Assembly (NCBI RefSeq): GCF_002355415.1
Contig: NZ_AP014936.1
Coordinates: 1,860,001 to 1,924,000 of the forward strand
Length of the DNA stretch: 64,000 bases
Direction: 5' to 3'
Source of the DNA: Sulfurifustis variabilis
Lineage (GTDB): Bacteria; Pseudomonadota; Gammaproteobacteria; Acidiferrobacterales; Sulfurifustaceae
Position numbers and translations under genes: made by a program. The number at the start of each line of letters is the position of its first letter. The stretch's first letter is position 1. The notes beneath the pieces were generated by a model that did not search any database, was not told the DNA's origin, and saw nothing but the letters and a program-made list of their open reading frames with translations. Shown piece by piece: positions 1 to 64,000 of the stretch.

Positions 1-1
1 C

Positions 2-424
2 CGCGCGGGCGGCGGCCTCCCGGATCTCATGGGCCGGATCGACGACGCCTTGCGCAAGACCCGCGGCGCCGCGATCGGGCTCGCCGAGATCGACCGGGCC
101 CGCCGTCTGATCCGATACGTCGGCGTGGGGAACATCGCCGGGTCGATCGTGACCGCGAACGCCCACGCACGCAGCCGCAGCGTCGTGTCGCTCAACGGGA
201 CGGTCGGCGGCGGCGTCCGCAAGGTACAGGAGTTCACCTATCCGTGCGAGAACGGCGCTCTCCTGGTCCTGCATTCGGACGGCCTGCGCGGCCTCTGGTC
301 GCTGGACCGCTACCCGGGGCTGCTGCGCCGCGATCCGGCCCTGATCGCAGGCGTGCTCTACCGCGACTACCGCCGCAGCCGCGACGACGTGACCGTCGTC
401 GTGCTGCGGACGGACGGAGGCTGA
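2..424 (+). CDS. SpoIIE/RsbX-type serine phosphatase, C-terminal part (5' end outside window)
   Basis: The frame is open from the first bases, so the true start lies upstream of the window. The visible 140 residues look like the end of a PP2C-like SpoIIE domain: a VGVGNIAG strand, the LHSDGLRG segment (conserved SDG), and a final DDVTVVVLR strand carrying the metal-binding Asp pair. Proteins of this kind dephosphorylate anti-sigma antagonists or stressosome subunits in Rsb-type partner switching. The next gene starts 6 bases later with an RsbT-like ATPase domain, which supports that role. Which partner it acts on cannot be told from here. Confidence 0.8.
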   Translation, partial: RAGGGLPDLMGRIDDALRKTRGAAIGLAEIDRARRLIRYVGVGNIAGSIVTANAHARSRSVVSLNGTVGGGVRKVQEFTYPCENGALLVLHSDGLRGLWSLDRYPGLLRRDPALIAGVLYRDYRRSRDDVTVVVLRTDGG

Positions 425-430
425 ACCGCC

Positions 431-2599
431 ATGGCGAGCGTCGATCTCTCCAGCCGTCCCATCCTCGCGCAGGACATCCGCTTCGAGCGCGACGTCGTGG
501 CGACCCGCCAGCGCGCGCGCCAGATCGCGGCCCTCCTCGGCTTCGATGCCCAGGACCAGACGCGCATCGCGACCGCCGTGTCGGAAATCGCGCGCAACGC
601 GTTCGGCTACGCCGGCGGCGGGCGCGCGGAGTTCACGCTCGAGGACGCCGGGACCACGTTCGCCGTTCGGATCCGCGACCGCGGACCGGGCATCGACGGT
701 CTTGACGACATCCTCGACGGGCGCTATCGCTCCGAAACCGGCATGGGCAAGGGCATCATCGGGGCGAAGCGGCTGATGGATGATTTTCGGGTGGACACGA
801 GCCCGTCGCGCGGCACGACCGTCACGCTCGGCAAGCGGCTGCCCGCCGCGGTGGCGCCCGGCCGGCTCGGCGACATCGCCGCGCGGCTCGCCGCGCAGGC
901 GCTCGAGGACCCGATCGACGAGCTGCGGCAGCAGAACCGGGAGCTGATGCAGGCGCTCGAGGCGCTGAACCAGCGCCAGCGCGAGCTGGCGGAGCTCAAC
1001 CGCGAGCTCGAGGACACGAACCGCGGCGTCGTCGCGCTCTACGCGGAGCTGGACGAAAAGGCCTACACGCTCCAGCGCGCCAACGAGGTCAAGAGCCGTT
1101 TCCTGTCGAACATGACGCACGAGTTCCGCACGCCGCTGAACTCGATCCTGAGTCTCGCGCGCCTGCTGCTCGACCGCGTGGACGGCGAGCTGAACCCGGA
1201 GCAGGAGAAGCAGATCGGCTTCATCCGCAAGGCCGCCGAGAACCTGTCCGAGCTGGTCAATGACCTGCTGGATCTGGCGAAGGTCGAGGCCGGCAAGATT
1301 CCGGTGCACCCGGTCGAGTTCCGGGTGAGCGACCTGTTCGGCACCATCCGCGGCATGCTCAAGCCGCTGCTCGCCGCGAACCTGTCGGTAAACCTCGTCT
1401 TCGAGTCGACCGACCACCTGCCCCCGCTCTACACCGACGAGGGCAAGGTGGCGCAGATCCTCCGCAACCTTATCTCGAACGCGCTCAAGTACACCGAGCG
1501 CGGCGAGGTGCGCGTGGGCGCGGAGCTCGCGAGCGGAGGCATGATGCTGTTCCACGTGACGGACACCGGGATCGGCATCGCGGCGGCCGACCAGGAGCGC
1601 ATCTTCGAGGAGTACACGCAGGTGGATTCCGAGATCCAGCGGCGCGTGCGCGGGACCGGACTCGGGCTGCCGCTCTCGCGCCGCCTGGCCCAGCTGCTCG
1701 GCGGCAACATCTCGGTCAAGAGCGACGTCGGCGTGGGATCGACCTTCTACGCCACCGTCGCCGTCCATTATGCCGGGCCGGCGGAGGTGTCCTACGTGCC
1801 CGAGCTGACCCGCCATCTCGATCCCACGCGCCTGCCGGTGCTGGTCGTCGAGGACAACCGCGAGGTGCTGTTCCTCTACGAGAAGTACGTGAAGAACTCG
1901 GGCTTCCAGATCATCCCGGCGCGCTCCACGAGAGAGGCGCGCGCGGTGCTGCAGGAGATCCGGCCGGTCGCGATCGTCCTCGACGTTCTGCTCGAAGGCG
2001 AGAGCACCTGGGGACTGCTGACCGAGCTCAAGGAGAACGCGTCCACCCGCGGCATCCCGACTTACGTGGTCACCATCGTCGAGAACGCCAAGAAGGCGCT
2101 CGCCCTCGGGGCCGACGGTTTTCACGTGAAGCCGTTGCAGCGCGAATGGCTCATCGAAAAGTTGAGCCAGGCCCAGCGTGCCCGGCACCGGACCGTGCTG
2201 ATCGTCGACGACGACGAGATTTCCCGCTACCTCGTCAGGGGCGCGCTCGCGCCCGCGCGTATCACGCTGCTCGAGGCCGCCGGCGGACAGGAAGGTCTGA
2301 GGCTCGCGCGGGAACGGCATCCGCAGGCGATCGTGCTCGACCTCGGGATGCCGGACCTCGACGGATTCGAGGTGCTGGCCGCGCTGAAGGCGGACAGCGA
2401 GGTTCGCGACATCCCGGTGATCGTTTACACCGCGCAGGCATTGAGCCACGATGATCGCCGGCGACTGAGCGCCGCGGCGACCGTCATCCCCAAGGAGGGG
2501 TTGTCCCGCGAGGAAACGCAGAAGCGCTTGAACGCGGCGTTGTCCAAGGCCGGGTTGCACATCGACGAAGCCGCTTCGTCAGGAGAAGTCACGGCATGA
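431..2599 (+). CDS. Hybrid sensor kinase with N-terminal RsbT-like ATPase and two receiver domains
   Basis: This 722-residue protein has an unusual order. Residues 1-140 are an anti-sigma/RsbT-type HATPase (SEIARNAFGYAGGG N-box; DRGPGI; TGMGKGIIGAKR). Residues 165-220 form a Gln/Glu/Leu-rich coiled coil. A HisKA domain follows with phospho-acceptor His230 in THEFRTPLNS, then HATPase_c (NLISNALKYTERG, DTGIGI, GTGLGLPLS). Two receiver domains end the protein, with phospho-Asp near 518 (IVLDVLLEG) and 637 (IVLDLGMPD). No membrane segment is seen, so it is cytoplasmic. It probably passes Rsb-type partner-switch input into a phosphorelay. The following kinase overlaps by 4 bases (ATGA), so the two are co-translated. 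Confidence 0.9.
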   Translation: MASVDLSSRPILAQDIRFERDVVATRQRARQIAALLGFDAQDQTRIATAVSEIARNAFGYAGGGRAEFTLEDAGTTFAVRIRDRGPGIDGLDDILDGRYRSETGMGKGIIGAKRLMDDFRVDTSPSRGTTVTLGKRLPAAVAPGRLGDIAARLAAQALEDPIDELRQQNRELMQALEALNQRQRELAELNRELEDTNRGVVALYAELDEKAYTLQRANEVKSRFLSNMTHEFRTPLNSILSLARLLLDRVDGELNPEQEKQIGFIRKAAENLSELVNDLLDLAKVEAGKIPVHPVEFRVSDLFGTIRGMLKPLLAANLSVNLVFESTDHLPPLYTDEGKVAQILRNLISNALKYTERGEVRVGAELASGGMMLFHVTDTGIGIAAADQERIFEEYTQVDSEIQRRVRGTGLGLPLSRRLAQLLGGNISVKSDVGVGSTFYATVAVHYAGPAEVSYVPELTRHLDPTRLPVLVVEDNREVLFLYEKYVKNSGFQIIPARSTREARAVLQEIRPVAIVLDVLLEGESTWGLLTELKENASTRGIPTYVVTIVENAKKALALGADGFHVKPLQREWLIEKLSQAQRARHRTVLIVDDDEISRYLVRGALAPARITLLEAAGGQEGLRLARERHPQAIVLDLGMPDLDGFEVLAALKADSEVRDIPVIVYTAQALSHDDRRRLSAAATVIPKEGLSREETQKRLNAALSKAGLHIDEAASSGEVTA

Positions 2600-4110
2600 C
2601 GCAGCTTTCACGCTTCCCCTCCTCCGGCGCCGCGTCGCCCGGCGAGGCGGGCCGCGCCCTCTCGGCGCCCGACTCGCCGGAAACCCTGCTGGTCATCGAC
2701 GACAACGACGGCAACCGCTACGCGGTCGCGCGCCTGCTCAAGGCCGCCGGTTACGATGTGCTCGAGGCCGGGACCGGGCGCGAAGGACTGCAGCTCGTCT
2801 TCGAACGCCGCCCCGACCTCGTGCTGCTCGACATCCGCCTGCCGGACATCATGGGCTGGGACGTGTGCCGGAGCATCAAGACCGATGCGCATACGGCGCT
2901 CATCCCCGTGCTTCACGTCTCCGCCAGCTTCGTCACCGACCGCGATCGGGCCCGCGGTCTGGAGGACGGAGCCGACGGCTACCTCGTGCATCCGGTCGAT
3001 CCGGCCGTCCTGCTCGCCTCGGTGCGCGCGCTGCTGCGCCTGCGCAAGGCGCACGAAGCGCAACGCCGGTCGGAGCTGCGGCTCCAGCAGGTGGTCAACC
3101 ACGCCCCGGTCGTCCTGTTCACCGTCGACGCCGCGGGCAGGTTCACGTTCTTCAGCGCGGGCAGCGAGCTGCAGATGCGCGGCCTGCCGTCCGAGGCGAT
3201 CGTCGGGCGCTCGATCGAGGAGCTGCCCCTGAAGGACACGGCGTTCCTCGATCAGGCCAGGCGCGCGCTCGCGGGCGAGACCTTCACGGCCGAAGTGCCC
3301 TTCTTCGATCGCCACTTCGAGATTCGCTACTCCCCGCTGCCCGAGGGAGAAGAGGCCGGCGGCTTCGTGGGCGTGGCGACCGACATCACCGAGCGCCGCC
3401 GCGCGGAAGCGAGCCGCGAGGAAGTGCTGGCCGTGCTCGCCCACGACCTGCGCAGCCCGGTGGCCGCCATCCGCTTCAACCTGGACGCGCTCGATCGCGT
3501 CATGCAGTACGGCAACTCCGGCAGGACGTCGCCCGAGGACCTGATCGCCCGGATCCGCCAGTCCGCCGGCAGGGCGGAACGCCTGATTTCGGATCTGCTG
3601 GACCGCGCACGGATGGAATCGGGCACCTTCCGCATCGAACGGTCCTCGCTCGACGCGTTGCGCCTCGCGCGCGAGGCGGCCGAGCTCATGATGCCCATCG
3701 CCGCGGCGAAGGGCGTGCGCTTCCTCCTCGACGTGCCGTCCGACTCCTGCCCGCTCCTCGGCGACCGCAGCCGGCTTCTGCAGGCTTTGTCCAATCTCAT
3801 CGAGAACGCCATCAAGTTCGCGCCGGCCCGCGACGGCGGCGTGGAGCTGAACCTGACCCGCTCCGGCCGCGAGCTCGCGTTCTGCGTGAGCGACAACGGT
3901 TCGGGCATGACGGAAGAGGACAGCGCACGCGTGTTCGACCGCTTCTGGCGAAAGCCGGGCGACCGCCGCCAGGGCGTGGGGCTCGGGCTCGCGATCGCGC
4001 GTGGAATCGTGGAAGCGCACGGTGGCCGCATCTGGGCGGAGAGCCGCCCGGGCGCCGGGGCTCGTTTCTGTTTCGCGCTGCCGCGTCCGAACCCGCAGCC
4101 GGACGCGTGA
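2596..4110 (+). CDS. Receiver-PAS-histidine kinase
   Basis: This is a 504-residue soluble kinase. A receiver domain spans about 30-145, with acidic residues in LLVIDDNDGNR and phospho-Asp79 in LLDIRLPD. A PAS domain follows at about 155-270 (VVNHAPVVLFTVDAAGRF). The HisKA domain has His283 in LAHDLRSPVAAI, and HATPase_c is shown by NLIENAIKFAPA, VSDNGSGM and GVGLGLAIARGI. The start overlaps the stop of the hybrid kinase before it (ATGA), so it is a likely phosphorelay partner receiving phosphate from that protein. Its stop lies 27 bases from the stop of the convergent kinase on the other strand. No output domain is present. Confidence 0.9.
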   Translation: MTQLSRFPSSGAASPGEAGRALSAPDSPETLLVIDDNDGNRYAVARLLKAAGYDVLEAGTGREGLQLVFERRPDLVLLDIRLPDIMGWDVCRSIKTDAHTALIPVLHVSASFVTDRDRARGLEDGADGYLVHPVDPAVLLASVRALLRLRKAHEAQRRSELRLQQVVNHAPVVLFTVDAAGRFTFFSAGSELQMRGLPSEAIVGRSIEELPLKDTAFLDQARRALAGETFTAEVPFFDRHFEIRYSPLPEGEEAGGFVGVATDITERRRAEASREEVLAVLAHDLRSPVAAIRFNLDALDRVMQYGNSGRTSPEDLIARIRQSAGRAERLISDLLDRARMESGTFRIERSSLDALRLAREAAELMMPIAAAKGVRFLLDVPSDSCPLLGDRSRLLQALSNLIENAIKFAPARDGGVELNLTRSGRELAFCVSDNGSGMTEEDSARVFDRFWRKPGDRRQGVGLGLAIARGIVEAHGGRIWAESRPGAGARFCFALPRPNPQPDA

Positions 4111-4137
4111 CCGGTTCGCTTCCCGCGTCGCCGACGA

Positions 4138-6147
4138 TCAGTTGAGGCGCGGATCCCCGTGCCGGTGGGCGAGGCCGCCCGGTCGCAACGCGGCCGGCGG
4201 CGCCGTCCGGCGGGCGAGGCCCTTTTCGAGCCGGTCGAGGTCGACCGGCTTCGTGAGGTGCTCGTCGAAGCCGGCCTCGAACGCCCGGTGCTTGTCCTCC
4301 GTCTTGCCCCACCCGGTCATCGCGACCAGAAAGACGTCGCGCCCCCATTCGGTCTTGCGGATGAGCTCGGCGCATTCGTAGCCGGTCATGTCGGGAAGGC
4401 CGATGTCGAGGAGCACCGCCTCCGGCCGGAATGTCGCCCCGAGCGCGAGCGCCTCGTCCGCGCGATACGCGACGGCGGGCCGGTGGCCGAAGGCCTCGAG
4501 CAGCGCTCGCATCGAGTCGGCGTTGTCGCGGTTGTCGTCGACCACGAGGACGCGCAGCGGGCGCTCCGCGGCGGTCGAGCCCGGCACCGTCGACGCCGGA
4601 GGCCGGGTCACCAGCGGTTCGCCGGCGGCCGGCAGGCGAACGACGAATTCGCTCCCCTTCCCGACTCCCTCGCTGTAGGCCTTCACCGACCCGCCGTGCA
4701 ACTCGACGAGCCCTTTCACGAGCGGCAGGCCCAGGCCGAGACCGCCTTCGCCCCGCCGATCGGCCGGCTGCAGCTGGAAGAAGTCGTCGAAAATCGAACC
4801 GAGCGCCGCGGGGTCGATGCCGATACCGTGATCCTTGATGCTCACGACGACGTCCCCGCCCTCCTCGGTGGCGACGACCGCGACCTTGCCCGGGCCGCGC
4901 GCATAACGCGCCGCGTTGTTCAGCAGGTTGGCGAACACCTGGGCGAGCCGCGTCTTGTCGCCGTCGAGGTAGACCGGGTCGGCCGGCAGCTCGAGCTGCA
5001 GCTCCTGCCCCGCCCGCTCGAGCAGCGGCCGGCTCTGCTCGCACGCGGCGTCGAGCACGTCCTGAAGCGGGACCCGGGCGCGCCGCAGATCGAGGCGGTT
5101 GCGTTTGATGCGCGAGACGTCGAGCAGATCCTCGAGCAGCCGCGCCATCTGGGCCACCTGCCGGTCGATGACGCCGATGGCCCACTCCACGACCTCGCGC
5201 TCCGGCCGGCGCGCGAGCAGCCGCGCGGCGTTGCCGAGCGGCGCGAGCGGGTTGCGCAGCTCGTGCGCGAGCGTGGCGATGAAGGCGTCCTTGCGCTGGT
5301 CCGCCTCGCGAAGCCGTTTCTCGATGGTCTTCTCGCGGGTGACGTCGACCGCGGTCGCGCCGATGCCGATGCGCCCTTCGGCGATCGGCAGCGGGAAGCG
5401 GTGCACGACGTAATAAAGGTTCTCGTTGGCGGGCGAGGATTTCTGCTCGCGGATGACCCGGTTCTCGCGCAGCACGCGCTCGTCGATCTCGTGCATCCGG
5501 GCGCCGATCTCCGGCCCGAAAAGCTCCCTGTCGGTGCGACCGATCCACTGCTCGCCGGGAATCCCGAAGCTGCGGCTGGTGCTTTCGTTCACATAGACGT
5601 AGCGGAGATCGGCGTCCTTCAGCCAGACGAGCGCGGGGTTGTTCTCGAGGAAGAGGAGCAGCTCCCGCTTGGAGCGCTCCACCTCGCTCGAGAGGCGCTG
5701 CATCTCGTCGGTCTGCTCCTCCGCCAGGCGCACGCGTTTCTCGAGGGCGAGCCGGGCCCCCCGCAACTGCTCGGCGAGCACGGCGATGAGCACGGCCGAG
5801 AACGAAAAGATGAGGACCCGCGTGGCGTTCGCGCCCGTCAGGAGCGGCGCGCCGCTCAAGACGACGAGGACGGCGTTGCCGGCGACGCACAGCCCCGCCG
5901 TGAGCGCCGCGGGGCGCCAACCGCCATACCAGCCGGCCACCACCACGGCGGGAAAGGCGAAGATGAACGTGATGGTGTCGCCGAATGCGCCGCTCACCAG
6001 CGGCCGCACGGCCACCGACGCGGCGGCGAGCGCGACCGCGACCAGCCAGTCCGCCGGCCGGCGCGGCAACAGGGCGCGTACGGCCCGCGGCGCCCGGATT
6101 GCGCTGCCGGAATCGACTCCGGACGTCGGTGTGCCCCTGATACTCAT
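4138..6147 (-). CDS. Membrane-anchored PAS hybrid histidine kinase
   Basis: The N-terminal 110 residues have about four hydrophobic helices (LVAVALAAASVAVRPLVSG, ITFIFAFPAVVVAGWYGGW, and others), like the membrane module of DUF4118/MASE-type kinases. A coiled coil, a PAS domain (about 165-285; ENNPALVWLKDADLRYVYVN), HisKA with His295 in ATLAHELRNPLAP, HATPase_c (NLLNNAARYARG, DHGIGID, GLGLGLPLVKGL) and a C-terminal receiver with phospho-Asp near 581 (LLDIGLPDMTG) follow. It faces the 2596-4110 kinase tail to tail, and 172 bases separate it from the Roadblock gene upstream, so it probably has its own promoter. Its signal is unknown. Confidence 0.9.
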   Translation of the reverse strand: MSIRGTPTSGVDSGSAIRAPRAVRALLPRRPADWLVAVALAAASVAVRPLVSGAFGDTITFIFAFPAVVVAGWYGGWRPAALTAGLCVAGNAVLVVLSGAPLLTGANATRVLIFSFSAVLIAVLAEQLRGARLALEKRVRLAEEQTDEMQRLSSEVERSKRELLLFLENNPALVWLKDADLRYVYVNESTSRSFGIPGEQWIGRTDRELFGPEIGARMHEIDERVLRENRVIREQKSSPANENLYYVVHRFPLPIAEGRIGIGATAVDVTREKTIEKRLREADQRKDAFIATLAHELRNPLAPLGNAARLLARRPEREVVEWAIGVIDRQVAQMARLLEDLLDVSRIKRNRLDLRRARVPLQDVLDAACEQSRPLLERAGQELQLELPADPVYLDGDKTRLAQVFANLLNNAARYARGPGKVAVVATEEGGDVVVSIKDHGIGIDPAALGSIFDDFFQLQPADRRGEGGLGLGLPLVKGLVELHGGSVKAYSEGVGKGSEFVVRLPAAGEPLVTRPPASTVPGSTAAERPLRVLVVDDNRDNADSMRALLEAFGHRPAVAYRADEALALGATFRPEAVLLDIGLPDMTGYECAELIRKTEWGRDVFLVAMTGWGKTEDKHRAFEAGFDEHLTKPVDLDRLEKGLARRTAPPAALRPGGLAHRHGDPRLN

Positions 6148-6319
6148 GCGCTGATCCCCCGGCGTAGAGACGCATGCTACAGCAGCGGCACTGCGGTGCG
6201 TTGAGGAAGATCAATGTAGGGATTCACACGCTGCGGGAGCGGGCTTCCGGGAAGACGGGAATCGGCCAATCTGCTCGGAGGTTCCTGGCAGGACTGTCAT
6301 GGAAAGCGGCGCGCCGGTT

Positions 6320-6712
6320 TCACACCATGCTGGCCACAAGCCGCGCCGCGCGCCGGGCCTCGAGACGAAGCAGGCCGAGCTTTGCGTCGTCCCTCGCGAG
6401 CACGGCGAGGATCGCGGCGCTGCCTGCGGCGACCAGCACGGCCACGCCGCGGTCGCCGCGCACCCACGTCTCGTCCACGGCGCCGCGGCCGAATTCCTGT
6501 GCAACGGTGCGCGCGAGCGTGGCGAGCTCTCCGCAAAGAGCGCCGAGGCGGTCCGCGTCGAAGGAGGCGCCGTGCGAGGCCATGGGAAGCCCGTCAAGGG
6601 ACACCACGACGGCGGCCTCCACCCCGGCGCCCGATGCAACGAGCTCGCAGAGCGCCGTCTGCACCGAGCAAGCGCCGCTGGCGTTCTCCGCGCTCGCCGC
6701 CGGTTCGCTCAT
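6320..6712 (-). CDS. Roadblock/LC7-type protein
   Basis: The 130-residue product has the alpha-beta fold pattern of Roadblock/LC7 (MglB-like) domains: an N-terminal helix, a strand with EAAVVVSLDGLPMASHG, a long helix (FDADRLGALCGELATLARTV), then two strands (GVAVLVAAGSAAILAVLA) and a closing helix. Such proteins act as dimeric platforms or GTPase-activating partners for Ras-like GTPases. The start at MSEPAASAEN was chosen because its ATG overlaps the upstream gene's stop by 4 bases. It is the last gene of a long minus-strand run that includes an MglA-like GTPase at 11807-12352. Family assignment is by fold pattern, not a search. Confidence 0.75.
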   Translation of the reverse strand: MSEPAASAENASGACSVQTALCELVASGAGVEAAVVVSLDGLPMASHGASFDADRLGALCGELATLARTVAQEFGRGAVDETWVRGDRGVAVLVAAGSAAILAVLARDDAKLGLLRLEARRAARLVASMV

Positions 6713-7362
6713 TCGTACCGCCTTAGAAGCAGAGCGGCGAGCTCGACGATGGCATCGGATTCCCGGTACACATTGCCACATGTGCCCAGAAGGAGCCGTG
6801 AGCACCCGACATCGAGGGCGCACAGCGTCCAGCCGGGGGATGGTTCCGCTCCCATCGTAAGCTGAAAAACCCCGACGGCTTTCTCGTCCTCAGACACCAA
6901 CGTCCGACAGAGGCCATGCAGCACCTGGGCGAGTCCGGCGACGCGCTGGGCCGTTGCCTCGTCCATGCCAGCCGCGGCAACGCACAAACCGGACTCGTCG
7001 ACCAGCAACGCCTGTCGACGATCGGAGAGCGCCTCGAGCAGCGCCGGCAACCGGTCGCCCGGCGGCTCGTTGCGCTCCGGAAGCGGGGCGACATCCCCGA
7101 TCAGCCAGCCGGCGCGCTGCATCTGGAACAGCACGACGCGCGCCTCACGGCTGTCGGCGCGCCCGGTCCACGCGCACAGCTCCTCGACCGATGGGGCGCG
7201 CCGCGCGCCGTCTCGCAGAAGATGGCGAAGAACCGCGCGTCGGGGATCCCGCGCCCCGGCCGAGAGCGCATACCACGCTCCCGCCGCCGTCGGTATGACG
7301 AACGCGCGCACGGCGCCGCGCACGGAGGCCGCCGTCGTCCGTGGGCCGGCGGAGTCGGTCAT
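6709..7362 (-). CDS. Protein with a winged-helix-like region and a Roadblock-like domain
   Basis: The product has 217 residues and is not a family I can name. Residues 30-85 read like a winged helix (RRAVLRHLLRDGARR, PSVEELCAWTGR, REARVVLFQMQRAGWLIGD). The second half repeats the Roadblock pattern: a helix (LPALLEALSDR), a strand with QALLVDESGLCVAAAGMDE, a helix and two further strands. It resembles the DUF742-like or Roadblock partners that sit beside Ras-like GTPases in actinobacterial conservons. Both neighbours overlap it by 4 bases (ATGA on each side), implying coupled translation. The ATG at 7362 is chosen over a longer frame because it fits those overlaps. Confidence 0.65.
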   Translation of the reverse strand: MTDSAGPRTTAASVRGAVRAFVIPTAAGAWYALSAGARDPRRAVLRHLLRDGARRAPSVEELCAWTGRADSREARVVLFQMQRAGWLIGDVAPLPERNEPPGDRLPALLEALSDRRQALLVDESGLCVAAAGMDEATAQRVAGLAQVLHGLCRTLVSEDEKAVGVFQLTMGAEPSPGWTLCALDVGCSRLLLGTCGNVYRESDAIVELAALLLRRYE

Positions 7363-8945
7363 GTCTCGCGGCCCCGCCCGTCGCCGCCCGCCCCGGGGGC
7401 GTGACAGGCTTCGCAGTGGAGCGAACCGAGGCGCAGGTGGTAGCGGACCTTCGTTCCCGGCGGAATCTCGCCGCCGCAGCTGTCGCAAAGCGAACCGACC
7501 TCGATGAGCGTTTCGCCGAAACCGTCCACGGGAAGCGCGACACCGTCGAGCATGCGATTCCAGGGCGCGGTCTTCACGATATCCCGCCGGAAGCCCTCCT
7601 CCATCCCGCGCCACCGCTGGACCAGCCGCTCGGCCAGGCCATGACGACGAGCGCATTCCATCAACAACGCTTCACGGTAGTCGAAAAGCTCGTCGGAGAT
7701 CACCATCCAGTGATGCGCGTTGCGCGGCCGGTCGCCCAAATAGATTCTCTCGCCCGTGAATATCTGCCGCAGGAAGAGGTACTGCTTTTCAATCGAACGT
7801 TGCATCGTGACGCCGTGGAAGAACGACGACAGCCGCGGGTCGGCGTACACGCGCGTGTAGAAATCGACGAGGATGCTCATGAGCCGCTCGCCGGCGTCGA
7901 GCGCCGCCCACATTTCGGCATCGGGCGCACGATCCGAGTTTCGCCCGCCCCTCCCCCCCGGTGCGGTCGGGATCCCGGCCGTCGCGCTCTCGAACGGGTC
8001 GGCGTGGATAGCCGCGTCGGTCGCTCCCGCCTTGCGGGCAAGCTCGACGCCGGCCCAAACCATGGCCGGAAGGCCGGCGAGGTACACGGCCCAGTTCGAG
8101 AGCCCGGCGTGCGACCGGAACGCGATCGCGTCGGCCCGCCCGGCGACCGCGAACGGCGGCACCTGCGGGCCCGAGACGCAGGGTACGTAACGCAGGTTCC
8201 GATGTGCAACGAGAAGAGCGAGCAACGGGTGGTGCAGGTACAGGCCCGAGGCGTGGCGCACTCCGTGGTAGAGGTGAATCGGGCCGGTATGGCCATTGAG
8301 CAGTGCGTCGCGAACGACGCCGTACAGCGGGGCCAGGCCGGTGCCTGTCCCGACCAGCAGCATCGGTTGGTCCTTGGCGCTCGGCGCGTAGTAGCAGGTA
8401 CCCTCGGGCCCCTGCAGTTCGACTTCATCGTCTGCCGCGAGCTCGTCGAAGATCCAACTGCTCATCGCCCCGCGGAAGACCCGCTTGACGTGCAGCTCGA
8501 GAAAGTAGTCCTTCTGCGGCGCGCTCGCGAGTGAATAGCTCCGGATCAGCCCGTCGTGGCGGCGAAGATTGATGAACTGGCCGGCATGGTAATAGAGAGG
8601 CGTCGCAGGCTCGATCAGGAGGCGACAGATGTCCGGCGCGACGCGCTCCTTCTTGTGGACGACGGCCGGCGTGTAGAGGTCGGCCGCGCGCGGCGGCACT
8701 ATCTCCATGTCTCCGGCGGGGACGCACTTGCAGGGCAGGAAGTAGCCGTGCGCTCGGAGCGTCGGCCTCAGCCCGGACTGGGCCTTTTCGGGCACCTGTC
8801 CGCCGACGCAGCGCAACAGGCAGGTGTGGCAGATCCCGTTGCGACACGAGAACGGCACGTTGACGCCTTGGCGCAGGAACGCATCGATGACGCTCTCGCC
8901 GTCGCGGCAGTCGTACCACTCACCCTCGTAGTTCAATCGCGGCAC
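7359..8945 (-). CDS. Ferredoxin-reductase/truncated globin fusion with C-terminal zinc ribbon
   Basis: Four modules are visible in 528 residues. A plant-type [2Fe-2S] ferredoxin has Cys34, Cys39, Cys42 (CRNGICHTC) and Cys72. An FAD/NAD(P)-binding reductase follows (RSYSLAS for FAD, LVGTGTGLAPLYG for nucleotide), as in oxygenase electron-transfer proteins. Residues about 345-460 are a truncated haemoglobin (VDFYTRVYADPRLSSFF; proximal His candidate 411 or 412 in RNAHHWMVISDELFD). The tail has two CxxC pairs (487/490 and 511/514), a likely zinc ribbon. The fusion would bring NAD(P)H electrons to a haem that binds O2 or NO, suggesting NO detoxification or gas/redox sensing. The GTG at 8945 fits the ferredoxin N-terminus; an ATG at 8996 would add 17 residues. 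Overlaps with neighbours place it inside the Roadblock/GTPase operon. Confidence 0.85.
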   Translation of the reverse strand: MPRLNYEGEWYDCRDGESVIDAFLRQGVNVPFSCRNGICHTCLLRCVGGQVPEKAQSGLRPTLRAHGYFLPCKCVPAGDMEIVPPRAADLYTPAVVHKKERVAPDICRLLIEPATPLYYHAGQFINLRRHDGLIRSYSLASAPQKDYFLELHVKRVFRGAMSSWIFDELAADDEVELQGPEGTCYYAPSAKDQPMLLVGTGTGLAPLYGVVRDALLNGHTGPIHLYHGVRHASGLYLHHPLLALLVAHRNLRYVPCVSGPQVPPFAVAGRADAIAFRSHAGLSNWAVYLAGLPAMVWAGVELARKAGATDAAIHADPFESATAGIPTAPGGRGGRNSDRAPDAEMWAALDAGERLMSILVDFYTRVYADPRLSSFFHGVTMQRSIEKQYLFLRQIFTGERIYLGDRPRNAHHWMVISDELFDYREALLMECARRHGLAERLVQRWRGMEEGFRRDIVKTAPWNRMLDGVALPVDGFGETLIEVGSLCDSCGGEIPPGTKVRYHLRLGSLHCEACHAPGAGGDGRGRET

Positions 8946-9366
8946 TTCCGGATCCCCCCTTTTCGGGCGCGGCAGGCGTCCCGCGGTGCGGTACATGCGC
9001 GTACGTTTCCTTCGGTATGTAAGCGTCCCGGGCGATCTTGAGCAGGGTCGCGAGCGATCGGAAACCGTGTCGCAGGACGACCTGCAGGAGATAGTCTCCG
9101 TTGCACGAGTACTCGCGGCAGACGCGCGGTCGTCGGGTCCAGACGCGGCACAGACTGGTCTGCACGTCGAAGTGCACGCAGTTCCCGCTTTCCGGATCCT
9201 TGTCGACAAATCCCTTGGCGACGCGACCGGGGTTCACGGTCTCCTGCTCATCGGGATCGAGGCGCACGAGCAGGCGACAGCAGAACGTGCCGCACCCCAT
9301 CTCCCGGCCGCGGTCGCAATCCACCCCCACCTCGCAGTCGGGTTTGTCGTTCCCGCCGCTCATCAT
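8920..9366 (-). CDS. YkgJ-type cysteine-cluster protein
   Basis: This 148-residue protein has the pattern of the YkgJ/UPF0153 zinc- or iron-chelating cysteine-cluster family: CDRGREMGCGTFCC near the start, then CVHFD, SLCRVW and RPRVCREYSC. Such proteins bind metal through the scattered Cys residues; biochemical roles are mostly unknown. It overlaps the reductase-globin gene by 26 bases at its 3' end and follows the small membrane-protein gene by 4 bases, so it is part of the same transcript. Two adjacent ATG codons (9366 and 9363) could serve as start. A link to the [2Fe-2S]/haem protein next door, such as metal supply, is inference. Confidence 0.75.
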   Translation of the reverse strand: MMSGGNDKPDCEVGVDCDRGREMGCGTFCCRLLVRLDPDEQETVNPGRVAKGFVDKDPESGNCVHFDVQTSLCRVWTRRPRVCREYSCNGDYLLQVVLRHGFRSLATLLKIARDAYIPKETYAHVPHRGTPAAPEKGGSGSAAIELRG

Positions 9367-9370
9367 TGAT

Positions 9371-9514
9371 TCATCCGTCGGCCGCCTGAAACGCGACGAG
9401 CACCAGCGGGACGATCAGCCAGAGCAGGCCCTTCGCCAGGAAGAACAGGAACGCCACAAACGGGAGTTTGCGCAGCCACTCGTTCAGGTGTTGCTTCGTC
9501 CACGCTCGCGCCAC
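9371..9514 (-). CDS. Small single-helix membrane protein (47 residues)
   Basis: A short gene fills the gap between the Roadblock and YkgJ-type genes. It starts at GTG 9514, with AAGGA 10 bases upstream and 6 bases after the Roadblock stop, and ends at TGA 9371-9373. The product has a basic amphipathic N-terminus (RAWTKQHLNEWLRKL), a roughly 22-residue hydrophobic helix (FVAFLFFLAKGLLWLIVPLV) and a short polar end. No family is recognised. The spacing, ribosome site and clear membrane helix argue for a real gene. It could anchor the Roadblock/GTPase proteins at the membrane, but that is speculation. Confidence 0.6.
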   Translation of the reverse strand: MARAWTKQHLNEWLRKLPFVAFLFFLAKGLLWLIVPLVLVAFQAADG

Positions 9515-9520
9515 GGCCGC

Positions 9521-9931
9521 CTATCCTTTCGGCCTGAATGCCGTCCGCACCACGGCCGCCGTGCGCTTCGCCTCGAGGAAAACCATTCCGAGGTTGATCG
9601 TGACTCTCGCGGCGACGGCGAGCACCGCGTCCGGGCCCGCCTGCACCAGCAGCATCGTGCCGTTCTCTCCCTCGATCAGCACCTGCTTCAATTGCCCGCG
9701 CGCGATCTCCTGCGCAGCCCGGTCGGCGAGCGCAAGCAGCGAGGCGCACATGGCGCCGAACCGGTCCGCATCGATGCCTTCGCCTAGGACCGAGGCGATC
9801 GTGAGGCCGTCACCGGAGATCACGGCGGATGCCTCGATGTCCGCGGAGAGGCTGTTCAGCCGCCGCAAGACCGGTCGAAGCGCCTTCGCCAGCGGATGTT
9901 GTGCCTGACTGTCGTTCACTGCTGCCTGCAT
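9521..9931 (-). CDS. Roadblock/LC7 domain protein
   Basis: At 136 residues this is a one-domain Roadblock/LC7 protein and the clearest of the set. It has a leading helix (LAKALRPVLRRLNSLS), the strand pair IEASAVISGDGLTIASVL, helix IDADRFGAMCASLLALADRAAQEI, strands QVLIEGENGTMLLVQAGPDAVLAVAA and a final helix (INLGMVFLEAKRTAAVV). It resembles MglB-type regulators of Ras-like GTPases; the likely partner is the GTPase at 11807-12352. The next gene, encoding the small membrane protein, starts 7 bases after its stop. Homology to the gene at 6320-6712 is visible in the GAMCASLLAL/GALCGELATL helix, so the two are probably paralogues. Confidence 0.85.
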   Translation of the reverse strand: MQAAVNDSQAQHPLAKALRPVLRRLNSLSADIEASAVISGDGLTIASVLGEGIDADRFGAMCASLLALADRAAQEIARGQLKQVLIEGENGTMLLVQAGPDAVLAVAARVTINLGMVFLEAKRTAAVVRTAFRPKG

Positions 9932-9994
9932 GGTTATCCCTCCGCCCCGGCATCGCGGCCGGTCGGCCGCGATCCGTGAGCCGATCTCCGAGAC

Positions 9995-10405
9995 TTATGC
10001 CGCCTTTTCGATTTCCGGCACGAAACCGCGTGCCTTGGTCAACGCCATGCCGAGGTTGGCCGACTTGCGGCATACGACACCGAGGACATGCTCCTCGTTC
10101 TGCTTGCCGCGGATGAAGATGTGTACCAGGTTGTCGCTGTTCACGATCATCTCGTTGAAGTAGTGATGACCGTCGTCTTTGAGGCCACGCGCCTTCTTGA
10201 ACATCTTCTCGATCATGGTCACGTTCGCCCCCTGGAACATATCGGCCGTGGCGGCGGCGAGCAGCTCCAGGATCTCGGTCGGATGCGAGTCGACCGTCTT
10301 GATTCCGAGCAGCATGCCCGTCGAGAGATCGACATACCCGGCCGCCACGCATTCCGGAACGCCGGCGACGACCTTCTGGAGGTGAGCTTCGAGCGCATTA
10401 GCCAT
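9995..10405 (-). CDS. Roadblock-like protein, diverged
   Basis: A 136-residue protein with a diverged Roadblock-like arrangement: helix MANALEAHLQKVVAGV, strands CVAAGYVDLSTGMLLGIKTVD, a helix with EILELLAAATADMFQG, an inserted loop (MFKKARGLKDDGHHYFNEM), then NLVHIFIRGKQNEEHVLGVVC and a final helix (NLGMALTKARGFVPEIEKA). The long insertion separates it from the other two Roadblock genes, so it may play a distinct platform role. It lies 25 bases downstream of the ABC-phosphatase fusion and 63 bases upstream of the next Roadblock gene, in the same direction. Confidence 0.7.
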   Translation of the reverse strand: MANALEAHLQKVVAGVPECVAAGYVDLSTGMLLGIKTVDSHPTEILELLAAATADMFQGANVTMIEKMFKKARGLKDDGHHYFNEMIVNSDNLVHIFIRGKQNEEHVLGVVCRKSANLGMALTKARGFVPEIEKAA

Positions 10406-10430
10406 TACACGGACTCCTTGATTGGTTTAG

Positions 10431-11810
10431 TTAGTTGGATGGAACCGACTGATCGGCCCGCGTGCGAGCCGTACTGGCGTGCGCCCGGTGCTGCCGGGCG
10501 CGTGAATTGGCGAGGCTCCGTGCGAAGGCCTCGAGAAACTCGACCTGCGCCTCCGACTGCACCCAGCGCGGCTCGATGCATCGCACCGACTCGAGTGCAT
10601 CGAGCGCGCTCCGGCCCTCCCAGATGAGATACGCCGCGAGCACGGTGCCGGTGCGCCCGAGGCCCGCGCGGCAATGCACCGCGACGACTTTTCCGTCCGC
10701 CATGAGTCCCTGCATTTGCCGGCAGAGCTCGACGGCCTGGCGTACCGTGGGCGCCTCCATGTCCGTAATCGGGCTCCAGATCCCGTCTATGCCATAGTCG
10801 CCCAGCAGCTTCGGGTCGACCGGATTACGCGTTAGTGACACGAGCGTGGTAACGCCGACGCGCTTGAGCGCGCTCAGGTCGTAATCGATATCGCGTACCA
10901 CCCCCGGGCGCGGGGTACCCGCGAGCATGCCCTTCTTCATCCAGAGAAACCCGCGCGGCCCGAATGAATCGCTCACGTAGGCGCGCGCTTCGGCGGGCAA
11001 CGGCGGGGGTACCGGCACGCCGGCATCGAGCTCTTCCGGCTTCGCGCCGGGGGACGGCACGACACAACAGCCGCTGCGCACGAATTCGCGCGCGGGCTCC
11101 GAGCGCGGGTCGACGAAGAAATGCTCGGTCGCGCGATGCTCCTGGATCCGGCCGCCGGCGAGCAGCGCCGTGTGGCCGCCGAGGCGATCCGCGTGTTCCT
11201 GGTTGTGAAGCACGATGAGGATAGCCCGGCGCCGGCTCTCCTTGGCGATGTACTCGAGAATCGGCTCGCATTCGCTCGGTTCGAGCCCGCTCGTCGGTTC
11301 GTCGAGACACAGGAGGCGCGGCGAGGCGGCGGCGAGCCGCAGGATGGCGAGGTGGCGCTGCACCCCGAGCGGCAGCTTGACCACCGCCCTTTCCAGACGT
11401 CCGGCGAGATCGTCGAGCCCCGCGTGGTGCAGGAGACGCCGGGCGAGATCGCGCTGCTGCAGAAGCGTGAGCGTGTGCCGCTCCGGCAGGTCGTGAACCA
11501 GGTTCTCGAGCACGCCCGCCATCATCAGGCGCGCGCTCTGCGTTACCATTGCCGGCCGCTCACCGTCACCCAGCGGGGTTCCGGCATACGTCGCGTCGCC
11601 CCACCAGCGGTGCGAGGGGTTCGCGGCATTGAACCCGGCCAGGGTACGGAGCAGCGTCGATTTGCCGGTGCCGGCGGGCCCCATGAGCACCGTCACACCG
11701 CGCTCGGGAACGTCGAGAGTCACGTCGCTCAGGATCACGCGTTCGCCGAACGCGACACCGAAGCCGCGCAACGACAGCGTGTTCGACGCCTGGGCCTGGT
11801 TCGGGCTCAA
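10431..11810 (-). CDS. ABC ATPase fused to a dual-specificity protein phosphatase
   Basis: This 459-residue fusion is unusual. Residues 10-235 are an ABC ATPase: Walker A GPAGTGKST (44-52), Q-loop Gln91, Walker B LLCLDEPTSGL (around 167-175) and H-loop His202. The signature is degenerate (KLPLGVQRHLAIL instead of LSGGQ). Residues about 275-445 form a cyclin-like dual-specificity phosphatase: general acid Asp350 (PITD) and the P-loop HCRAGLGRTG with catalytic Cys380 and Arg386. No membrane helices are present and no permease gene is nearby, so transport is unlikely. An ATP-gated phosphatase acting on a Ser/Thr/Tyr-phosphorylated partner is a reasonable inference. The TTG start at 11810 overlaps the GTPase stop (TTGA). 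Confidence 0.85.
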   Translation of the reverse strand: MSPNQAQASNTLSLRGFGVAFGERVILSDVTLDVPERGVTVLMGPAGTGKSTLLRTLAGFNAANPSHRWWGDATYAGTPLGDGERPAMVTQSARLMMAGVLENLVHDLPERHTLTLLQQRDLARRLLHHAGLDDLAGRLERAVVKLPLGVQRHLAILRLAAASPRLLCLDEPTSGLEPSECEPILEYIAKESRRRAILIVLHNQEHADRLGGHTALLAGGRIQEHRATEHFFVDPRSEPAREFVRSGCCVVPSPGAKPEELDAGVPVPPPLPAEARAYVSDSFGPRGFLWMKKGMLAGTPRPGVVRDIDYDLSALKRVGVTTLVSLTRNPVDPKLLGDYGIDGIWSPITDMEAPTVRQAVELCRQMQGLMADGKVVAVHCRAGLGRTGTVLAAYLIWEGRSALDALESVRCIEPRWVQSEAQVEFLEAFARSLANSRARQHRAHASTARTRADQSVPSN

Positions 11811-12352
11811 CGCTTGAGTCCCGGGTCGAGCATCGTGAGCAGCGCGAGGAGCAGCATCTTGACGTCCTCGCGCCGGCGCGCGTCCACCTCGAACAGCGGC
11901 GGCCTCATCCCGAGCTCGGCGAGTTTCGTATGGTACGTGTACAGTCCCGGCCGGGGCTTCACGTCCATGCGCGTCACCCCGATCACCACCTCGCGCTCCG
12001 AGATGAAGTCCTTGAACGCCGTGAGATAGTGCTCCAGATCGGCCAGCGGGTCCTCGCGTGCATTGTCGATCAGCATGACCAGACCGATACCCCCGCGCGT
12101 CAGGATGTCCCACATGAAATCGAAGCGATCCTGCCCGGGCGAGCCGTACAGATGCACCTTGGCGCCGCCATCGAGATTGAGCACGCCATAGTCCATCGCG
12201 ACCGTCGTGTTGCTCTTGCGGCGCGCCGTCTCGTCCGTTGCGCGCTGCTCGGTACGCACGAGCGGGATGTCGCTGATCGCCTCGATCGCGGTCGTCTTCC
12301 CCGCGCCCACGGAGCCCGCGAAAATGATCTTGTGGTCCGTCGCCATGTTCAT
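11807..12352 (-). CDS. MglA-like small Ras-family GTPase
   Basis: A 181-residue P-loop GTPase. Walker A is GSVGAGKTT (about 13-21). The switch II region reads LYGSPGQDRF (about 68-77), with PGQ in place of the canonical DxxG Asp, as in MglA and related bacterial Ras-like proteins. The base-recognition motif is TRMD (127-130). Such GTPases act as molecular switches for polarity, motility or signalling, with Roadblock proteins as GAP or scaffold. Four Roadblock-type genes lie in the same operon, and the ABC-phosphatase fusion overlaps its stop. ATG 12352 lies 11 bases after the upstream gene's stop. The controlled output is unknown. Confidence 0.9.
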   Translation of the reverse strand: MNMATDHKIIFAGSVGAGKTTAIEAISDIPLVRTEQRATDETARRKSNTTVAMDYGVLNLDGGAKVHLYGSPGQDRFDFMWDILTRGGIGLVMLIDNAREDPLADLEHYLTAFKDFISEREVVIGVTRMDVKPRPGLYTYHTKLAELGMRPPLFEVDARRREDVKMLLLALLTMLDPGLKR

Positions 12353-12363
12353 TGTCGGTTCTC

Positions 12364-13008
12364 CTACAGCCCGGCGATCTTGTTGAGCAGCAGACCCAGC
12401 AGCGGCTGATTGCGGTGCGGTTTAAGGACGGGCTCGACGGGTTTGCGATTGATTGCAATCGCGAGGCCGGCGCACCGGGCGGCGCTGTAGAACGCGTACA
12501 TCTCGGTCCGCGGAACCTTGAGCAGGCGCCCGGCGAAGCCGATCGAGGTGGGATACCGCGTCAGCAGCGCCGCGACGCGCATGGCGCTCGCGGGCGCCGG
12601 CAGGCGCGTGAGGTTCGGCCAGTGGCGGAGCTGCACGACATCGTCGCGAAAGCAGCCCTCCATGAGTCGCCCGTTCGATGCATAGTACCCGGCCTGCCAC
12701 ATCAGCTCGTCCAGATTGCGACCGATTCCGTGCTGCCGCGCGATCGCCTCCGTCTTGGCGGCCCCCAGGCAGCTCACGCGGAAGCGATCGGCCGGCGCCT
12801 GGCACAAGGTCGGCACGTCGCCCGATGCGAAAAACTCGCCGCGGGCGGGAAACAGGATGATCTCGCCCAGATCGCCCCCGTGGATGCGCACATCCTGCCG
12901 GTTCGCAACCGCGCGCCGAAGCAAACCGACGACGTAGTGATCCGGATTGAAGTTCCGCTCTTCTTCGCCCTGTGAGATCCCATGGGCGGGTACGCTTTCA
13001 CCCAGCAT
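12364..13008 (-). CDS. Uncharacterised protein, first gene of the GTPase/Roadblock operon
   Basis: A 214-residue protein that I do not recognise. The middle is mixed alpha/beta (VRIHGGDLGEIILFPARGEFFAS; KTEAIARQHGIGRNLDELMWQAGYYAS). The last 75 residues resemble a winged helix (MRVAALLTRYPTSIGFAGRLLKVPRTEMYAFYSAARCAGLAI) followed by a basic tail (NRKPVEPVLKPHRN). PatA/DUF4388-like proteins near Ras-like GTPases have similar tails, so a scaffold role is possible. The ATG at 13008 has a GGGGG-rich ribosome site a few bases upstream. It is the first gene after the sigma-54 promoter at 13255-13270. Its frame stays open upstream into the broken kinase, but the upstream part is out-of-frame kinase code and is not taken as part of this gene. 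Confidence 0.6.
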   Translation of the reverse strand: MLGESVPAHGISQGEEERNFNPDHYVVGLLRRAVANRQDVRIHGGDLGEIILFPARGEFFASGDVPTLCQAPADRFRVSCLGAAKTEAIARQHGIGRNLDELMWQAGYYASNGRLMEGCFRDDVVQLRHWPNLTRLPAPASAMRVAALLTRYPTSIGFAGRLLKVPRTEMYAFYSAARCAGLAIAINRKPVEPVLKPHRNQPLLGLLLNKIAGL

Positions 13009-13179
13009 TGCGACACCCCCGACTCCGAGACACGCGTTTCGATGTAGTGCAACCGTGCGCGCCTTCCCTTGCGCAGTCCCTGTCCGTGGGTTGAAGCTGG
13101 TCGCGTGATTGAACGCGGAGCAGCAACGCCGAAAACGTCGCGCAATCGCGTTCGAGCAGGATGTGGGCTCTATCGGTGC

Positions 13180-13200
13180 CGACAGCAGCGACTGCTGTCG
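13180..13200 (-). other. Perfect 9-bp inverted repeat in the operon leader
   Basis: Arms CGACAGCAG and CTGCTGTCG are separated by 3 bases. The repeat lies between the sigma-54 promoter (13255-13270) and the first gene of the GTPase/Roadblock operon (ATG 13008), so it would form a stable hairpin in the long 5' leader. It could be an operator, an attenuator, or a target of the ANTAR regulator encoded 3.6 kb upstream. The loop does not match the hexaloop typical of ANTAR targets. The rest of the 331-base gap at 13009-13339 shows no gene. Confidence 0.55.
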
Positions 13201-13254
13201 TCCATCAGAAGCCGCGTGGCGGGCAGTGGGCCATGCAGCGGATGCAGAATCAGC

Positions 13255-13270
13255 TGCAAGGCACGTGCCA
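13255..13270 (-). promoter_or_regulatory. Sigma-54 promoter for the GTPase/Roadblock operon
   Basis: On the minus strand the bases read TGGCACGTGCCTTGCA, which matches the RpoN consensus TGGCACG-N4-TTGCW at every defined position, with the required GG-N10-GC spacing. Transcription would start about 12 bases further on, near 13243, giving a leader of about 235 bases before ATG 13008. It lies between the broken kinase and the operon, where a promoter is expected. No enhancer-binding activator gene is visible in the window. Confidence 0.8.
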
Positions 13271-13339
13271 GGGAGAGAACAGGCGGTTAAGTGCGCGTGC
13301 CGACAGCTAATCGTGAGACTAGAACAGGGAGCGTGACTG

Positions 13340-14802
13340 TCAAGCGAACGCGCGCAACTGCCCTTGCTCGTCCCATGCCACCTCCCCCACCGTCCACTCT
13401 CCCTCTCGGTACAGGCGAAAGCGCGCGCCCTTGGTCGGCAGGAGGGCGCGCACCAGGTCGAGGCCGACGCCGCTGGCGCTCTCGCGCGCAGGTGCAATAC
13501 GCGCACGGTGCCGAGGCGGTTGTCGGGGTAGCCGTGGTTCGTGGCGTTCTGGATGAGCTCGTTCAGGATGAGCGCGATCGGGACCGCCTCGCTCGCCGGG
13601 ACGCAGAGCTTCGCCGTGGCCTCGGTCGGAAGGGACTGGATCTGGTGCGGGGACAGCGCCCGGGCGACGCGGCACACGCCTTCGATGAGGGCGTTGAGCC
13701 CCACGGTTTCCCGCGTCTGGCGCGACAGCAGGTTGTGGACCTCGGCGATGGCGTAGAGCTGGCCGATGGCGCGGGTCAGGACCGGGCCCGCCTGCGGGTG
13801 GTCCTCGCGGTGGCGGCCGAGGAGTCCGATCACGCCCTGGAGGTTGTTCTTGATGCGGTGGTGCACCTCGCGCACGATCACGGCGAGGCGGTCGGCCTCG
13901 GTCTTGGCCTGCTGGTAGCGCTGGATGTTCGCCACCGTGTGCGCCACCTGCACGGCGAGGGACTCGAGGTGCGGGAGGTGCGCGGGGGTGAAGGCGCGGG
14001 GGCGGTGGCTCGCGAGGCAGAGCGCTGCACGGGGCTGTCCGCCCAGGGGCAGGCAGACGCAGGAATGCATTCCTTCCGCCAACGCCTTCCGACTATCCCT
14101 CACCTCCGCGCACAACCGATGGCGTTCTCCGCCGTTCGCAAACCGCATTCCGCACGCCTCGGCTCTCGCTATCGCCAGACGGTGCGTTTGCACCACGTCG
14201 CCTTCGAGCACCACCCGCTCGAACAGGACGTCCTCGCCCTCTTCCCATGCGACCGCGAACTGGTCTAGCGGCAGAACCGGCGCCAGACCGCGGGCGATCC
14301 CTTCGAAAACGCCATCCAGGCTTTTTGCCGTCGCCATGGTTTCGCCGGCGACGGCGAGCACGCGCAGCCACTGGCCCGTCTCGGCCTTGCGCAGTGCCGC
14401 AAGCAGCCGGGCCTCGAGGGCGGCCGGATCGGCGGCGGCCATTACGAAGTCGTCGACCAGCCGTTCGGCGAGAAACGGCATGGCCTGTGCGGCGTCGTCG
14501 ACGATGAGCATCACGCCCGCGGGAGCAGCGACACCCGCTCGCAGCGCGCGCAGGCCATCCAGCGGCTCGCCCGCCAGCGCGTCCCGGGACGCGACAAGCA
14601 GAACCGACGGACGGGTACGCATGGCGACCAGGGCATCGTCCAGTGTCGCGACGCCGCGAAACCCCATTCCCAGCGATTGCAGGACGCTCGGGACGCGGTC
14701 CCCGGTCCGGCCGACGCCGATGACCTCGCCCGACATCCCGCTCGAAGTCGTCACATCCGGCGCCCTGTCATCGGACGGCGCAGTCACTGTCCTCGTGCTC
14801 AT
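13340..14802 (-). pseudogene. Receiver-like/GAF/HisKA_2 histidine kinase broken by a 52-bp deletion
   Basis: The intact design is clear. Residues 1-150 are a receiver-like region without a typical phospho-Asp site, followed by a GAF domain, then HisKA_2 (REVHHRIKNNLQGVIGLL) and HATPase_c up to LILNELIQNATNHGYPDNRLGTVRV. At 13498/13499 a 52-base deletion, compared with the near-identical gene at 17218-18402, shifts the frame. The remaining ATPase part (ARESASGVGLDLVRALLP) sits in another frame ending at TGA 13340-13342. The start overlaps the stop of the REC-EAL gene (ATGA). The shifted frame has no stop before the next gene, so translation would run on through unrelated sequence. An assembly error in the repeat is possible. 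Confidence 0.8.
13379..14010. repeat. Copy 1 of a 632/684-bp repeat encoding a kinase core
   Basis: By eye this block is identical to 17266-17949 except for a missing 52-base segment (17386-17437 in the other copy). It covers the end of GAF, HisKA_2 and HATPase_c of two neighbouring kinase genes whose N-terminal sensors differ. Perfect identity at DNA level, including third codon positions, suggests recent duplication or gene conversion rather than selection on protein. Confidence 0.9.
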
Positions 14803-16472
14803 AGCGGCCCGGGTCTCCCGATATAAAACCCTTGTGCATGATCCACCCCATGAGCGCGAAGCACGGTCACCGTCTGCTCGTCGCTCACGTGCTCGGCGAT
14901 CGTCTGGATGCCCAGGCCGCGCGCCACATCGACCATGGCCGTGACGAACAGGCGGTCGCACGCCGTGCGGGCGAGATCGCGCACGAACGCGCCGTCGATC
15001 TTGATGTAATCCACAGGGAGGCTCCGCAAATAGGAAAACGAACCGAAACCGGCACCGAAGTCGTCCAGGGCGAACCGGATGCCGGCACTCTTGAGCTCCG
15101 CCATGAAGTGCTGCGCCTGCCGCACGTCCCGGAGCGCCGCGGTCTCGGTGATTTCAAAGACGAGACGCGCGGGATCGACCCCCGCGACCCGAACCACTTC
15201 GGCGATGCGACGTTGTAGCTCAGGGCGGCCGAAATGCGCCCCGCTGAGGTTGACGGCGATGAAGCGGTCGGGTGCTTCGACCTGGAGCCCGACGAGGCGG
15301 TTCACCGCCAGCTCGATGACCCGCTTGTCGAGATCCTCGATCAGGCCGCGCCGCTCGGCGAAGGGCAGGAAATCCGCGGGCGTCAGCAGGTTGTCGTGAC
15401 GGTCGCGAACCCGCATGAGCGCCTCGTATCCGGTCACCGCACCGCTCCGCAGCTCCACGATCGGCTGGTAGACGACGTGCACGCCGCCTTCCTCGAGTGC
15501 GTTTCGAAGCACCGATTCCATGGCCTCGCCCTCGGCGCAAGGCTGCACCCGGTCCGTGCCGTAAAGGTACAGCGACCCGGGAACGCCCGCCCGCGCCTCC
15601 TCGAGCGCTGCGTACGCGTGCAAGATCACGGCCCCGGGCGTCGAGGCGCCATGAAACAGGGCCACACCCGCGCGACCGTACAGGCGGCGGTTTCCGGGAA
15701 TCGGGTATGCCTGGATGACGTCGAGCAACGCCCGCCCGGCACGGAGCGCGGACCCCGCATCGGCATCGGGCAACAGGACGAAGAGCTGGTCTTCCCAGAC
15801 CCGCGCGAAGAAATCCTCCTGCCGCAAGCCTGCACGCAGCCGATCGCACAGTGCGGAGATCAGGACCCGGGCCGGCAAGGGTCCTTCACGCTGCACGATC
15901 GCATCGAAACCCTCGATGTCGATGAGCACGCATGCGGCCCCACCGTCCGTTCGGGCGGATGTCGCGATCAGCGCGCCGAGCGCGCGCTCGAGGGCACGCC
16001 GGTCGACGCGCACGTGGGCACCGCCATCCTGGCCCTCCAGACCGCCAGCGGGCGGTGGTACTCGCGCAGGTGCCCAGTTCCCGCGCCGGGCCCGCACGAG
16101 ATTGAGCTCGATCGAAGGCACCAATTGCGCGGAGTCGATCGGTTTCACGAAGTATCCGTTGACGCCGAGGGCGATCGCCCGCTCGATCAGCCCGGGCTCG
16201 TCCGAGGCCGTCAGCATGAGCACCGGGATGTCGGCCTGCCGGCGGATGCGAGCGGCGACATCGAGTCCCGTGAAACCCGGCATCTGATGGTCGAGGACCA
16301 CGAGGTCGGGCGGATCGCTGGCCAGCGCCGAGAGCGCCTCCCGGCCGCTGTCCACGGCCTGCACGCGATAACCCGCCCGCTCGAGCCCGACGGCCAGAGT
16401 GCTCAGGACAAACCGGTCGTCGTCGACGACCAATATCCGACTTCGAGCGGCGGTGTTGTTTGGGTGCGGCAT
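14799..16472 (-). CDS. Response regulator with degenerate GGDEF and active-looking EAL domain
   Basis: A 557-residue protein. The receiver domain has phospho-Asp61 (VVLDHQMPG) and KPID. A GGDEF-like domain lacks the catalytic motif (VWEDQLFVLL where RxGGDEFxxLL is expected). The EAL domain (from about 315) keeps most catalytic residues: YEALMRV, NLSG, EITET, LDDFGAGFGSFSYL, KIDG, AEHVSD and QGFYIGRP. It should hydrolyse c-di-GMP to pGpG under control of phosphorylation, probably by one of the adjacent HisKA_2 kinases. Its stop overlaps the start of the broken kinase, and 119 bases separate it from the ANTAR regulator gene. The PilZ protein at 50639-51022 is a possible c-di-GMP effector elsewhere in the window. 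Confidence 0.9.
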   Translation of the reverse strand: MPHPNNTAARSRILVVDDDRFVLSTLAVGLERAGYRVQAVDSGREALSALASDPPDLVVLDHQMPGFTGLDVAARIRRQADIPVLMLTASDEPGLIERAIALGVNGYFVKPIDSAQLVPSIELNLVRARRGNWAPARVPPPAGGLEGQDGGAHVRVDRRALERALGALIATSARTDGGAACVLIDIEGFDAIVQREGPLPARVLISALCDRLRAGLRQEDFFARVWEDQLFVLLPDADAGSALRAGRALLDVIQAYPIPGNRRLYGRAGVALFHGASTPGAVILHAYAALEEARAGVPGSLYLYGTDRVQPCAEGEAMESVLRNALEEGGVHVVYQPIVELRSGAVTGYEALMRVRDRHDNLLTPADFLPFAERRGLIEDLDKRVIELAVNRLVGLQVEAPDRFIAVNLSGAHFGRPELQRRIAEVVRVAGVDPARLVFEITETAALRDVRQAQHFMAELKSAGIRFALDDFGAGFGSFSYLRSLPVDYIKIDGAFVRDLARTACDRLFVTAMVDVARGLGIQTIAEHVSDEQTVTVLRAHGVDHAQGFYIGRPGPL

Positions 16473-16591
16473 CCCGGACTCCAGGAGCGAAAGCCAGCGG
16501 GGCGGGACGTGGGCCCAAAGCGACTGCGAGAGACGGTGGAGCGCCGGAAGCGGGATGTGGGCCTCGGCGCGGACAGTTTGGTGCGCCGCCC

Positions 16592-17221
16592 TCAGCCGGG
16601 AGGGCCGGCGCTCGAGCGGCTGATCGTATTGACGGCCGCCAGCGCCTCCACGAACTCGCGGGCGACCTCGCGAAGCGGCCGGCGTTGGGCTCGCGCATGA
16701 CCGCGCAGTCGTTCGAACGATTCATCCTGCCCGAGCCCCTCGCGTTCCATGAGTATGCCGACCGCCGTGCTGACGATACGGTTGTGCTCGACGCCGTCAC
16801 GCAGGTTCGTGGTGTCTCGCATGAGCGCGTTGACCTCGGCGAAGCGGGCAAGCGTCGCCTCGATGCTGGGGACCAGCTGATTGACCTCGATGGGCTTCAC
16901 CAGGTAACCGCTGACGCCGAGAGCGATCGCCTCGTGCACGATCGGCTGGTCGTCGTAGGCCGAAAGCATGATGATGGGCCGATGACCGGCGGCGAGCATC
17001 GCCTTCGCCGTATCGAGCCCGCTCATGCCCGGCATGCGCACGTCCAAAATGACGATGCTCGGCGGTTCCCGGCGGTAGATCTCCAGCGCCTCACGGCCGT
17101 TGTCGACCGCATCCACCGGATATCCCCTGGCGCGAAGCCCCTCGGCGAGGGTGGCGAGAACCAGACGGTCATCGTCCACGAGGAGAATGCGAACTGCCGA
17201 TTGCGCGTGTTTCTGCGTCAT
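16592..17221 (-). CDS. Response regulator with ANTAR RNA-binding output
   Basis: A 209-residue protein with a receiver domain (LLVDDDR; phospho-Asp60 in VILDVRMPG; Lys in VKPIE) and a C-terminal ANTAR domain of about 55 residues (NRIVSTAVGILMEREGLGQDESFERLRGHARA). ANTAR proteins bind paired stem-loops in nascent RNA and prevent termination, as in EutV, NasR and AmiR. In EutV/EutW-type systems the partner is a HisKA_2-family kinase. Here such a kinase (17218-18402) overlaps its start by 4 bases, a textbook pair. The RNA targets are unknown; a hairpin at 13180-13200 is one candidate. Confidence 0.9.
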   Translation of the reverse strand: MTQKHAQSAVRILLVDDDRLVLATLAEGLRARGYPVDAVDNGREALEIYRREPPSIVILDVRMPGMSGLDTAKAMLAAGHRPIIMLSAYDDQPIVHEAIALGVSGYLVKPIEVNQLVPSIEATLARFAEVNALMRDTTNLRDGVEHNRIVSTAVGILMEREGLGQDESFERLRGHARAQRRPLREVAREFVEALAAVNTISRSSAGPPG

Positions 17222-18402
17222 ACGTCCTCTTCTTTATAGACGAGGCCACCGGTGCGCGCATAGGTCACCTCCCCCACCGTCCACTCTCCCTCTCGGTACA
17301 GGCGAAAGCGCGCGCCCTTGGTCGGCAGGAGGGCGCGCACCAGGTCGAGGCCGACGCCGCTGGCGCTCTCGCGCGCAGGTGCAATGCCGTCGTTCGCGAC
17401 GCGCAGATACACGGCTTCGGGATCGACGTCGAGGGCGACGCGCACGGTGCCGAGGCGGTTGTCGGGGTAGCCGTGGTTCGTGGCGTTCTGGATGAGCTCG
17501 TTCAGGATGAGCGCGATCGGGACCGCCTCGCTCGCCGGGACGCAGAGCTTCGCCGTGGCCTCGGTCGGAAGGGACTGGATCTGGTGCGGGGACAGCGCCC
17601 GGGCGACGCGGCACACGCCTTCGATGAGGGCGTTGAGCCCCACGGTTTCCCGCGTCTGGCGCGACAGCAGGTTGTGGACCTCGGCGATGGCGTAGAGCTG
17701 GCCGATGGCGCGGGTCAGGACCGGGCCCGCCTGCGGGTGGTCCTCGCGGTGGCGGCCGAGGAGTCCGATCACGCCCTGGAGGTTGTTCTTGATGCGGTGG
17801 TGCACCTCGCGCACGATCACGGCGAGGCGGTCGGCCTCGGTCTTGGCCTGCTGGTAGCGCTGGATGTTCGCCACCGTGTGCGCCACCTGCACGGCGAGGG
17901 ACTCGAGGTGCGGGAGGTGCGCGGGGGTGAAGGCGCGGGGGCGGTGGCTGGAGACGGACATCATCCCGAGGAAGTGGCCGGCGCTGTAAAGCGGGATTCG
18001 CGCACAGGAGCGCATGCCCCCTCGCGCGATCATGAGGTCCTCCGGAAAGCGCTGCTCGCGGCGCAGATCGCGCACGATGTACGCTCTACCAAGCCCCTTG
18101 AGATGCCCAAGGAAGCTTCCGTCCAGCGGGAGTCGGGTATCGCGGTCGACCGTGGACGGGTGATCGGCCGGGCTTTCCACCACGACAAACACCGCCTCGC
18201 CCCGGTCCTCGAGCACGATCATGAACTGGTCGATCGGGGCGACCCGTCGCAGCGCCTCCGCCACCGCTCCGAACGCCTCGCCGTACTCGAGTTGCGACGA
18301 TGCGAGTGCGCTCGCCTCCTGGATGACTTTCATCCAGGCGTAGTTGAGGTCGCGCCGGTGACGCGGCGCCTTCGTGGCGCGCTTTCGCTTTACCGCTCCC
18401 AC
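17218..18402 (-). CDS. GAF-HisKA_2 histidine kinase, partner of the ANTAR regulator
   Basis: A 394-residue soluble kinase. A GAF domain covers about 30-165 (ASSQLEYGEAFGAVAEALRRV to LGMMSVSSHRPRAF). HisKA_2 follows with phospho-acceptor His201/His202 in REVHHRIKNNLQGVIG, then HATPase_c (LNELIQNATNHGY, ANDGIAPARES, GVGLDLVRALLP). The stop overlaps the ANTAR regulator start (ATGA), so the two are a co-translated pair. From about base 17949 down to 17266 its DNA is identical to the broken kinase at 13340-14802, while the sensor half is not, so this is a recent domain exchange or duplication. The signal is unknown; GAF suggests a small ligand or redox cue. Confidence 0.9.
   Translation of the reverse strand: MGAVKRKRATKAPRHRRDLNYAWMKVIQEASALASSQLEYGEAFGAVAEALRRVAPIDQFMIVLEDRGEAVFVVVESPADHPSTVDRDTRLPLDGSFLGHLKGLGRAYIVRDLRREQRFPEDLMIARGGMRSCARIPLYSAGHFLGMMSVSSHRPRAFTPAHLPHLESLAVQVAHTVANIQRYQQAKTEADRLAVIVREVHHRIKNNLQGVIGLLGRHREDHPQAGPVLTRAIGQLYAIAEVHNLLSRQTRETVGLNALIEGVCRVARALSPHQIQSLPTEATAKLCVPASEAVPIALILNELIQNATNHGYPDNRLGTVRVALDVDPEAVYLRVANDGIAPARESASGVGLDLVRALLPTKGARFRLYREGEWTVGEVTYARTGGLVYKEEDV
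17266..17949. repeat. Copy 2 (complete) of the kinase-core repeat
   Basis: The intact partner of 13379-14010. It holds the 52 bases (17386-17437) missing from copy 1, which encode the stretch of the ATPase domain between the N-box and the ARESASGVGLDL segment. No short direct repeat precisely bounds the missing piece. Confidence 0.9.
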
Positions 18403-18789
18403 TGTCGCCTCCGTCGTTCGTGCATCAGCAGCCGTGCCGCGGCCCGCCGGGCGGATGCGGCTCTCTCTTATTCGAAATTGAGCGGGAATCGTAGGAGAAC
18501 AAGGCGCAACGCCTCAGGCCCGGCCGCCGCTTGGGGCCATTCTCATCGCATCCGCAACGGAGCTGCGGATCTCGACTTTCCCGGTTGACGGCTTCCCCCG
18601 TTCGTTCCTGAGATTCTTGTTCTTGGGAACGTTGTTATGAATTCTAATTCATCTGTTCGCCCGCGCCCCGCATGCCTGATTGCACAGGTCGGGTAAAGTC
18701 AATGACCGCGGCGGTGCGCGAGGTCGAAGTGCCGGCCGCGTGCACCGGCGGCAACGATTTGGGCCGGGATCGATGACGGCCGTCAAGGA
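18403..18789. other. Divergent intergenic region with an AT-rich palindrome
   Basis: The 387-base gap separates two divergent kinase genes. It contains the inverted repeat ATGAATT-CT-AATTCAT at 18637-18652, which stands out against the GC-rich background and is a plausible operator or promoter element. GTTC-TTGG-GAAC lies just before it. No RNA gene or convincing small protein is seen. Confidence 0.45.
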
Positions 18790-20295
18790 GTGCCACGATC
18801 CGGAGCACCGTCGATACACTATCGGGTACCTCACCCTGCGAGACCAGCCTTGGAAGCGAGCCGTCCACCGAGAGCGCGGAGTCGCCCAAAACGCCCGCCG
18901 CGGGCCTCCGACGCCGATCAGCGCGAGCGCCTGGAGAAGTTCGCCGAGCTAAGCCAGGAAGCGCTCTTCATACACGAAGAGGGTGTCATCCACGACATCA
19001 ATCCCGCCGCCGCGCGCATGGTCGGGGTATCCCCGAAAGATCTCATCGGCAAGCACGTGTTCACGCTGGTGGCGCCCGAGTCGCTGAACAGCGCCAAGAC
19101 CCAGATGGACATCAAACCCACCGAGCCGTACGAGTTGTTGCTCGTGCGACGCGACGGCACGAGGTTCTGGGCGGAGCTGCAAGGACGTTCGCTGTCCTGG
19201 CGCGGAAAGACGCTGAGAGTCGTCATGGCGCGCGACGCCACGGACCGCAAGCGGGCCGAAGCGGCACTGCACGACAGCGAGGCCCTCTTCCGCCAACTGG
19301 CGGAAAACATCAAGGAGGTGTTCTTCGTCCGGGACCTGCGGGAAAACCGGATGATCTATGTCAGCCCCTCGTACGAGGAGATCTGGCAACGGCCCCGCCA
19401 GGGATTGATGGAGAACCCTCTCGATTTCGTCCAGTCGATCCACCCGGACGACCGCGCGGCCGTCCTCGACACCCTGCGACGCCAGGCGCCGGGGGATCTT
19501 TTTCGCCGCGAATACCGAATCGTGCGGTCAAGCGGTGAAGTCCGCTGGATCCGGGCGCGCACGTTCCCGATCATGAACGCAGCGGGAGAGGTTCACCGGA
19601 TTGCCGGCGTTGCCGAAGACATCACCGATTTCAAGCAGGCGGAGCTCGCGCGACTCGAACATGAAAAGGCGCAGCGCGAGGCGCTCGTCCGCGAGGTGCA
19701 CCATCGCATCAAGAACAATCTGCAGGGCATCATCGGTTTGCTCCAATACGAGATGGGCGGGCACCCGGGGTTGCGCGAGGTGATACAGGACACGATCGAC
19801 CAAATCCGCTCCATCGCGGTCATCCATGGCCTGCAGAGCCTGACCCCGGGGCGCGACCTCCTGCTATGCGACGTGGTGCCTGCCGTCGTCAGTGCGGTTT
19901 GCGAGTCGCGCGAGCCGCGCCCACAGATTGCCCTCGAGGCCGATCTGCCCCGCTCCCTCAAGCTGCTGGAACCCCACGCCGTTCCCATCGCCCTGGTGAT
20001 CAACGAGCTCGTGACGAACGCCGTCAAGCACGCACCGGCCTGGCAGGCATCTATAGAAATCTATCTCGAGCAGCAGGCCGAAGGCGGCCGCTTCGTCGTT
20101 CGGACGCAAGGTGCGCGCCTGCCCGCCGGCTTCGATTTTCGAACAGGACAAGGATTGGGTACGGGCCTGCACTTGGTGAAGTCCCTGCTCCCGCGCGAAG
20201 GGGTGACCCTGACGATCACCCAGAAGGATAATGCGGTCCACGCCGAGCTCGGCCTTCTGCCGCCGGTGGTGGAGCCGTTGTCGCAGCCGGACTAG
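18790..20295 (+). CDS. Tandem-PAS HisKA_2 histidine kinase
   Basis: The product has up to 501 residues. Two PAS domains (about 48-155: SQEALFIHEEGVIHDINPAA; about 165-285: IKEVFFVRDLRENRMIYVS, with PAC motif IAGVAEDITD) precede HisKA_2 with His304 in REVHHRIKNNLQGIIGLL and HATPase_c (INELVTNAVKHAPAWQ, GLGTGLHLVKSLLP). The ATPase ends are diverged: the usual DNG motif reads RTQGARLPAG. The first 35 residues are Arg/Pro-rich and uncertain; a TTG at 18850 would remove 20 of them. It is the only plus-strand kinase in this region and is divergent from the ANTAR-kinase pair. No regulator follows it, so it may feed the ANTAR or EAL response regulators nearby. Confidence 0.85.
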   Translation: MPRSGAPSIHYRVPHPARPALEASRPPRARSRPKRPPRASDADQRERLEKFAELSQEALFIHEEGVIHDINPAAARMVGVSPKDLIGKHVFTLVAPESLNSAKTQMDIKPTEPYELLLVRRDGTRFWAELQGRSLSWRGKTLRVVMARDATDRKRAEAALHDSEALFRQLAENIKEVFFVRDLRENRMIYVSPSYEEIWQRPRQGLMENPLDFVQSIHPDDRAAVLDTLRRQAPGDLFRREYRIVRSSGEVRWIRARTFPIMNAAGEVHRIAGVAEDITDFKQAELARLEHEKAQREALVREVHHRIKNNLQGIIGLLQYEMGGHPGLREVIQDTIDQIRSIAVIHGLQSLTPGRDLLLCDVVPAVVSAVCESREPRPQIALEADLPRSLKLLEPHAVPIALVINELVTNAVKHAPAWQASIEIYLEQQAEGGRFVVRTQGARLPAGFDFRTGQGLGTGLHLVKSLLPREGVTLTITQKDNAVHAELGLLPPVVEPLSQPD

Positions 20296-20371
20296 CGTGA
20301 TCACCGCTCTCCCCCGAACTCGCCAGTTCTCCGATATGCTTGGCGTTGGCACCACGGTCTCCCGCACCGGA

Positions 20372-21271
20372 ATGACACGAGAACACAGACCCATCGGCTT
20401 CATCGGCCTCGGCGCCATGGGCCGGCACATGACCGCGAACCTGCTTCGGGCCGGACACCCGCTCGTCGTCTGGGCGAGGCGGCCCGAGGCGGCGGAATCC
20501 TTGCGCGCGGCCGGCGCCGCGGTGGCGACATCGCCGCGCGCGCTCGCCGAGCGGTGCGATACGGTCCTGACCATCGTGACGGATGCGGCGGCCGTCGACG
20601 AGGTGGTGCTCGGCGAACAGGGGGTCATCCACGGCGCCCGCCCCGGAAGCCTCGTGATCGACATGGGGACGATATCCCCCGTCGACGCGCGACGCGTCGC
20701 GGCGGCCCTCGAGGCGCGGGGAATCGATCACCTGGACGCGCCGGTGTCCGGCGGGCCGGTCGGCGCGGAGCGGGCCACGCTCGCGATGATGGTCGGCGGG
20801 CCCGCGCCGGCGCTGGAGCGCGCGCGGCCCCTGCTCGCGTGCCTTGCGAAGACCATCGTGCACGTCGGCGGGCACGGTGCGGGGCTCGTGGCGAAGGCGG
20901 CGAACCAGATGATCATGTGCGTGACGTTGCAGGCGATCGCCGAGGCGCTGCTCTACGCGAAGCGCGCCGGCGTCGACGCCGGGCGGGTGCGGGACGCGCT
21001 CCTCGGCGGCTTCGCCGGCGGGCCGATCCTGGAGGTGTTCGGCAAACGCATGGTCGAGCGCGAGTTCACGCCCGGCGTCGAGGCGCGGCTGCATCACAAG
21101 GACATCGGCATCGCCGTCCGGCTCGCGCGGGAGCTCGGGCTCGCGCTTCCGGCTTCGGCGCTCGCGGAGCAGTCGTTTAACGCCATCATGGGCAACGGCC
21201 ACGGACAATCGGACTCCGCGGTGCTGATCGAGATCCTGGAGCGGATGTCGCTCGGCGCCGCCAGGCCGTGA
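20372..21271 (+). CDS. Beta-hydroxyacid dehydrogenase (tartronate-semialdehyde reductase/HIBADH family)
   Basis: A 299-residue NAD(P)-dependent dehydrogenase. The Rossmann motif is GFIGLGAMGRHM at residues 9-20, the substrate loop is DAPVSGGPVGAE, and the catalytic Lys lies in VAKAANQM. Length and motifs fit 3-hydroxyisobutyrate dehydrogenase, tartronate-semialdehyde reductase (GarR/GlxR) and related enzymes; sequence alone does not fix the substrate. Next to tricarboxylate/tartrate-type transport and D-tartrate dehydratase, a C3-C4 hydroxy acid is likely. The ATG at 20372 begins 9 residues before the Rossmann strand; an ATG at 20336 would add 12 residues of low homology. The SLC13-type carrier follows in the same direction. 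Confidence 0.85.
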   Translation: MTREHRPIGFIGLGAMGRHMTANLLRAGHPLVVWARRPEAAESLRAAGAAVATSPRALAERCDTVLTIVTDAAAVDEVVLGEQGVIHGARPGSLVIDMGTISPVDARRVAAALEARGIDHLDAPVSGGPVGAERATLAMMVGGPAPALERARPLLACLAKTIVHVGGHGAGLVAKAANQMIMCVTLQAIAEALLYAKRAGVDAGRVRDALLGGFAGGPILEVFGKRMVEREFTPGVEARLHHKDIGIAVRLARELGLALPASALAEQSFNAIMGNGHGQSDSAVLIEILERMSLGAARP

Positions 21272-21380
21272 GCAGGACCCCGGACCGGACCCCGACAACA
21301 AGAACCCCGCCGAGTCCGCCATCGACAAGACCGCCTTACGCCTGCCTGCCGTCATCGCCGCGCTCGCGCTCGCCGCGGCG

Positions 21381-22712
21381 GTGATCCTGGTGCTCATGCC
21401 GCCGCCGCCCGGCGTCAGCCGGACGCTGCTGCACGCCGCGGCGCTGACGGTCTTCGCCGTCGGGCTGTGGGCGACGGCGGCGATCCCGGAGGAAGTCACG
21501 GCCATCGCCTTCTTCCTCCTCGCGATGCTCCTCGCGGTCGCGCCGCCGTCGGTGGTGTTCTCCGGCTTCGCGGCGCAGGCCGTCTGGCTCGTCTTCGCGG
21601 GCGTCGTCATCGGCACCGCGGTGAAACACACGGGTCTCGGCGAGCGCCTGGCCCGGGCGCTCGTGCTGCGCATCGGCAGGAGCTACCTCGCCGTGATCAC
21701 GGGCCTCGTCGTCGTTGCCATGGTGCTCGCGTTCCTCATGCCGTCGAGCATGGGGCGCGTCGTTCTGCTCATCCCGGTGGTCAACGCGCTCGCCGCGCAG
21801 CTCGGCTTCGCCGAGGGCTCGCGCGGACGCATCGGCATGGTGATGGCGACGGGGCTGGCCTGTTTCATGCCGGCCGCCGCGGTGCTGCCCGCGGCGGTGC
21901 CGAACCTGGTGCTCGCCGGCGCCGCCGAGACGCAGTACGGGCTCGCGTTCGCCTACATGGAATTCCTGCGGCTGCACTTCCCGATCATCGGCATCGGCGA
22001 CAGCGTGCTGATCGTGCTGCTCACGACGCTGATCTTCGCGGAGAGGCCGCGGCCGTACGCCGGCGTCGCGCGCGCCGGCCCGATCACGCCGGCGGAGAAG
22101 CGCCTGAGCGTCGTGCTCGTCGCCGCCCTCGGCCTCTGGGCGACGGACACGCTGCACGGCGTCGGGCCGGGATGGATCGGGCTCGCGGCCGCGACCGCGT
22201 GCCTGCTCCCCGCGCTTCGGCTGCTGCCGCCGAAGGTATTCAGCGGACAGGCGAACCTCGCCCCCGTGATCTACGTCGCGGGCATTCTCGGCATGGCGGC
22301 GGTCGTTGCCGACAGCGGCCTGGCCGGCTGGCTCGGCGCCGCGCTGTTCGCCGTCGTGCCGCTCGAGGCCGGTGCGGAAGCGCGGAACTTCGCCTCGCTC
22401 GTCGGCATCGCGAGCGCGACCGGGTTCGTCGCCACGATGGCGGGCGTCCCGGCGGTGCTCGCGCCGCTCGCCGACACGCTCGCCGACGCGACGGGCCTTC
22501 CGCTCTACGCGGTGCTGATGACCCAGGTCATCGGCTACACCGCACTGTTCATTCCCTACCAGTCGCCGCCGCTCGTGGTCGCAATGCAGCTCGGCGGCGT
22601 GCGCCTGCGAGACGCGCTGCGCATCACGCTGCTGCTCGCGGCGCTCGAGCTGGCGCTGCTCACGCCGATCAACTTCCTCTGGTGGCGCTGGCTCGGCGTT
22701 TTCAGCCAATGA
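21381..22712 (+). CDS. SLC13/DASS-type anion symporter
   Basis: A 443-residue membrane protein with 11-12 hydrophobic helices, an early WATAAIPEEVTAIAFFLLAM segment, MPSSMGRVVLLIPVV (SNT-like helix-break signature) and a second inverted half with GIASATGFVATMAGVPAV. These match divalent-anion:Na+ symporters that carry dicarboxylates or sulfate. The GTG at 21381 is the only usual start codon in frame after the upstream stop, yet the frame continues upstream with hydrophobic sequence (LRLPAVIAALALAAAV) and no ATG, GTG or TTG. The true start may therefore be a rare codon, or the N-terminus may have been altered. It probably forms an operon with the dehydrogenase gene 109 bases before it. Confidence 0.8.
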   Translation: MILVLMPPPPGVSRTLLHAAALTVFAVGLWATAAIPEEVTAIAFFLLAMLLAVAPPSVVFSGFAAQAVWLVFAGVVIGTAVKHTGLGERLARALVLRIGRSYLAVITGLVVVAMVLAFLMPSSMGRVVLLIPVVNALAAQLGFAEGSRGRIGMVMATGLACFMPAAAVLPAAVPNLVLAGAAETQYGLAFAYMEFLRLHFPIIGIGDSVLIVLLTTLIFAERPRPYAGVARAGPITPAEKRLSVVLVAALGLWATDTLHGVGPGWIGLAAATACLLPALRLLPPKVFSGQANLAPVIYVAGILGMAAVVADSGLAGWLGAALFAVVPLEAGAEARNFASLVGIASATGFVATMAGVPAVLAPLADTLADATGLPLYAVLMTQVIGYTALFIPYQSPPLVVAMQLGGVRLRDALRITLLLAALELALLTPINFLWWRWLGVFSQ

Positions 22713-22878
22713 AACGCTCCGGGAAGGGGATGCCGGAAAATTGACTTTGCGAGAACACTGACCGTAGAGTCGCCCGAGAGCCGCGATCGCGTTTCGTGCG
22801 ATGGATCGCGATTGTCGCACCCGGCGCGCGTCCATTCTTCCGCGGTTCACCGCCACTTTCGAGCTGGAGAGCCACGAC

Positions 22879-23844
22879 ATGAAAAGAACCGTAAGACTCA
22901 CCCTGGCCGGCGCCGCCCTGCTGGGCGCCCTCGGGGCCTACGCGGCCTATCCCGAAAAGACGATCAGCTACATCATTGCCTTCGGGCCCGGCGGCGAGTC
23001 CGACATCTCGGCGCGCCTGCAGGAGCCCTTCTTCCAGAAGTACGCCAAGCAGACCGTCGCCATCCAGTACAAGGCCGGCGCGGGCGGCGCGACGACGTGG
23101 TCGCAGCTCAACAACATGCCGGCCGACGGCTACACCATCGTCGGCACCAACCTCCCGCACATCGTCCTGCAGCCGCTCGAGAAGGACGTGGGCTACGAGA
23201 CCGCGGATATCGCGAACGTCTACTGGTTTCACTACACGCCGGACGCGTTGATGGTGCCCGCCGACAGCCCGTACAAATCGGTGAAGGACCTCGTCGCCGA
23301 CGCCAAAAAGAAACCCGGCCAGATCACCTTCTCCGGCTCCGGCACCAACAGCGCGAACCATCTCGCGCAGCAGCGCTTCGACAAGCTCGCGGGCATCAAG
23401 ACGACCTACGTGCCGTTCAAGGGCACGGGCGCGTCGAACACCGCGCTGCTCGGAAAGCAGGTGAGCGGCTCCTGGGGCTACACCACGGTGCAGATGCAGC
23501 TCGGCGACAAGGCGCGCTGCCTCGCGGTCGCGATGGACAAGCGCCACCCCGCCATCCCCGACTGCCCGACCTTCAAGGAGCTCGGTTTCGACCTTGTCGG
23601 CGGAGCGTACCGCGGCATCGCCGTACCGAAGGCGACGCCCGACGACGTCAAGAAGCAGCTCTCCGAGCTGATCGGCAAGATCAACAAGGACCCCGAATTC
23701 ATCAAGAAGATGCAGGAGAACGGGTTCGCGATGATCGACATCGGCCTGAAGGAGATGCCGAAGTTCATGGCCGAGCAGTGCAAGGCCTACACCCAGATCG
23801 CGACCGAGATGGGCATCAAGAAACGCGATCCGCGCTGCCAGTAG
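22879..23844 (+). CDS. tctC: TctC/Bug-type periplasmic substrate-binding protein
   Basis: A 321-residue extracytoplasmic receptor of the tripartite tricarboxylate transporter family. A signal peptide (MKRTVRLTLAGAALLGALGAYA) precedes the Bug fold: YPEKTISYIIAFGPGGESD (carboxylate-binding loop), NKAGAGG-like YKAGAGGATTW, and MPADGYTIVGTN. It captures a carboxylated anion in the periplasm for the TctAB permease encoded just downstream. The start ATG 22879 has GGAGA 10 bases upstream. The substrate could be tartrate, sulfolactate or another hydroxy acid; TTT systems (SlcHFG) serve sulfolactate in Chromohalobacter, and D-tartrate dehydratase is encoded 2 kb downstream. Confidence 0.9.
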   Translation: MKRTVRLTLAGAALLGALGAYAAYPEKTISYIIAFGPGGESDISARLQEPFFQKYAKQTVAIQYKAGAGGATTWSQLNNMPADGYTIVGTNLPHIVLQPLEKDVGYETADIANVYWFHYTPDALMVPADSPYKSVKDLVADAKKKPGQITFSGSGTNSANHLAQQRFDKLAGIKTTYVPFKGTGASNTALLGKQVSGSWGYTTVQMQLGDKARCLAVAMDKRHPAIPDCPTFKELGFDLVGGAYRGIAVPKATPDDVKKQLSELIGKINKDPEFIKKMQENGFAMIDIGLKEMPKFMAEQCKAYTQIATEMGIKKRDPRCQ

Positions 23845-23868
23845 ACGGGTCCGTCGGGCTGGACGGCG

Positions 23869-25376
23869 ATGCCGTGGCTCGATTTCCTGGTTGACGCGCT
23901 GACGCCGGTCAACCTCCTCCTCGCCCTCGGGGCGTGGTGGCGGGCACGGTGATCGGCGCGTTGCCCGGGCTCACCGCGACCATGGCCGTCGCGGTTCTCG
24001 TCCCCTTCACCTTCGGCGTGCCGCCCGCCTCCGCGCTGATCCTCCTCGGCGCGATCTACACCGGCGCGATCTACGGCGGCGCCTACTCCGCCATCCTGCT
24101 CAACACGCCGGGCACGCCCTCGGCCATCGCGACGACCTTCGAGGGCTACCCGATGGCGAAGCGCGGCGACGGCGATCTCGCCATCACGATCGCCTGCCTG
24201 GCGTCGGTGTTCGGCGGGCTCGTGGGCGCGGCGTTTCTCCTGGGCCTCGCCCCGCCGCTCGCGGAATTCGCGCTCGCGTTCGGGCCGGTCGAGTATTTCT
24301 GGCTCGCGATCTTCGGCCTCACGCTCATTGGCGCCCTGAGCGAGGGCAACGTGCTGAAGGGCCTGATCGGCGCGTGCTTCGGGCTGCTGCTCGCGACCAT
24401 CGGCATCGCGGAGGTCGGCGGGGACATCCGCTACACGATGGGCACGCACCTCCTCCTCGGCGGCATCGACGTGGTCGCCGCGCTGATCGGGCTCTACTGC
24501 ATCCCGGTGATGATCGATCTCGTCGCGACGCCCGACCCGCACCTCAAGGTCGGCAGCCAGGTCGCCGGTTTCCGCCTGCGGGAGGGTTTCGGGCTCGCAT
24601 GGCGCCACAAGTTCAACCTGATCCGGAGCTCGCTGCTCGGGACCGTGATCGGCGTCCTCCCCGGGGCCGGCGGCTCCATCGCCTCGCTCGTCGCCTATTC
24701 GGAGGCGCGCCGCACGTCCAGGCGGGCGATGCACTTCGGCAAGGGCGAGCCGGAGGGTGTCCTGGCCACCGAGAGCGCGAACAACGCGACGGTGGGCGGC
24801 GGCCTCATCCCCACGCTCGTGCTCGGCATCCCCGGCACCCCGCCGGACGCCGTGATCCTGGGGGCGCTGCTCGTGCAGGGCATTCGCACCGGCCCGTCGC
24901 TCTTCAGCGAGCAGAGCTCGATCGTCTACACGTTCATCTTCGGGCTCTTCATCGCGACCGTCCTCATGCTGCCCATGGGCCTGCTGATCGGGCGCTACGC
25001 GTTTCGCTCGATCGTCACGATTCCGAAGGCCGTCCTCGTTCCCGCCATCGGTTTTCTGACGGTGATCGGCAGCTACGCCGTGAACAACAACGTCAACGAC
25101 GTCGCCGTCATGGTCAGCCTCGGCGTGATCGGGTGGCTCCTCAACCGCCTGGGCTATACGCCTTCCCCGATCGTGCTCGGCATCATTCTCGGCCCCATCG
25201 CCGAGGCCGGGTTCGTCCAGGGCTATCTCATCGGCAACGCGCGCGGCAGCGTCGTCATGGAGTTCTTCGGGCGGCCCATCGCGATCATGATCATCGTGGC
25301 CATCCTGCTCTCGCTCCTCTATCCCCTGCTGATGGCGCGGCTGCGCATGCGCCGGCCGGAGGTGGTCGGTGACTGA
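23869..25376 (+). CDS. tctA: TctA-type transporter large membrane subunit, with an apparent frameshift
   Basis: The long part (from 23934) is a typical TctA: VVAGTVIGALPGLTATMAV, GAIYGGAYSAILLNTPGTP, GVLPGAGGSIASLVAYSEA, and many helices. The expected N-terminus is found in another frame: ATG 23869 reads MPWLDFLVDALTPVNLLLAL, then hits a stop. One extra G in the run at 23929-23932 would join both parts into a normal TctA of about 503 residues. So either the sequence lost one G in a homopolymer, or the gene is broken in this strain. Without the frame change the GTG at 23934 would give a 480-residue protein lacking the first helix. It sits between tctC and tctB. Confidence 0.85.
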
Positions 25377-25830
25377 GCATTCCCGGCGCGACGTCGCGAG
25401 CCTGCTCTCGGCGCTCGGCTTCATCGCGCTCGGCGGGCTCGCGCTGTACTACACCAAGGACATGTCGCCGCTGGGCTCGGTGTTTCCGCGCACCATCGGC
25501 TCCGCGATGATCGTGTTCTCGATCGCCTACATCGGCTGGCGCTGGTTCAAACCGCATCTCGGCGCGGAGGCGATCGGCGGAGGCTCGCACGCGCGCCGCG
25601 CCCTGCTCGCCGCGATCATGATCGCCTGGGCGCTGCTGCTCGATCGACTCGGCTTCCTCTCGGCGAGCATCATCGCCGCCCTGCTCCTGCTCGCGGTCGC
25701 CAACTACGATCGCTGGACCCCGATCCGCGCGATGGCCTATCTCGCGAGCACCCTCGCCATCGTCTTCGGGCTCTATGCCGTCTTTCGGTACGGGCTGCTG
25801 GTGCCGCTGCCGACCGGCGCCCTCTTCTGA
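25369..25830 (+). CDS. tctB: TctB-type transporter small membrane subunit
   Basis: A 153-residue protein with about four membrane helices (VASLLSALGFIALGGLALYY; TIGSAMIVFSIAYIGWRWF; AALLLLAVANY; TLAIVFGLYAVFRYGLLVPL), the standard shape and final LLVPLP motif of TctB. It pairs with TctA to form the permease. The GTG start at 25369 overlaps tctA by 8 bases. The order here is C-A-B rather than the more common C-B-A. A GC-rich hairpin at 25870-25884 follows the gene. Confidence 0.85.
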   Translation: MTEHSRRDVASLLSALGFIALGGLALYYTKDMSPLGSVFPRTIGSAMIVFSIAYIGWRWFKPHLGAEAIGGGSHARRALLAAIMIAWALLLDRLGFLSASIIAALLLLAVANYDRWTPIRAMAYLASTLAIVFGLYAVFRYGLLVPLPTGALF

Positions 25831-25869
25831 GGGCGGTTACCGGTTTCCGGCAGAGGTGTTAAGTTGTAG

Positions 25870-25884
25870 GCGCGCTTCGCGCGC
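25870..25884. terminator. GC hairpin after tctB
   Basis: GCGCGC-TTC-GCGCGC forms a compact stem-loop 40 bases after the tctB stop and 40 bases before tarD. There is no T-run, so it is at best a weak or Rho-assisted terminator, or a transcript-stabilising hairpin. Flanking bases contain small repeats of ACTCGTCA. Confidence 0.4.
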
Positions 25885-25923
25885 TCGACCTGTCACTCGT
25901 CACTTCGCACTCGTCAGGGCTTT

Positions 25924-27093
25924 ATGAAGATCGTATCGATTCGCGAGAAAACCGTGCCGATCAGCTCGGCGATCCGCAATGCCTACATCGACTTCAGCGC
26001 GATGACGTGCAGCGTGGTCGCGGTCGTCACGGACGTCGCGCGCGAGGGCCGGCCCGTCGTCGGCTACGGTTTCAACTCCAACGGGCGCTACGCGCAGGGC
26101 TGCCTGCTGCGGGAGCGCGTCATCCCGCGGCTCATGAGCGCGGAGCCCGCCTCGCTCCTGAACGACGCGGGCACGAATCTGGACCCGCACCGCATCTGGG
26201 CGCGCATGATGATCAACGAGAAGCCGGGCGGCCACGGCGAGCGCTCGGTCGCCGTCGGCGTGATCGACATGGCGGTGTGGGACGCGGTCGCCAAGATCGA
26301 AGGAAAGCCGCTTTACCGGCTGCTCGCCGAACGCTACCGCAACGGGCAGGCGGACGACCGCGTGTTCGTGTATGCCGCCGGCGGCTATTACTACCCGAAC
26401 AAGGACGTGAAGGCGCTGCAGGACGAAATGAAAGGCTACCTCGATCGCGGCTACCGGGTGGTCAAGATGAAGATCGGCGGCGAGGACCTGGGCCAGGACC
26501 TGCGTCGGATCGAGGCGGTGCTGAAGATCGTGGGCTCCGGCGATCGGCTCGCCGTCGATGCCAACGGACGCTTCGATCTCGATACCGCCATCACCTACGC
26601 GAGGGCGCTCGCCCCCTACCGGCTCTTCTGGTACGAGGAGGCCGGCGATCCGCTCGACTACGCCCTGCAGGCCGAGCTGGCCGGACACTACGACGGGCCG
26701 ATGGCGACCGGCGAGAACCTGTTCTCAATGCAGGACGCGCGCAACCTGATCCGCTACGGCGGCCTGCGTCCCGATCGCGACTGGCTGCAGTTCGACTGCG
26801 CCCTCTCCTACGGCCTGGTCGAGTACCTGCGCACGCTCGAGATGCTGAACGCGAACGGATGGTCCGCGCGCCGCTGCATCCCGCACGGCGGCCATCAGCT
26901 CTCGCTCAACATCGCCGCCGGGCTCGGACTGGGCGGCAACGAGTCCTATCCCGGCGTGTTTCAGCCCTTCGGCGGCTTCGCGGACGACATTCCCGTGGAA
27001 GACAGCTACGTGCGCCTGCCGGACGTCCCCGGCATCGGCTTCGAGGCGAAGCGCGAGCTCTACCGGATCATGCAGCCGCTGGGCGAATCTTGA
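25924..27093 (+). CDS. tarD: D(-)-tartrate dehydratase, enolase superfamily
   Basis: A 389-residue enzyme that should convert D-tartrate to oxaloacetate and water. It carries the enolase-superfamily layout: a KMK motif at 181-183 (general base Lys183), metal ligands Asp212 (VDANGR), Glu238/239 (YEEAGDPLDY) and Glu264 (TGENLF), and catalytic His321 in CIPHGGHQLSLN. From memory, the Bradyrhizobium japonicum TarD has the same length and nearly the same motifs (IRNAYIDF, GYGFNSNGRY, INEKPGGHGERSVAVG), with Lys184/His322 at matching places. It lies downstream of the Tct transporter. The stop is embedded in the inverted repeat at 27090-27169. Confidence 0.88.
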   Translation: MKIVSIREKTVPISSAIRNAYIDFSAMTCSVVAVVTDVAREGRPVVGYGFNSNGRYAQGCLLRERVIPRLMSAEPASLLNDAGTNLDPHRIWARMMINEKPGGHGERSVAVGVIDMAVWDAVAKIEGKPLYRLLAERYRNGQADDRVFVYAAGGYYYPNKDVKALQDEMKGYLDRGYRVVKMKIGGEDLGQDLRRIEAVLKIVGSGDRLAVDANGRFDLDTAITYARALAPYRLFWYEEAGDPLDYALQAELAGHYDGPMATGENLFSMQDARNLIRYGGLRPDRDWLQFDCALSYGLVEYLRTLEMLNANGWSARRCIPHGGHQLSLNIAAGLGLGGNESYPGVFQPFGGFADDIPVEDSYVRLPDVPGIGFEAKRELYRIMQPLGES

Positions 27094-27169
27094 ATGTTGA
27101 GGGCTGATGTTGAATCCTGGTGCGCGCTTTGCGAGACCTTCGATTCAACATTCACCATTGAGCATTCAA
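27090..27169. repeat. Dispersed hairpin repeat, copy A
   Basis: Long imperfect inverted repeat starting at the tarD stop. The right arm (27142-27169), read in reverse, is TTGAATGCTCAATGGTGAAT followed by GTTGAATC. This matches the left arm of the copy at 35365-35452 at 27 of 28 positions. The centre is GC-rich (GTGCGCGC). Both copies follow a stop codon, as REP/BIME-type or MITE-like elements do, and could end or stabilise transcripts. Convergent transcription from tarD and the GntR gene meets here. Confidence 0.7.
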
Positions 27170-27179
27170 AATTGCTTTT

Positions 27180-27899
27180 CTAAGCTCCCTTCCCGAGCTC
27201 GCTCAGGTAGGCGTGGTGCCCGGTGTTCACCTGGCTCACGCGCAGCTCGACCGGGCGGTCCCGATAGGTATAGGCGACGCGCTCGATCTCGAGCAGCGGG
27301 TCCCCGGCGCGCACGCCGAGCGCCTTCCCCGTGGCGCCGTCGGCGGTCACCGCCCGCAGCCTCTCGACCGCACGGATGACGCTCACGCCGTAGCGTTCCT
27401 GGTACAGGTGGTAGATCGTGCCCGGCCGCGCGACGAAGATCGCGCGCGTGAGCCCCGGGAACTGCTGCGCGGCGATGGTGATGCGGTCGAGGACGACCGG
27501 GTCGTCGTCCAGCCGGAGCAGGTTGACCACACGGATCACGGGGGCGCCCCGCTTCAGTCCGAGCTTCGCGGCCTCGCTCCCGTCCGCCCGGCCGCGCCGG
27601 AACGCGTGCAGCTCCACGGCCGGGAAGCGCTTCGTCCCGTCGGCGTCCACGATATGAAAGAAGTGGTAGCGGTAGTGGTCCTCGGAGTGGGTCGAGACGA
27701 ACGTCCCGCGCCCCTGGTGCCGCACGAGGATCTGGCCGGCGACGAGCTCGTCGATCGCCTTGCGGATCGTGCCGACGCTCACGTGGAACTGCTGCGCGAG
27801 CCGCGGTTCGCTCGGGATCGTCTCGCCCGAGCGCCACTCGCCGGACTCGAGCTTCTGCGTGATCTGCGAGATCACGTGACGGTATAACGGGCTTTGCAC
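27180..27899 (-). CDS. GntR-family (HutC/UTRA) transcriptional regulator
   Basis: A 239-residue repressor-type regulator. An N-terminal winged helix ([47 protein letters not shown]) is followed by a UTRA ligand domain (residues about 80-235). It is divergent from suyAB, and the GntR regulator SuyR controls such genes elsewhere, so control of sulfolactate use is likely. The GTG at 27899 is preferred over an ATG at 27959 because it has GGGAG 9 bases upstream and leaves the palindrome at 27955-27968 outside the gene. A TATAAT box at 27930-27935 would otherwise fall inside the coding region. Confidence 0.85.
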
Positions 27900-27929
27900 C
27901 GCGGCGCTCCCGCCGTGTGGGGTGCGCGC

Positions 27930-27968
27930 ATTATAGCGCCGGCCGCTTCCGCCAGTCATATATATGAC
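27930..27968 (-). promoter_or_regulatory. GntR gene promoter with overlapping palindromic operator
   Basis: On the minus strand TATAAT lies at 27935-27930. The perfect 14-bp palindrome GTCATATATATGAC at 27955-27968 covers the expected -35 region. An AT-rich palindrome in this position fits a GntR operator giving autorepression. It also sits 5 bases from the -35 box of the divergent suyA promoter, so one bound dimer could control both directions. Confidence 0.6.
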
Positions 27969-27972
27969 CTAG

Positions 27973-28001
27973 TTGACTCCGTGCGCGCGCGGGGGCATCA
28001 T
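27973..28001 (+). promoter_or_regulatory. Possible suyA promoter
   Basis: TTGACT (27973-27978) and CATCAT (27996-28001) are spaced 17 bases apart. The second hexamer matches the -10 consensus at 4 of 6 positions. The distance to ATG 28090 leaves a leader of about 80 bases. Confidence 0.45.
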
Positions 28002-28089
28002 CCGGCGATCGGCGTCGCGCGCGTCCGGGCGACCGCGGTCCGACGCCCCCTCTCGTCACGCCGGGCTCACCGTTCCCGAAGGAGTGTGC

Positions 28090-28371
28090 ATGATCCACTT
28101 CATTGTTCACGACAAGGGCGACTCCGTCGGAGTCGTCGTCACCGAAGGCGTCAAGGCCGGCCAGGAACTCACCGGCTGGATCATGGAGGAGAACGAGACC
28201 GTGCGCGCACGCGTCGTCGACCCCATTCCGATCGGCCACAAGTTCGCGCTCAAGGATTTGCCCAACGACGCCGCGGTGATCAAGTACGGCGTCGACATCG
28301 GGCGCACGGTCGCGCCGATCCGGACCGGCCAGCACGTGCACGTGCACAATCTGAAGACCCGGAGGTGGTAG
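28090..28371 (+). CDS. suyA: (R)-sulfolactate sulfo-lyase small subunit
   Basis: A 93-residue SAF-domain protein of the UxaA N-terminal type ([52 protein letters not shown]). In SuyAB this subunit pairs with SuyB, and the enzyme splits (R)-3-sulfolactate to pyruvate and sulfite. Altronate and galactarate dehydratases share the fold but are usually one fused chain; separate small and large genes fit SuyAB. AAGGAG lies 8 bases before the ATG. suyB follows after 2 bases. Confidence 0.85.
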
Positions 28372-28373
28372 GC

Positions 28374-29537
28374 ATGTTGAACGAAACCTTCCTGGGCTAC
28401 CGGCGCGAGAACGGCCGCGTCGGCGTCCGCAATCACGTGATCATCCTCCCCGTGGACGACCTCTCGAACGCGGCCTGCGAGGCCGTGGCGAACAACATCA
28501 AGGGCGCGCTCGCGATTCCGCACCCGTACGGGCGGCTGCAGTTCGGCGCCGACCTCGAGCTCCACTTCCGCACGATCATCGGTACCGGCGCCAACCCCAA
28601 CGTCGCCGCCGTCGTCGTGATCGGCATCGAGCCGGGCTGGACCCAGCGCGTCGTCGACGGCATCGCGAAGACCGGCAAGCCGGTCAAGGGCTTCAGCATC
28701 GAGCAGAACGGCGACATCAAGACGATCGCCGACGCCTCGTGGACTGCCAAGGAGTACGTGCAGTGGGCGTCGGAGCTCCGGCGCGAGGCGTGCCCGATCC
28801 GCGACCTCTGGGTATCGACCAAGTGCGGCGAATCCGACACCACTTCGGGGTGCGGCGCCAACCCGACCGTCGGCAACGCCTTCGACAAGCTCTACGAGAA
28901 CGGCAACACGCTGGTGTTCGGCGAGACCTCGGAGATCACGGGCGGCGAGAACCTGGTGCGCGACCGCTGCCGCACGCCGGAAATCGCGAAGAAGTTCATG
29001 GACACCTGGTCCGCCTACAACGACTTCATCCTCGCGAACAAGACCAACGACCTCTCCGAGTCGCAGCCGACCAAGGGAAACATCGAAGGCGGCCTGACCA
29101 CCATCGAGGAGAAGGCGCTCGGCAACATCCAGAAGATCGGCAAGAAGTGCATGGTGGACGGCGTGCTCGCGCCGGCCGAGACGCCGACCGGGCCCGGCCT
29201 CTGGTTCATGGACTCCTCCTCCGCGGCCGCCGAGATGGTCACCTTGTGCGCCGCCTCGGGCTACGTCGTGCACTTCTTCCCCACCGGTCAGGGCAACATC
29301 ATCGGCAACCCGATCCTGCCGGTCATCAAGCTCACGGCGAATCCGCGCACCGTGCGCACGATGCGCGAGCACGTGGACGTGGACACGTCCGGCATCCTGC
29401 AGCGCGAGCTGACCCTGGATCAGGCCGGCGACAAGCTGCTGGACATGATGCTCCGCACCGCGAACGGGCGGCTGACGGCGGCCGAGGCGCTCGGCCACCG
29501 GGAGTTCGTCCTCACGAAGCTCTACCGGAGCGCATGA
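28374..29537 (+). CDS. suyB: (R)-sulfolactate sulfo-lyase large subunit
   Basis: A 387-residue UxaA/GarD-family enzyme. It opens with [20 protein letters not shown] and contains Cys/His candidates for metal or substrate ([28 protein letters not shown]) and the long signature [20 protein letters not shown]. My recollection of Paracoccus SuyB has the same opening, the same [12 protein letters not shown] stretch and the same ending [16 protein letters not shown]. Product sulfite would be exported by the TauE-type protein encoded 1.4 kb downstream, and the two sulfolactate dehydrogenases lie at 37809-39743. The alternative, an altronate-type dehydratase, is less likely given that context. It overlaps the next gene by 4 bases. 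Confidence 0.87.
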
Positions 29538-30271
29538 CCCGGGAGACCGAGGCGATGACGGAGTCGCTCTCGGTCTCGGTGTGGCGCGGGGGCGCGGTCG
29601 GCGCCTTCCGCGAGTACTCCGTGCCGCGGCGTGCGAGCCAGACGGTGCTCGACGTGGTGACGCACATCCAGCGGCGGATCGATCCCACCCTCGCCTACCG
29701 TTTCGCCTGCCGGGTCGGCATGTGCGGTTCCTGCGCGATGACCGTCAACGGCGTCGCGCGGTGGACCTGTCGCACCCACGTCGCCCGCGTCGCGCCCCAC
29801 GGGCGGCTCGAGATCGCCCCGCTCGCCAACCTCCCGGTGATCCGGGACCTCGTCTGCGATCTCGATGTCTTCTTCGAGAAATGGCAGCGCGCCCGGGGGC
29901 GGTTCGAGCCGAGCGCGCCCGCGTCGACCGATTTCGCGCGCATCGCGCCCGATTCCGGCGAGCGCCGGGCCGCCGAAGCGGGCATCGAGTGCATCGGGTG
30001 CGCCGTCTGCTACGCCTCGTGCGATGTCGTCGCCTGGAACCCGGCTTACCTCGGGCCGGCCGCGCTCAACCGCGCCTGGACCCTGATGAACGACGCCCGG
30101 GACGCGGCGCACGGTGCGCGCCTGCGGGCCGTGGCGGGCGACGCCGGCTGCCACGCGTGCCACACGCAGCTGAGCTGCACGGAACGCTGCCCGAAGGGCA
30201 TCTCACCCACCGCCGGTATCGCCGGACTGAAGCGTATGAGTGTCCGGGCCCTGATTCGGGGTGCCCTGTGA
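29534..30271 (+). CDS. SdhB/FrdB-like iron-sulfur subunit
   Basis: A 245-residue protein with the succinate dehydrogenase/fumarate reductase iron-sulfur layout. [2Fe-2S] ligands are in [15 protein letters not shown] and Cys of RWTC. Two further cysteine groups ([12 protein letters not shown] and [17 protein letters not shown]) would bind [4Fe-4S] and [3Fe-4S] clusters. It would pass electrons from the flavoprotein at 36079-37821 to the membrane subunits encoded next. The ATG overlaps the suyB stop (ATGA), so the complex is co-translated with sulfo-lyase. That linkage suggests a role in the sulfonate pathway rather than the citric acid cycle. Confidence 0.88.
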
Positions 30272-30609
30272 GCGCCGCGGCCGAGACGCGGCTGTGGCTC
30301 GCGCAGCGCGCGACGGCGGGGCTGCTCGCCGTGTTCGTCGCGGTTCACCTGGTCACCGTCGCGTACGCGGTGCGCGGGGGGCTCACGGCCGCGGAGATAC
30401 TCGGGCGCCTCCAGGGCCACGCCGGCTGGTTCGCCTTCTACGCGCTGTTCGCGCTTGCGGCCGCGGCGCACGGCGCGATCGGCTTGCGGGTCATCGCGCG
30501 CGAGTGGCTCGGCTGGCACGGGCGGTCGCTCGAGATCGCGGCCGTCGCGGCGGGCATCGCGCTCGCGTTCCTCGGGCTGAAAGCGACGTGGGCGGTGACC
30601 GCGACATGA
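30268..30609 (+). CDS. SdhC/SdhD-like membrane anchor, first subunit
   Basis: A 113-residue protein with three membrane helices. WLAQRATAGLLAVFVAVHL resembles the WxxQRxTA start of FrdC/SdhD-type anchors. His in VHLVTVAY and in AAAHGAIGLRVI are candidate haem b ligands. It would anchor the iron-sulfur and flavin subunits and pass electrons to or from quinone. The GTG start overlaps the stop of the previous gene, and the next anchor gene overlaps it by 4 bases. Confidence 0.75.
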   Translation: MSAAAETRLWLAQRATAGLLAVFVAVHLVTVAYAVRGGLTAAEILGRLQGHAGWFAFYALFALAAAAHGAIGLRVIAREWLGWHGRSLEIAAVAAGIALAFLGLKATWAVTAT

Positions 30610-30950
30610 GCGACTGGCGCGCGCGCAACCACCCGGCCTGGTGGGCGTTCCTCGTGCACCGCCTCTCGGGGCTCCTGCTCGCGGCGTTCCTGCCGCTGCA
30701 TTTCTGGGCGCTCGCGCAGGCGTTGCGGGGGGCCGAGCGCCTCGACGGCTTTCTGCGCTGGACCGAGCAGCCGGTCGTGAAGCTCGCCGAGGTCGGGCTC
30801 GTGCTGCTGCTCGCGGCGCACCTGACGGGCGGCCTGCGGCTGCTGATGCTCGAGTTCCTCGCCTGGCGCGAGTGGCAGAAAGGTCTCCTCGCGGCCGCGG
30901 CCGGGACGAGCCTCGCCGCGGCGCTGGTGTTCGCCCTGAATGTGGTTTGA
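30606..30950 (+). CDS. SdhC-like membrane anchor, second subunit
   Basis: A 114-residue three-helix protein. AFLVHRLSGLLLAAFLPLHFW is the HRxSG motif of cytochrome b556-type SdhC, including Ser and Arg near the quinone site; AHLTGGLRLLMLEF supplies another His. With the preceding anchor it makes the membrane half of the SDH/FRD-like complex. The start overlaps the preceding stop (ATGA), and the TauE-type gene begins 11 bases before its stop. Confidence 0.78.
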   Translation: MSDWRARNHPAWWAFLVHRLSGLLLAAFLPLHFWALAQALRGAERLDGFLRWTEQPVVKLAEVGLVLLLAAHLTGGLRLLMLEFLAWREWQKGLLAAAAGTSLAAALVFALNVV

Positions 30951-31677
30951 GTATGGAGTGATCCTGTGCGGCGCGTTTCTCGGTGCAGTGTCGTCCGGCA
31001 GCGCGGGTTTCGCCTTCGCGCTGATCGGCACGGCCGTGTGGATGCACGTGTTGCCTCCGCGCGAGGTCGTGAGCCTGGTGGTGCTCTGCTCGCTCCTGCT
31101 GAATCTGGCGCTCGTGTGGCGCCTGCGGCGCGACATCGAACCGGCGCGCCTGTGGCCGTTCCTGGCGGGCGGTTTCGCCGGGGTGCCGCTGGGGGTCGCC
31201 GCACTCTCGACCGTCGATGCGCGCTGGCTGCGGGCGACCGTGGGCGCGCTGCTCGTTCTCTACAGCCTTTGGCGGCTCGCCCGGTCAGTGCCTCCCGTGC
31301 TGCGCTTGCGCGCGGGACCGGGACGGCTGCTCGACGGCCTCATCGGCATGGTGGGCGGCTTCCTCGGCGGGGCGACCAGCCTGAACGGGCTGGTGCCCAC
31401 GCTGTGGTCCGGTCTGCGCGGCTGGAGCAAGCGCGAGCAGCGCGGCGTCTTCCAGCCGTACATCCTGATCATCCACGTCGTGACGCTCGGGTGGCTCGGC
31501 GGCGCCGGAGCCGTTACCCGCGCGACGTTCGTGCATTTCGCGCTGAGCCTGCCCGCGCTCGCGATCGGCGCGCTCGTCGGGCTCCGGATCTACGATCTCG
31601 TCGAAGAGCCGGGATTCCAGCGCATCGTGCTCGGCCTGTTCCTGCTGTCCGGCGGCACGCTTCTGCTGCGGGGATGA
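30940..31677 (+). CDS. TauE/SafE-type sulfite exporter
   Basis: A 245-residue protein with about eight hydrophobic helices in two inverted halves, the pattern of the TauE/SafE (DUF81) family: GAFLGAVSSGSAGFAFALIG near the start and GMVGGFLGGATSLNGLVPTLW in the middle. Family members export sulfite, sulfoacetate or other anions. Placed directly after suyAB and the SDH-like genes, removal of the toxic sulfite released by SuyAB is the obvious job. The ATG overlaps the end of the upstream anchor gene by 11 bases. Confidence 0.85.
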   Translation: MWFEYGVILCGAFLGAVSSGSAGFAFALIGTAVWMHVLPPREVVSLVVLCSLLLNLALVWRLRRDIEPARLWPFLAGGFAGVPLGVAALSTVDARWLRATVGALLVLYSLWRLARSVPPVLRLRAGPGRLLDGLIGMVGGFLGGATSLNGLVPTLWSGLRGWSKREQRGVFQPYILIIHVVTLGWLGGAGAVTRATFVHFALSLPALAIGALVGLRIYDLVEEPGFQRIVLGLFLLSGGTLLLRG

Positions 31678-31748
31678 CGCCATCCCCGGCCGAGGCGGGT
31701 CAAAATAGCTAACACGCACCGCATTACACCAGCGAGAAGGAGGAGAAG

Positions 31749-32762
31749 ATGAGAACGACGATACGAGCAGTGGCGGCATCGATCCTCGGTCTGGGCATCG
31801 CGTTCTTCGCGGCCAGCGGTTTCGCCGAGGTAAAGGAGGTCCGCATCGCGCAGCAGTTCGGCATCGGTTATCTGCCGCTGCAGATGATGGCGGAGAAGGG
31901 ATTGCTCGAGAAGCACGCGAAGCAGCTCGGCCTCGGCGACATCAAGGTCACGTGGTCTCGCTTCGGCGGCGGCGCGGCGATGAACGACGCGCTGCTCTCC
32001 GGGAACCTCGACTTCGCCTCCGGCGGCGTCGGGCCGCTCCTCACCATCTGGGACAAGACGAAAGGCAGCCTGGACGTGAAGGGCGTGGCGGCGATCAACT
32101 CGATGCCGCTCTACCTCGTCACGCGCAATCCGAACGTGAAGAGCATCAAGGACTTCACCGAGCAGGACAAGATCGCGCTCCCCGCGGTGAAAGTGTCCGT
32201 GCAGGCGCGCACGCTGCAGATGGCGGCGGCACAGGCGTGGGGCCAGGACCAGTACGACCGGCTCGACAAGCTGACGGTCTCCATGAAGCATCCCGACGGC
32301 GTCGCCGCGATGCTCTCGGGCCAGTCGGAGATCACCGGGCACCTGACGAGCCCGCCGTACCAGCAGCAGCTGCTCCAGGACGGCAAGATGCGAAAGGTGA
32401 TGAGCTCCTACGACGTGCTCGGCGGCAAGTCGACGTTCAACACGGTGTGGACGACCTCGAAGTTCCGCAAGGACAACCCGAAGACCTACCAGGCGTTCGT
32501 CGCCGCCCTGAAGGAAGCGATGGAGATCATCAACAAGGACAAGGCCGCGGCCACGGACGTCTTCATGAAGCAGACGAACTCGAAGCTCGACCCCGAGTTC
32601 GTCCGGAAGATCGTGATGGACGACGAGAACGAGTTCACCATGACGCCGCGCAACACCATGAAGTACGCGGAGTTCATGCACAAGGTCGAGGCGCTCAGGA
32701 ACAGGCCGAAGAGCTGGAAGGACTACTTCTTCCCCGAGGTCCACAACCTCTCCGGGGGCTGA
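31749..32762 (+). CDS. NitT/TauT-type ABC transporter substrate-binding protein
   Basis: A 337-residue periplasmic protein. A signal peptide (SILGLGIAFFAASGFA) precedes an SsuA/TauA-like fold: VRIAQQFGIGYLPLQMMAEKG, LLSGNLDFASGGVGP, and a late GGKSTFNTVWTTSKF. These receptors bind nitrate, taurine, alkanesulfonates or related organic anions. In this context a sulfonate is likely. AAGGAGGAGAAG just before the ATG is a strong ribosome site. The ATPase and permease genes follow within a few bases. Confidence 0.85.
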   Translation: MRTTIRAVAASILGLGIAFFAASGFAEVKEVRIAQQFGIGYLPLQMMAEKGLLEKHAKQLGLGDIKVTWSRFGGGAAMNDALLSGNLDFASGGVGPLLTIWDKTKGSLDVKGVAAINSMPLYLVTRNPNVKSIKDFTEQDKIALPAVKVSVQARTLQMAAAQAWGQDQYDRLDKLTVSMKHPDGVAAMLSGQSEITGHLTSPPYQQQLLQDGKMRKVMSSYDVLGGKSTFNTVWTTSKFRKDNPKTYQAFVAALKEAMEIINKDKAAATDVFMKQTNSKLDPEFVRKIVMDDENEFTMTPRNTMKYAEFMHKVEALRNRPKSWKDYFFPEVHNLSGG

Positions 32763-32764
32763 CC

Positions 32765-33598
32765 ATGGGGATGGCGCGTCAGGAAGCGGCGGACTGGGCG
32801 GGGAACGACGCCGCCCGGTCGCTGTTGCAGGTCGAGGGGGTGACCCTGCAGTACAAGACCCGGGAGCACCTCGTGACCGCGACCTATCGCGTGGGCTTCG
32901 ACGTCTTTCCCGCCGATCGTTTCGTGCTGCTCGGACCCTCCGGCTGCGGCAAATCGACACTGCTCAAGGGCGTGGCAGGGTTCCTGGATCCGGTCGAGGG
33001 GGCGATCCGCCTGAACGGGAAGCCGGTCCGGGGCCCCGGCCCCGACCGGATGATGGTGTTCCAGGAGTTCGACCAGCTGCTCCCCTGGCGCACCGTCAAG
33101 CAGAACGTGATGTTCCCCATGCGCTGCTGCCACCGTTTCAAGGCGGCCGAGGCCGAGGAGCGCGCCCGGGCCGCGATCGCCAAGGTGAACCTGACGAAGT
33201 TCACGGACGCGTACCCCCACATGCTCTCCGGCGGCATGAAGCAGCGCGTGGCGATCGCGCGGGCGCTCGCCATGGAACCGGACATCCTGCTCATGGACGA
33301 GCCGTTCGCGGCGCTGGACGCCCTCACCCGCCGCAAGATGCAGGAAGAGCTCCTGCGGTTGTGGGAGGAGGTCCGCTTCACGGTCCTGTTCGTCACGCAC
33401 TCCATCGAGGAGGCGATCATCGTCGGCAACCGCATCCTGGTCCTGTCCCCCCACCCGGGCCAGGTGCGCGCCGAGCTGAATTCGCACGAGTACGACCACG
33501 ACACGATGGGCGGCGAGCAGTTCGTGAAGCTGCAGCAGCGCATCCACGACATGCTGTTCGCCGAGCGCGTCGAGGAGGAGGTGCACCGCCATGCGTAA
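32765..33598 (+). CDS. NitT/TauT-type ABC transporter ATPase
   Basis: A 277-residue ABC ATPase: Walker A GPSGCGKST, Q-loop VFQEFDQLLPW, signature LSGGMKQRVAIARAL, Walker B ILLMDEPFAALD and H-loop THSIEEA. It is closest to SsuB/TauB/NrtD. It energises import of the ligand bound by the upstream receptor. The stop overlaps the permease start by 8 bases. Confidence 0.9.
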   Translation: MGMARQEAADWAGNDAARSLLQVEGVTLQYKTREHLVTATYRVGFDVFPADRFVLLGPSGCGKSTLLKGVAGFLDPVEGAIRLNGKPVRGPGPDRMMVFQEFDQLLPWRTVKQNVMFPMRCCHRFKAAEAEERARAAIAKVNLTKFTDAYPHMLSGGMKQRVAIARALAMEPDILLMDEPFAALDALTRRKMQEELLRLWEEVRFTVLFVTHSIEEAIIVGNRILVLSPHPGQVRAELNSHEYDHDTMGGEQFVKLQQRIHDMLFAERVEEEVHRHA

Positions 33599-34472
33599 TC
33601 CCGCGCTTGTCACTCCCCCCGTCAGACCGGAACTGGAGCGGCAGACCTCGGACGTCTCGCACGTGGGCGCCATCGAGCGGCCGCTCTCGGCCTGGGAGAA
33701 GATCACCAACGTCACCGCCGTGCGGCGCGTGTTCATCCTGGTGCTGCTCGCGGTCGCGTGGCAGGTCTACGCCAGCTATCTCGACAACCCGCTCATGTTC
33801 CCGACGTTCGCCGACACCGCGCGCGCCTTCTGGGACGCGCTCGTCGACGGCGGCCTGCTCGGCAAGGCGTGGGTGTCGATCGAGGTGCTGCTGATGGGCT
33901 ATGCGGCCGGGGTGGGCATCGCCGCCGTGCTCACCACGCTCGCGGTCTCGACGCGCCTCGGCAACGACCTGCTCGCGACCCTGACGGCGATGTTCAATCC
34001 CCTGCCCGCCATCGCCCTGCTGCCGCTCGCGATGCTCTGGTTCGGGCTCGGGTACGCCAGCCTGGTCTTCGTGCTGATCCACGCGGTCCTCTGGCCGCTG
34101 TCGCTCAACACGCATTCCGGCTTCATGGCCGTGAGCGATACGCTGCGCATGGCCGGCCGCAACTACGGGCTGAAGGGACTGCGCTACGTCGCCGGCATCC
34201 TGATTCCCGCCGCCTTCCCCTCGATCCTCGCCGGCCTCAAGATCGGCTGGGCGTTCGCGTGGCGCACGCTGATCGCGGCCGAGCTCGTGTTCGGCGTCAG
34301 CTCCGGGTCGGGCGGCCTCGGCTGGTTCATCTTCGAGAACAAGAACGAGCTCGAGATCGCCTACGTGTTCGCCGGCCTCGGCACCGTGATCATCATCGGC
34401 CTGCTCGTGGAGAACGTGGTCTTCCGCTGGATCGAGGAGCGGACCGTGCGCAAGTGGGGCATGCAGCGCTGA
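33591..34472 (+). CDS. NitT/TauT-type ABC transporter permease
   Basis: A 293-residue inner-membrane permease with about six helices and the EAA loop near ATDTLRMAGRNYGLKG-like residues 180-200, followed by ILIPAAFPSILAGLKIGWAFAW. It matches SsuC/TauC. It completes the ABC importer. The class I fumarase-like alpha gene starts 12 bases later with its own GGAGGA site, suggesting the transporter and enzymes share a transcript. Confidence 0.88.
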   Translation: MRNPALVTPPVRPELERQTSDVSHVGAIERPLSAWEKITNVTAVRRVFILVLLAVAWQVYASYLDNPLMFPTFADTARAFWDALVDGGLLGKAWVSIEVLLMGYAAGVGIAAVLTTLAVSTRLGNDLLATLTAMFNPLPAIALLPLAMLWFGLGYASLVFVLIHAVLWPLSLNTHSGFMAVSDTLRMAGRNYGLKGLRYVAGILIPAAFPSILAGLKIGWAFAWRTLIAAELVFGVSSGSGGLGWFIFENKNELEIAYVFAGLGTVIIIGLLVENVVFRWIEERTVRKWGMQR

Positions 34473-34483
34473 CCGGAGGAACG

Positions 34484-35359
34484 ATGGACGTCGATCTCGA
34501 GGCCGTGGAGGCCGCCGCAAAAGAGCTCTACATCCGGGCGCTGAAGATACTGCCCGACGACATCAAGCGGGGCTTCGCCGAGCTCGTCGGGCGCGAGACC
34601 CGGGCGACGGCGAAGACGGTGCTCGGCACGATGATCCGGAACATCGAGGTCGCCGAGGCAACGGACAACCTGCTCTGCCAGGACACGGGCCTGCCGATCT
34701 ACACCGTCACGATCGGGCGCAACGTGCTCGTCGACGGCGTGGACCTCGCCGCGGCCATCCGCCGCGGCTGCGAGCGCGCGACGCGCGAGCATCCGCTGCG
34801 CTCCTCGGTGGTGCACCCCCTTACGCGGGAGAACGCGCACACCTCCACCGGGCCACGCATCCCGGACATCCGCTTCGAGTACAGCGACCGCCCCGAGGAG
34901 CTGACGATCGGGATGATCCCCAAGGGTTCGGGGTCGGAGAACAACTCCTGGCTCCGGATGGCGATTCCCGCCGAGGGCGTCGACGCCATCAAGCGCTTCG
35001 TGATCGACTGCGTGCTCGAGGCCGGCGGCAGGACCTGCCCGCCCACGATCGTCGGCGTCGGGGTCGGCGGAACGGCCGATCTGTGCGTACACCTGGCCAA
35101 GCTCGCGGCCACGCGCGCGCTCGGCACGCACTGCGCGGACCCGGAGGGCGCGACGCTCGAGCGGGAGCTGACGAAGGCCGTGAACACGCTGGGCGTCGGA
35201 CCCCAGGGGCTCGGCGGCGACGCGACCGCCTTCGCGGTCCACGTCGAGCTCGCGGCGACGCACATCACCATGAATCCGGTCGCCGTCAACATGCAGTGCC
35301 ACTCGGCGCGACGCGCGACCGCGACGTTCACGCCGCAGGGCGTCACTTACGGGTTTTAA
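34484..35359 (+). CDS. Class I fumarase / L-tartrate dehydratase-type alpha subunit
   Basis: A 291-residue protein of the two-subunit class I hydratase family (TtdA/FumA N-terminal). [4Fe-4S] ligands appear in NLLCQDTGLP, GGTADLCVHLAK and NMQCHSARRA. It would form the iron-sulfur half of an enzyme that adds water to or removes it from a C4 dicarboxylate (fumarate/malate or L-tartrate/oxaloacetate). Its substrate cannot be told by eye. In this cluster it could act on a sulfonated C4 acid. The beta gene follows after a 111-base gap that holds the repeat at 35365-35452. Confidence 0.87.
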   Translation: MDVDLEAVEAAAKELYIRALKILPDDIKRGFAELVGRETRATAKTVLGTMIRNIEVAEATDNLLCQDTGLPIYTVTIGRNVLVDGVDLAAAIRRGCERATREHPLRSSVVHPLTRENAHTSTGPRIPDIRFEYSDRPEELTIGMIPKGSGSENNSWLRMAIPAEGVDAIKRFVIDCVLEAGGRTCPPTIVGVGVGGTADLCVHLAKLAATRALGTHCADPEGATLERELTKAVNTLGVGPQGLGGDATAFAVHVELAATHITMNPVAVNMQCHSARRATATFTPQGVTYGF

Positions 35360-35364
35360 TGGCA

Positions 35365-35452
35365 ATGTTGAATGCTCAATGCTGAATGTTGAATCAACGG
35401 GTGCGCGACGCGCACGACCAGAATTCAACATTCAAAATTCAACTTTCAACAT
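35365..35452. repeat. Dispersed hairpin repeat, copy B
   Basis: Imperfect inverted repeat with arms 35365-35394 and 35421-35452 built from ATGTTGAA/TTCAACAT units, and a GC-rich centre (GTGCGCGACGCGCAC). The left arm matches the reverse of copy A's right arm at 27 of 28 bases. It sits between the alpha and beta hydratase genes, so it may attenuate or stabilise the shared transcript. Confidence 0.7.
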
Positions 35453-35470
35453 CAAGCTTGTCTCATAGCC

Positions 35471-36082
35471 ATGGCGCACTACGAACTGACCCTGCCTGTC
35501 GACGACGACCACGTCCGGCGCCTGCGCGTGAACGACACGGTCACGCTGCAGCGCACGCTCTATGGCATCCGCGACGCGACGTTGATACACATCTTCGATC
35601 GCGGGCGCACGTCGCGCTTCGATCTGCGGGGCCACGCCGTGATCCACACTGCGCCCAACGTGCGCCGGGTGGAAAAGAGCGCCGCGCACCCGGCGGGCTA
35701 CGCGCCGCTCTGCGTGGGCACGACCACGAGCGCGCGCATGGAACGCTTCACCCGGCCGCTCATGGCGCAATACGGCGTGCGCCTCATCGTGGGCAAGGGC
35801 GGCATGGGCCAGGATACCCTCGAGGCGTTCCGGGACCTCGGCGGCGCATACCTCGCCATCGTCGGCGGAGCGGCCGCGCTCGAGACGACGTGGATCGAGG
35901 CGATCGAGGACGTGGACCTCGACGATCTCAACCCGGAGAGCCTGTGGAAGTTCCGCATCCGCGACTTCGGGCCGCTGCTCGTCGCGATGGACAGCCACGG
36001 CGGCAGCGTCTATCGCCAGGTGCAGGACGACGCCGCCGCACGCCGCGAACGCGCCCTCGCCGATCTCGGGGTGCGGCGTTGA
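35471..36082 (+). CDS. Class I fumarase / L-tartrate dehydratase-type beta subunit
   Basis: A 203-residue FumA C-terminal/TtdB-like protein: LRVNDTVTLQRTLYGIRDATLIHIF, VGTTTSARME, LIVGKGGMGQDTLEAF and GAYLAIVGGAAAL. It completes the hydratase with the alpha subunit encoded just before. The stop overlaps the TTG start of the flavoprotein gene (TTGA), so this hydratase and the SDH-like flavoprotein are co-translated. Confidence 0.87.
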   Translation: MAHYELTLPVDDDHVRRLRVNDTVTLQRTLYGIRDATLIHIFDRGRTSRFDLRGHAVIHTAPNVRRVEKSAAHPAGYAPLCVGTTTSARMERFTRPLMAQYGVRLIVGKGGMGQDTLEAFRDLGGAYLAIVGGAAALETTWIEAIEDVDLDDLNPESLWKFRIRDFGPLLVAMDSHGGSVYRQVQDDAAARRERALADLGVRR

Positions 36083-37821
36083 GGCAGCTCGAGACGGACA
36101 TCCTGATTCTCGGCAGCGGCGGCGCGGGGCTCTTCGCGGCGCTGCACGCGCACGACGCAGCCTCCCGCCTCTCCGTCACGGTCGCCGTCAAGGGCCTGCT
36201 CGGGAAGTGCGGCTGCACGCGCATGGTCCAGGGCGGCTACAACGTCGCGCTCGCGCCCGGCGATTCCCGCGAGCGCCACTTCATGGATACCCTGGAAGGC
36301 GGCAAGTGGCTGCCGGACCAGGACCTGGCCTGGCTCCTCGTCACCGGGGCCCAGGAGCGCATCCGGGAGCTCGAGAACCGTTACGGGTGTTTCTTCGACC
36401 GCAACCCCGACGGCACCGTGCACCAGAAGGCCTTCGCCGGGCAGACCTTCGATCGCACCGTGCACAAGGGCGACCTGACGGGCATCGAGATCATCAACCG
36501 CCTGAGCGAGCAGGTCTGGGCGCGGGGCGTGAAGCGGCTGGAAGAGCACCGCGCCGTGGCGCTCGTCCGTGCGGCCGACGGGAGCCGGATCGCCGGCGTG
36601 CTCTTCATCGACATGCGCACGGGCGAGTACGTGTACGCGGCGGCACGCGCCGTGCTGCTCGCGACCGGCGGCGGACCCACGATGTACAAGTACCACACGC
36701 CCTCGGGCGACAAGAGCTGCGACGGGCTCGCGATGGCGCTGCAGGCGGGGCTCGCACTGCGCGATCTCGAGATGGTGCAGTTCCACCCGACCGGACTGCT
36801 CGCCGGACCGGACACGCGCATGACGGGAACGGTGCTCGAGGAGGGCTTGCGCGGCGCGGGCGGACATCTGCTGAACGGCCGGATGGAGCGGTTCATGGCG
36901 GACTACGATCCGCGCGGCGAACGGGCCACGCGCGACATCGTCTCGCGCGCGATCGCCGCCGAAATCCGCGCCGGCCGCGCCTCGCCGAACGGGGGCGTCT
37001 ACCTCCGCATGAGCCACCTGGGCGCCGAGAACGTGCGCCGCCAGTTCAAGGGAATGGTCGAGCGCTGCCGGGACTGCGGGTTCGACCTGGCGGGCGGGCT
37101 CGTCGAGGTCGTGCCGACCGCACATTATATGATGGGCGGGGTGGTCTTCCGCCCGGACTGCAGCACGGTCCTGCCCGGCCTGTACGCCGCCGGCGAGGAC
37201 ACGGGCGGCGTGCACGGCGCGAATCGCCTCGGCGGCAACGGCGTGGCGAACTCGACCGTGTTCGGGGCGGTGGCCGGCGATCGCATGGTGGAATGGGTGG
37301 AACGAACGGGGAAGGCGACCCCACCGCCCGATTCCGCCGCGATCGAGCAGGCGATCGAGATTTGCGAGCGACCCTTCCGGCGACCGGCCGGCGACGTGAA
37401 CGCCCTGCGCGAGGCGCTCTTCGAGCTGATGTGGGACGACGTCGGCATCCTGCGGGACGCCGCCGGCCTCGCGCGCGCCGGCGCCGGCCTGCGCGGTCTC
37501 GCCGAACGCATCGAGGGGACGGGGATCGCCGACGGCGGGCGCGCCTTCAATCTCACCTGGCACGACTGGCTGAATCTGCGCAACCTGGTTTTCGTGAGCC
37601 GCGCGATCACGGCCGCCGCGGCCGCGCGCGAAAACTCCGTGGGCGCGCACTACCGCGAGGATTTCCCCGACTCCCCTCCTCCGGCACAGGCCGCCTACAC
37701 CCGCCTGGAGTGGCGCGAGGACGCCTTCGACGTCCGCTTCGAGCCGGTCGCGTTCACGCGCGTGCGGCCGGGCGAAACCCTGCTCGAATCCCCGGAAGAG
37801 GCATCGCGATGCGCGTCGTGA
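36079..37821 (+). CDS. SdhA/FrdA/NadB-like flavoprotein subunit
   Basis: A 580-residue FAD enzyme of the succinate dehydrogenase/fumarate reductase family. FAD binding is shown by ILILGSGGAGLFAAL and GANRLGGNGVANS; substrate-site motifs include QFHPTGLL, EGLRGAGGHLL, TRDIVSRAI (catalytic Arg) and PTAHYMMGGV. The His that links FAD covalently in SDH/FRD is replaced: GCTRMVQGG stands where SHTVxAxGG is expected, so FAD should be non-covalent, as in NadB. It is the likely partner of the iron-sulfur and anchor genes at 29534-30950, although 5 kb separates them. The TTG start at 36079 overlaps the beta hydratase stop. Confidence 0.85.
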   Translation: MRQLETDILILGSGGAGLFAALHAHDAASRLSVTVAVKGLLGKCGCTRMVQGGYNVALAPGDSRERHFMDTLEGGKWLPDQDLAWLLVTGAQERIRELENRYGCFFDRNPDGTVHQKAFAGQTFDRTVHKGDLTGIEIINRLSEQVWARGVKRLEEHRAVALVRAADGSRIAGVLFIDMRTGEYVYAAARAVLLATGGGPTMYKYHTPSGDKSCDGLAMALQAGLALRDLEMVQFHPTGLLAGPDTRMTGTVLEEGLRGAGGHLLNGRMERFMADYDPRGERATRDIVSRAIAAEIRAGRASPNGGVYLRMSHLGAENVRRQFKGMVERCRDCGFDLAGGLVEVVPTAHYMMGGVVFRPDCSTVLPGLYAAGEDTGGVHGANRLGGNGVANSTVFGAVAGDRMVEWVERTGKATPPPDSAAIEQAIEICERPFRRPAGDVNALREALFELMWDDVGILRDAAGLARAGAGLRGLAERIEGTGIADGGRAFNLTWHDWLNLRNLVFVSRAITAAAAARENSVGAHYREDFPDSPPPAQAAYTRLEWREDAFDVRFEPVAFTRVRPGETLLESPEEASRCAS

Positions 37822-38735
37822 TCAGCGAGTTCATGGACGGGCCGGCGGTGGCGGAGCTCGCCGCCCGTTTCGACACGCAGTACGACGCGGCGCTGGTCGA
37901 CGATACCGCCCGCCTGCACGCGGCGCTCGCCGAAGCCGACGCGCTCATCGTGCGGAACCGCACCCGCGTGGACGCCACGCTGGTCGCGGCCGCACCGCGC
38001 CTGCGCGTCGTCGGGCGGCTCGGCGTCGGGCTCGACAACATCGATCTCGCCGCCTGCCGCGCGCGCGGGATCGAGGTCATTCCGGCGACCGGGGCGAACG
38101 CGCAGGCCGTCGCCGAGTACGTCGTCTGCACGGTCATGATGCTCCTGCGCGGCGCGTACGGCTCGAGCGCCGAGGTCGCGGAAGGCCGGTGGCCCCGGAC
38201 CGCCCTCAGCGCCGGCCGGGAGCTCGCCGGCAAGACGCTCGGCCTGGTCGGTTTCGGCGGCATCGGTCAGCTGACCGCGCGCCTGGCGCGGGCGCTGGGC
38301 GCCCGTGCCGTGGCGCACGACCCCGCGATCGATACGCAGCTCCCGCTGCTCCGGGAGCTCGACGTCCGACTCGTCGGGCTCGACGAGCTCCTCGCGGTGG
38401 CGGACGCGGTGTCGCTGCACGTGCCGCTGACCGACGCGACGCGCGGGCTGCTGGATCGGCCTCGCCTAGCCCGGCTGAAACGCGGCGCGGTGATCGTCAA
38501 TACCGCGCGCGGCGGCGTCGTGGACGAGACGGCGCTCGCGGAGCTGCTGCGGAGCGGCCATCTCGGCGGCGCGGCGCTCGACGTCTACGCGGAAGAACCG
38601 CTGCGCGCGGGCAGCCCGCTCGCCGGCGCCCCGAACCTGATCCTCACCCCGCACATCGCCGGGCTCACCCAGGAATCCAACCGGCGGGTGAGCTCCCTCG
38701 TGGCGCAGCGGGTCATCGAATTCCTCTCAGGGTGA
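37809..38735 (+). CDS. slcC: (S)-sulfolactate dehydrogenase (D-2-hydroxyacid dehydrogenase family)
   Basis: A 308-residue dehydrogenase. It has the NAD motif GLVGFGGIGQ, the catalytic Arg in VNTARGGVVDE, Glu in LDVYAEEPL and His in TPHIAGLT. VVISEFMDGPAV and GRLGVGLDNIDL fit SlcC of Chromohalobacter as I remember it. It oxidises (S)-sulfolactate to 3-sulfopyruvate. With the comC-type enzyme next door it inverts the stereocentre so that SuyAB receives the (R) form. The ATG lies 13 bases before the upstream stop. Other D-2-hydroxyacids such as phosphoglycerate are possible, but context favours sulfolactate. Confidence 0.82.
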   Translation: MRVVISEFMDGPAVAELAARFDTQYDAALVDDTARLHAALAEADALIVRNRTRVDATLVAAAPRLRVVGRLGVGLDNIDLAACRARGIEVIPATGANAQAVAEYVVCTVMMLLRGAYGSSAEVAEGRWPRTALSAGRELAGKTLGLVGFGGIGQLTARLARALGARAVAHDPAIDTQLPLLRELDVRLVGLDELLAVADAVSLHVPLTDATRGLLDRPRLARLKRGAVIVNTARGGVVDETALAELLRSGHLGGAALDVYAEEPLRAGSPLAGAPNLILTPHIAGLTQESNRRVSSLVAQRVIEFLSG

Positions 38736-38738
38736 CGC

Positions 38739-39743
38739 ATGCCGACGCTCGCACTCGCTGACCTGTCCGACCTCGTCGCCCGCGCGCTCGAGCGGGCGGG
38801 CGCCTCCCGACGGCAGGCGGAACCGGCGGCCGCCGCGCTCGCGATCGCCGAGGCCCAGGGTCTCGCCTCGCACGGTCTCGCCCGGGTGCCCCTCTACTGC
38901 GCGCACCTGCGCGCCGGCCGGACGGACGGCCGCGCCGAACCGCGCATCGCGTCCGCGAAGCCGGCGGCCGTCCTCATCGACGCGGCCTGCGGCATGGCGT
39001 TCGCCGCGTGCGCCCTCGCCGTCCAGGAGGCGATCGCGCGGGCCAGATCGAACGGCGCCGCGTTCGCCGGCGTGACGAACAGCAATCACTTCGGGGTCGC
39101 CGCGCTGCACCTCATGCCGGTCGCCGAGAACGGGTTCGTCGGCCTCGCCTTCGGCAACTCGCCGGCCGCCATGGCGGCCTGGGGCGGAAAGCGGCCGCTC
39201 TTCGGCACCAATCCGATCGCCGCCGTTTTCCCGCGCCGCGACGGACGTCCGCTCGTGATCGATCTCTCGCTCTCCGAGGTCGCACGCGGCAAGCTGCTCG
39301 TCGCGGCGCGCGAGAAGAAGTCGATCCCGCCCAGCTGGGCACTCGACCGGGACGGCCGGGTGACGACCGATCCGCAGGCCGGGCTTTCGGGCAGCATGCT
39401 GCCGGCGGGCGGCGTCAAGGGCGCCATGCTCGCGCTCGTCGTCGAGCTTCTCTGCGTCGCGCTCACCGGCGCGGCTTACGGCTTCGAGGCCGACTCGTTC
39501 TTCAGCGATACGGGCAACCGCCCGCGCATCGGGCAGGCCTTCCTCGTGATCGACCCGGGCGCGCTCGCCGGGCGCGATGCCTACCTGGAACGCATCGAGA
39601 CCCTGATCTCGGCGATGCTGGCGGACGGCGACGTGCGTCTGCCCGGCGCGCGGCGCCTCGAGCACGAGGCGCACGCACGCCGCGACGGCGTCCGTGTCGA
39701 CGACGCGCTCTACGAGGATCTGCGCAAGCTCGCCGACGCGTGA
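38739..39743 (+). CDS. comC: (R)-sulfolactate dehydrogenase (LDH2/malate dehydrogenase-2 family)
   Basis: A 334-residue member of the LDH2/YlbC family: catalytic His in EAQGLASHGLARVP, VTNSNHFGVAALH, FGTNPIAAVFPR and MLPAGGVKGAMLAL. ComC reduces sulfopyruvate to (R)-sulfolactate with NAD(P)H. Paired with slcC 3 bases upstream it racemises sulfolactate through sulfopyruvate, as in Chromohalobacter. The gene ends the catabolic run; a 458-base region with no intact gene follows. Confidence 0.82.
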   Translation: MPTLALADLSDLVARALERAGASRRQAEPAAAALAIAEAQGLASHGLARVPLYCAHLRAGRTDGRAEPRIASAKPAAVLIDAACGMAFAACALAVQEAIARARSNGAAFAGVTNSNHFGVAALHLMPVAENGFVGLAFGNSPAAMAAWGGKRPLFGTNPIAAVFPRRDGRPLVIDLSLSEVARGKLLVAAREKKSIPPSWALDRDGRVTTDPQAGLSGSMLPAGGVKGAMLALVVELLCVALTGAAYGFEADSFFSDTGNRPRIGQAFLVIDPGALAGRDAYLERIETLISAMLADGDVRLPGARRLEHEAHARRDGVRVDDALYEDLRKLADA

Positions 39744-39827
39744 GCGGGCGCGAAGGCGCCGTCGACGTCGGAACCGCAGCCCGGCGGGTGAATCGCTTAT
39801 CGGCGTCGGCGCCGGAGCGTCACCTTT

Positions 39828-39971
39828 CCCGGCGTTTCGCGCCACGGTGCGCAGCAACACGAACAGGCTCGATCCCGCCATGAGCGCGGCGGCGAGGACC
39901 GGTCGAAGCAGGCCCGCGCTCGCTGCTGCGAGCGCCACGAGGTTGTAGCCGAAAGCCCAGGCGACGTGCAC
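39828..39971 (-). pseudogene. C-terminal remnant of a P1B-type metal ATPase
   Basis: The minus strand encodes about 48 residues that look like the final two membrane helices of CopA-type ATPases: HVAWAFGYNLVALAAASAGL, then AALMAGSSLFVLLRTV. Nothing resembling the ATPase body lies upstream, where a plus-strand gene begins at 40202, and the frame runs on without a fitting stop. This looks like debris of a deleted metal-efflux gene. The rest of the 39744-40201 gap shows no gene; TTTTTTT near 40061-40067 follows no clear stem. Confidence 0.55.
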
Positions 39972-40201
39972 GTGATGGTGCGACGCTCGCCGCCGCGGGC
40001 GATGAGGGAGGTCGAATCGAGTCAGTTAGTACGTTTCACGATCGTTACGTTGCCTCACTTTTTTTCCGGGTCGCAAAGACACGATGCTGCCGCGGACTTG
40101 TCCGCCCGATCGTCGCAGCCCGGGGCCCGGAAGTCCCCGATTGCGCGAGCGTCCGGGCTTCGCCATGGTTCGCCTCGGCGAAACCGATAAGGAGGTCGGC
40201 G

Positions 40202-40780
40202 ATGCGTGTAGCTCGGAGACTCGGATGGGGGTGGTGGCTGCTCTGTCTCGCGGCGCTCGTCGCACCGGCCCAGGCGCGCGATGTCCCCTACGTGCCTACG
40301 CCCGAGGAGGTCGTGCGGGGCATGCTGGAGCTCGCGAAGATCGGACCGGACGACCTGGTCTACGATCTCGGTTCGGGCGACGGCCGCATCGTCATCATGG
40401 CGGCCAAGGAGTTCGGCGCGCGCGGCGTCGGCGTGGACATCGATCCGGACCGCATCGCGGAGGCGAACGAGAACGCGCGCGCCGCCGGCGTCGCGGACAA
40501 GGTGAGATTCATCCAGTCCGACCTGTTCGAGGTCGATCTGCGGCCGGCGACGGCGGTGACGCTCTATCTCCTTCCCGAGGTGAACCTGCGCCTGCGCCCC
40601 AAGCTGCTCGAGGAGCTCAGGCCCGGCACTCCGGTGGTGTCGCACCGGTTCGACATGGGGGACTGGACGCCCGAGGCGGAACGCAATTTCGATGGACGCA
40701 CCGTCTATCTCTGGCACGTCCCTCCGAAGACGGCCCTGAAGCGCGGGACAGCCCGCGCGGAGCGCGCAGCCGCACCCTAG
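40202..40780 (+). CDS. Exported class I SAM-methyltransferase-like protein
   Basis: A 192-residue protein. An N-terminal signal peptide (LGWGWWLLCLAALVAPAQA) is followed by YVPTPEEVVRGMLELA and a clear SAM-binding motif I, VYDLGSGDGRIVIMAA (about 53-68), then VGVDIDPDRIAEANENA and a WTPEAERNFDGRTVYLWHVP ending. Methyltransferases act in the cytoplasm, where SAM is, so a signal peptide is odd; small families with this layout exist but their role is unknown. AAGGAGGT precedes the start. The stop overlaps the stop of the convergent Lon-like gene by 3 bases. Confidence 0.8.
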   Translation: MRVARRLGWGWWLLCLAALVAPAQARDVPYVPTPEEVVRGMLELAKIGPDDLVYDLGSGDGRIVIMAAKEFGARGVGVDIDPDRIAEANENARAAGVADKVRFIQSDLFEVDLRPATAVTLYLLPEVNLRLRPKLLEELRPGTPVVSHRFDMGDWTPEAERNFDGRTVYLWHVPPKTALKRGTARAERAAAP

Positions 40781-43239
40781 CGCCGCGCGCGCGAGGGATC
40801 GGGGTCGTCGCCCGGCCCCGGTGCGAAAAACGCCCGGGCCTGCTCGGCCATCGCGCGCAGCTTCGCCTCCACCAGGAAGTTGACGCTGCCGTCGGGAAAC
40901 CGGCCGTCCGGACCCCGCTCGCCGGCCGGGCGTCCGGTGAGGAGCGCCAGCCCCTCGTCGACGTGGTTTACCGCGTAAACGTGGAAGCGTCCCTGCGCCG
41001 CGGCCTCCACGACGTCCGCGCGCAGCATCAGGTGCTGCACGTTCGCCGCCGGGATGAGCACGCCCTGCTCGCCGGTCAGGCCGCGACGCCGGCAGGCGTC
41101 GAAGAACCCCTCGATCTTCTCGTTCACTCCGCCGATCGCCTGCACCTCGCCGTGCTGATCGATTGAGCCGGTCACGGCCAGCGACTGCCGGAGCGGGACG
41201 TCCGCGAGCGCCGAGAGCAGCGCATAAAGCTCCGCGCACGAGGCGCTGTCTCCTTCGACCTCGCCGTAGGTCTGCTCGAAGACCAGGCTCGCCGACATGG
41301 AGAGCGGCCGATCGAGCACGTAACGACCGCCGAGGAGGCCGGAGAGGATCAGCACGCCTTTGCTGTGGATCGGACCGCCGAGCTCGACTTCCCGCTGGAT
41401 ATCGAGCACGTCACCCTTGCCGAGCCGAACCCGCGCGCTGATCCGGACCGGATGGCCGAAAGCGAAGTCGCCGAGCCGCGCGAGCGACAGCCCGTTCACC
41501 TGCCCCACACGGCTTCCCCGGGTCTCGATCAGGAGCAGCCGGCGCTCGATCTGCTCCTGCACGAGTGACCGCACGCGATCCAGGCGATAGACCTTCGCGT
41601 CGATCGCGCGCGCGATGTCCTCGACCGTGACCGTCCCGCGTCCCGCCTCGCGCGCCCAGTAATCCGCTTCACGCAGCAGGTCGGCCAGCTCGCGCACGCG
41701 CAGCGACAGCTTGCTGGCGTCGTCCGCGAGCCGCGCGGCGTGCTCGACGGTGCGCGCCACCGCTCCGCGATCGAAGGGCAGCAGCTTCTCCTTGAGGACG
41801 AGCCCGGCGATGAGCCGCGCGTAACCGAGCTGCGCCTGATCGTCGCGCGCCATGTCGTCCTCGAAGTCGGCGGCGACCTTGAAGAGCTCGGCAAAGTCGG
41901 GGTCGTACTGGTACAGCAGGTAATACAGCAGCCGGTCCCCGAGCAGCACAACCTTGACATCCAGCGGCGCGGGCTCGGGTTCGAGCGAGACGGTACTGAT
42001 GAGGCTCAGCACCTGCCCGAGCGATTCGATCCGGATCTCGCGCGTATCGAGCGCGCGCTTGAGCCCCTCCCAGGCGAAGGGCTGCATGAGCAGCTTGCGC
42101 GCGTCGAGCAGGAGGTATCCGCCGTCGGCCCGGTGCAACGCGCCCGCCTTGATCAGGGCGAAATCCGTGACCAGCGCCCCCATCTGCGCCACGTGCTCGA
42201 TGCGCCCGAGCAGGTTGTGGTAGGTGGGATGGTCCTCGTGCACGACCGGCGCGCCCGCCACCCCGCTTCGATCCACCAGCACATTGACGCGGTAGCGGCG
42301 CAGGGGCGCCCCGCCTCCCGTCATAGGCAGGCCGGACGGCGTCTCGGGTCCTTCCTCGCCGCGGCGGAAATCCTCGAAGTTCTCGACCATCGCCTGCTCG
42401 AGCCGGTCGAGGTGCTCCAGGACCTGCGCCAGCGATGCGTAGCCCTTGCGCAGCTCGTCGATCGCGTGGCGCACGGCGGACGTCGCCACCTCGCGATCGA
42501 GCTGCCGGATTCGCTGCTGCCCCTCGCGCCGCCATTGATGGATCTGCTGCATGAGCCGCTCGAGGCGCTCTTCGAGCGAGGCGATCACCGCCTGCAGCCG
42601 CTCCTGCTCCTCCCCGGGCAGCGCCTGGAATTCCTCGGCGCCGACCACCTCGCCCTTGCGCATCGGCGCGAACGCCATGCCGGCCGGCGTGCGGATGAGC
42701 GCGATGCCGTGCGAGTCGGCCTCGCGGCCCAGCTCCTCGAACGCACGCTGCTGCTGCTCCTTGAGCGACTCCTCGATCTCGCGCCGCCGCGCCCGATACT
42801 CGTCGGTTTCGAACACCGCCGGAATCGCGCCTCGCACGTCCTCCAGCAGCCGGTCCACGTCGCGCCGAAGACGCTCGCCCACGCCGGTCGGGAGCCTCAG
42901 GAGGCGTGGACGGTGGGGCGCGTCGAAGTTGTTGACGTAGCAAAGATCAAGGGAGGCCGGTTCCCGCGCCGCGCGCTCGTCGAGTATCAGCCGCACCAGC
43001 GTGCGCTTGCCGGCGCCCGGAGGGCCGAGCGCGTAGAGATGGTAACCAGGGCGCCGGATGCCGATGCCGAAACGCAGGGCTTCGAGCGCGCGCGGCTGCC
43101 CGAGAATGGTATCGAGCGGCTTCAGACCCGCGGTGGTCTCGAAGTCGAGCTGCGCGGGGTCGCAGCGGGTGTAGAGCTTCTCCGCCTCGAGCGGCGGGAT
43201 CGCCGGCGTGCCCCCCTTCGCCACCCCTGGTCCTTTCAC
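40777..43239 (-). CDS. Lon-like ATP-dependent protease (LonB/YcbZ type)
   Basis: An 820-residue protein. Walker A is GPPGAGKRT (72-80). A long coiled-coil insert (about 165-290, rich in Glu, Gln and Arg) follows, then the AAA region (HRADGGYLLLDARKLL, LLGDRLLYYLLYQYDPDF) and a C-terminal Lon protease domain with Ser665 (EGDSASCAEL) and Lys708 (GGVNEKIEGFF). The 43-residue Ser-Lys spacing equals that of E. coli Lon. There is no N-terminal LAN domain, so it belongs to the YcbZ/LonB-like group. It probably degrades unfolded proteins. The GTG start overlaps the HPF gene stop, linking protease, ribosome hibernation and chaperone genes. Confidence 0.9.
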   Translation of the reverse strand: MKGPGVAKGGTPAIPPLEAEKLYTRCDPAQLDFETTAGLKPLDTILGQPRALEALRFGIGIRRPGYHLYALGPPGAGKRTLVRLILDERAAREPASLDLCYVNNFDAPHRPRLLRLPTGVGERLRRDVDRLLEDVRGAIPAVFETDEYRARRREIEESLKEQQQRAFEELGREADSHGIALIRTPAGMAFAPMRKGEVVGAEEFQALPGEEQERLQAVIASLEERLERLMQQIHQWRREGQQRIRQLDREVATSAVRHAIDELRKGYASLAQVLEHLDRLEQAMVENFEDFRRGEEGPETPSGLPMTGGGAPLRRYRVNVLVDRSGVAGAPVVHEDHPTYHNLLGRIEHVAQMGALVTDFALIKAGALHRADGGYLLLDARKLLMQPFAWEGLKRALDTREIRIESLGQVLSLISTVSLEPEPAPLDVKVVLLGDRLLYYLLYQYDPDFAELFKVAADFEDDMARDDQAQLGYARLIAGLVLKEKLLPFDRGAVARTVEHAARLADDASKLSLRVRELADLLREADYWAREAGRGTVTVEDIARAIDAKVYRLDRVRSLVQEQIERRLLLIETRGSRVGQVNGLSLARLGDFAFGHPVRISARVRLGKGDVLDIQREVELGGPIHSKGVLILSGLLGGRYVLDRPLSMSASLVFEQTYGEVEGDSASCAELYALLSALADVPLRQSLAVTGSIDQHGEVQAIGGVNEKIEGFFDACRRRGLTGEQGVLIPAANVQHLMLRADVVEAAAQGRFHVYAVNHVDEGLALLTGRPAGERGPDGRFPDGSVNFLVEAKLRAMAEQARAFFAPGPGDDPDPSRARR

Positions 43240-43799
43240 CCCGGGTGATGCTTGCCCACGAGACGGACGGTGCTCGCCTGCGGCCCGCGCTCGCCCATCT
43301 CCTCGACGAAACGCACCTCGGCGCCCACCGCGAGGTCGCCGAAGTCGGCGTCGATCACGCTGTGCCGGTGGAAGTAGACGGTGCGACCGTCCCCCGTCTC
43401 GATCCGGCCGTAGTCCTCCCCGGGGTTCAGCTCGACGATGCGGCCGTGGGGCGGCGTCTCGTGACTCTTCACGTCCCCGCGCCGGCGCCGCTCGTGATCC
43501 TCGAGCCGGCGCCGCACCGCGTCGAAGGCGTCCCGGATGGCGACGTAGACGTCTTCGTGCGCGTGGTTCAGCTCCGGCTCGCGGCTCGCCACCAGCTCCG
43601 CGCCCGGCACCTTCAGGTCCACGCGCACGTGATACAGGTGCCCCTGGTGGCGGTGCTTGTGCTCGGCCTCGACGACCACCCGACAGCTCATGACGTCGTC
43701 GGCATAGCGTTCGAGCCGCTCCGCCCGCTCCCGGACCTTCGCCTCGATGGCATCGGAGGGGTCCAGATTTCGGAAGACGATCTGCAACGGCAGCTTCAT
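43236..43799 (-). CDS. Ribosome hibernation factor (HPF/RaiA) with cold-shock domain
   Basis: A 187-residue fusion. The first 105 residues are an S30EA/HPF domain (LQIVFRNLDPSDAIEAKVRE, VDLKVPGAELVASREPE, DVYVAIRDAFDAVRRRLED). The tail (about 118-185) is a cold-shock-like OB fold: HGRIVELNPGEDYGRIETGD, TVYFHRHSVID and EVRFVEEMGERGPQAS. HPF binds the decoding centre and halts translation in stress or starvation; the added RNA-binding domain may tune this. GGAG precedes the ATG at 43799. It lies between groEL and the Lon-like gene. Confidence 0.9.
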   Translation of the reverse strand: MKLPLQIVFRNLDPSDAIEAKVRERAERLERYADDVMSCRVVVEAEHKHRHQGHLYHVRVDLKVPGAELVASREPELNHAHEDVYVAIRDAFDAVRRRLEDHERRRRGDVKSHETPPHGRIVELNPGEDYGRIETGDGRTVYFHRHSVIDADFGDLAVGAEVRFVEEMGERGPQASTVRLVGKHHPG

Positions 43800-43843
43800 G
43801 ATTCGCTTCTCCAAACGACGCCCGGCGCTCTCGCGCGCGGGGG

Positions 43844-45463
43844 TCAGTACTCGGGCTCGGCCGGCGCGCCTTCCCTGGGCTTCTCCGGGATCTCGGTCAT
43901 CGTCGCCTCGGTGAGCAGGAGCAGACTCGCGACCGACACCGCGTTCTCGAGCGCGACGCGCACGACCTTGGTGGGATCGATGATGCCCGCCCCGACCAGA
44001 TCGACGTACTCCTTGCGCGCGGCGTCGAAGCCAAGATTGCCCTCCCCGTGTCGCATGCGCTCGACCACCACGCCGCCGTCGACGGCGGAGTTCTCGGCGA
44101 TCTGTCGCGCCGGGGATTCGAGCGCGCGCTTCAGGATCTGCACGCCCGTGCGCTCGTCGCCGTCGCACTGTTGCTCCTCGCGCGCGACCGCATCGATCGC
44201 GCGGATGAGCGCGAGGCCCCCGCCGGCGACGATGCCTTCCTCGACCGCGGCCTTGGTCGCGCTGATCGCGTCGTCCAGCGCCTCCTTCTTCGACTTCATT
44301 TCGGCCTCGGAGGGCGCCCCCACGCGGATGACGGCGACCCCGCCGGCGAGTTTCGCGAGCCGCTCTTCCAGCTTCTCGCGATCGTAGTCGCTCGTCGCCT
44401 TCTCGATCTCGCGCCGGATCTGCTGCATGCGTGCGTCGATCGCCGCGCGTTCGCCGGCGCCGCCGATGACGGTCGTGTTGTCCTTGTCCACGACGACGCG
44501 CCGGGCGCGGCCGAGCTGCTCGAACGTGGCGTCCTCCAGCTTGAGCCCGACATCCTCCGAGATGACCTGCCCGCCGGTAAGAATCGCGAGGTCGGCGAGC
44601 ATGCTCTTCCGTCGGTCGCCGAACCCGGGGGCCTTCACCGCGCAGTTCCGCAGCACGGCCCGCACCTGGTTCACGATCAGCGTGGCGAGCGCCTCGCCCT
44701 CGACCTCCTCGGCAACGACCAGCACCGGGCGTCCGGCCTTGGCGATCTGCTCGAGGATCGGAATCAGGTCGCGCAGGCTGCTGATCCGGCGGTCGCAGAT
44801 GAGGATGCAGGCGTCCTCGAGCACCGCCTCCATCTTTTCGGTGTCGGTGATGAAGTAAGGCGAGATATAGCCGCGGTCGAACTGCATGCCCTCCACGACG
44901 TCGAGCACGGTTTCGGTCGTCTTCGACTCCTCGACCGTGATCACCCCCTCGCCCCCGACCCGCTCCATCGCCTCCGCGACGAGCTCGCCGATCGCCGGAT
45001 CGTTGTGCGCCGAGATGGTGGCGACCTGCGCCTTTTCCCTGCGCGTCTGCACGGGACGGGACAGCGCGCGCAACGCGTCGACGGCCGCTTTCAGCCCGCG
45101 ATCCAGGCCGCGCTTGAGATCGATCGCGCTCGCGCCGGCCACCACGTTGCGCACGCCCTCCGCGTAGATGGCGTGGGCGAGAACCGTCGAGGTGCTGGTG
45201 CCGTCACCGACCGCGTCGCCGGTCTTCTCCGCCGCCTGGCGCAACATCTGGGCGCCGAGGTTCTCCTCGGGGTCCCGGAGATCGACCTCCTTCGCGATGG
45301 TGACGCCGTCGTTGCACACGATCGGGGCGCCCCATTTTCGCTGAAGCAGGACCGATTTGGATTTGGGCCCGAGCGTGACGCGCACGGCATCGGCGAGCGC
45401 CCCCGCGCCCCGCAGGATCCGTTCGCGGGCTGCCGAACCGAAGAGGATCTGCTTGTGCGCCAT
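43844..45463 (-). CDS. groEL: GroEL-type chaperonin (60 kDa), accessory copy
   Basis: A 539-residue chaperonin. ATPase motifs are [22 protein letters not shown] and [11 protein letters not shown]; apical and equatorial regions fit GroEL ([36 protein letters not shown]-type helix). Sequence departures ([21 protein letters not shown] at the start, no GGM tail, ending PAEPEY) and the absence of groES beside it suggest a secondary, specialised copy. It begins at ATG 45463 (MAHKQI), since the upstream residues do not fit. It heads a minus-strand group with the HPF-cold-shock and Lon-like genes, probably stress-induced. Confidence 0.92.
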
Positions 45464-45522
45464 TCTTCCGACCCCCGGAGCTCCCTTTGCGTACATGTTT
45501 GCGCAACGGGCGGCGCGTGTTC

Positions 45523-45536
45523 TTGACGTGCGTCAA
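45523..45536. promoter_or_regulatory. Palindrome upstream of groEL
   Basis: TTGACG-TG-CGTCAA is a perfect inverted repeat 60 bases before the groEL start. It could be an operator. It is not a CIRCE element, and no matching -10 box was found at the right distance. Confidence 0.35.
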
Positions 45537-45587
45537 TTCCCCCGGCCGGGCATTCCCCGAACGCGAGCGGGGGCGGCCCCGGGGACA

Positions 45588-47240
45588 TCAGGTCCGTCGT
45601 CCCGCTCGCGCGCCTGCCTTGGCCCGGAACCGAGGTGCGTCCCGCAGCATTTCCCGTGCAGCGTTGAAGCCGCAGGCGCCCATGACGCCGCCGCCCGGAT
45701 GCGTGGCGGCGCCGCACAGGTAGAGGCCGGCGATCGGAGCGCGGTAATCGGCGTAACCGGGCACCGGCCGGAGAAAGAAAAGCTGGCCCAGTGTCATGGC
45801 CCCTTGGAAGATGTTGCCGCCGGTCAGCGCGAAGCGTTCCTCCAGGTCGGGCGGCGCGAGCACCTGGCGCGCAACCACCGCTCCCCGCATGTTCGGCGCA
45901 TACTCGGCGAGCACGTCGAGGCAGCGATCCGCGAACGCCTCGCGCGCGTCGTCCCACGTGCCTTCCGCCAGACGGTACGGCGCGTATTGCACGAACACGG
46001 ACATGAGGTGCCGGCCGGACGGCGCGACGGTGGGATCGACGACCGACGGGATCGTGCACTCGAGTATCGGCTGCCTGGATGGCCGGCCGTACTTGGCGTC
46101 GTCGAACGCGCGTTCGATGTAATCGAGCGACGGAGCGACGTGGATCGTGCCGCGGTGCTGCGGACCGGGCGCCGCCCCGGGCAGGGCCGCGAAAACCGGC
46201 AGCGCGCTCAGCGCGAGGTTGATCTTGAGCGAAGGACTGGCGTAATCGATCGCGCGGACCGCGTCGCCGAAGCCGGCGGGCAACTGGCGCGGATCGAGCA
46301 GGCGCAGGAAGGTGACGTGTGCGTCGGCGTTGGACACCACCTGGCGGGCTTCGATCTCGCTCCCGTCCTCGAGCACGACCCCGGCCGCCTTCCCCTCGCG
46401 CACGGCGATGCGCGCGACCGGCGCGCCGGTGCGGATCTCCGCGCCGTGGGCGCGCGCGGCCGCCGCCAGCGCCTGGCTGATGCCGCCCATCCCGCCGCGC
46501 ACGTAACACCAGACGCCGCGCGCGCTGTTGCACTCGCCCATCACGTGATGAAACAGCACGTACGCCGTGCCGGGCATGGACGGCGCGGCAAAGGCCCCGA
46601 TCACCGCGTCGGTCGCCAGCGTCGCCTTCAGCTCTTCGGACTCGAACCAGCGATCGAGGATGGCGCGCGCGCTCCCGGTGAGGACTTCGATGGCGCGCGC
46701 GCCGTCCCTTCTTCCCAGGCGCAGGAAGCGCCACCCGAGGCGGGCGAGCGCGTAGAGATCGCGCGGGCGCAGGGACCAGGGATCCGGAGGGGTCATTTCC
46801 AGCGTCGGCTCGATGAAGTCCGCGACCCGCTCGAGCATGGCCTCGTAGTGCGGCAGCGCGTCCGCGTCGCGCGAGGAGAACTTCGCGATCTCCCGCCGGT
46901 TGAGATCGCGGTCGGGACCGAGCATGAGGTACCGCCCGTCCGGAAACGGGCTGAACGACGAGGGGTTACGCGGCAGGAGCTCGAGTCCGTGGCGACGGAG
47001 CTCCAGCTCCCGGACGATGCGCGGGCGCAGCAGGCTGCACACGTAACTGGCGGTCGAGACCTTGAAGCCCGGCCAGAGCTCTTCGGTCACGCACGCCCCG
47101 CCGATCAGATCACGGCGCTCGAGCACGATCACCCGCAACCCGGCGCGCGCGAGATAGGCCGCGGCGACCAGCCCGTTGTGGCCGGCGCCGATGACGACGA
47201 CGTCGTAGGGGTCGGACGACAAGGCCGCTGCACGGCTCAT
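45588..47240 (-). CDS. CrtI/PYROXD2-like FAD oxidoreductase
   Basis: A 550-residue flavoprotein. It begins with an ADP-binding motif (DVVVIGAGHNGLVAAAYLARAG and LERRDLIGGACVTEE) and ends with the family's C-terminal FAD motif (GLYLCGAATHPGGGVMGACG). CYVRGGMGGISQALAAAA and GAPVARIAV are also typical of phytoene desaturase-like enzymes. No carotenoid genes are nearby, and PYROXD2-like members have no settled substrate. Upstream a 318-base region separates it from the divergent rhodanese gene. Confidence 0.85.
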   Translation of the reverse strand: MSRAAALSSDPYDVVVIGAGHNGLVAAAYLARAGLRVIVLERRDLIGGACVTEELWPGFKVSTASYVCSLLRPRIVRELELRRHGLELLPRNPSSFSPFPDGRYLMLGPDRDLNRREIAKFSSRDADALPHYEAMLERVADFIEPTLEMTPPDPWSLRPRDLYALARLGWRFLRLGRRDGARAIEVLTGSARAILDRWFESEELKATLATDAVIGAFAAPSMPGTAYVLFHHVMGECNSARGVWCYVRGGMGGISQALAAAARAHGAEIRTGAPVARIAVREGKAAGVVLEDGSEIEARQVVSNADAHVTFLRLLDPRQLPAGFGDAVRAIDYASPSLKINLALSALPVFAALPGAAPGPQHRGTIHVAPSLDYIERAFDDAKYGRPSRQPILECTIPSVVDPTVAPSGRHLMSVFVQYAPYRLAEGTWDDAREAFADRCLDVLAEYAPNMRGAVVARQVLAPPDLEERFALTGGNIFQGAMTLGQLFFLRPVPGYADYRAPIAGLYLCGAATHPGGGVMGACGFNAAREMLRDAPRFRAKAGARAGRRT

Positions 47241-47435
47241 GGACGCGTCTCGTTACGGTAACCCGCCCGGCCCGAACGCGCGATACAACCGCCTCGTCGC
47301 TGGCGGCGTCCTTGCCGCTTCCGGTCACTCCCGGTTACATCCTCGACCGCGGGTCTCACCGGATATTAAGTCAGGGCGCCGGGACAAGTCGTTTCATTTC
47401 AATGGCATACGGAAATGTCGGCGATTCTTACACTT

Positions 47436-47451
47436 CGGCACACGCCTTGCA
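47436..47451 (+). promoter_or_regulatory. Sigma-54 promoter for the rhodanese gene
   Basis: CGGCACACGCCTTGCA matches the RpoN consensus at GGCAC-N5-TTGCA, with GG-N10-GC spacing. Only the first base of the -24 box and the less conserved G differ. It lies 108 bases before ATG 47559 in the gap 47241-47558, which otherwise holds no gene. It would make the exported rhodanese gene dependent on RpoN and an activator. Confidence 0.65.
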
Positions 47452-47558
47452 TCATCCTGTTGCCGCTTGAAAACGGCCTGGATCTCCATTGGGCGAAGGA
47501 CTGCACCGGGCAACCGGAAAGAACGCCTGCCCTCGGGCAGATCTTGAGAGAAGCCATC

Positions 47559-48401
47559 ATGAATCACCCCGTCTACGCCGTCGTCTTTATGGCGATGCTC
47601 GCGCTGCAACCCGTCGTGGTCTCCGCGAACGCACCCAAGGACGCCGCGCCCAGCGCGTTCCCGCTGCGTCCGCAGTACATCGACGTCACGGTGCTCGAAA
47701 CCGCGGATCTCGCCGCGCGGTTCGAGGAGGTCATCGTCGTGGACGTGCGCTCGCAATACGAGTACGACACGCTGCGCATTCAGAACGCCCTGCTGCTGCC
47801 CGTGACCGACAAGAGCTTCGTCCAGGAAGTGCGCCGCCTCAGGGAGTCGAGCACCAAGCCGATCGTTTTCTACTGCAACGGCAAGACCTGTCGCAAATCC
47901 TACGATGCGGCGCTCATGGCGCAGTCCTCGCGCATTCCGAACGTTTACTGCTACGACGCCGGGGTGTTCGACTGGGCAAAGGCGCATCCCGAGAAAACGG
48001 CCCTCCTCGGGAAGACGCCGATGAACCCCAAGGCACTCATCGACAGCGACCGTTTCAAGGAGCGCCTGCTGCCGCCGAAGGATTTCGCGGCCAAGGCCGA
48101 GGGTGCGGCCGTCATCCTCGACGTCCGCGACCGCGCACAACGCGATACCCCGCTGTTCCCGTTCCGCGAGCTTCGCGCCCAGCTGGACGAAAACGCCAAG
48201 ATCGACGCCGCCATCGAGCAAGCGAAGAGGGAGAAAAAGACGCTGCTCATCTACGACGCAGTCGGCAAGCAGGTACAGTGGATGCAGTACCACATCGAGG
48301 AAAAAGGCCTTGCCGATTACTACTTCATGAAGGGCGGCGCGCAAGCCTACTGGGACGCCACCCTCGGCAAGGTCTCGCTCGGGACGGCGAAGGCGAAGTA
48401 G
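47559..48401 (+). CDS. Periplasmic rhodanese-like protein with two domains
   Basis: A 280-residue exported protein. A signal peptide (VVFMAMLALQPVVVSANA) precedes a rhodanese domain with VVDVRSQYEYD and active-site Cys106 in FYCNGKTCRKSYD. The second half repeats the fold (VILDVRDRAQRD, LIYDAVGKQVQWMQYHIEEKG, YYFMKGGAQAYWD) but lacks the Cys. Such proteins transfer sulfane sulfur or sense sulfur species in the periplasm. ATG 47559 is chosen because it begins the signal peptide. A sigma-54 promoter lies upstream. A CGCGGCC-TGC-GGGCCGCG hairpin follows its stop, near 48416-48433. Confidence 0.85.
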   Translation: MNHPVYAVVFMAMLALQPVVVSANAPKDAAPSAFPLRPQYIDVTVLETADLAARFEEVIVVDVRSQYEYDTLRIQNALLLPVTDKSFVQEVRRLRESSTKPIVFYCNGKTCRKSYDAALMAQSSRIPNVYCYDAGVFDWAKAHPEKTALLGKTPMNPKALIDSDRFKERLLPPKDFAAKAEGAAVILDVRDRAQRDTPLFPFRELRAQLDENAKIDAAIEQAKREKKTLLIYDAVGKQVQWMQYHIEEKGLADYYFMKGGAQAYWDATLGKVSLGTAKAK

Positions 48402-48637
48402 AAGTAGCCAGCCGCCGCGGCCTGCGGGCCGCGTGCCCCGGAACGACGACTTCGGCGCCCCTCGGCGCCGGGTCTGCTTCCGCGCCATGGGTATCGCGCC
48501 GGCTGCTTCCGCGGCGCGGTTCTGATTCCCGGGGCGCCCGATGACCGGCCGGTCCAGCCAGCGGTCGCGATCGCCGAAGCGGCATCTCCCGACGCAATGG
48601 GCGATACTACCGACTCGTCCTTGCATCTCGAGCGGCC

Positions 48638-49789
48638 ATGGCAGGCAACGGCGCCAGCGATATCGACTCGCTTCTCATCTCCGAGTTTCCACTGCTTCCG
48701 GGTCTCGTTTACCTGAACCATGCCGCGGTGAGCCCGTGGCCACGCAGAACGGCCGAGACGGTCAAGCGCTTTGCCGAGGAGAACCTTCGCGAAGGTGCCA
48801 GCCGCTATCCCGAGTGGCTGCAGACCGAACGGCTGCTGCGCGGGCAGCTTGCCGGCCTCGTGAACGCGCCCTCGATCGACGACATCGCGCTTCTCAAGAA
48901 CACCTCCGAAGGGTTGTCGTTCGTGGCCTACGGTCTCGACTGGCGGTCGGGCGACAACGTCGTGATCACGGCCGAGGAATTTCCGTCCAACCGCATCGTG
49001 TGGGAGTCGCTCGCCTCCCGCGGCGTCGGCCTGCGGGAAGCACGCGTGTCGCACGTCCACGACCCCGAGTCGGCCATCCTGGAAGCGACCGATCGGCACA
49101 CGCGCCTCGTGTCCGTAAGCTCCGTGCAGTACGCATCCGGACTGCGCCTCGACCTCGGACGGCTCGGCACCGCCTGCCGCGAGCGCGGCATCGCCTTCTG
49201 CGTTGATGCGATCCAGGGGCTCGGCGTGTTCCGGCACGACGTGCAGGCCGCGCAGATCGACTTTCTCGTGGCCGACGGGCACAAATGGCTGCTCGGGCCG
49301 GAGGGGATCGCGGTTTTCTATTGCCGGCCGGAGTGGCGCGAGCGGCTGAAGCTGCACGAGTACGGCTGGCACATGGTGGAGGACATGGGCGACTACGCAC
49401 GCCGCGACTGGCGGCCCGCGGCCGGCGCACGCCGTTTCGAATGCGGCAGCCCGAACATGCTCGGCATCCACGCCCTCTCCGCGAGCCTCTCCCTGCTGCT
49501 CGAGCTCGGGCCGGAAACCGTGGAGCGCCGGGTGCTCGAGCGCACGGAACACCTGTTCGAGAGGATCCGCGCGGCGCCGTCGCTCGATCTCGTCACGCCG
49601 ACCCGTTCCGGCCGATATGCGGGCATCGTCTCCTTCCGCCACCGTTCGGTCCCGAACCCGGTGATCCACGAGAGGCTTCGGAAGGCGAACGTGGTCTGCG
49701 CCGAGCGGCTGGGCGGCATCCGTTTCTCGCCCCATTGCTACACGCCGCTCGAGCAACTGGAGACCGCCGTCGCGATCGCCGCCGGGTAG
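48638..49789 (+). CDS. Class V aminotransferase (cysteine desulfurase/isopenicillin epimerase-like)
   Basis: A 383-residue PLP enzyme. PLP Lys216 sits in VADGHKWLLGPEGIAVFY; Asp190 and Gln193 lie in FCVDAIQGLG; the N-terminus reads LVYLNHAAVSPWPRR. These fit the CsdA/isopenicillin-N-epimerase-like branch, which includes cysteine desulfurases, kynureninase-like and other enzymes. A Cys in the C-terminal active-site loop is not obvious, so desulfurase activity is unproven. The upstream 236-base region has only the hairpin after the rhodanese gene. Confidence 0.82.
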   Translation: MAGNGASDIDSLLISEFPLLPGLVYLNHAAVSPWPRRTAETVKRFAEENLREGASRYPEWLQTERLLRGQLAGLVNAPSIDDIALLKNTSEGLSFVAYGLDWRSGDNVVITAEEFPSNRIVWESLASRGVGLREARVSHVHDPESAILEATDRHTRLVSVSSVQYASGLRLDLGRLGTACRERGIAFCVDAIQGLGVFRHDVQAAQIDFLVADGHKWLLGPEGIAVFYCRPEWRERLKLHEYGWHMVEDMGDYARRDWRPAAGARRFECGSPNMLGIHALSASLSLLLELGPETVERRVLERTEHLFERIRAAPSLDLVTPTRSGRYAGIVSFRHRSVPNPVIHERLRKANVVCAERLGGIRFSPHCYTPLEQLETAVAIAAG

Positions 49790-49853
49790 CCTCTCCTCGA
49801 ATCGAGCTCAGCGGCCTCGCGAATCGCCTTGTTTTCGCACCGAGAAGTTGCAG

Positions 49854-50636
49854 CTAGGAGTCGGCGCGCACAGCGCGAAACAAGGCGAAAAAGTTGCGAG
49901 TGGTCTGTCGGGCGAACTCGTCGAGGTCCGTGCCGCGGACGTCCGCCAGACACTCCGCCACGTGTCTGACGTAGGCCGGCTCGTTGGTCTTGCCCCGGTA
50001 CGGGACCGGTGCGAGATAAGGCGCGTCCGTCTCGACGAGCAGGCGGTCGGCGGGCACCTCCCTCGCGACCGCGCGGAGCGTCTCGGCGTTGCGGAAGGTG
50101 ACGATGCCGGAGAAGGAGATGTAAAAGCCGAGATCCAGGGCCCTGCGGGCCACTTCCCGACTCTCGGTGAAGCAGTGCATCACGCCGCCGATCTCGCCGG
50201 CGCCCTCCTCGGCCATGATCCGCAGCGTATCGTCCGCCGCCTCGCGCGTATGGATGATGAGCGGTTTGCGGGATGCCCGGGCGGCGCGGATATGGCGCCG
50301 GAACCGCTCGTGCTGCCAGGCGAGATCCCCCTCGCTGCGGTAGTAATCGAGTCCGGTCTCGCCGATCGCGACGACGCGGGGATCCTCGGCCAGGCCGATC
50401 AGCTCCTCGACGGTGGGGTCCCTGCCTTCGCGCTCGTTCGGATGCACGCCTACCGAGGCATAGACCCGGGGATGCGCTCGGGCGATGTCGATGATGCCGG
50501 GCAGTCGCTCGAGCGTTACCGAAACGCAGATCATGTGGCCGACCCCGTTCTCACGCGCCCGCGCGAGCACGGAAGGGACATCGGCGCCGAGGGGATCGAA
50601 ATCGAGGTGGCAGTGCGAATCGACGAGATCGGGCAC
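49854..50636 (-). CDS. tatD: TatD-family metal-dependent DNase
   Basis: A 260-residue TIM-barrel hydrolase. Metal ligands are seen in DSHCHLDF, GETGLDYYR, IIHTREA, MHCFTES and ETDAPYLAPVPYRGKTNEP. TatD proteins are 3'-5' exonucleases acting on single-stranded or damaged DNA. GTG 50636 (VPDLVDSHCH) begins directly on the first metal-binding strand; it lies 2 bases after the pilZ stop. The gene is the end of the tmk-holB-pilZ-tatD chain usual in gammaproteobacteria. Confidence 0.93.
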   Translation of the reverse strand: MPDLVDSHCHLDFDPLGADVPSVLARARENGVGHMICVSVTLERLPGIIDIARAHPRVYASVGVHPNEREGRDPTVEELIGLAEDPRVVAIGETGLDYYRSEGDLAWQHERFRRHIRAARASRKPLIIHTREAADDTLRIMAEEGAGEIGGVMHCFTESREVARRALDLGFYISFSGIVTFRNAETLRAVAREVPADRLLVETDAPYLAPVPYRGKTNEPAYVRHVAECLADVRGTDLDEFARQTTRNFFALFRAVRADS

Positions 50637-50638
50637 CG

Positions 50639-51022
50639 CTACATTGTGTGGGTCGGCCGGTCCGAGTTCAACGCGCCCGCGAGGAGGTTCTCGATCTTGG
50701 CGCGGGCGACGCCCGAATCCTTTTCGCTGAACCGGACCCCGATGCCGGCCGTACGGCTGCCCTGCGCCCCGCGGGGCGTGATCCACACCACGTGCCCGGC
50801 GACCGGCACCTTCTCCTTGCTGTCCATGAGGGTGAGCAGCATGAAGACTTCCTCGCCCAGCTTGTAGGGCCGGTTGCTCGGAATGAATATGCCCCCGCCC
50901 TTCACGAAGGGCATGTAAGCGGCGTACAGCGCGCTCTTGTCCTTGATCGTCAGGGAGAGGACGCCCGGCCGCGCCATGGGAAGCGGGACGGGTTTCAGGG
51001 GAACGTTCGGCTTATTGCTCAT
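50639..51022 (-). CDS. pilZ: PilZ-domain protein of the type IV pilus type
   Basis: A 127-residue protein with the PilZ fold but not the classical RxxxR and D/NxSxxG c-di-GMP motifs; it reads FVKGGGIFIPSNRPYKLGEEVFML and VVWITPRGAQG. It matches the founding PilZ of Pseudomonas and Xanthomonas, which is needed for type IV pilus assembly and often does not bind c-di-GMP itself. It sits between holB and tatD as in other gammaproteobacteria. Confidence 0.88.
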   Translation of the reverse strand: MSNKPNVPLKPVPLPMARPGVLSLTIKDKSALYAAYMPFVKGGGIFIPSNRPYKLGEEVFMLLTLMDSKEKVPVAGHVVWITPRGAQGSRTAGIGVRFSEKDSGVARAKIENLLAGALNSDRPTHTM

Positions 51023-51045
51023 GCGGGTGACTTAAGTGTAGACGA

Positions 51046-53680
<2,635 letters not shown>

Positions 53681-53700
<20 letters not shown>

Positions 53701-54523
53701 CGTTGTCGTCCTCCGCGATCGCGCGCCGAAGCGCTCGCGTCACGGCGCCGACGGCGACCGCCCGCTCTTCGAAGCGACCCACCGGCAGGACGCCGATCAC
53801 GCTGTTCGTGAGAAAGATTTCGTGCGCGCGCCGAAGATCGACGAGCGCAAGCGCCCGCACGCGGCACGGGATGCCGAGCGCCGCGGCGCGCTGGAGGACG
53901 AGATTCCGCATCACGCCGGCGACACCGCAGTCCACGATCTCGGGCGTCACCAGCACGTCGTCCAGCACAGCGAACACGTTGCTCATGGTCCCGTCGACGA
54001 TGTCGCCCCGCGCATTCAGCATGAGTCCCTCGGCGTACTCGTCGCGCCATTCCGCCCGCGCGAGAATTTGTTCCAGACGATTGAGGTGCTTGATGCCGGC
54101 GAGCCGCGCGTTGGCGGCCAGACGTTGCCTGCAAAGGCATACCGCCACGCCCTCCTCCGGCGGGGAGGCCCGGTGCGACGGCCACTCCGACACGATGAGC
54201 GCCCGTGTCGGGGTCGGCGAGACCGGCGGCGCGTACCCGCGCGGGGACGGCCCCCGCGTGTACACCAGCTTGAGAACCGCGCGCTCCCGGCCATGAGACA
54301 GACGACGCGCCTCCTCCCGGAGCACGCGCGCGTCCGGCGGCGGGATGCCCAGCCGTTCGCATCCCAGTCCGAGGCGGGCGAGGTGCCGTTCCCACCGCAC
54401 AGGCTCGCCCTCGCGCACGGCAATCGTCTCGAAGAGACCGTCGCCGTACTGAAAGCCGCGATCGGATACGGGCACCCGGTCCTCGGGTTCGCCGTTCACC
54501 AGCACCCGGAGGCGGGTGCTCAT
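53681..54523 (-). CDS. pabC: Aminodeoxychorismate lyase
   Basis: A 280-residue fold-type IV PLP enzyme that releases p-aminobenzoate from aminodeoxychorismate for folate. PLP Lys is in LAGIKHLNRLEQILAR; DRGFQYGDGLFETI and EIFLTNSVIGVLPV are signature segments. ATG 54523 overlaps the pabB stop (ATGA), so the two steps of p-aminobenzoate synthesis are translated together. Confidence 0.92.
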
Positions 54524-55899
54524 CGGACCCCCAGGGCGGCCAGGAGCCCCCGGGCCTTCGCGCGCGTCTCGTTCAGTTCGCGTTCCGGGATCGAGTCCGC
54601 GACGATTCCCGCACCCGCGCGGAACGAAAGAGTGGACCCGGACTGCACGAGCGTGCGAATCAGTATATTGAGGTCGAGGCTGCCGTCGCGGTTCAAGTAG
54701 CCCATGGAGCCGGTGTAGGCGCCGCGGGGGCCGCGCTCCAGCTCGGCGATAATCTCCATGCATCGCACCTTCGGGCACCCGGTGATCGTGCCCCCGGGGA
54801 ATACCGCGCGGATCGCCTCGCCGGGCGTGACCCCTTCGCGCAGCTCGCCGCACACCTCGGAGACGATGTGGTGCACGTGCCTGTACGACTCGAGCCCCAT
54901 CAGCTCGCTCACGCGCACGCTGCCCGGCCGGCAGACGCGGCCGAGGTCGTTACGCTCGAGGTCGATCAGCATCACGTGCTCGGCACGCTCCTTGGGATGG
55001 GCGAGGAGCTCCCGCGCCCGTCGCTCGTCTTCGTCCCGGTCCCCGCCGCGTGGATAGGTTCCGGCGATGGGGCGGGTCCGTACCGTGCGCCCGCGAATCT
55101 CGATCAGGCGCTCCGGCGAAGAACTGATAATCGCCCCGCCCGGGAAGGTCATCAAGCCGGAGAAGGGTGCCGGGTTCGCGGCCCGCAGGCGACGATAGAC
55201 GCCGACCGGCGGGATCGGATGCGAAAAGACCGCTCGCCAGCCGCGAGAAAGATTGACCTGAAAGACGTCGCCCGCGGCGATGTACTCCTTGATCCGGCGC
55301 ACGTGCGCCAGATAATCCTCCGGTCGCTCTTCCTCGATTGCCGCGACGGTCGGGTCTCCGCCCTCCTCAGCCGGAATCGCCTCGACCAGGTCGCATTGCA
55401 TGGCTTCAAGAAGATGTTCCTGCCCGCGTTCGCACACGAGATACGCGCAATTCCGCAGCCGGTCCCGCACGACAGCGGCCGGGAAGCGGGTCGCCTGCGC
55501 AACCGGCAGCTCCGGGTCCCGCGGCAGCGCGCGGAACCGCGGCTCGATCTGCGCGATGAGCTCGTACGACAGGAACAGGAACCAGCCGCCATGAAAAGGG
55601 ACCGGTGAATTCTCGATCGCCGCGATCTGTCGTGCCCGATACGCCCGATCGAGGGCCGAGAGGAAGTCGACACCGGGGAGCGGAACCCGGTCCTCGCGCA
55701 CCATGCCGCCCGCATCGAGCGCGAGCACGCGACCGGGAAACGCGAAAAGGATGTCGAAGCGGCCCGGCGGCGTTCCGTGCGCCACGCTCTCGAGAAGGTG
55801 CGGATAGCGGGCGGGATTCGCGGCGTGCAGCGCCGCCAGGTCCGGCGACGCGTCCATCTTCCGCCACACGCCGCCGGCGGCGTCCACCACGCCGCTCAC
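54520..55899 (-). CDS. pabB: Aminodeoxychorismate synthase component I
   Basis: A 459-residue chorismate-binding enzyme. C-terminal motifs are GDVFQVNLSRGW, RPIAGTYPRGGDRDEDE, DLERNDLGRVC, VHHIVSEV, FPGGTITGCPKVR and GAYTGSMGYLNRDGS. With a PabA glutaminase it converts chorismate to aminodeoxychorismate. PIAGT (in place of the PIKGT Lys site) fits some PabB relatives and anthranilate synthases, but pabC next door favours PabB. GTG 55899 overlaps the fabF stop (GTGA); an ATG at 55857 is the alternative. Its place between fabF and pabC differs from E. coli, where pabB is elsewhere. Confidence 0.88.
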   Translation of the reverse strand: MSGVVDAAGGVWRKMDASPDLAALHAANPARYPHLLESVAHGTPPGRFDILFAFPGRVLALDAGGMVREDRVPLPGVDFLSALDRAYRARQIAAIENSPVPFHGGWFLFLSYELIAQIEPRFRALPRDPELPVAQATRFPAAVVRDRLRNCAYLVCERGQEHLLEAMQCDLVEAIPAEEGGDPTVAAIEEERPEDYLAHVRRIKEYIAAGDVFQVNLSRGWRAVFSHPIPPVGVYRRLRAANPAPFSGLMTFPGGAIISSSPERLIEIRGRTVRTRPIAGTYPRGGDRDEDERRARELLAHPKERAEHVMLIDLERNDLGRVCRPGSVRVSELMGLESYRHVHHIVSEVCGELREGVTPGEAIRAVFPGGTITGCPKVRCMEIIAELERGPRGAYTGSMGYLNRDGSLDLNILIRTLVQSGSTLSFRAGAGIVADSIPERELNETRAKARGLLAALGVR

Positions 55900-57134
55900 A
55901 CGCGGCGGATCACCAGCGTGCCGTTCGTGCCGCCGAAGCCGAAGGAGTTGGACATCGCGACCGTGATCGGCATCTCGCGGGCCGCGCCCGGAACGTAGTC
56001 GAGGTCGCATTTCGGATCAGGCGTCGTCAGATTGATGGTGGGCGGCGCCACCTGATGGTACACCGCGAGCGCGGTGTAGATCGCCTCCACGCCCCCGGCC
56101 GCGCCGAGGAGATGGCCGGTCATGGATTTGGTCGAGCTGACCGCCAGCTTGCGGGCATGATCGCCGAACGCCGTCTTCATGCCGACGGTTTCGGCGAAGT
56201 CGCCGAGCTGCGTCGACGTTCCGTGCGCGTTCACGTACTGCACGTCGCCGGGATTCAGGCGCGCATTGCGCAGCGCATTGAGCATGCAGCGCATCGCCCC
56301 CTCGCCATGCTCGGGCGGGCTCGTCATGTGATAGGCGTCGCCGCTCATGCCGAAACCGACCAGCTCGGCGTAGATGCGCGCGCCGCGCTTCCTCGCGTGC
56401 TCGTACTCCTCGAGCAGCACCACACCGGCGCCCTCGCTCAGCACGAACCCGTCGCGCTCCGCATCGAACGGCCGGCTCGCCAGCTCCGGGCTGTCGTTTC
56501 GACCGGACAGCGCCTTGGCGTTTCCGAACCCGGCCATCGCCGTGGGCGTGATTGCCGCCTCCGCTCCGCCGGCGAACATGACGTCCGCATCCCCATACTC
56601 GATGAACCGTCCGGCGTCGCCGATCGCGTGGGTCGCCGTGGCGCAGGCGGTGACCATGGCCAGGTTGGGCCCCTTCAGTCCGAACATGATCGAAAGGTCG
56701 CCCGAGATCATATTAATGATCGCGGAGGGGACGTAGAACGGCGAGACCCGCCGCGATCCCTTCTCGGTGACCGTGCGCGTCATGTCCTCGATAGTGCGCA
56801 CGCCGCCGATCCCCGAGCCGATATGGACTCCGATGCGCTCGGCGTTGGCCTCGGTCACTTCGAGCCCCGAGTCCCTGAGCGCCTCGATACCGGCGGCCAT
56901 GCCGAACTGGATGAACCGGTCCATGCGGCGCGCTTCCTTCTCGCTGACGAAGCGGGTCGGGTCGAAATCCTTCACCTCGCCCGCGATCTGCGACGGGTAG
57001 CCGCTCGCATCGAAGTGCGTGATCTTCCCGATGCCGCTTCGGCCCGCCAGGATGGCGCGCCAGTTCGACTCGACACCGATGCCGAGAGGCGAAACGATGC
57101 CGAGACCGGTGATGACGACGCGACGTTTGCTCAA
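55896..57134 (-). CDS. fabF: Beta-ketoacyl-ACP synthase II
   Basis: A 412-residue condensing enzyme that elongates acyl-ACP. The Cys-His-His triad is Cys164 (VTACATATHAIG), His in VNAHGTSTQLGD and His in STKSMTGHLLGAAGG. GFGGTNGTLVIRR ends the protein. TTG 57134 (MSKRRVVITGLG) has AGAGGA 10 bases upstream and gives the standard length. The hairpin at 57187-57211 separates it from acpP and may lower its expression relative to ACP. Confidence 0.95.
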   Translation of the reverse strand: MSKRRVVITGLGIVSPLGIGVESNWRAILAGRSGIGKITHFDASGYPSQIAGEVKDFDPTRFVSEKEARRMDRFIQFGMAAGIEALRDSGLEVTEANAERIGVHIGSGIGGVRTIEDMTRTVTEKGSRRVSPFYVPSAIINMISGDLSIMFGLKGPNLAMVTACATATHAIGDAGRFIEYGDADVMFAGGAEAAITPTAMAGFGNAKALSGRNDSPELASRPFDAERDGFVLSEGAGVVLLEEYEHARKRGARIYAELVGFGMSGDAYHMTSPPEHGEGAMRCMLNALRNARLNPGDVQYVNAHGTSTQLGDFAETVGMKTAFGDHARKLAVSSTKSMTGHLLGAAGGVEAIYTALAVYHQVAPPTINLTTPDPKCDLDYVPGAAREMPITVAMSNSFGFGGTNGTLVIRRV

Positions 57135-57186
57135 TTCAGAATGTCCTCTGGCGCACGCGGCCCGGGAGGACCGGCCCGAGGGCCGG

Positions 57187-57211
57187 GGGACCGCCAAGGC
57201 CCGGCGGTCCC
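57187..57211. terminator. Strong hairpin between acpP and fabF
   Basis: GGGACCGCC and GGCGGTCCC form a perfect 9-bp stem with a 7-base loop, 14 bases after the acpP stop. No T-run follows, so it is probably a partial terminator or an RNA-stabilising 3' end that keeps acpP mRNA more abundant than fabF. Confidence 0.6.
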
Positions 57212-57224
57212 GCGGGTGGAAGGA

Positions 57225-57464
57225 TCAGTGGCTGAGGTGCGCGTTGATGTAATCGACGGCCTGCTGCACCGTCGTGATCTTCTCGGCTTCCTCGTCGGGA
57301 ATCTCGCAGTCGAACTCCTCCTCCAGCGCCATCACGAGCTCGACGGTGTCGAGCGAGTCCGCACCCAGGTCATCGACAAAGGAAGCGTCGCCGGTGACTT
57401 CGCCCTCGTTCACACCGAGCTGCTCTACAACGATCTTCTTGACGCGCTCCTCAACACTGCTCAT
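57225..57464 (-). CDS. acpP: Acyl carrier protein
   Basis: A 79-residue acidic four-helix protein carrying 4'-phosphopantetheine on Ser37 ([12 protein letters not shown]). The length and sequence fit AcpP. CGGAGGAACTATTTC before the ATG is a strong ribosome site, matching its high expression. It lies 89 bases downstream of fabG; that gap contains TTTACG and TTTACT hexamers 17 bases apart that could give a second promoter. Confidence 0.96.
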
Positions 57465-57553
57465 GAAATAGTTCCTCCGAATAATGACTGGACCGGCCTT
57501 AGCGGCCGCATAGTAAACCCGATTTACCCTGAAGCGTAAAGCCGCGTTCCCCG

Positions 57554-58303
57554 TCAATTCATATACATGCCGCCGTTCACGTGCAAGGTCATGCCCGTAA
57601 TATAGGCGGCCTGCGGCGAGGCGAGGAACGCCACGGCGTGCGCCACCTCTTCCGCCGAACCGAGCCGCCCGAGCGGGATCTGGCCGAGCAGCGCCTGCCG
57701 CACCGTTTCGGGGAGCGCGCGCGTCATGTCGGTGTCGATGAAACCCGGCGCGACGGCGTTCACGGTGATCTGCCGGCTCCCGACCTCGCGGGCGAGCGAC
57801 CGCGTGAACCCCATGATTCCGGCCTTCGCCGCGGCGTAGTTCGTCTGGCCCGGGTTACCCGTGGCCGCGACCACCGAGGCGATGCTGATGATGCGGCCCT
57901 TGCGCGCCTTGGTCATCGGCCGCAGGCAGGCCTTGGTCAGCCGGTAAACCGAGGTCAGGTTGGTCTGGATGATCGTGTCCCAGTCGGCTTCGGACATGCG
58001 CATCAGCAGGCCGTCGCGGGTGATCCCGGCATTGTTGACGAGAATCCCCGGCGCCCCGGTCGTGTTCTCCAGCTCTCCGAGCAGGGCCTCCACCGAGCCG
58101 GGATCCGTCACGTCGAGCGCGAGCCCGCGGCCCTCGACGTCGTTCTCCTGCAGGAGCTTGCCGATGCGTTCCGCCCCCTCGGGCGATGTCGCCGTCCCGA
58201 CCACGCGGGCGCCCCGGCGGCCGAGCTCGAGCGCGATGGCCAGGCCAATTCCGCGGCTCGCCCCGGTCACGAGTGCGATCTCACCTTCGAGCGACTTCGT
58301 CAT
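57554..58303 (-). CDS. fabG: 3-oxoacyl-ACP reductase
   Basis: A 249-residue short-chain dehydrogenase that reduces beta-ketoacyl-ACP with NADPH. It has [18 protein letters not shown], the Ser in [15 protein letters not shown] and [11 protein letters not shown] (Tyr-Lys pair), and ends HVNGGMYMN. It overlaps fabD by 4 bases (ATGA). Confidence 0.96.
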
Positions 58304-59271
58304 GCCTCCTCCGTTCGAGCGTCCACGCCCGTCTCGCGTGTCCGCGCCAGCGCCTCCTCGAGGCTCTTCGGATCATAGACCGGAATACACGCCGCCTCGG
58401 CCGCGACGCGCTTCACCAGCCCCGCGAGCACCTTGCCCGGCCCGCACTCGACGAAGAGCCGCACGCCCTCGCGCTCCATCTTCTGCACGCAGTCCACCCA
58501 GCGCACGGGCGACGCGACCTGGCGCACGAGCGCCTCCCGAATCGCCGCCGGCTCGCGTTCCGTCTGCGCGTGCACGTTGTGCACGACCGAGACCCGCGGC
58601 GCGTGGACCGCGACGCCGCTCAGGCGCTCCGCGAGACGCGACGCCGCCGGCGCCATGAGCGACGAATGCGCCGGCACGCTCATGGGGAGCAGGATCGCGC
58701 GCTTCGCGCCGGCCGCCTTGGCGCGCTCGAGGGCGCGCGCCACCGCGGCGGCGGTCCCTGCGATGACGATCTGCCCGGGCGAATTGTAGTTCACCGGCTC
58801 CAGGACCTCTCCCTCCGCGGCCTGCTCGCACAGCGCCCGGGTCGCCTCGTCCGACAGCCCCAGGAGTGCCGCGATGCCTCCCTGCCCGATGGGCACAGCC
58901 TCCTGCATGAACCGCGCACGGTCGGCGACCACCCGGACGGCATCGGCGAAGCCGAAGGCGCCCGCGCAGTGGAGGGCCGTGTATTCCCCCAGGCTGTGCC
59001 CCGCCATGACGGCCGGCATGGGCCCGCCCTCCCCGCGCCACACGCGCCAGACCGCGACGCCGGCGACGAGCATCGCCGGTTGCGTCACCTGAGTCTGGTT
59101 CAGCCGCTCCTCGGGGCCCTGTTCGACCACCTGCCACAGGTCGTAACCGAGGACCTCGGAGGCCTCGCTGAACGTCTGCTTGACGATCGGATACGCGGCG
59201 GCCAGGGCATTCAACATGCCGACCGACTGCGAACCCTGCCCGGGGAAAACGAATGCGAGCGTCTTGATCAC
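58300..59271 (-). CDS. fabD: Malonyl-CoA:ACP transacylase
   Basis: A 323-residue acyltransferase. FPGQGSQSVGML opens the fold, nucleophile Ser93 is in GHSLGEYTAL, and the catalytic His is in VPAHSSLM; VRWVDCVQKM and ECGPGKVLAGL are conserved later. It charges ACP with malonate. A 103-base gap without a recognised gene separates it from fabH. Confidence 0.96.
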   Translation of the reverse strand: MIKTLAFVFPGQGSQSVGMLNALAAAYPIVKQTFSEASEVLGYDLWQVVEQGPEERLNQTQVTQPAMLVAGVAVWRVWRGEGGPMPAVMAGHSLGEYTALHCAGAFGFADAVRVVADRARFMQEAVPIGQGGIAALLGLSDEATRALCEQAAEGEVLEPVNYNSPGQIVIAGTAAAVARALERAKAAGAKRAILLPMSVPAHSSLMAPAASRLAERLSGVAVHAPRVSVVHNVHAQTEREPAAIREALVRQVASPVRWVDCVQKMEREGVRLFVECGPGKVLAGLVKRVAAEAACIPVYDPKSLEEALARTRETGVDARTEEA

Positions 59272-59374
59272 GAGAGGAATTTCGGGTGTGGACTGTCGAA
59301 TTCGGGATTATGGACGGTGGCGTGCGTTTGGTGCGGTCGCGTTATTCAACATGGCGCATCGAGCGCGGTCGCTC

Positions 59375-60343
59375 CTAGTACCTCAGCAGCACGGAGCCCC
59401 ACGTGAAGCCGCCGCCGAAGGCTTCCATCAGGACCACATCCCCGCGGCGAATGCGCCCGTCGCGCACCCCTTCATCGAAAGCGAGCGGTATGGAGGCGGC
59501 GGAGGTGTTGCCGTGGCGGTCGACCGTCAGAATCACCTGGTCCATCGACATGCCGAGCTTCTTCGCCGTGGCGCTGATGATGCGGTTGTTCGCCTGGTGC
59601 GGCACGAGCCAGCGGACGTCCGACTTCTGCATGCCGTTCGCTTCGAGCGTCTCGTCCACGATGCGTCCGAGCGTCGTGACCGCGACCTTGAACACCTCGC
59701 TCCCCGCCATGCGCACGTGCGCTTCGCCGGCAGCGAACTTCGCGTAGTCGTGCGAGATCCCGGCCGGAACGTGCAGCAGGTCCTTGTATTGCCCGTCGGC
59801 GTGCAGGTGCGAGGAAATGAGGCCCGGCTCCTCGGCGTCTCCCAGGACCACCGCGCCCGCCCCGTCGCCGAAGAGCACGCAGGTGGAGCGGTCCTTCCAA
59901 TCGAGGATGCGGGAAATGGTTTCGGTGCCGATGACCAGGGCGCAGCGCGCACTGCCCGTGGAGACGAACTTGTCCGCGATGGCGAGCGCGTACACGAACC
60001 CCGTGCACACCGCCTGCACGTCGAAGGCGGGGCAACCGTGTATGCCGAGACGTTCCTGGACGAGACAGGCCGTGCTGGGAAAGACGAGGTCCGGTGTGGT
60101 GGTCGCGACGACGATGAGATCGATCGACGATGGAGCGACGCCGGCCGCGTCGAGCGCGCGGCGCGCCGCCTCGACACCCATCGTGCAGCTCGTCTCCTCC
60201 GGAGATGCGATATGGCGTTCGCGGATGCCGGTGCGCTCCACGATCCACTGGTCGGAGGTCTCGACCATCTTCTCGAGATCGGAGTTCGTCAGCACCTTCG
60301 CCGGCAGATAGCCGCCGGTCCCGAGAATACGGGAATACGTCAC
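59375..60343 (-). CDS. fabH: Beta-ketoacyl-ACP synthase III
   Basis: A 322-residue initiating synthase that condenses acetyl-CoA with malonyl-ACP. The triad is Cys113 ([11 protein letters not shown]), His in [10 protein letters not shown] and Asn in [24 protein letters not shown] closes the protein. GTG 60343 overlaps the plsX stop (GTGA). Confidence 0.96.
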
Positions 60344-61359
60344 GCGACCTGCCCTTCCCCGAGCATCGACCCCAGTTCGCCGCCGATGCGTTCCGGCACG
60401 CGATGGTCGACCTCCGCGAGGGCCTCGAGGATCGCGTGCTCGAACGCCACGACGTCCGCTCCGCCGTGGCTCTTCAGGACCGTGCCGTTGAGACCGATGA
60501 GCGTCGCACCGTTGTAACGCCGATGGTCGACGCGGTTGCGGAAGGCGCGCAGCACCGGCAGCGCCACGGCACCCGCCAGGCGCGTCCGCCAGTTGCGCTT
60601 GAACTCCTCCACCATGAACCGGCTGATCATCTGGGCGAGGCCCTCGCTCACCTTGAGCGCGACGTTGCCGACAAAGCCGTCGCATACGATGACGTCCAGG
60701 TCGCCCGTGTAGATCTCGTTCCCTTCCACGTAGCCGACGTAGTTGAGGCGGCTCGCGCGCAGCAGCTCGTTCGTCTTCTTCACCGTCTCGTTGCCCTTGA
60801 TGTCCTCCTGCCCGATGTTGAGCAGGCCGACACGCGGCCGGGGCTTGCCTTCGACGGCGCTGACGAGGATCGATCCCATGATGGCGAACTGGAGGAGCTG
60901 CTCGGGAGTGCAGTCGACATTAGCACCGAGGTCGAGGACGTGCACGTGGCCGTGGACGGTCGGAAGCGTCGTGACGATGGCCGGGCGATCGATGCCGGGC
61001 AACGTCTTGAGGACAAAGCGCGCGGTCGCCATGAGGGCGCCGGTGTTGCCCGCGGAGACCGCCGCCTGCGCCACGCCCTGCTTGACGAGGTCGATCGCGA
61101 TGCGCATCGACGACTCCTTCTTCGACCGTAGCGCCTGCGCCGGCGGCTCGTCCATGGCGACGACCTCGGGCGCATGATGGATCGTCAGCCTCGCCCCTTC
61201 GGGCGCGCGGCGATGCGCGAGCTCGGCCGCCAGCACCTCTTGGCGGCCGACGAGAACGAGCTTCAGCGTGGGTTCCTTGCTAAGCGCACCGAGGGCGGCG
61301 GGAACCGTGACGGATGGGCCATGATCACCGCCCATGGCGTCGAGGGCGATGGTGATCAC
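60340..61359 (-). CDS. plsX: Phosphate acyltransferase
   Basis: A 339-residue enzyme that makes acyl-phosphate from acyl-ACP for phospholipid synthesis. [27 protein letters not shown] and [12 protein letters not shown] are family signatures. It lies 31 bases after rpmF, the usual order. Confidence 0.96.
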
Positions 61360-61390
61360 GCGTTTACCCCCGGGTACGGGAAGGCAAGTC

Positions 61391-61570
61391 TTACTCGCTC
61401 GAGGTGCCCGTCACCTTGCGTCCACGGTAATACCCGTCGCGGGTGACATGGTGACGGCGATGCGTCTCGCCGCTGGTCTTGTCGACGGACAACGTCGGTT
61501 TCGACAGTTTGTCGTGCGCGCGCCGCATACCGCGCCGGGAAGGTGTCACTCGGCTCTTCTGTACCGCCAT
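61391..61570 (-). CDS. rpmF: 50S ribosomal protein L32
   Basis: A 59-residue basic protein ([20 protein letters not shown] at the start, [14 protein letters not shown] near the end), the standard length and sequence of bacterial L32. The zinc-binding Cys found in some L32 proteins are absent. It lies between yceD and plsX, as in E. coli. Confidence 0.96.
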
Positions 61571-61596
61571 ATCGGCTCCTTAAAGATAAAACGACA

Positions 61597-62112
61597 TCAG
61601 CGATCCGGGCGTTTGAGACTGCCCAATATCGCGAACGGATTGGGACGACCCGCATCCCTCTTGTCACTTCCATCCCGGACGGCCTTTCCGGCCCGGCAAC
61701 GGTCCCGCGCGTGCATCGGCACCATCGGTAGCACCAGGAGAAGCTCGTCTTCGACAAGCTCGCTCAGCGGCACCGGCCGGTCGAAAACCCGCGCCTCCCC
61801 TGCCTCGACCAGCTCCGGGTGCTCTCCCGGCCGAAGCAGGACGAGGTACGGCTCGGCGCGCAGGTCCGCCTCCATCGGCTCGAGACAACGCTGGCAAGTC
61901 AACCGCACGCGCGTCTGGACGGTCCCGTGCATGATCCGCAGCCCGTCGCCGCCCGAGCGCTCGAACGAGAGGTCGATCATAACCGAGCCTTCCGGATCGA
62001 GGCACGCCTCGGCCAGTCGCGAGAGCGACCCGACCGGCGCCTCGGCCGTGAGGCGTTCGCCCTTGTCGGCGAGCTGAATCGGGTCGACCGTCGCTGGCCA
62101 GCCACCCAACAT
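61597..62112 (-). CDS. yceD: YceD/DUF177 family protein
   Basis: A 171-residue protein with the family's CxxC (LTCQRCLEPM), VEDELLLVLPMVPMH, and RPNPFAILGSLK ending. YceD is linked to 23S rRNA accumulation and is nearly always followed by rpmF. ATG 62112 aligns with the family start (ATVDPIQLADKG). The promoter at 62122-62150 predicts a transcript start only a few bases before the ATG, so the message may be almost leaderless. Confidence 0.9.
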   Translation of the reverse strand: MLGGWPATVDPIQLADKGERLTAEAPVGSLSRLAEACLDPEGSVMIDLSFERSGGDGLRIMHGTVQTRVRLTCQRCLEPMEADLRAEPYLVLLRPGEHPELVEAGEARVFDRPVPLSELVEDELLLVLPMVPMHARDRCRAGKAVRDGSDKRDAGRPNPFAILGSLKRPDR

Positions 62113-62121
62113 AGGGCGCGC

Positions 62122-62150
62122 ATGATATATTCGCCGGTAACCTGTGTCAA
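62122..62150 (-). promoter_or_regulatory. Sigma-70 promoter of the yceD-rpmF-plsX-fab operon
   Basis: On the minus strand TTGACA (62150-62145) and TATCAT (62127-62122) are separated by exactly 17 bases: a perfect -35 and a 5 of 6 match at -10. It is divergent from the promoter of the carboxylase genes. Confidence 0.75.
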
Positions 62151-62189
62151 AATAAGGCTTTTTATGGCCGCAGCGGGTTCGGCGCTTTG

Positions 62190-62218
62190 TTGACACCCCC
62201 TGCCGCTTTACGTAAAAG
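62190..62218 (+). promoter_or_regulatory. Sigma-70 promoter of the pyruvate carboxylase genes
   Basis: TTGACA (62190-62195) and TAAAAG (62213-62218) have 17-base spacing; the -10 box matches at 4 of 6 positions. It lies 45 bases before the TTG start of pycA. Confidence 0.6.
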
Positions 62219-62263
62219 ACGGGGCCGGGCGTTGGGCCAGCGCTTCCCCGGTTCGGAGCTTCC

Positions 62264-63682
62264 TTGATCAAGAAAATACTGGTCGCTAACCGCGGCGAGG
62301 TCGCGGTGCGTATCGTGCGCGCGTGCGCCGAGATGGGCATCAAGTCGGTCGCTATCTACACCGACGCCGATCGCCATGCCCTGCACGTCAAGAAGGCCGA
62401 CGAGTCCTATAACGTCGGCCCCGACCCCGTGGGTGGCTATCTCAACGCCCACCGGATCGTGAACGTCGCGGTCGCTGCCGGCTGCAACGCCCTGCATCCC
62501 GGCTACGGTTTTCTGTCGGAGAACCCCCAGCTCGCCGAGGTCTGCTGGCGCCGCGACATCGTCTTCATCGGACCGAGTCCCAAGGCCATTCGCGAAATGG
62601 GCGACAAGACCCTGGCGCGCGAGGCGATGATCAAGGCCGGCGTGCCGGTCGTACCGGGCAGCGAAGGTAACCTCAAGAACGTCGCCGAAGCCGTCAAGCT
62701 CGCGAAAAAGGTGGGCTACCCCGTCATGCTCAAGGCAACGTCCGGCGGCGGCGGGCGCGGCATACGCCGCTGCAACAGCGAGGAGGAGCTGCGCCGCGCG
62801 TACGAGCGCGTCGTTTCGGAGGCGACCAAGGCGTTCGGCAGCGCGCACGTCTTCCTCGAAAAGGCGATCGTCAACCCCCGGCACATCGAGGTGCAGGTCC
62901 TCGGCGACAAGCACGGCAACGTGATCCATCTCTTCGAGCGAGACTGCTCCATCCAGCGGCGGCACCAGAAGCTGGTCGAGGTCGCCCCTTCGCCGCAGCT
63001 CACGGAGGACCAGCGCCAGACGGTCTGTGCGCTCGCCGTGCGCGCGGCGAAGACCGTGAACTACGAGAACGCGGGCACGGTCGAGTTTCTGTTCGACCAG
63101 GAAGGCAATTTCTACTTCATGGAGATGAACACCCGCCTGCAGGTCGAGCACACGATCACCGAGCAGATCACGGGTGTCGACATCGTGCAGGAACAGATCC
63201 GCATCGCCGAGGGCCAGCCTCTCTCCTATCGCCAAGAAGACATCCAGCGCCGCGGCTACGCCATCCAGTTCCGCATCAACGCGGAGGATCCCAAGAACGA
63301 TTTTCTGCCGTCCTATGGACGCATCACGCGGTACTACGCGCCCGGCGGCCCGGGCGTGCGCACCGACGCGGCGATCTATACGGGCTACGACTTCCCGCCG
63401 CACTACGACTCCATGTGCGCGAAGCTCACCGTCTGGGCGCTCACCTGGGAGAAGGTGCTCGCGCGCGGCCGGCGCGCCCTGCTCGACACGGGTCTGCACG
63501 GCGTGAAGACGACGAAGCCCTACCACCTCGAAATCCTGAAGACGCCGGAGTTCCGCGAGGGGCGCTTCGACACCGGTTTCATCGAGCAGCATCCCGAGCT
63601 GGTAAACTACTCCATCCGACGGCCGCCGGCGGATCTTGCCGCGGCCCTCGCCGCCGCGATCGCGGCGCACCACGGCCTCTGA
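62264..63682 (+). CDS. pycA: Pyruvate carboxylase subunit A (biotin carboxylase)
   Basis: A 472-residue ATP-grasp enzyme that carboxylates biotin. It shows ILVANRGEVAVRI, HPGYGFLSEN, the glycine-rich KATSGGGGRGI, HIEVQVLGD, FMEMNTRLQVEHTITE and a biotin carboxylase C-terminal domain. AccC has the same fold, but the next gene encodes an oxaloacetate decarboxylase/PycB-like carboxyltransferase, so a two-subunit pyruvate carboxylase is favoured. The start is TTG 62264. Confidence 0.88.
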   Translation: MIKKILVANRGEVAVRIVRACAEMGIKSVAIYTDADRHALHVKKADESYNVGPDPVGGYLNAHRIVNVAVAAGCNALHPGYGFLSENPQLAEVCWRRDIVFIGPSPKAIREMGDKTLAREAMIKAGVPVVPGSEGNLKNVAEAVKLAKKVGYPVMLKATSGGGGRGIRRCNSEEELRRAYERVVSEATKAFGSAHVFLEKAIVNPRHIEVQVLGDKHGNVIHLFERDCSIQRRHQKLVEVAPSPQLTEDQRQTVCALAVRAAKTVNYENAGTVEFLFDQEGNFYFMEMNTRLQVEHTITEQITGVDIVQEQIRIAEGQPLSYRQEDIQRRGYAIQFRINAEDPKNDFLPSYGRITRYYAPGGPGVRTDAAIYTGYDFPPHYDSMCAKLTVWALTWEKVLARGRRALLDTGLHGVKTTKPYHLEILKTPEFREGRFDTGFIEQHPELVNYSIRRPPADLAAALAAAIAAHHGL

Positions 63683-63691
63683 CAATTCACC

Positions 63692-64000
63692 ATGGCAAGC
63701 GCATCGAAGAAGGTTCACGTCACCGAGCTCGTCCTGCGCGACGGGCACCAGTCACTGCTCGCGACGCGCATGCGGACCGAGGACATGCTCCCCGTCTGCG
63801 ACAGGATCGACCGGGCGGGCTTCTGGTCGGCGGAGGCCTGGGGCGGTGCGACCTTCGATGCCTGCATACGGTTCCTCAAGGAGGACCCGTGGGAGCGGCT
63901 GCGCAAGCTCAGGAAAGCCCTTCCCAACACGCCTATCCAGATGCTGCTGCGCGGGCAGAACCTGCTCGGCTACCGGCATTACTCCGACGACGTGGTCGAG
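63692..64000 (+). CDS. pycB: Pyruvate carboxylase subunit B / oxaloacetate decarboxylase alpha, N-terminal part
   Basis: The first 103 residues are visible: [18 protein letters not shown] (metal and substrate loop), [13 protein letters not shown] and [17 protein letters not shown], all typical of the carboxyltransferase domain of PycB/OadA. The rest, including a biotin-bearing C-terminus, lies beyond the window. It starts 9 bases after pycA. Without the oadB/oadG genes in view, anaplerotic carboxylation is more likely than sodium-pumping decarboxylation. Confidence 0.85.

What the first reader, a model, noticed from the sequence alone, without database searches (positions are those of the whole stretch)
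6320..13270. Ras-like GTPase/Roadblock operon with redox-globin and ABC-phosphatase modules behind an RpoN promoter
Ten tightly packed minus-strand genes combine one MglA-like GTPase, four Roadblock-type proteins, an ABC ATPase-phosphatase fusion, a flavo-ferredoxin-globin fusion, a Cys-cluster protein, a small membrane protein and an unknown wHTH-tailed protein. GTPase plus Roadblock is known from MglAB and actinobacterial conservons; the gas/redox and phosphatase fusions beside them are not part of any system I know. A plausible reading is a membrane-linked switch that couples O2, NO or redox state and protein phosphorylation to a polarity or motility output. The neighbouring kinases could supply input.
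Basis: partly seen in the sequence, partly recalled or inferred. Interest (0 to 1): 0.88.

Follow-up and report, generated by a model that had tools for sequence, protein, structure and literature searches.

The report
Conserved G-protein, phosphatase and globin operon
Ten tightly packed bacterial genes join a Ras-like molecular switch and its partner proteins to a haem-and-redox protein and an unusual ATPase-phosphatase, and much of the same set recurs side by side in many other bacteria, so it is probably one uncharacterised signalling system rather than a chance cluster.

Summary
Ten minus-strand genes (13008-6320, no gap over 63 nt) encode an MglA-type GTPase, Roadblock proteins, an ABC-ATPase/DSP fusion, a 2Fe-2S/FAD/NAD/globin fusion, a Cys-cluster protein, a 47-aa membrane protein and a wHTH protein, behind an exact RpoN-type site. 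D, without a Roadblock Pfam hit, is predicted to be a Roadblock (Z 16.9 to MglB). The core (A-GTPase-Roadblock) matches the published Group 3 MglA systems. New is the extension: ABC-DSP (C) and Roadblock D are adjacent in 72 of 79 D-selected loci (five of the seven exceptions are cut by contig ends), and the globin occurs in 0 of 34 GTPase loci lacking C-D but in 23 of 28 complete D loci that also have the GTPase. Two other genomes (L096, L126) have all ten genes in the same order. The paper listings I saw describe no such cluster. Most likely mechanism: a Roadblock-scaffolded G-protein switch reading haem/redox state, with an ATP-gated phosphatase, acting on type IV pili; linkage is shown, mechanism and output are inferred. 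The RpoN site is not conserved in relatives, and the adjacent kinases are not conserved partners.

The parts
13255..13270 (-). RpoN (sigma-54) type -24/-12 site, TGGCACG-N4-TTGCA
   Evidence: exact match; 9 exact in genome, control 3; rpoN present; not generally conserved
12364..13008 (-). gene A: 214-aa protein, small alpha/beta domain + winged helix (the Group 3 'unknown protein' without a receiver-like N-terminal part)
   Evidence: no Pfam/NCBIfam hit; AF2 pLDDT 90.4; wHTH matches at residues ~98-190; ORF of 273 aa or less in 20 of 35 relatives
11807..12352 (-). gene B: MglA-type small Ras-like GTPase
   Evidence: single match in the genome; P-loop and PGQ motif each in 42 of 43 B proteins from loci with C
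10431..11810 (-). gene C: ABC-type ATPase fused to dual-specificity phosphatase (TTG start overlapping B stop)
   Evidence: HCX5R[S/T] in 80 of 82 DSP domains, LSGGQ in 0 of 80 ABC domains
9995..10405 (-). gene D: divergent Roadblock/LC7 protein, near-constant neighbour of C
   Evidence: AF2 pLDDT 88.5; Foldseek 3kye_A 8.7e-8; Z 16.9 to MglB 6hjm_D, 118 residues, 2.0 A
9521..9931 (-). gene E: Roadblock/LC7 (MglB-type)
   Evidence: Robl_LC7 4.3e-18; joint E/J profile matches CvnB5, MglC, LAMTOR2, MglB chains
9371..9514 (-). gene F: 47-aa protein with one hydrophobic stretch, probably membrane (GTG start)
   Evidence: sequence; relatives at the same place in L096, L126 and four other loci
8920..9366 (-). 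gene G: CxxCxxCC putative metal-cluster protein
   Evidence: PF03692 2.8e-7; in 16 of 79 D-selected loci
7359..8945 (-). gene H: 2Fe-2S ferredoxin - FAD - NAD(P) reductase - truncated globin - C-terminal CxxC...CxxC (GTG start inferred; ATG at 8996 possible)
   Evidence: proximal His and Tyr B10 each in 37 of 40, Cys pairs in 35 of 40 distinct globin domains
6709..7362 (-). gene I: wHTH-like N-terminal part + probable Roadblock
   Evidence: Robl_LC7 9.1e-4, below cut-off; hhalign to E/J 56%, E 1.1e-4; wHTH-like part by eye only
6320..6712 (-). gene J: Roadblock/LC7 (MglB-type)
   Evidence: Robl_LC7 8.6e-17

Best explanation
It is an extended Group 3-type MglA G-protein system. B is the GTP switch. 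Roadblock proteins E/J are its GAP-type regulators, with D, I and the winged-helix protein A as scaffold or accessory subunits. C is not a transporter but a nucleotide-gated phosphatase held by D. H reads or consumes O2/NO and passes redox state through FAD and 2Fe-2S, with G and the C-terminal Cys pairs as metal or redox sites. Haem/redox state is proposed to change the B-Roadblock complex and hence B-GTP and C phosphatase activity; the output is most likely the type IV pilus machine. SHOWN: gene content, families or predicted folds, conserved catalytic motifs, recurrent linkage. INFERRED: GAP activity, gas/redox input, D-C contact, phosphatase gating, pilus output.
For: C-D adjacency 72 of 79, and 7 of 7 from the C side. 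All ten genes in the same order in L126 and L096. Globin in 0 of 34 GTPase loci without C-D (27 of these have 3.5 kb or more on both sides) and in the one with C-D; in 23 of 28 complete D loci with GTPase against 4 of 28 without, Fisher 5.6e-7. Globin with or without the reductase part but still in the locus (15 of 40 without). Catalytic motifs kept in C, B and H. Roadblock fold of D. Precedent: a globin fused to Roadblock/LC7, HGbRL (PMC4476040, passages read). T4P: own genome four PilT-family proteins, no flagellin match; GTPase genomes 28 of 28 PilT against 127 of 157, p=0.0045. An orphan mglB allele in Snodgrassella, which has a Group 3 mgl locus, was linked by its authors to altered T4P-dependent motility (PMC11112851, passages read).
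Against: No biochemical evidence. Many loci (Comamonadaceae, Myxococcota, one Planctomycetota MAG) have C-D with no GTPase in the locus (a GTPase elsewhere in those genomes was not searched for), so C-D may work alone. 5 of 28 complete loci with GTPase and D have no globin. Loci are related, so p values are too small. Flagellin is also frequent with the GTPase (17 of 28 against 77 of 157, counted by hand).
Confidence: 0.4

Rival explanations
1. Transcription switch: protein A (wHTH) is a DNA-binding output and B-GTP controls its binding, as proposed for Group 3 systems by Wuichet and Sogaard-Andersen.
For: A ends in a winged helix and several longer homologues carry an N-terminal extension; published proposal with a receiver-like N-terminus and wHTH (PMC4316618, section 18).
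Against: The window's A has no such extension, and the A ORF is 273 aa or less in 20 of 35 relatives. The best structural matches are winged helices of SEA/GATOR1 chains and FAM91A1, which to my recall are not established DNA binders; transcription-factor wHTHs in that list score lower (Z under 5).
Confidence: 0.25
2. Co-expressed stress operon: G and H are NO/O2 detoxification or Fe-S repair enzymes that share a promoter with a G-protein module but do not feed it.
For: H has the parts of an NO dioxygenase (globin plus reductase); one promoter-like site upstream.
Against: The globin follows the C-D plus GTPase context (0 of 34 against 23 of 28), also as a separate and sometimes oppositely oriented gene (L147, L151, L168), which shared transcription alone would not explain.
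Confidence: 0.25
3. C-D is an independent NTPase-phosphatase module that merely travels with different GTPases.
For: C-D without GTPase in many loci; a D homologue lies among four dynamin-family genes and a Ser/Thr kinase on a Ruegeria plasmid, without C.
Against: In a quick GTPase tree the C-D label is strongly clustered (7 changes against a shuffled mean of 30; near-copies and four duplicate rows add to this), as for a stable joint system.
Confidence: 0.2

Closest known systems
Group 3 MglA systems (Wuichet and Sogaard-Andersen 2014, PMC4316618)
   Same: wHTH protein next to an MglA-type GTPase and MglB-type Roadblock proteins in beta/gamma-proteobacteria; among 34 GTPase-selected loci without C-D, A is found in 25, E in 21, I in 12
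   Different: adds ABC-DSP fusion, divergent Roadblock D, ferredoxin-FNR-globin, CxxCxxCC and small membrane protein; window A lacks the receiver-like part
MglA/MglB (MglC, RomY) polarity module of Myxococcus xanthus
   Same: GTPase plus more than one regulator; D folds like MglB, the wider D profile is nearest MglC by sequence (weak, E 0.029)
   Different: RomR, Frz and SgmX partners were not searched for; redox and phosphatase genes are extra
Actinobacterial conservons (CvnA-D)
   Same: GTPase + Roadblock operon; E/J profile matches CvnB5 (3leq)
   Different: no CvnC-type family among the nine proteins scanned and no histidine kinase among the ten genes
HGbRL of Methylacidiphilum (globin-Roadblock/LC7 fusion, PMC4476040, passages read)
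   Same: globin coupled to a Roadblock domain
   Different: there a direct fusion with another globin class; here a separate truncated-type globin fused to ferredoxin-FNR
Flavohaemoglobin Hmp
   Same: globin + FAD + NAD domains
   Different: domain order reversed, Bac_globin-type globin, extra 2Fe-2S and C-terminal Cys pairs; 55.6 bits against cut-off 432

Membership tests
Group 3 MglA system | MglA-type small GTPase with P-loop and PGQ motif | tested here: met
   window sequence; 42 of 43 B from loci with C for each motif
Group 3 MglA system | adjacent MglB-type Roadblock gene(s) | tested here: met
   E and J Robl_LC7
Group 3 MglA system | adjacent conserved unknown protein with C-terminal winged helix | tested here: met
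Group 3 MglA system | receiver-like N-terminal region of that protein ('typical' in the paper) | tested here: not met
   window A is 214 aa and aligns with the C-terminal part; longer forms exist in relatives such as L098, L142
Group 3 MglA system | place in the published MglA tree | not tested
   own tree only
Roadblock/LC7 (gene D) | Roadblock fold | tested here: met
   predicted model:
Roadblock/LC7 (gene I) | Roadblock domain | tested here: inconclusive
   Pfam below cut-off, hhalign 56%; not folded
MglB GAP | stimulation of GTP hydrolysis | not testable with these tools
   -
ABC transporter ATPase (gene C) | Walker A and B | tested here: met
   77 of 80 each
ABC transporter ATPase (gene C) | LSGGQ signature | tested here: not met
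   0 of 80
ABC transporter ATPase (gene C) | partner permease gene | tested here: inconclusive
   none among the ten genes; not searched further
Dual-specificity phosphatase (gene C) | HCX5R[S/T] active site | tested here: met
   80 of 82
Truncated haemoglobin (gene H) | proximal His, Tyr B10 (positions assigned by recall) | tested here: met
   37 of 40 each
Flavohaemoglobin Hmp | NCBIfam equivalog cut-off | tested here: not met
   55.6 bits against 432
Actinobacterial conservon | CvnC-type gene in the operon | tested here: not met
   no such Pfam hit among the nine proteins scanned; that CvnC has a Pfam family is recalled
Rag-GATOR1 type GAP (NPRL2/3) | longin domain plus winged helices | tested here: inconclusive
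   winged helix resembles (Z 9.3, 74 residues); longin domain not tested apart

The most novel reading that the evidence does not exclude
A bacterial counterpart in logic of the eukaryotic Rag-Ragulator-GATOR1 switch: a Ras-like GTPase on a Roadblock platform, regulated by winged-helix subunits (A, I) resembling those of the Npr2/Npr3 GAP, but reading haem and redox state through H and sending it on through an ATP-gated dual-specificity phosphatase, C.
Probability: 0.12. Interest if true: 0.9.

Novelty: new variant of a known kind. Interest (0 to 1): 0.62.

Why it matters
Inputs and effectors of Group 3 MglA systems are, as far as the papers I saw show, unknown. A conserved, separable cassette (ABC-DSP + Roadblock D, with haem-globin reductase) beside them gives concrete candidates for both and makes the question testable in culturable hosts among the hits (Derxia gummosa with A-B-C-D-E, Marinobacter with A-B-C-D-E-globin, Comamonas with C-D alone in the locus). 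It would also be a protein phosphatase tied to an ABC ATPase domain outside transport.

Tried and rejected
RpoN control as a general feature: rejected. One of 65 distinct upstream regions (L099) has 11/12 or better (one search gave 1 of 69 with four duplicates, 0.14 expected); at 9/12 there is no enrichment (6 of 33 including the window, 6.6 expected). The genes after the other eight exact sites gave no shared theme by eye.

ANTAR antitermination of the long leader by the nearby RR-ANTAR (16592-17221): no Rfam match up to E 1 in 12900-19000; an RR-ANTAR/HK pair lies near the operon only in L098, a lone RR in L185. Left open, not claimed.

Kinase input: the nearest HK gene (14802-13340) shares a run of 171 identical residues with the HK at 18402-17218 but its ATPase domain is cut and shifted; unlikely to signal.

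Transporter reading of C: rejected (LSGGQ in 0 of 80; no permease among the ten genes).

Literature: the listings showed no description of an ABC-DSP/Roadblock or Fdx-FNR-globin/Roadblock cluster. Several listings were capped (12 of 1,743 papers listed; 12 of 172; 20 of 47; 10 of 15; 10 of 25), and the library holds no bioRxiv set and few subscription papers, so absence from print is not shown.

First C-based scan of genome contigs confirmed nothing; the D-profile scan worked. A first annotation under-counted B because overlapping ORFs hid it; one search replaces those counts. Five loci (L097, L100, L101, L103, L104) are the same contigs as L157, L159, L173, L135, L149; searches counted them twice (e.g. 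38 of 41 globins, 85 of 87 DSP), and searches give the counts without them. L142/L144 and L179/L180 are close relatives and were both kept. Foldseek gave no match at E 0.001 or better for A.
Full report
WHAT IS THERE. The ten genes A-J lie on the minus strand from 13008 to 6320 without a gap over 63 nt and with several 4-nt overlaps, as expected for one operon. A is a 214-aa protein without family hits; B a small Ras-like GTPase; C an ABC-type ATPase joined to a dual-specificity phosphatase; D and E 136-aa proteins; F a 47-aa protein, probably membrane; G a CxxCxxCC protein; H a 2Fe-2S ferredoxin, FAD, NAD and truncated-type globin fusion ending in two Cys pairs; I a wHTH-like plus weak Roadblock protein; J a Roadblock protein. 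B is the only match of its kind in the 3.96-Mb genome. An exact sigma-54 type site lies at 13270-13255, one of nine in the genome against three for the reversed control, and rpoN is present.

ROADBLOCK CLAIM. E and J are Robl_LC7 by Pfam, and their joint profile matches the solved CvnB5, MglC, LAMTOR2 and, weakly, MglB chains. D has no Roadblock Pfam hit; its model (30 sequences, pLDDT 88.5) matches Roadblock structures: Foldseek 3kye_A 8.7e-8, Z 16.9 over 118 residues at 2.0 A to MglB. I is likely but not proven. So three of the four are secure.

KNOWN CORE. Wuichet and Sogaard-Andersen (PMC4316618; abstract, first of four parts of Results and section 18 read) describe Group 3 MglA systems of beta/gamma-proteobacteria: an unknown protein with receiver-like N-terminus and wHTH, MglA and one or two MglB. 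Of 185 genomes of the class, 28 (own included) have a relative of B. In 35 fetched loci, 34 lack C-D; among these A is found in 25, E in 21, I in 12. The window's A lacks the N-terminal part that relatives such as L098 and L142 have; the A ORF is 273 aa or shorter in 20 of 35 D-selected loci.

THE EXTENSION. A profile of D found 282 relatives; the best 79 loci were fetched: many Gammaproteobacteria MAGs, Rhodocyclaceae, Gallionella, Methylotenera, Derxia, Marinobacter, Comamonadaceae, Myxococcota, one Planctomycetota. C is within 600 nt of D on the same strand in 72 of 79. Of the seven exceptions, D lies within 200 nt of the contig start in four (L128, L134, L136, L172); in L202 a C cut by the contig end does follow D (E 8.5e-26); L194 has C about 1 kb off; L193 has A-B-D and no C. 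From the other side, the seven strong C relatives among 60 relatives of the genome all have D beside them. A+B+C+D occur together in 34 of 79. L126 and L096 have all ten genes in the window's order; L130 lacks only F.

GLOBIN TRACKS THE JOINT SYSTEM. The H-type globin occurs in 0 of 34 GTPase loci without C-D (27 of them with 3.5 kb or more on both sides of B) and in the one with C-D. Among D loci with at least 3.5 kb on both sides it occurs in 23 of 28 with the GTPase and 4 of 28 without (loci are related, so the Fisher value of 5.6e-7 is only a guide). It may be fused to ferredoxin-FNR or lack the reductase (15 of 40 distinct domains), yet stays in the locus. Proximal His and Tyr B10 are each kept in 37 of 40 and the C-terminal Cys pairs in 35 of 40. 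In a quick GTPase tree of 89 rows (four of them duplicates) the C-D label needs 7 changes against a mean of 30 for shuffled labels.

C IS NOT A TRANSPORTER ATPASE OF THE USUAL KIND. Walker A and Walker B in 77 of 80 each, the DSP active site in 80 of 82, but the LSGGQ signature in 0 of 80. A nucleotide-gated phosphatase is the simplest reading (inference).

OUTPUT. The genome has four PilT-family proteins over the cut-off and no flagellin match at E 1e-15. Over 185 genomes, 28 of 28 with B have PilT against 127 of 157 without (p 0.0045); flagellin 17 of 28 against 77 of 157 (counted by hand). Genome size confounds this, as 14 of the 20 listed PilT-less genomes are 2.1 Mb or smaller. In Snodgrassella, which has a Group 3 mgl locus, an orphan mglB allele was linked by its authors to T4P-dependent motility (PMC11112851, passages). 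A pilus output is therefore likely, not shown.

A SIDE LEAD. The winged helix of A (pLDDT 90.4) has as its nine highest VIA-align rows chains of SEA and GATOR1 complexes (best Z 9.3 and 9.1 over 74-76 residues) and FAM91A1 (7.2); Foldseek itself gave nothing at 0.001, a best Z of 7-8 is common by chance, and the rows are few distinct proteins. That the chains are Npr2/Npr3-type subunits is my recall; PMC3521125 (passages) describes Npr2/Npr3 as longin proteins with tandem wHTH domains and relates longin to Roadblock. This suggests A and I may be GAP-type subunits rather than DNA binders; it is a lead only.

VERDICT. Real, conserved, and an extension of a known G-protein kind that the listings I saw do not describe. 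Novelty lies in the C-D pair and its tie to a haem-redox protein; mechanism is open.

Noticed in passing
13340-14802 (-): Histidine kinase gene sharing 171 identical residues in a row with the kinase at 17218-18402 but with a shifted, shortened ATPase domain: probably a decayed gene made by duplication or gene conversion.
   Followed up: partly
16592-18402 (-): RR-ANTAR plus GAF/HisKA_2 kinase pair resembling, to my recall, EutV/EutW-type antitermination pairs; a similar pair precedes C-D-D-A-B-E in L098.
   Followed up: partly
14799-16472 (-): Receiver-GGDEF-EAL protein between the two kinases: a c-di-GMP enzyme close to the operon.
   Followed up: no
L209:5995-6396 (Ruegeria sp. B32 plasmid): D-type Roadblock homologue (42% identity) among four dynamin-family genes and a Ser/Thr kinase gene, with no C among the nine genes tested; five Ruegeria plasmids have a D match, one was looked at.
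   Followed up: partly
L160, L174, L181, L182, L183, L192, L202: In these loci (Ottowia, Extensimonas, Hydrogenophaga, Acidovorax and others) D comes before C, still on one strand.
   Followed up: no
L163:6283-7314 (-): Ferredoxin-like part joined to the globin without the FAD/NAD reductase, divergent from A.
   Followed up: no
L102:8551-9861 (-): C homologue split over frames: a broken gene or assembly error in one relative.
   Followed up: no
L105:4142-5158 (-): A PilT-family gene (G165:C8) about 2.5 kb from a C-D pair that has no GTPase in the locus.
   Followed up: no
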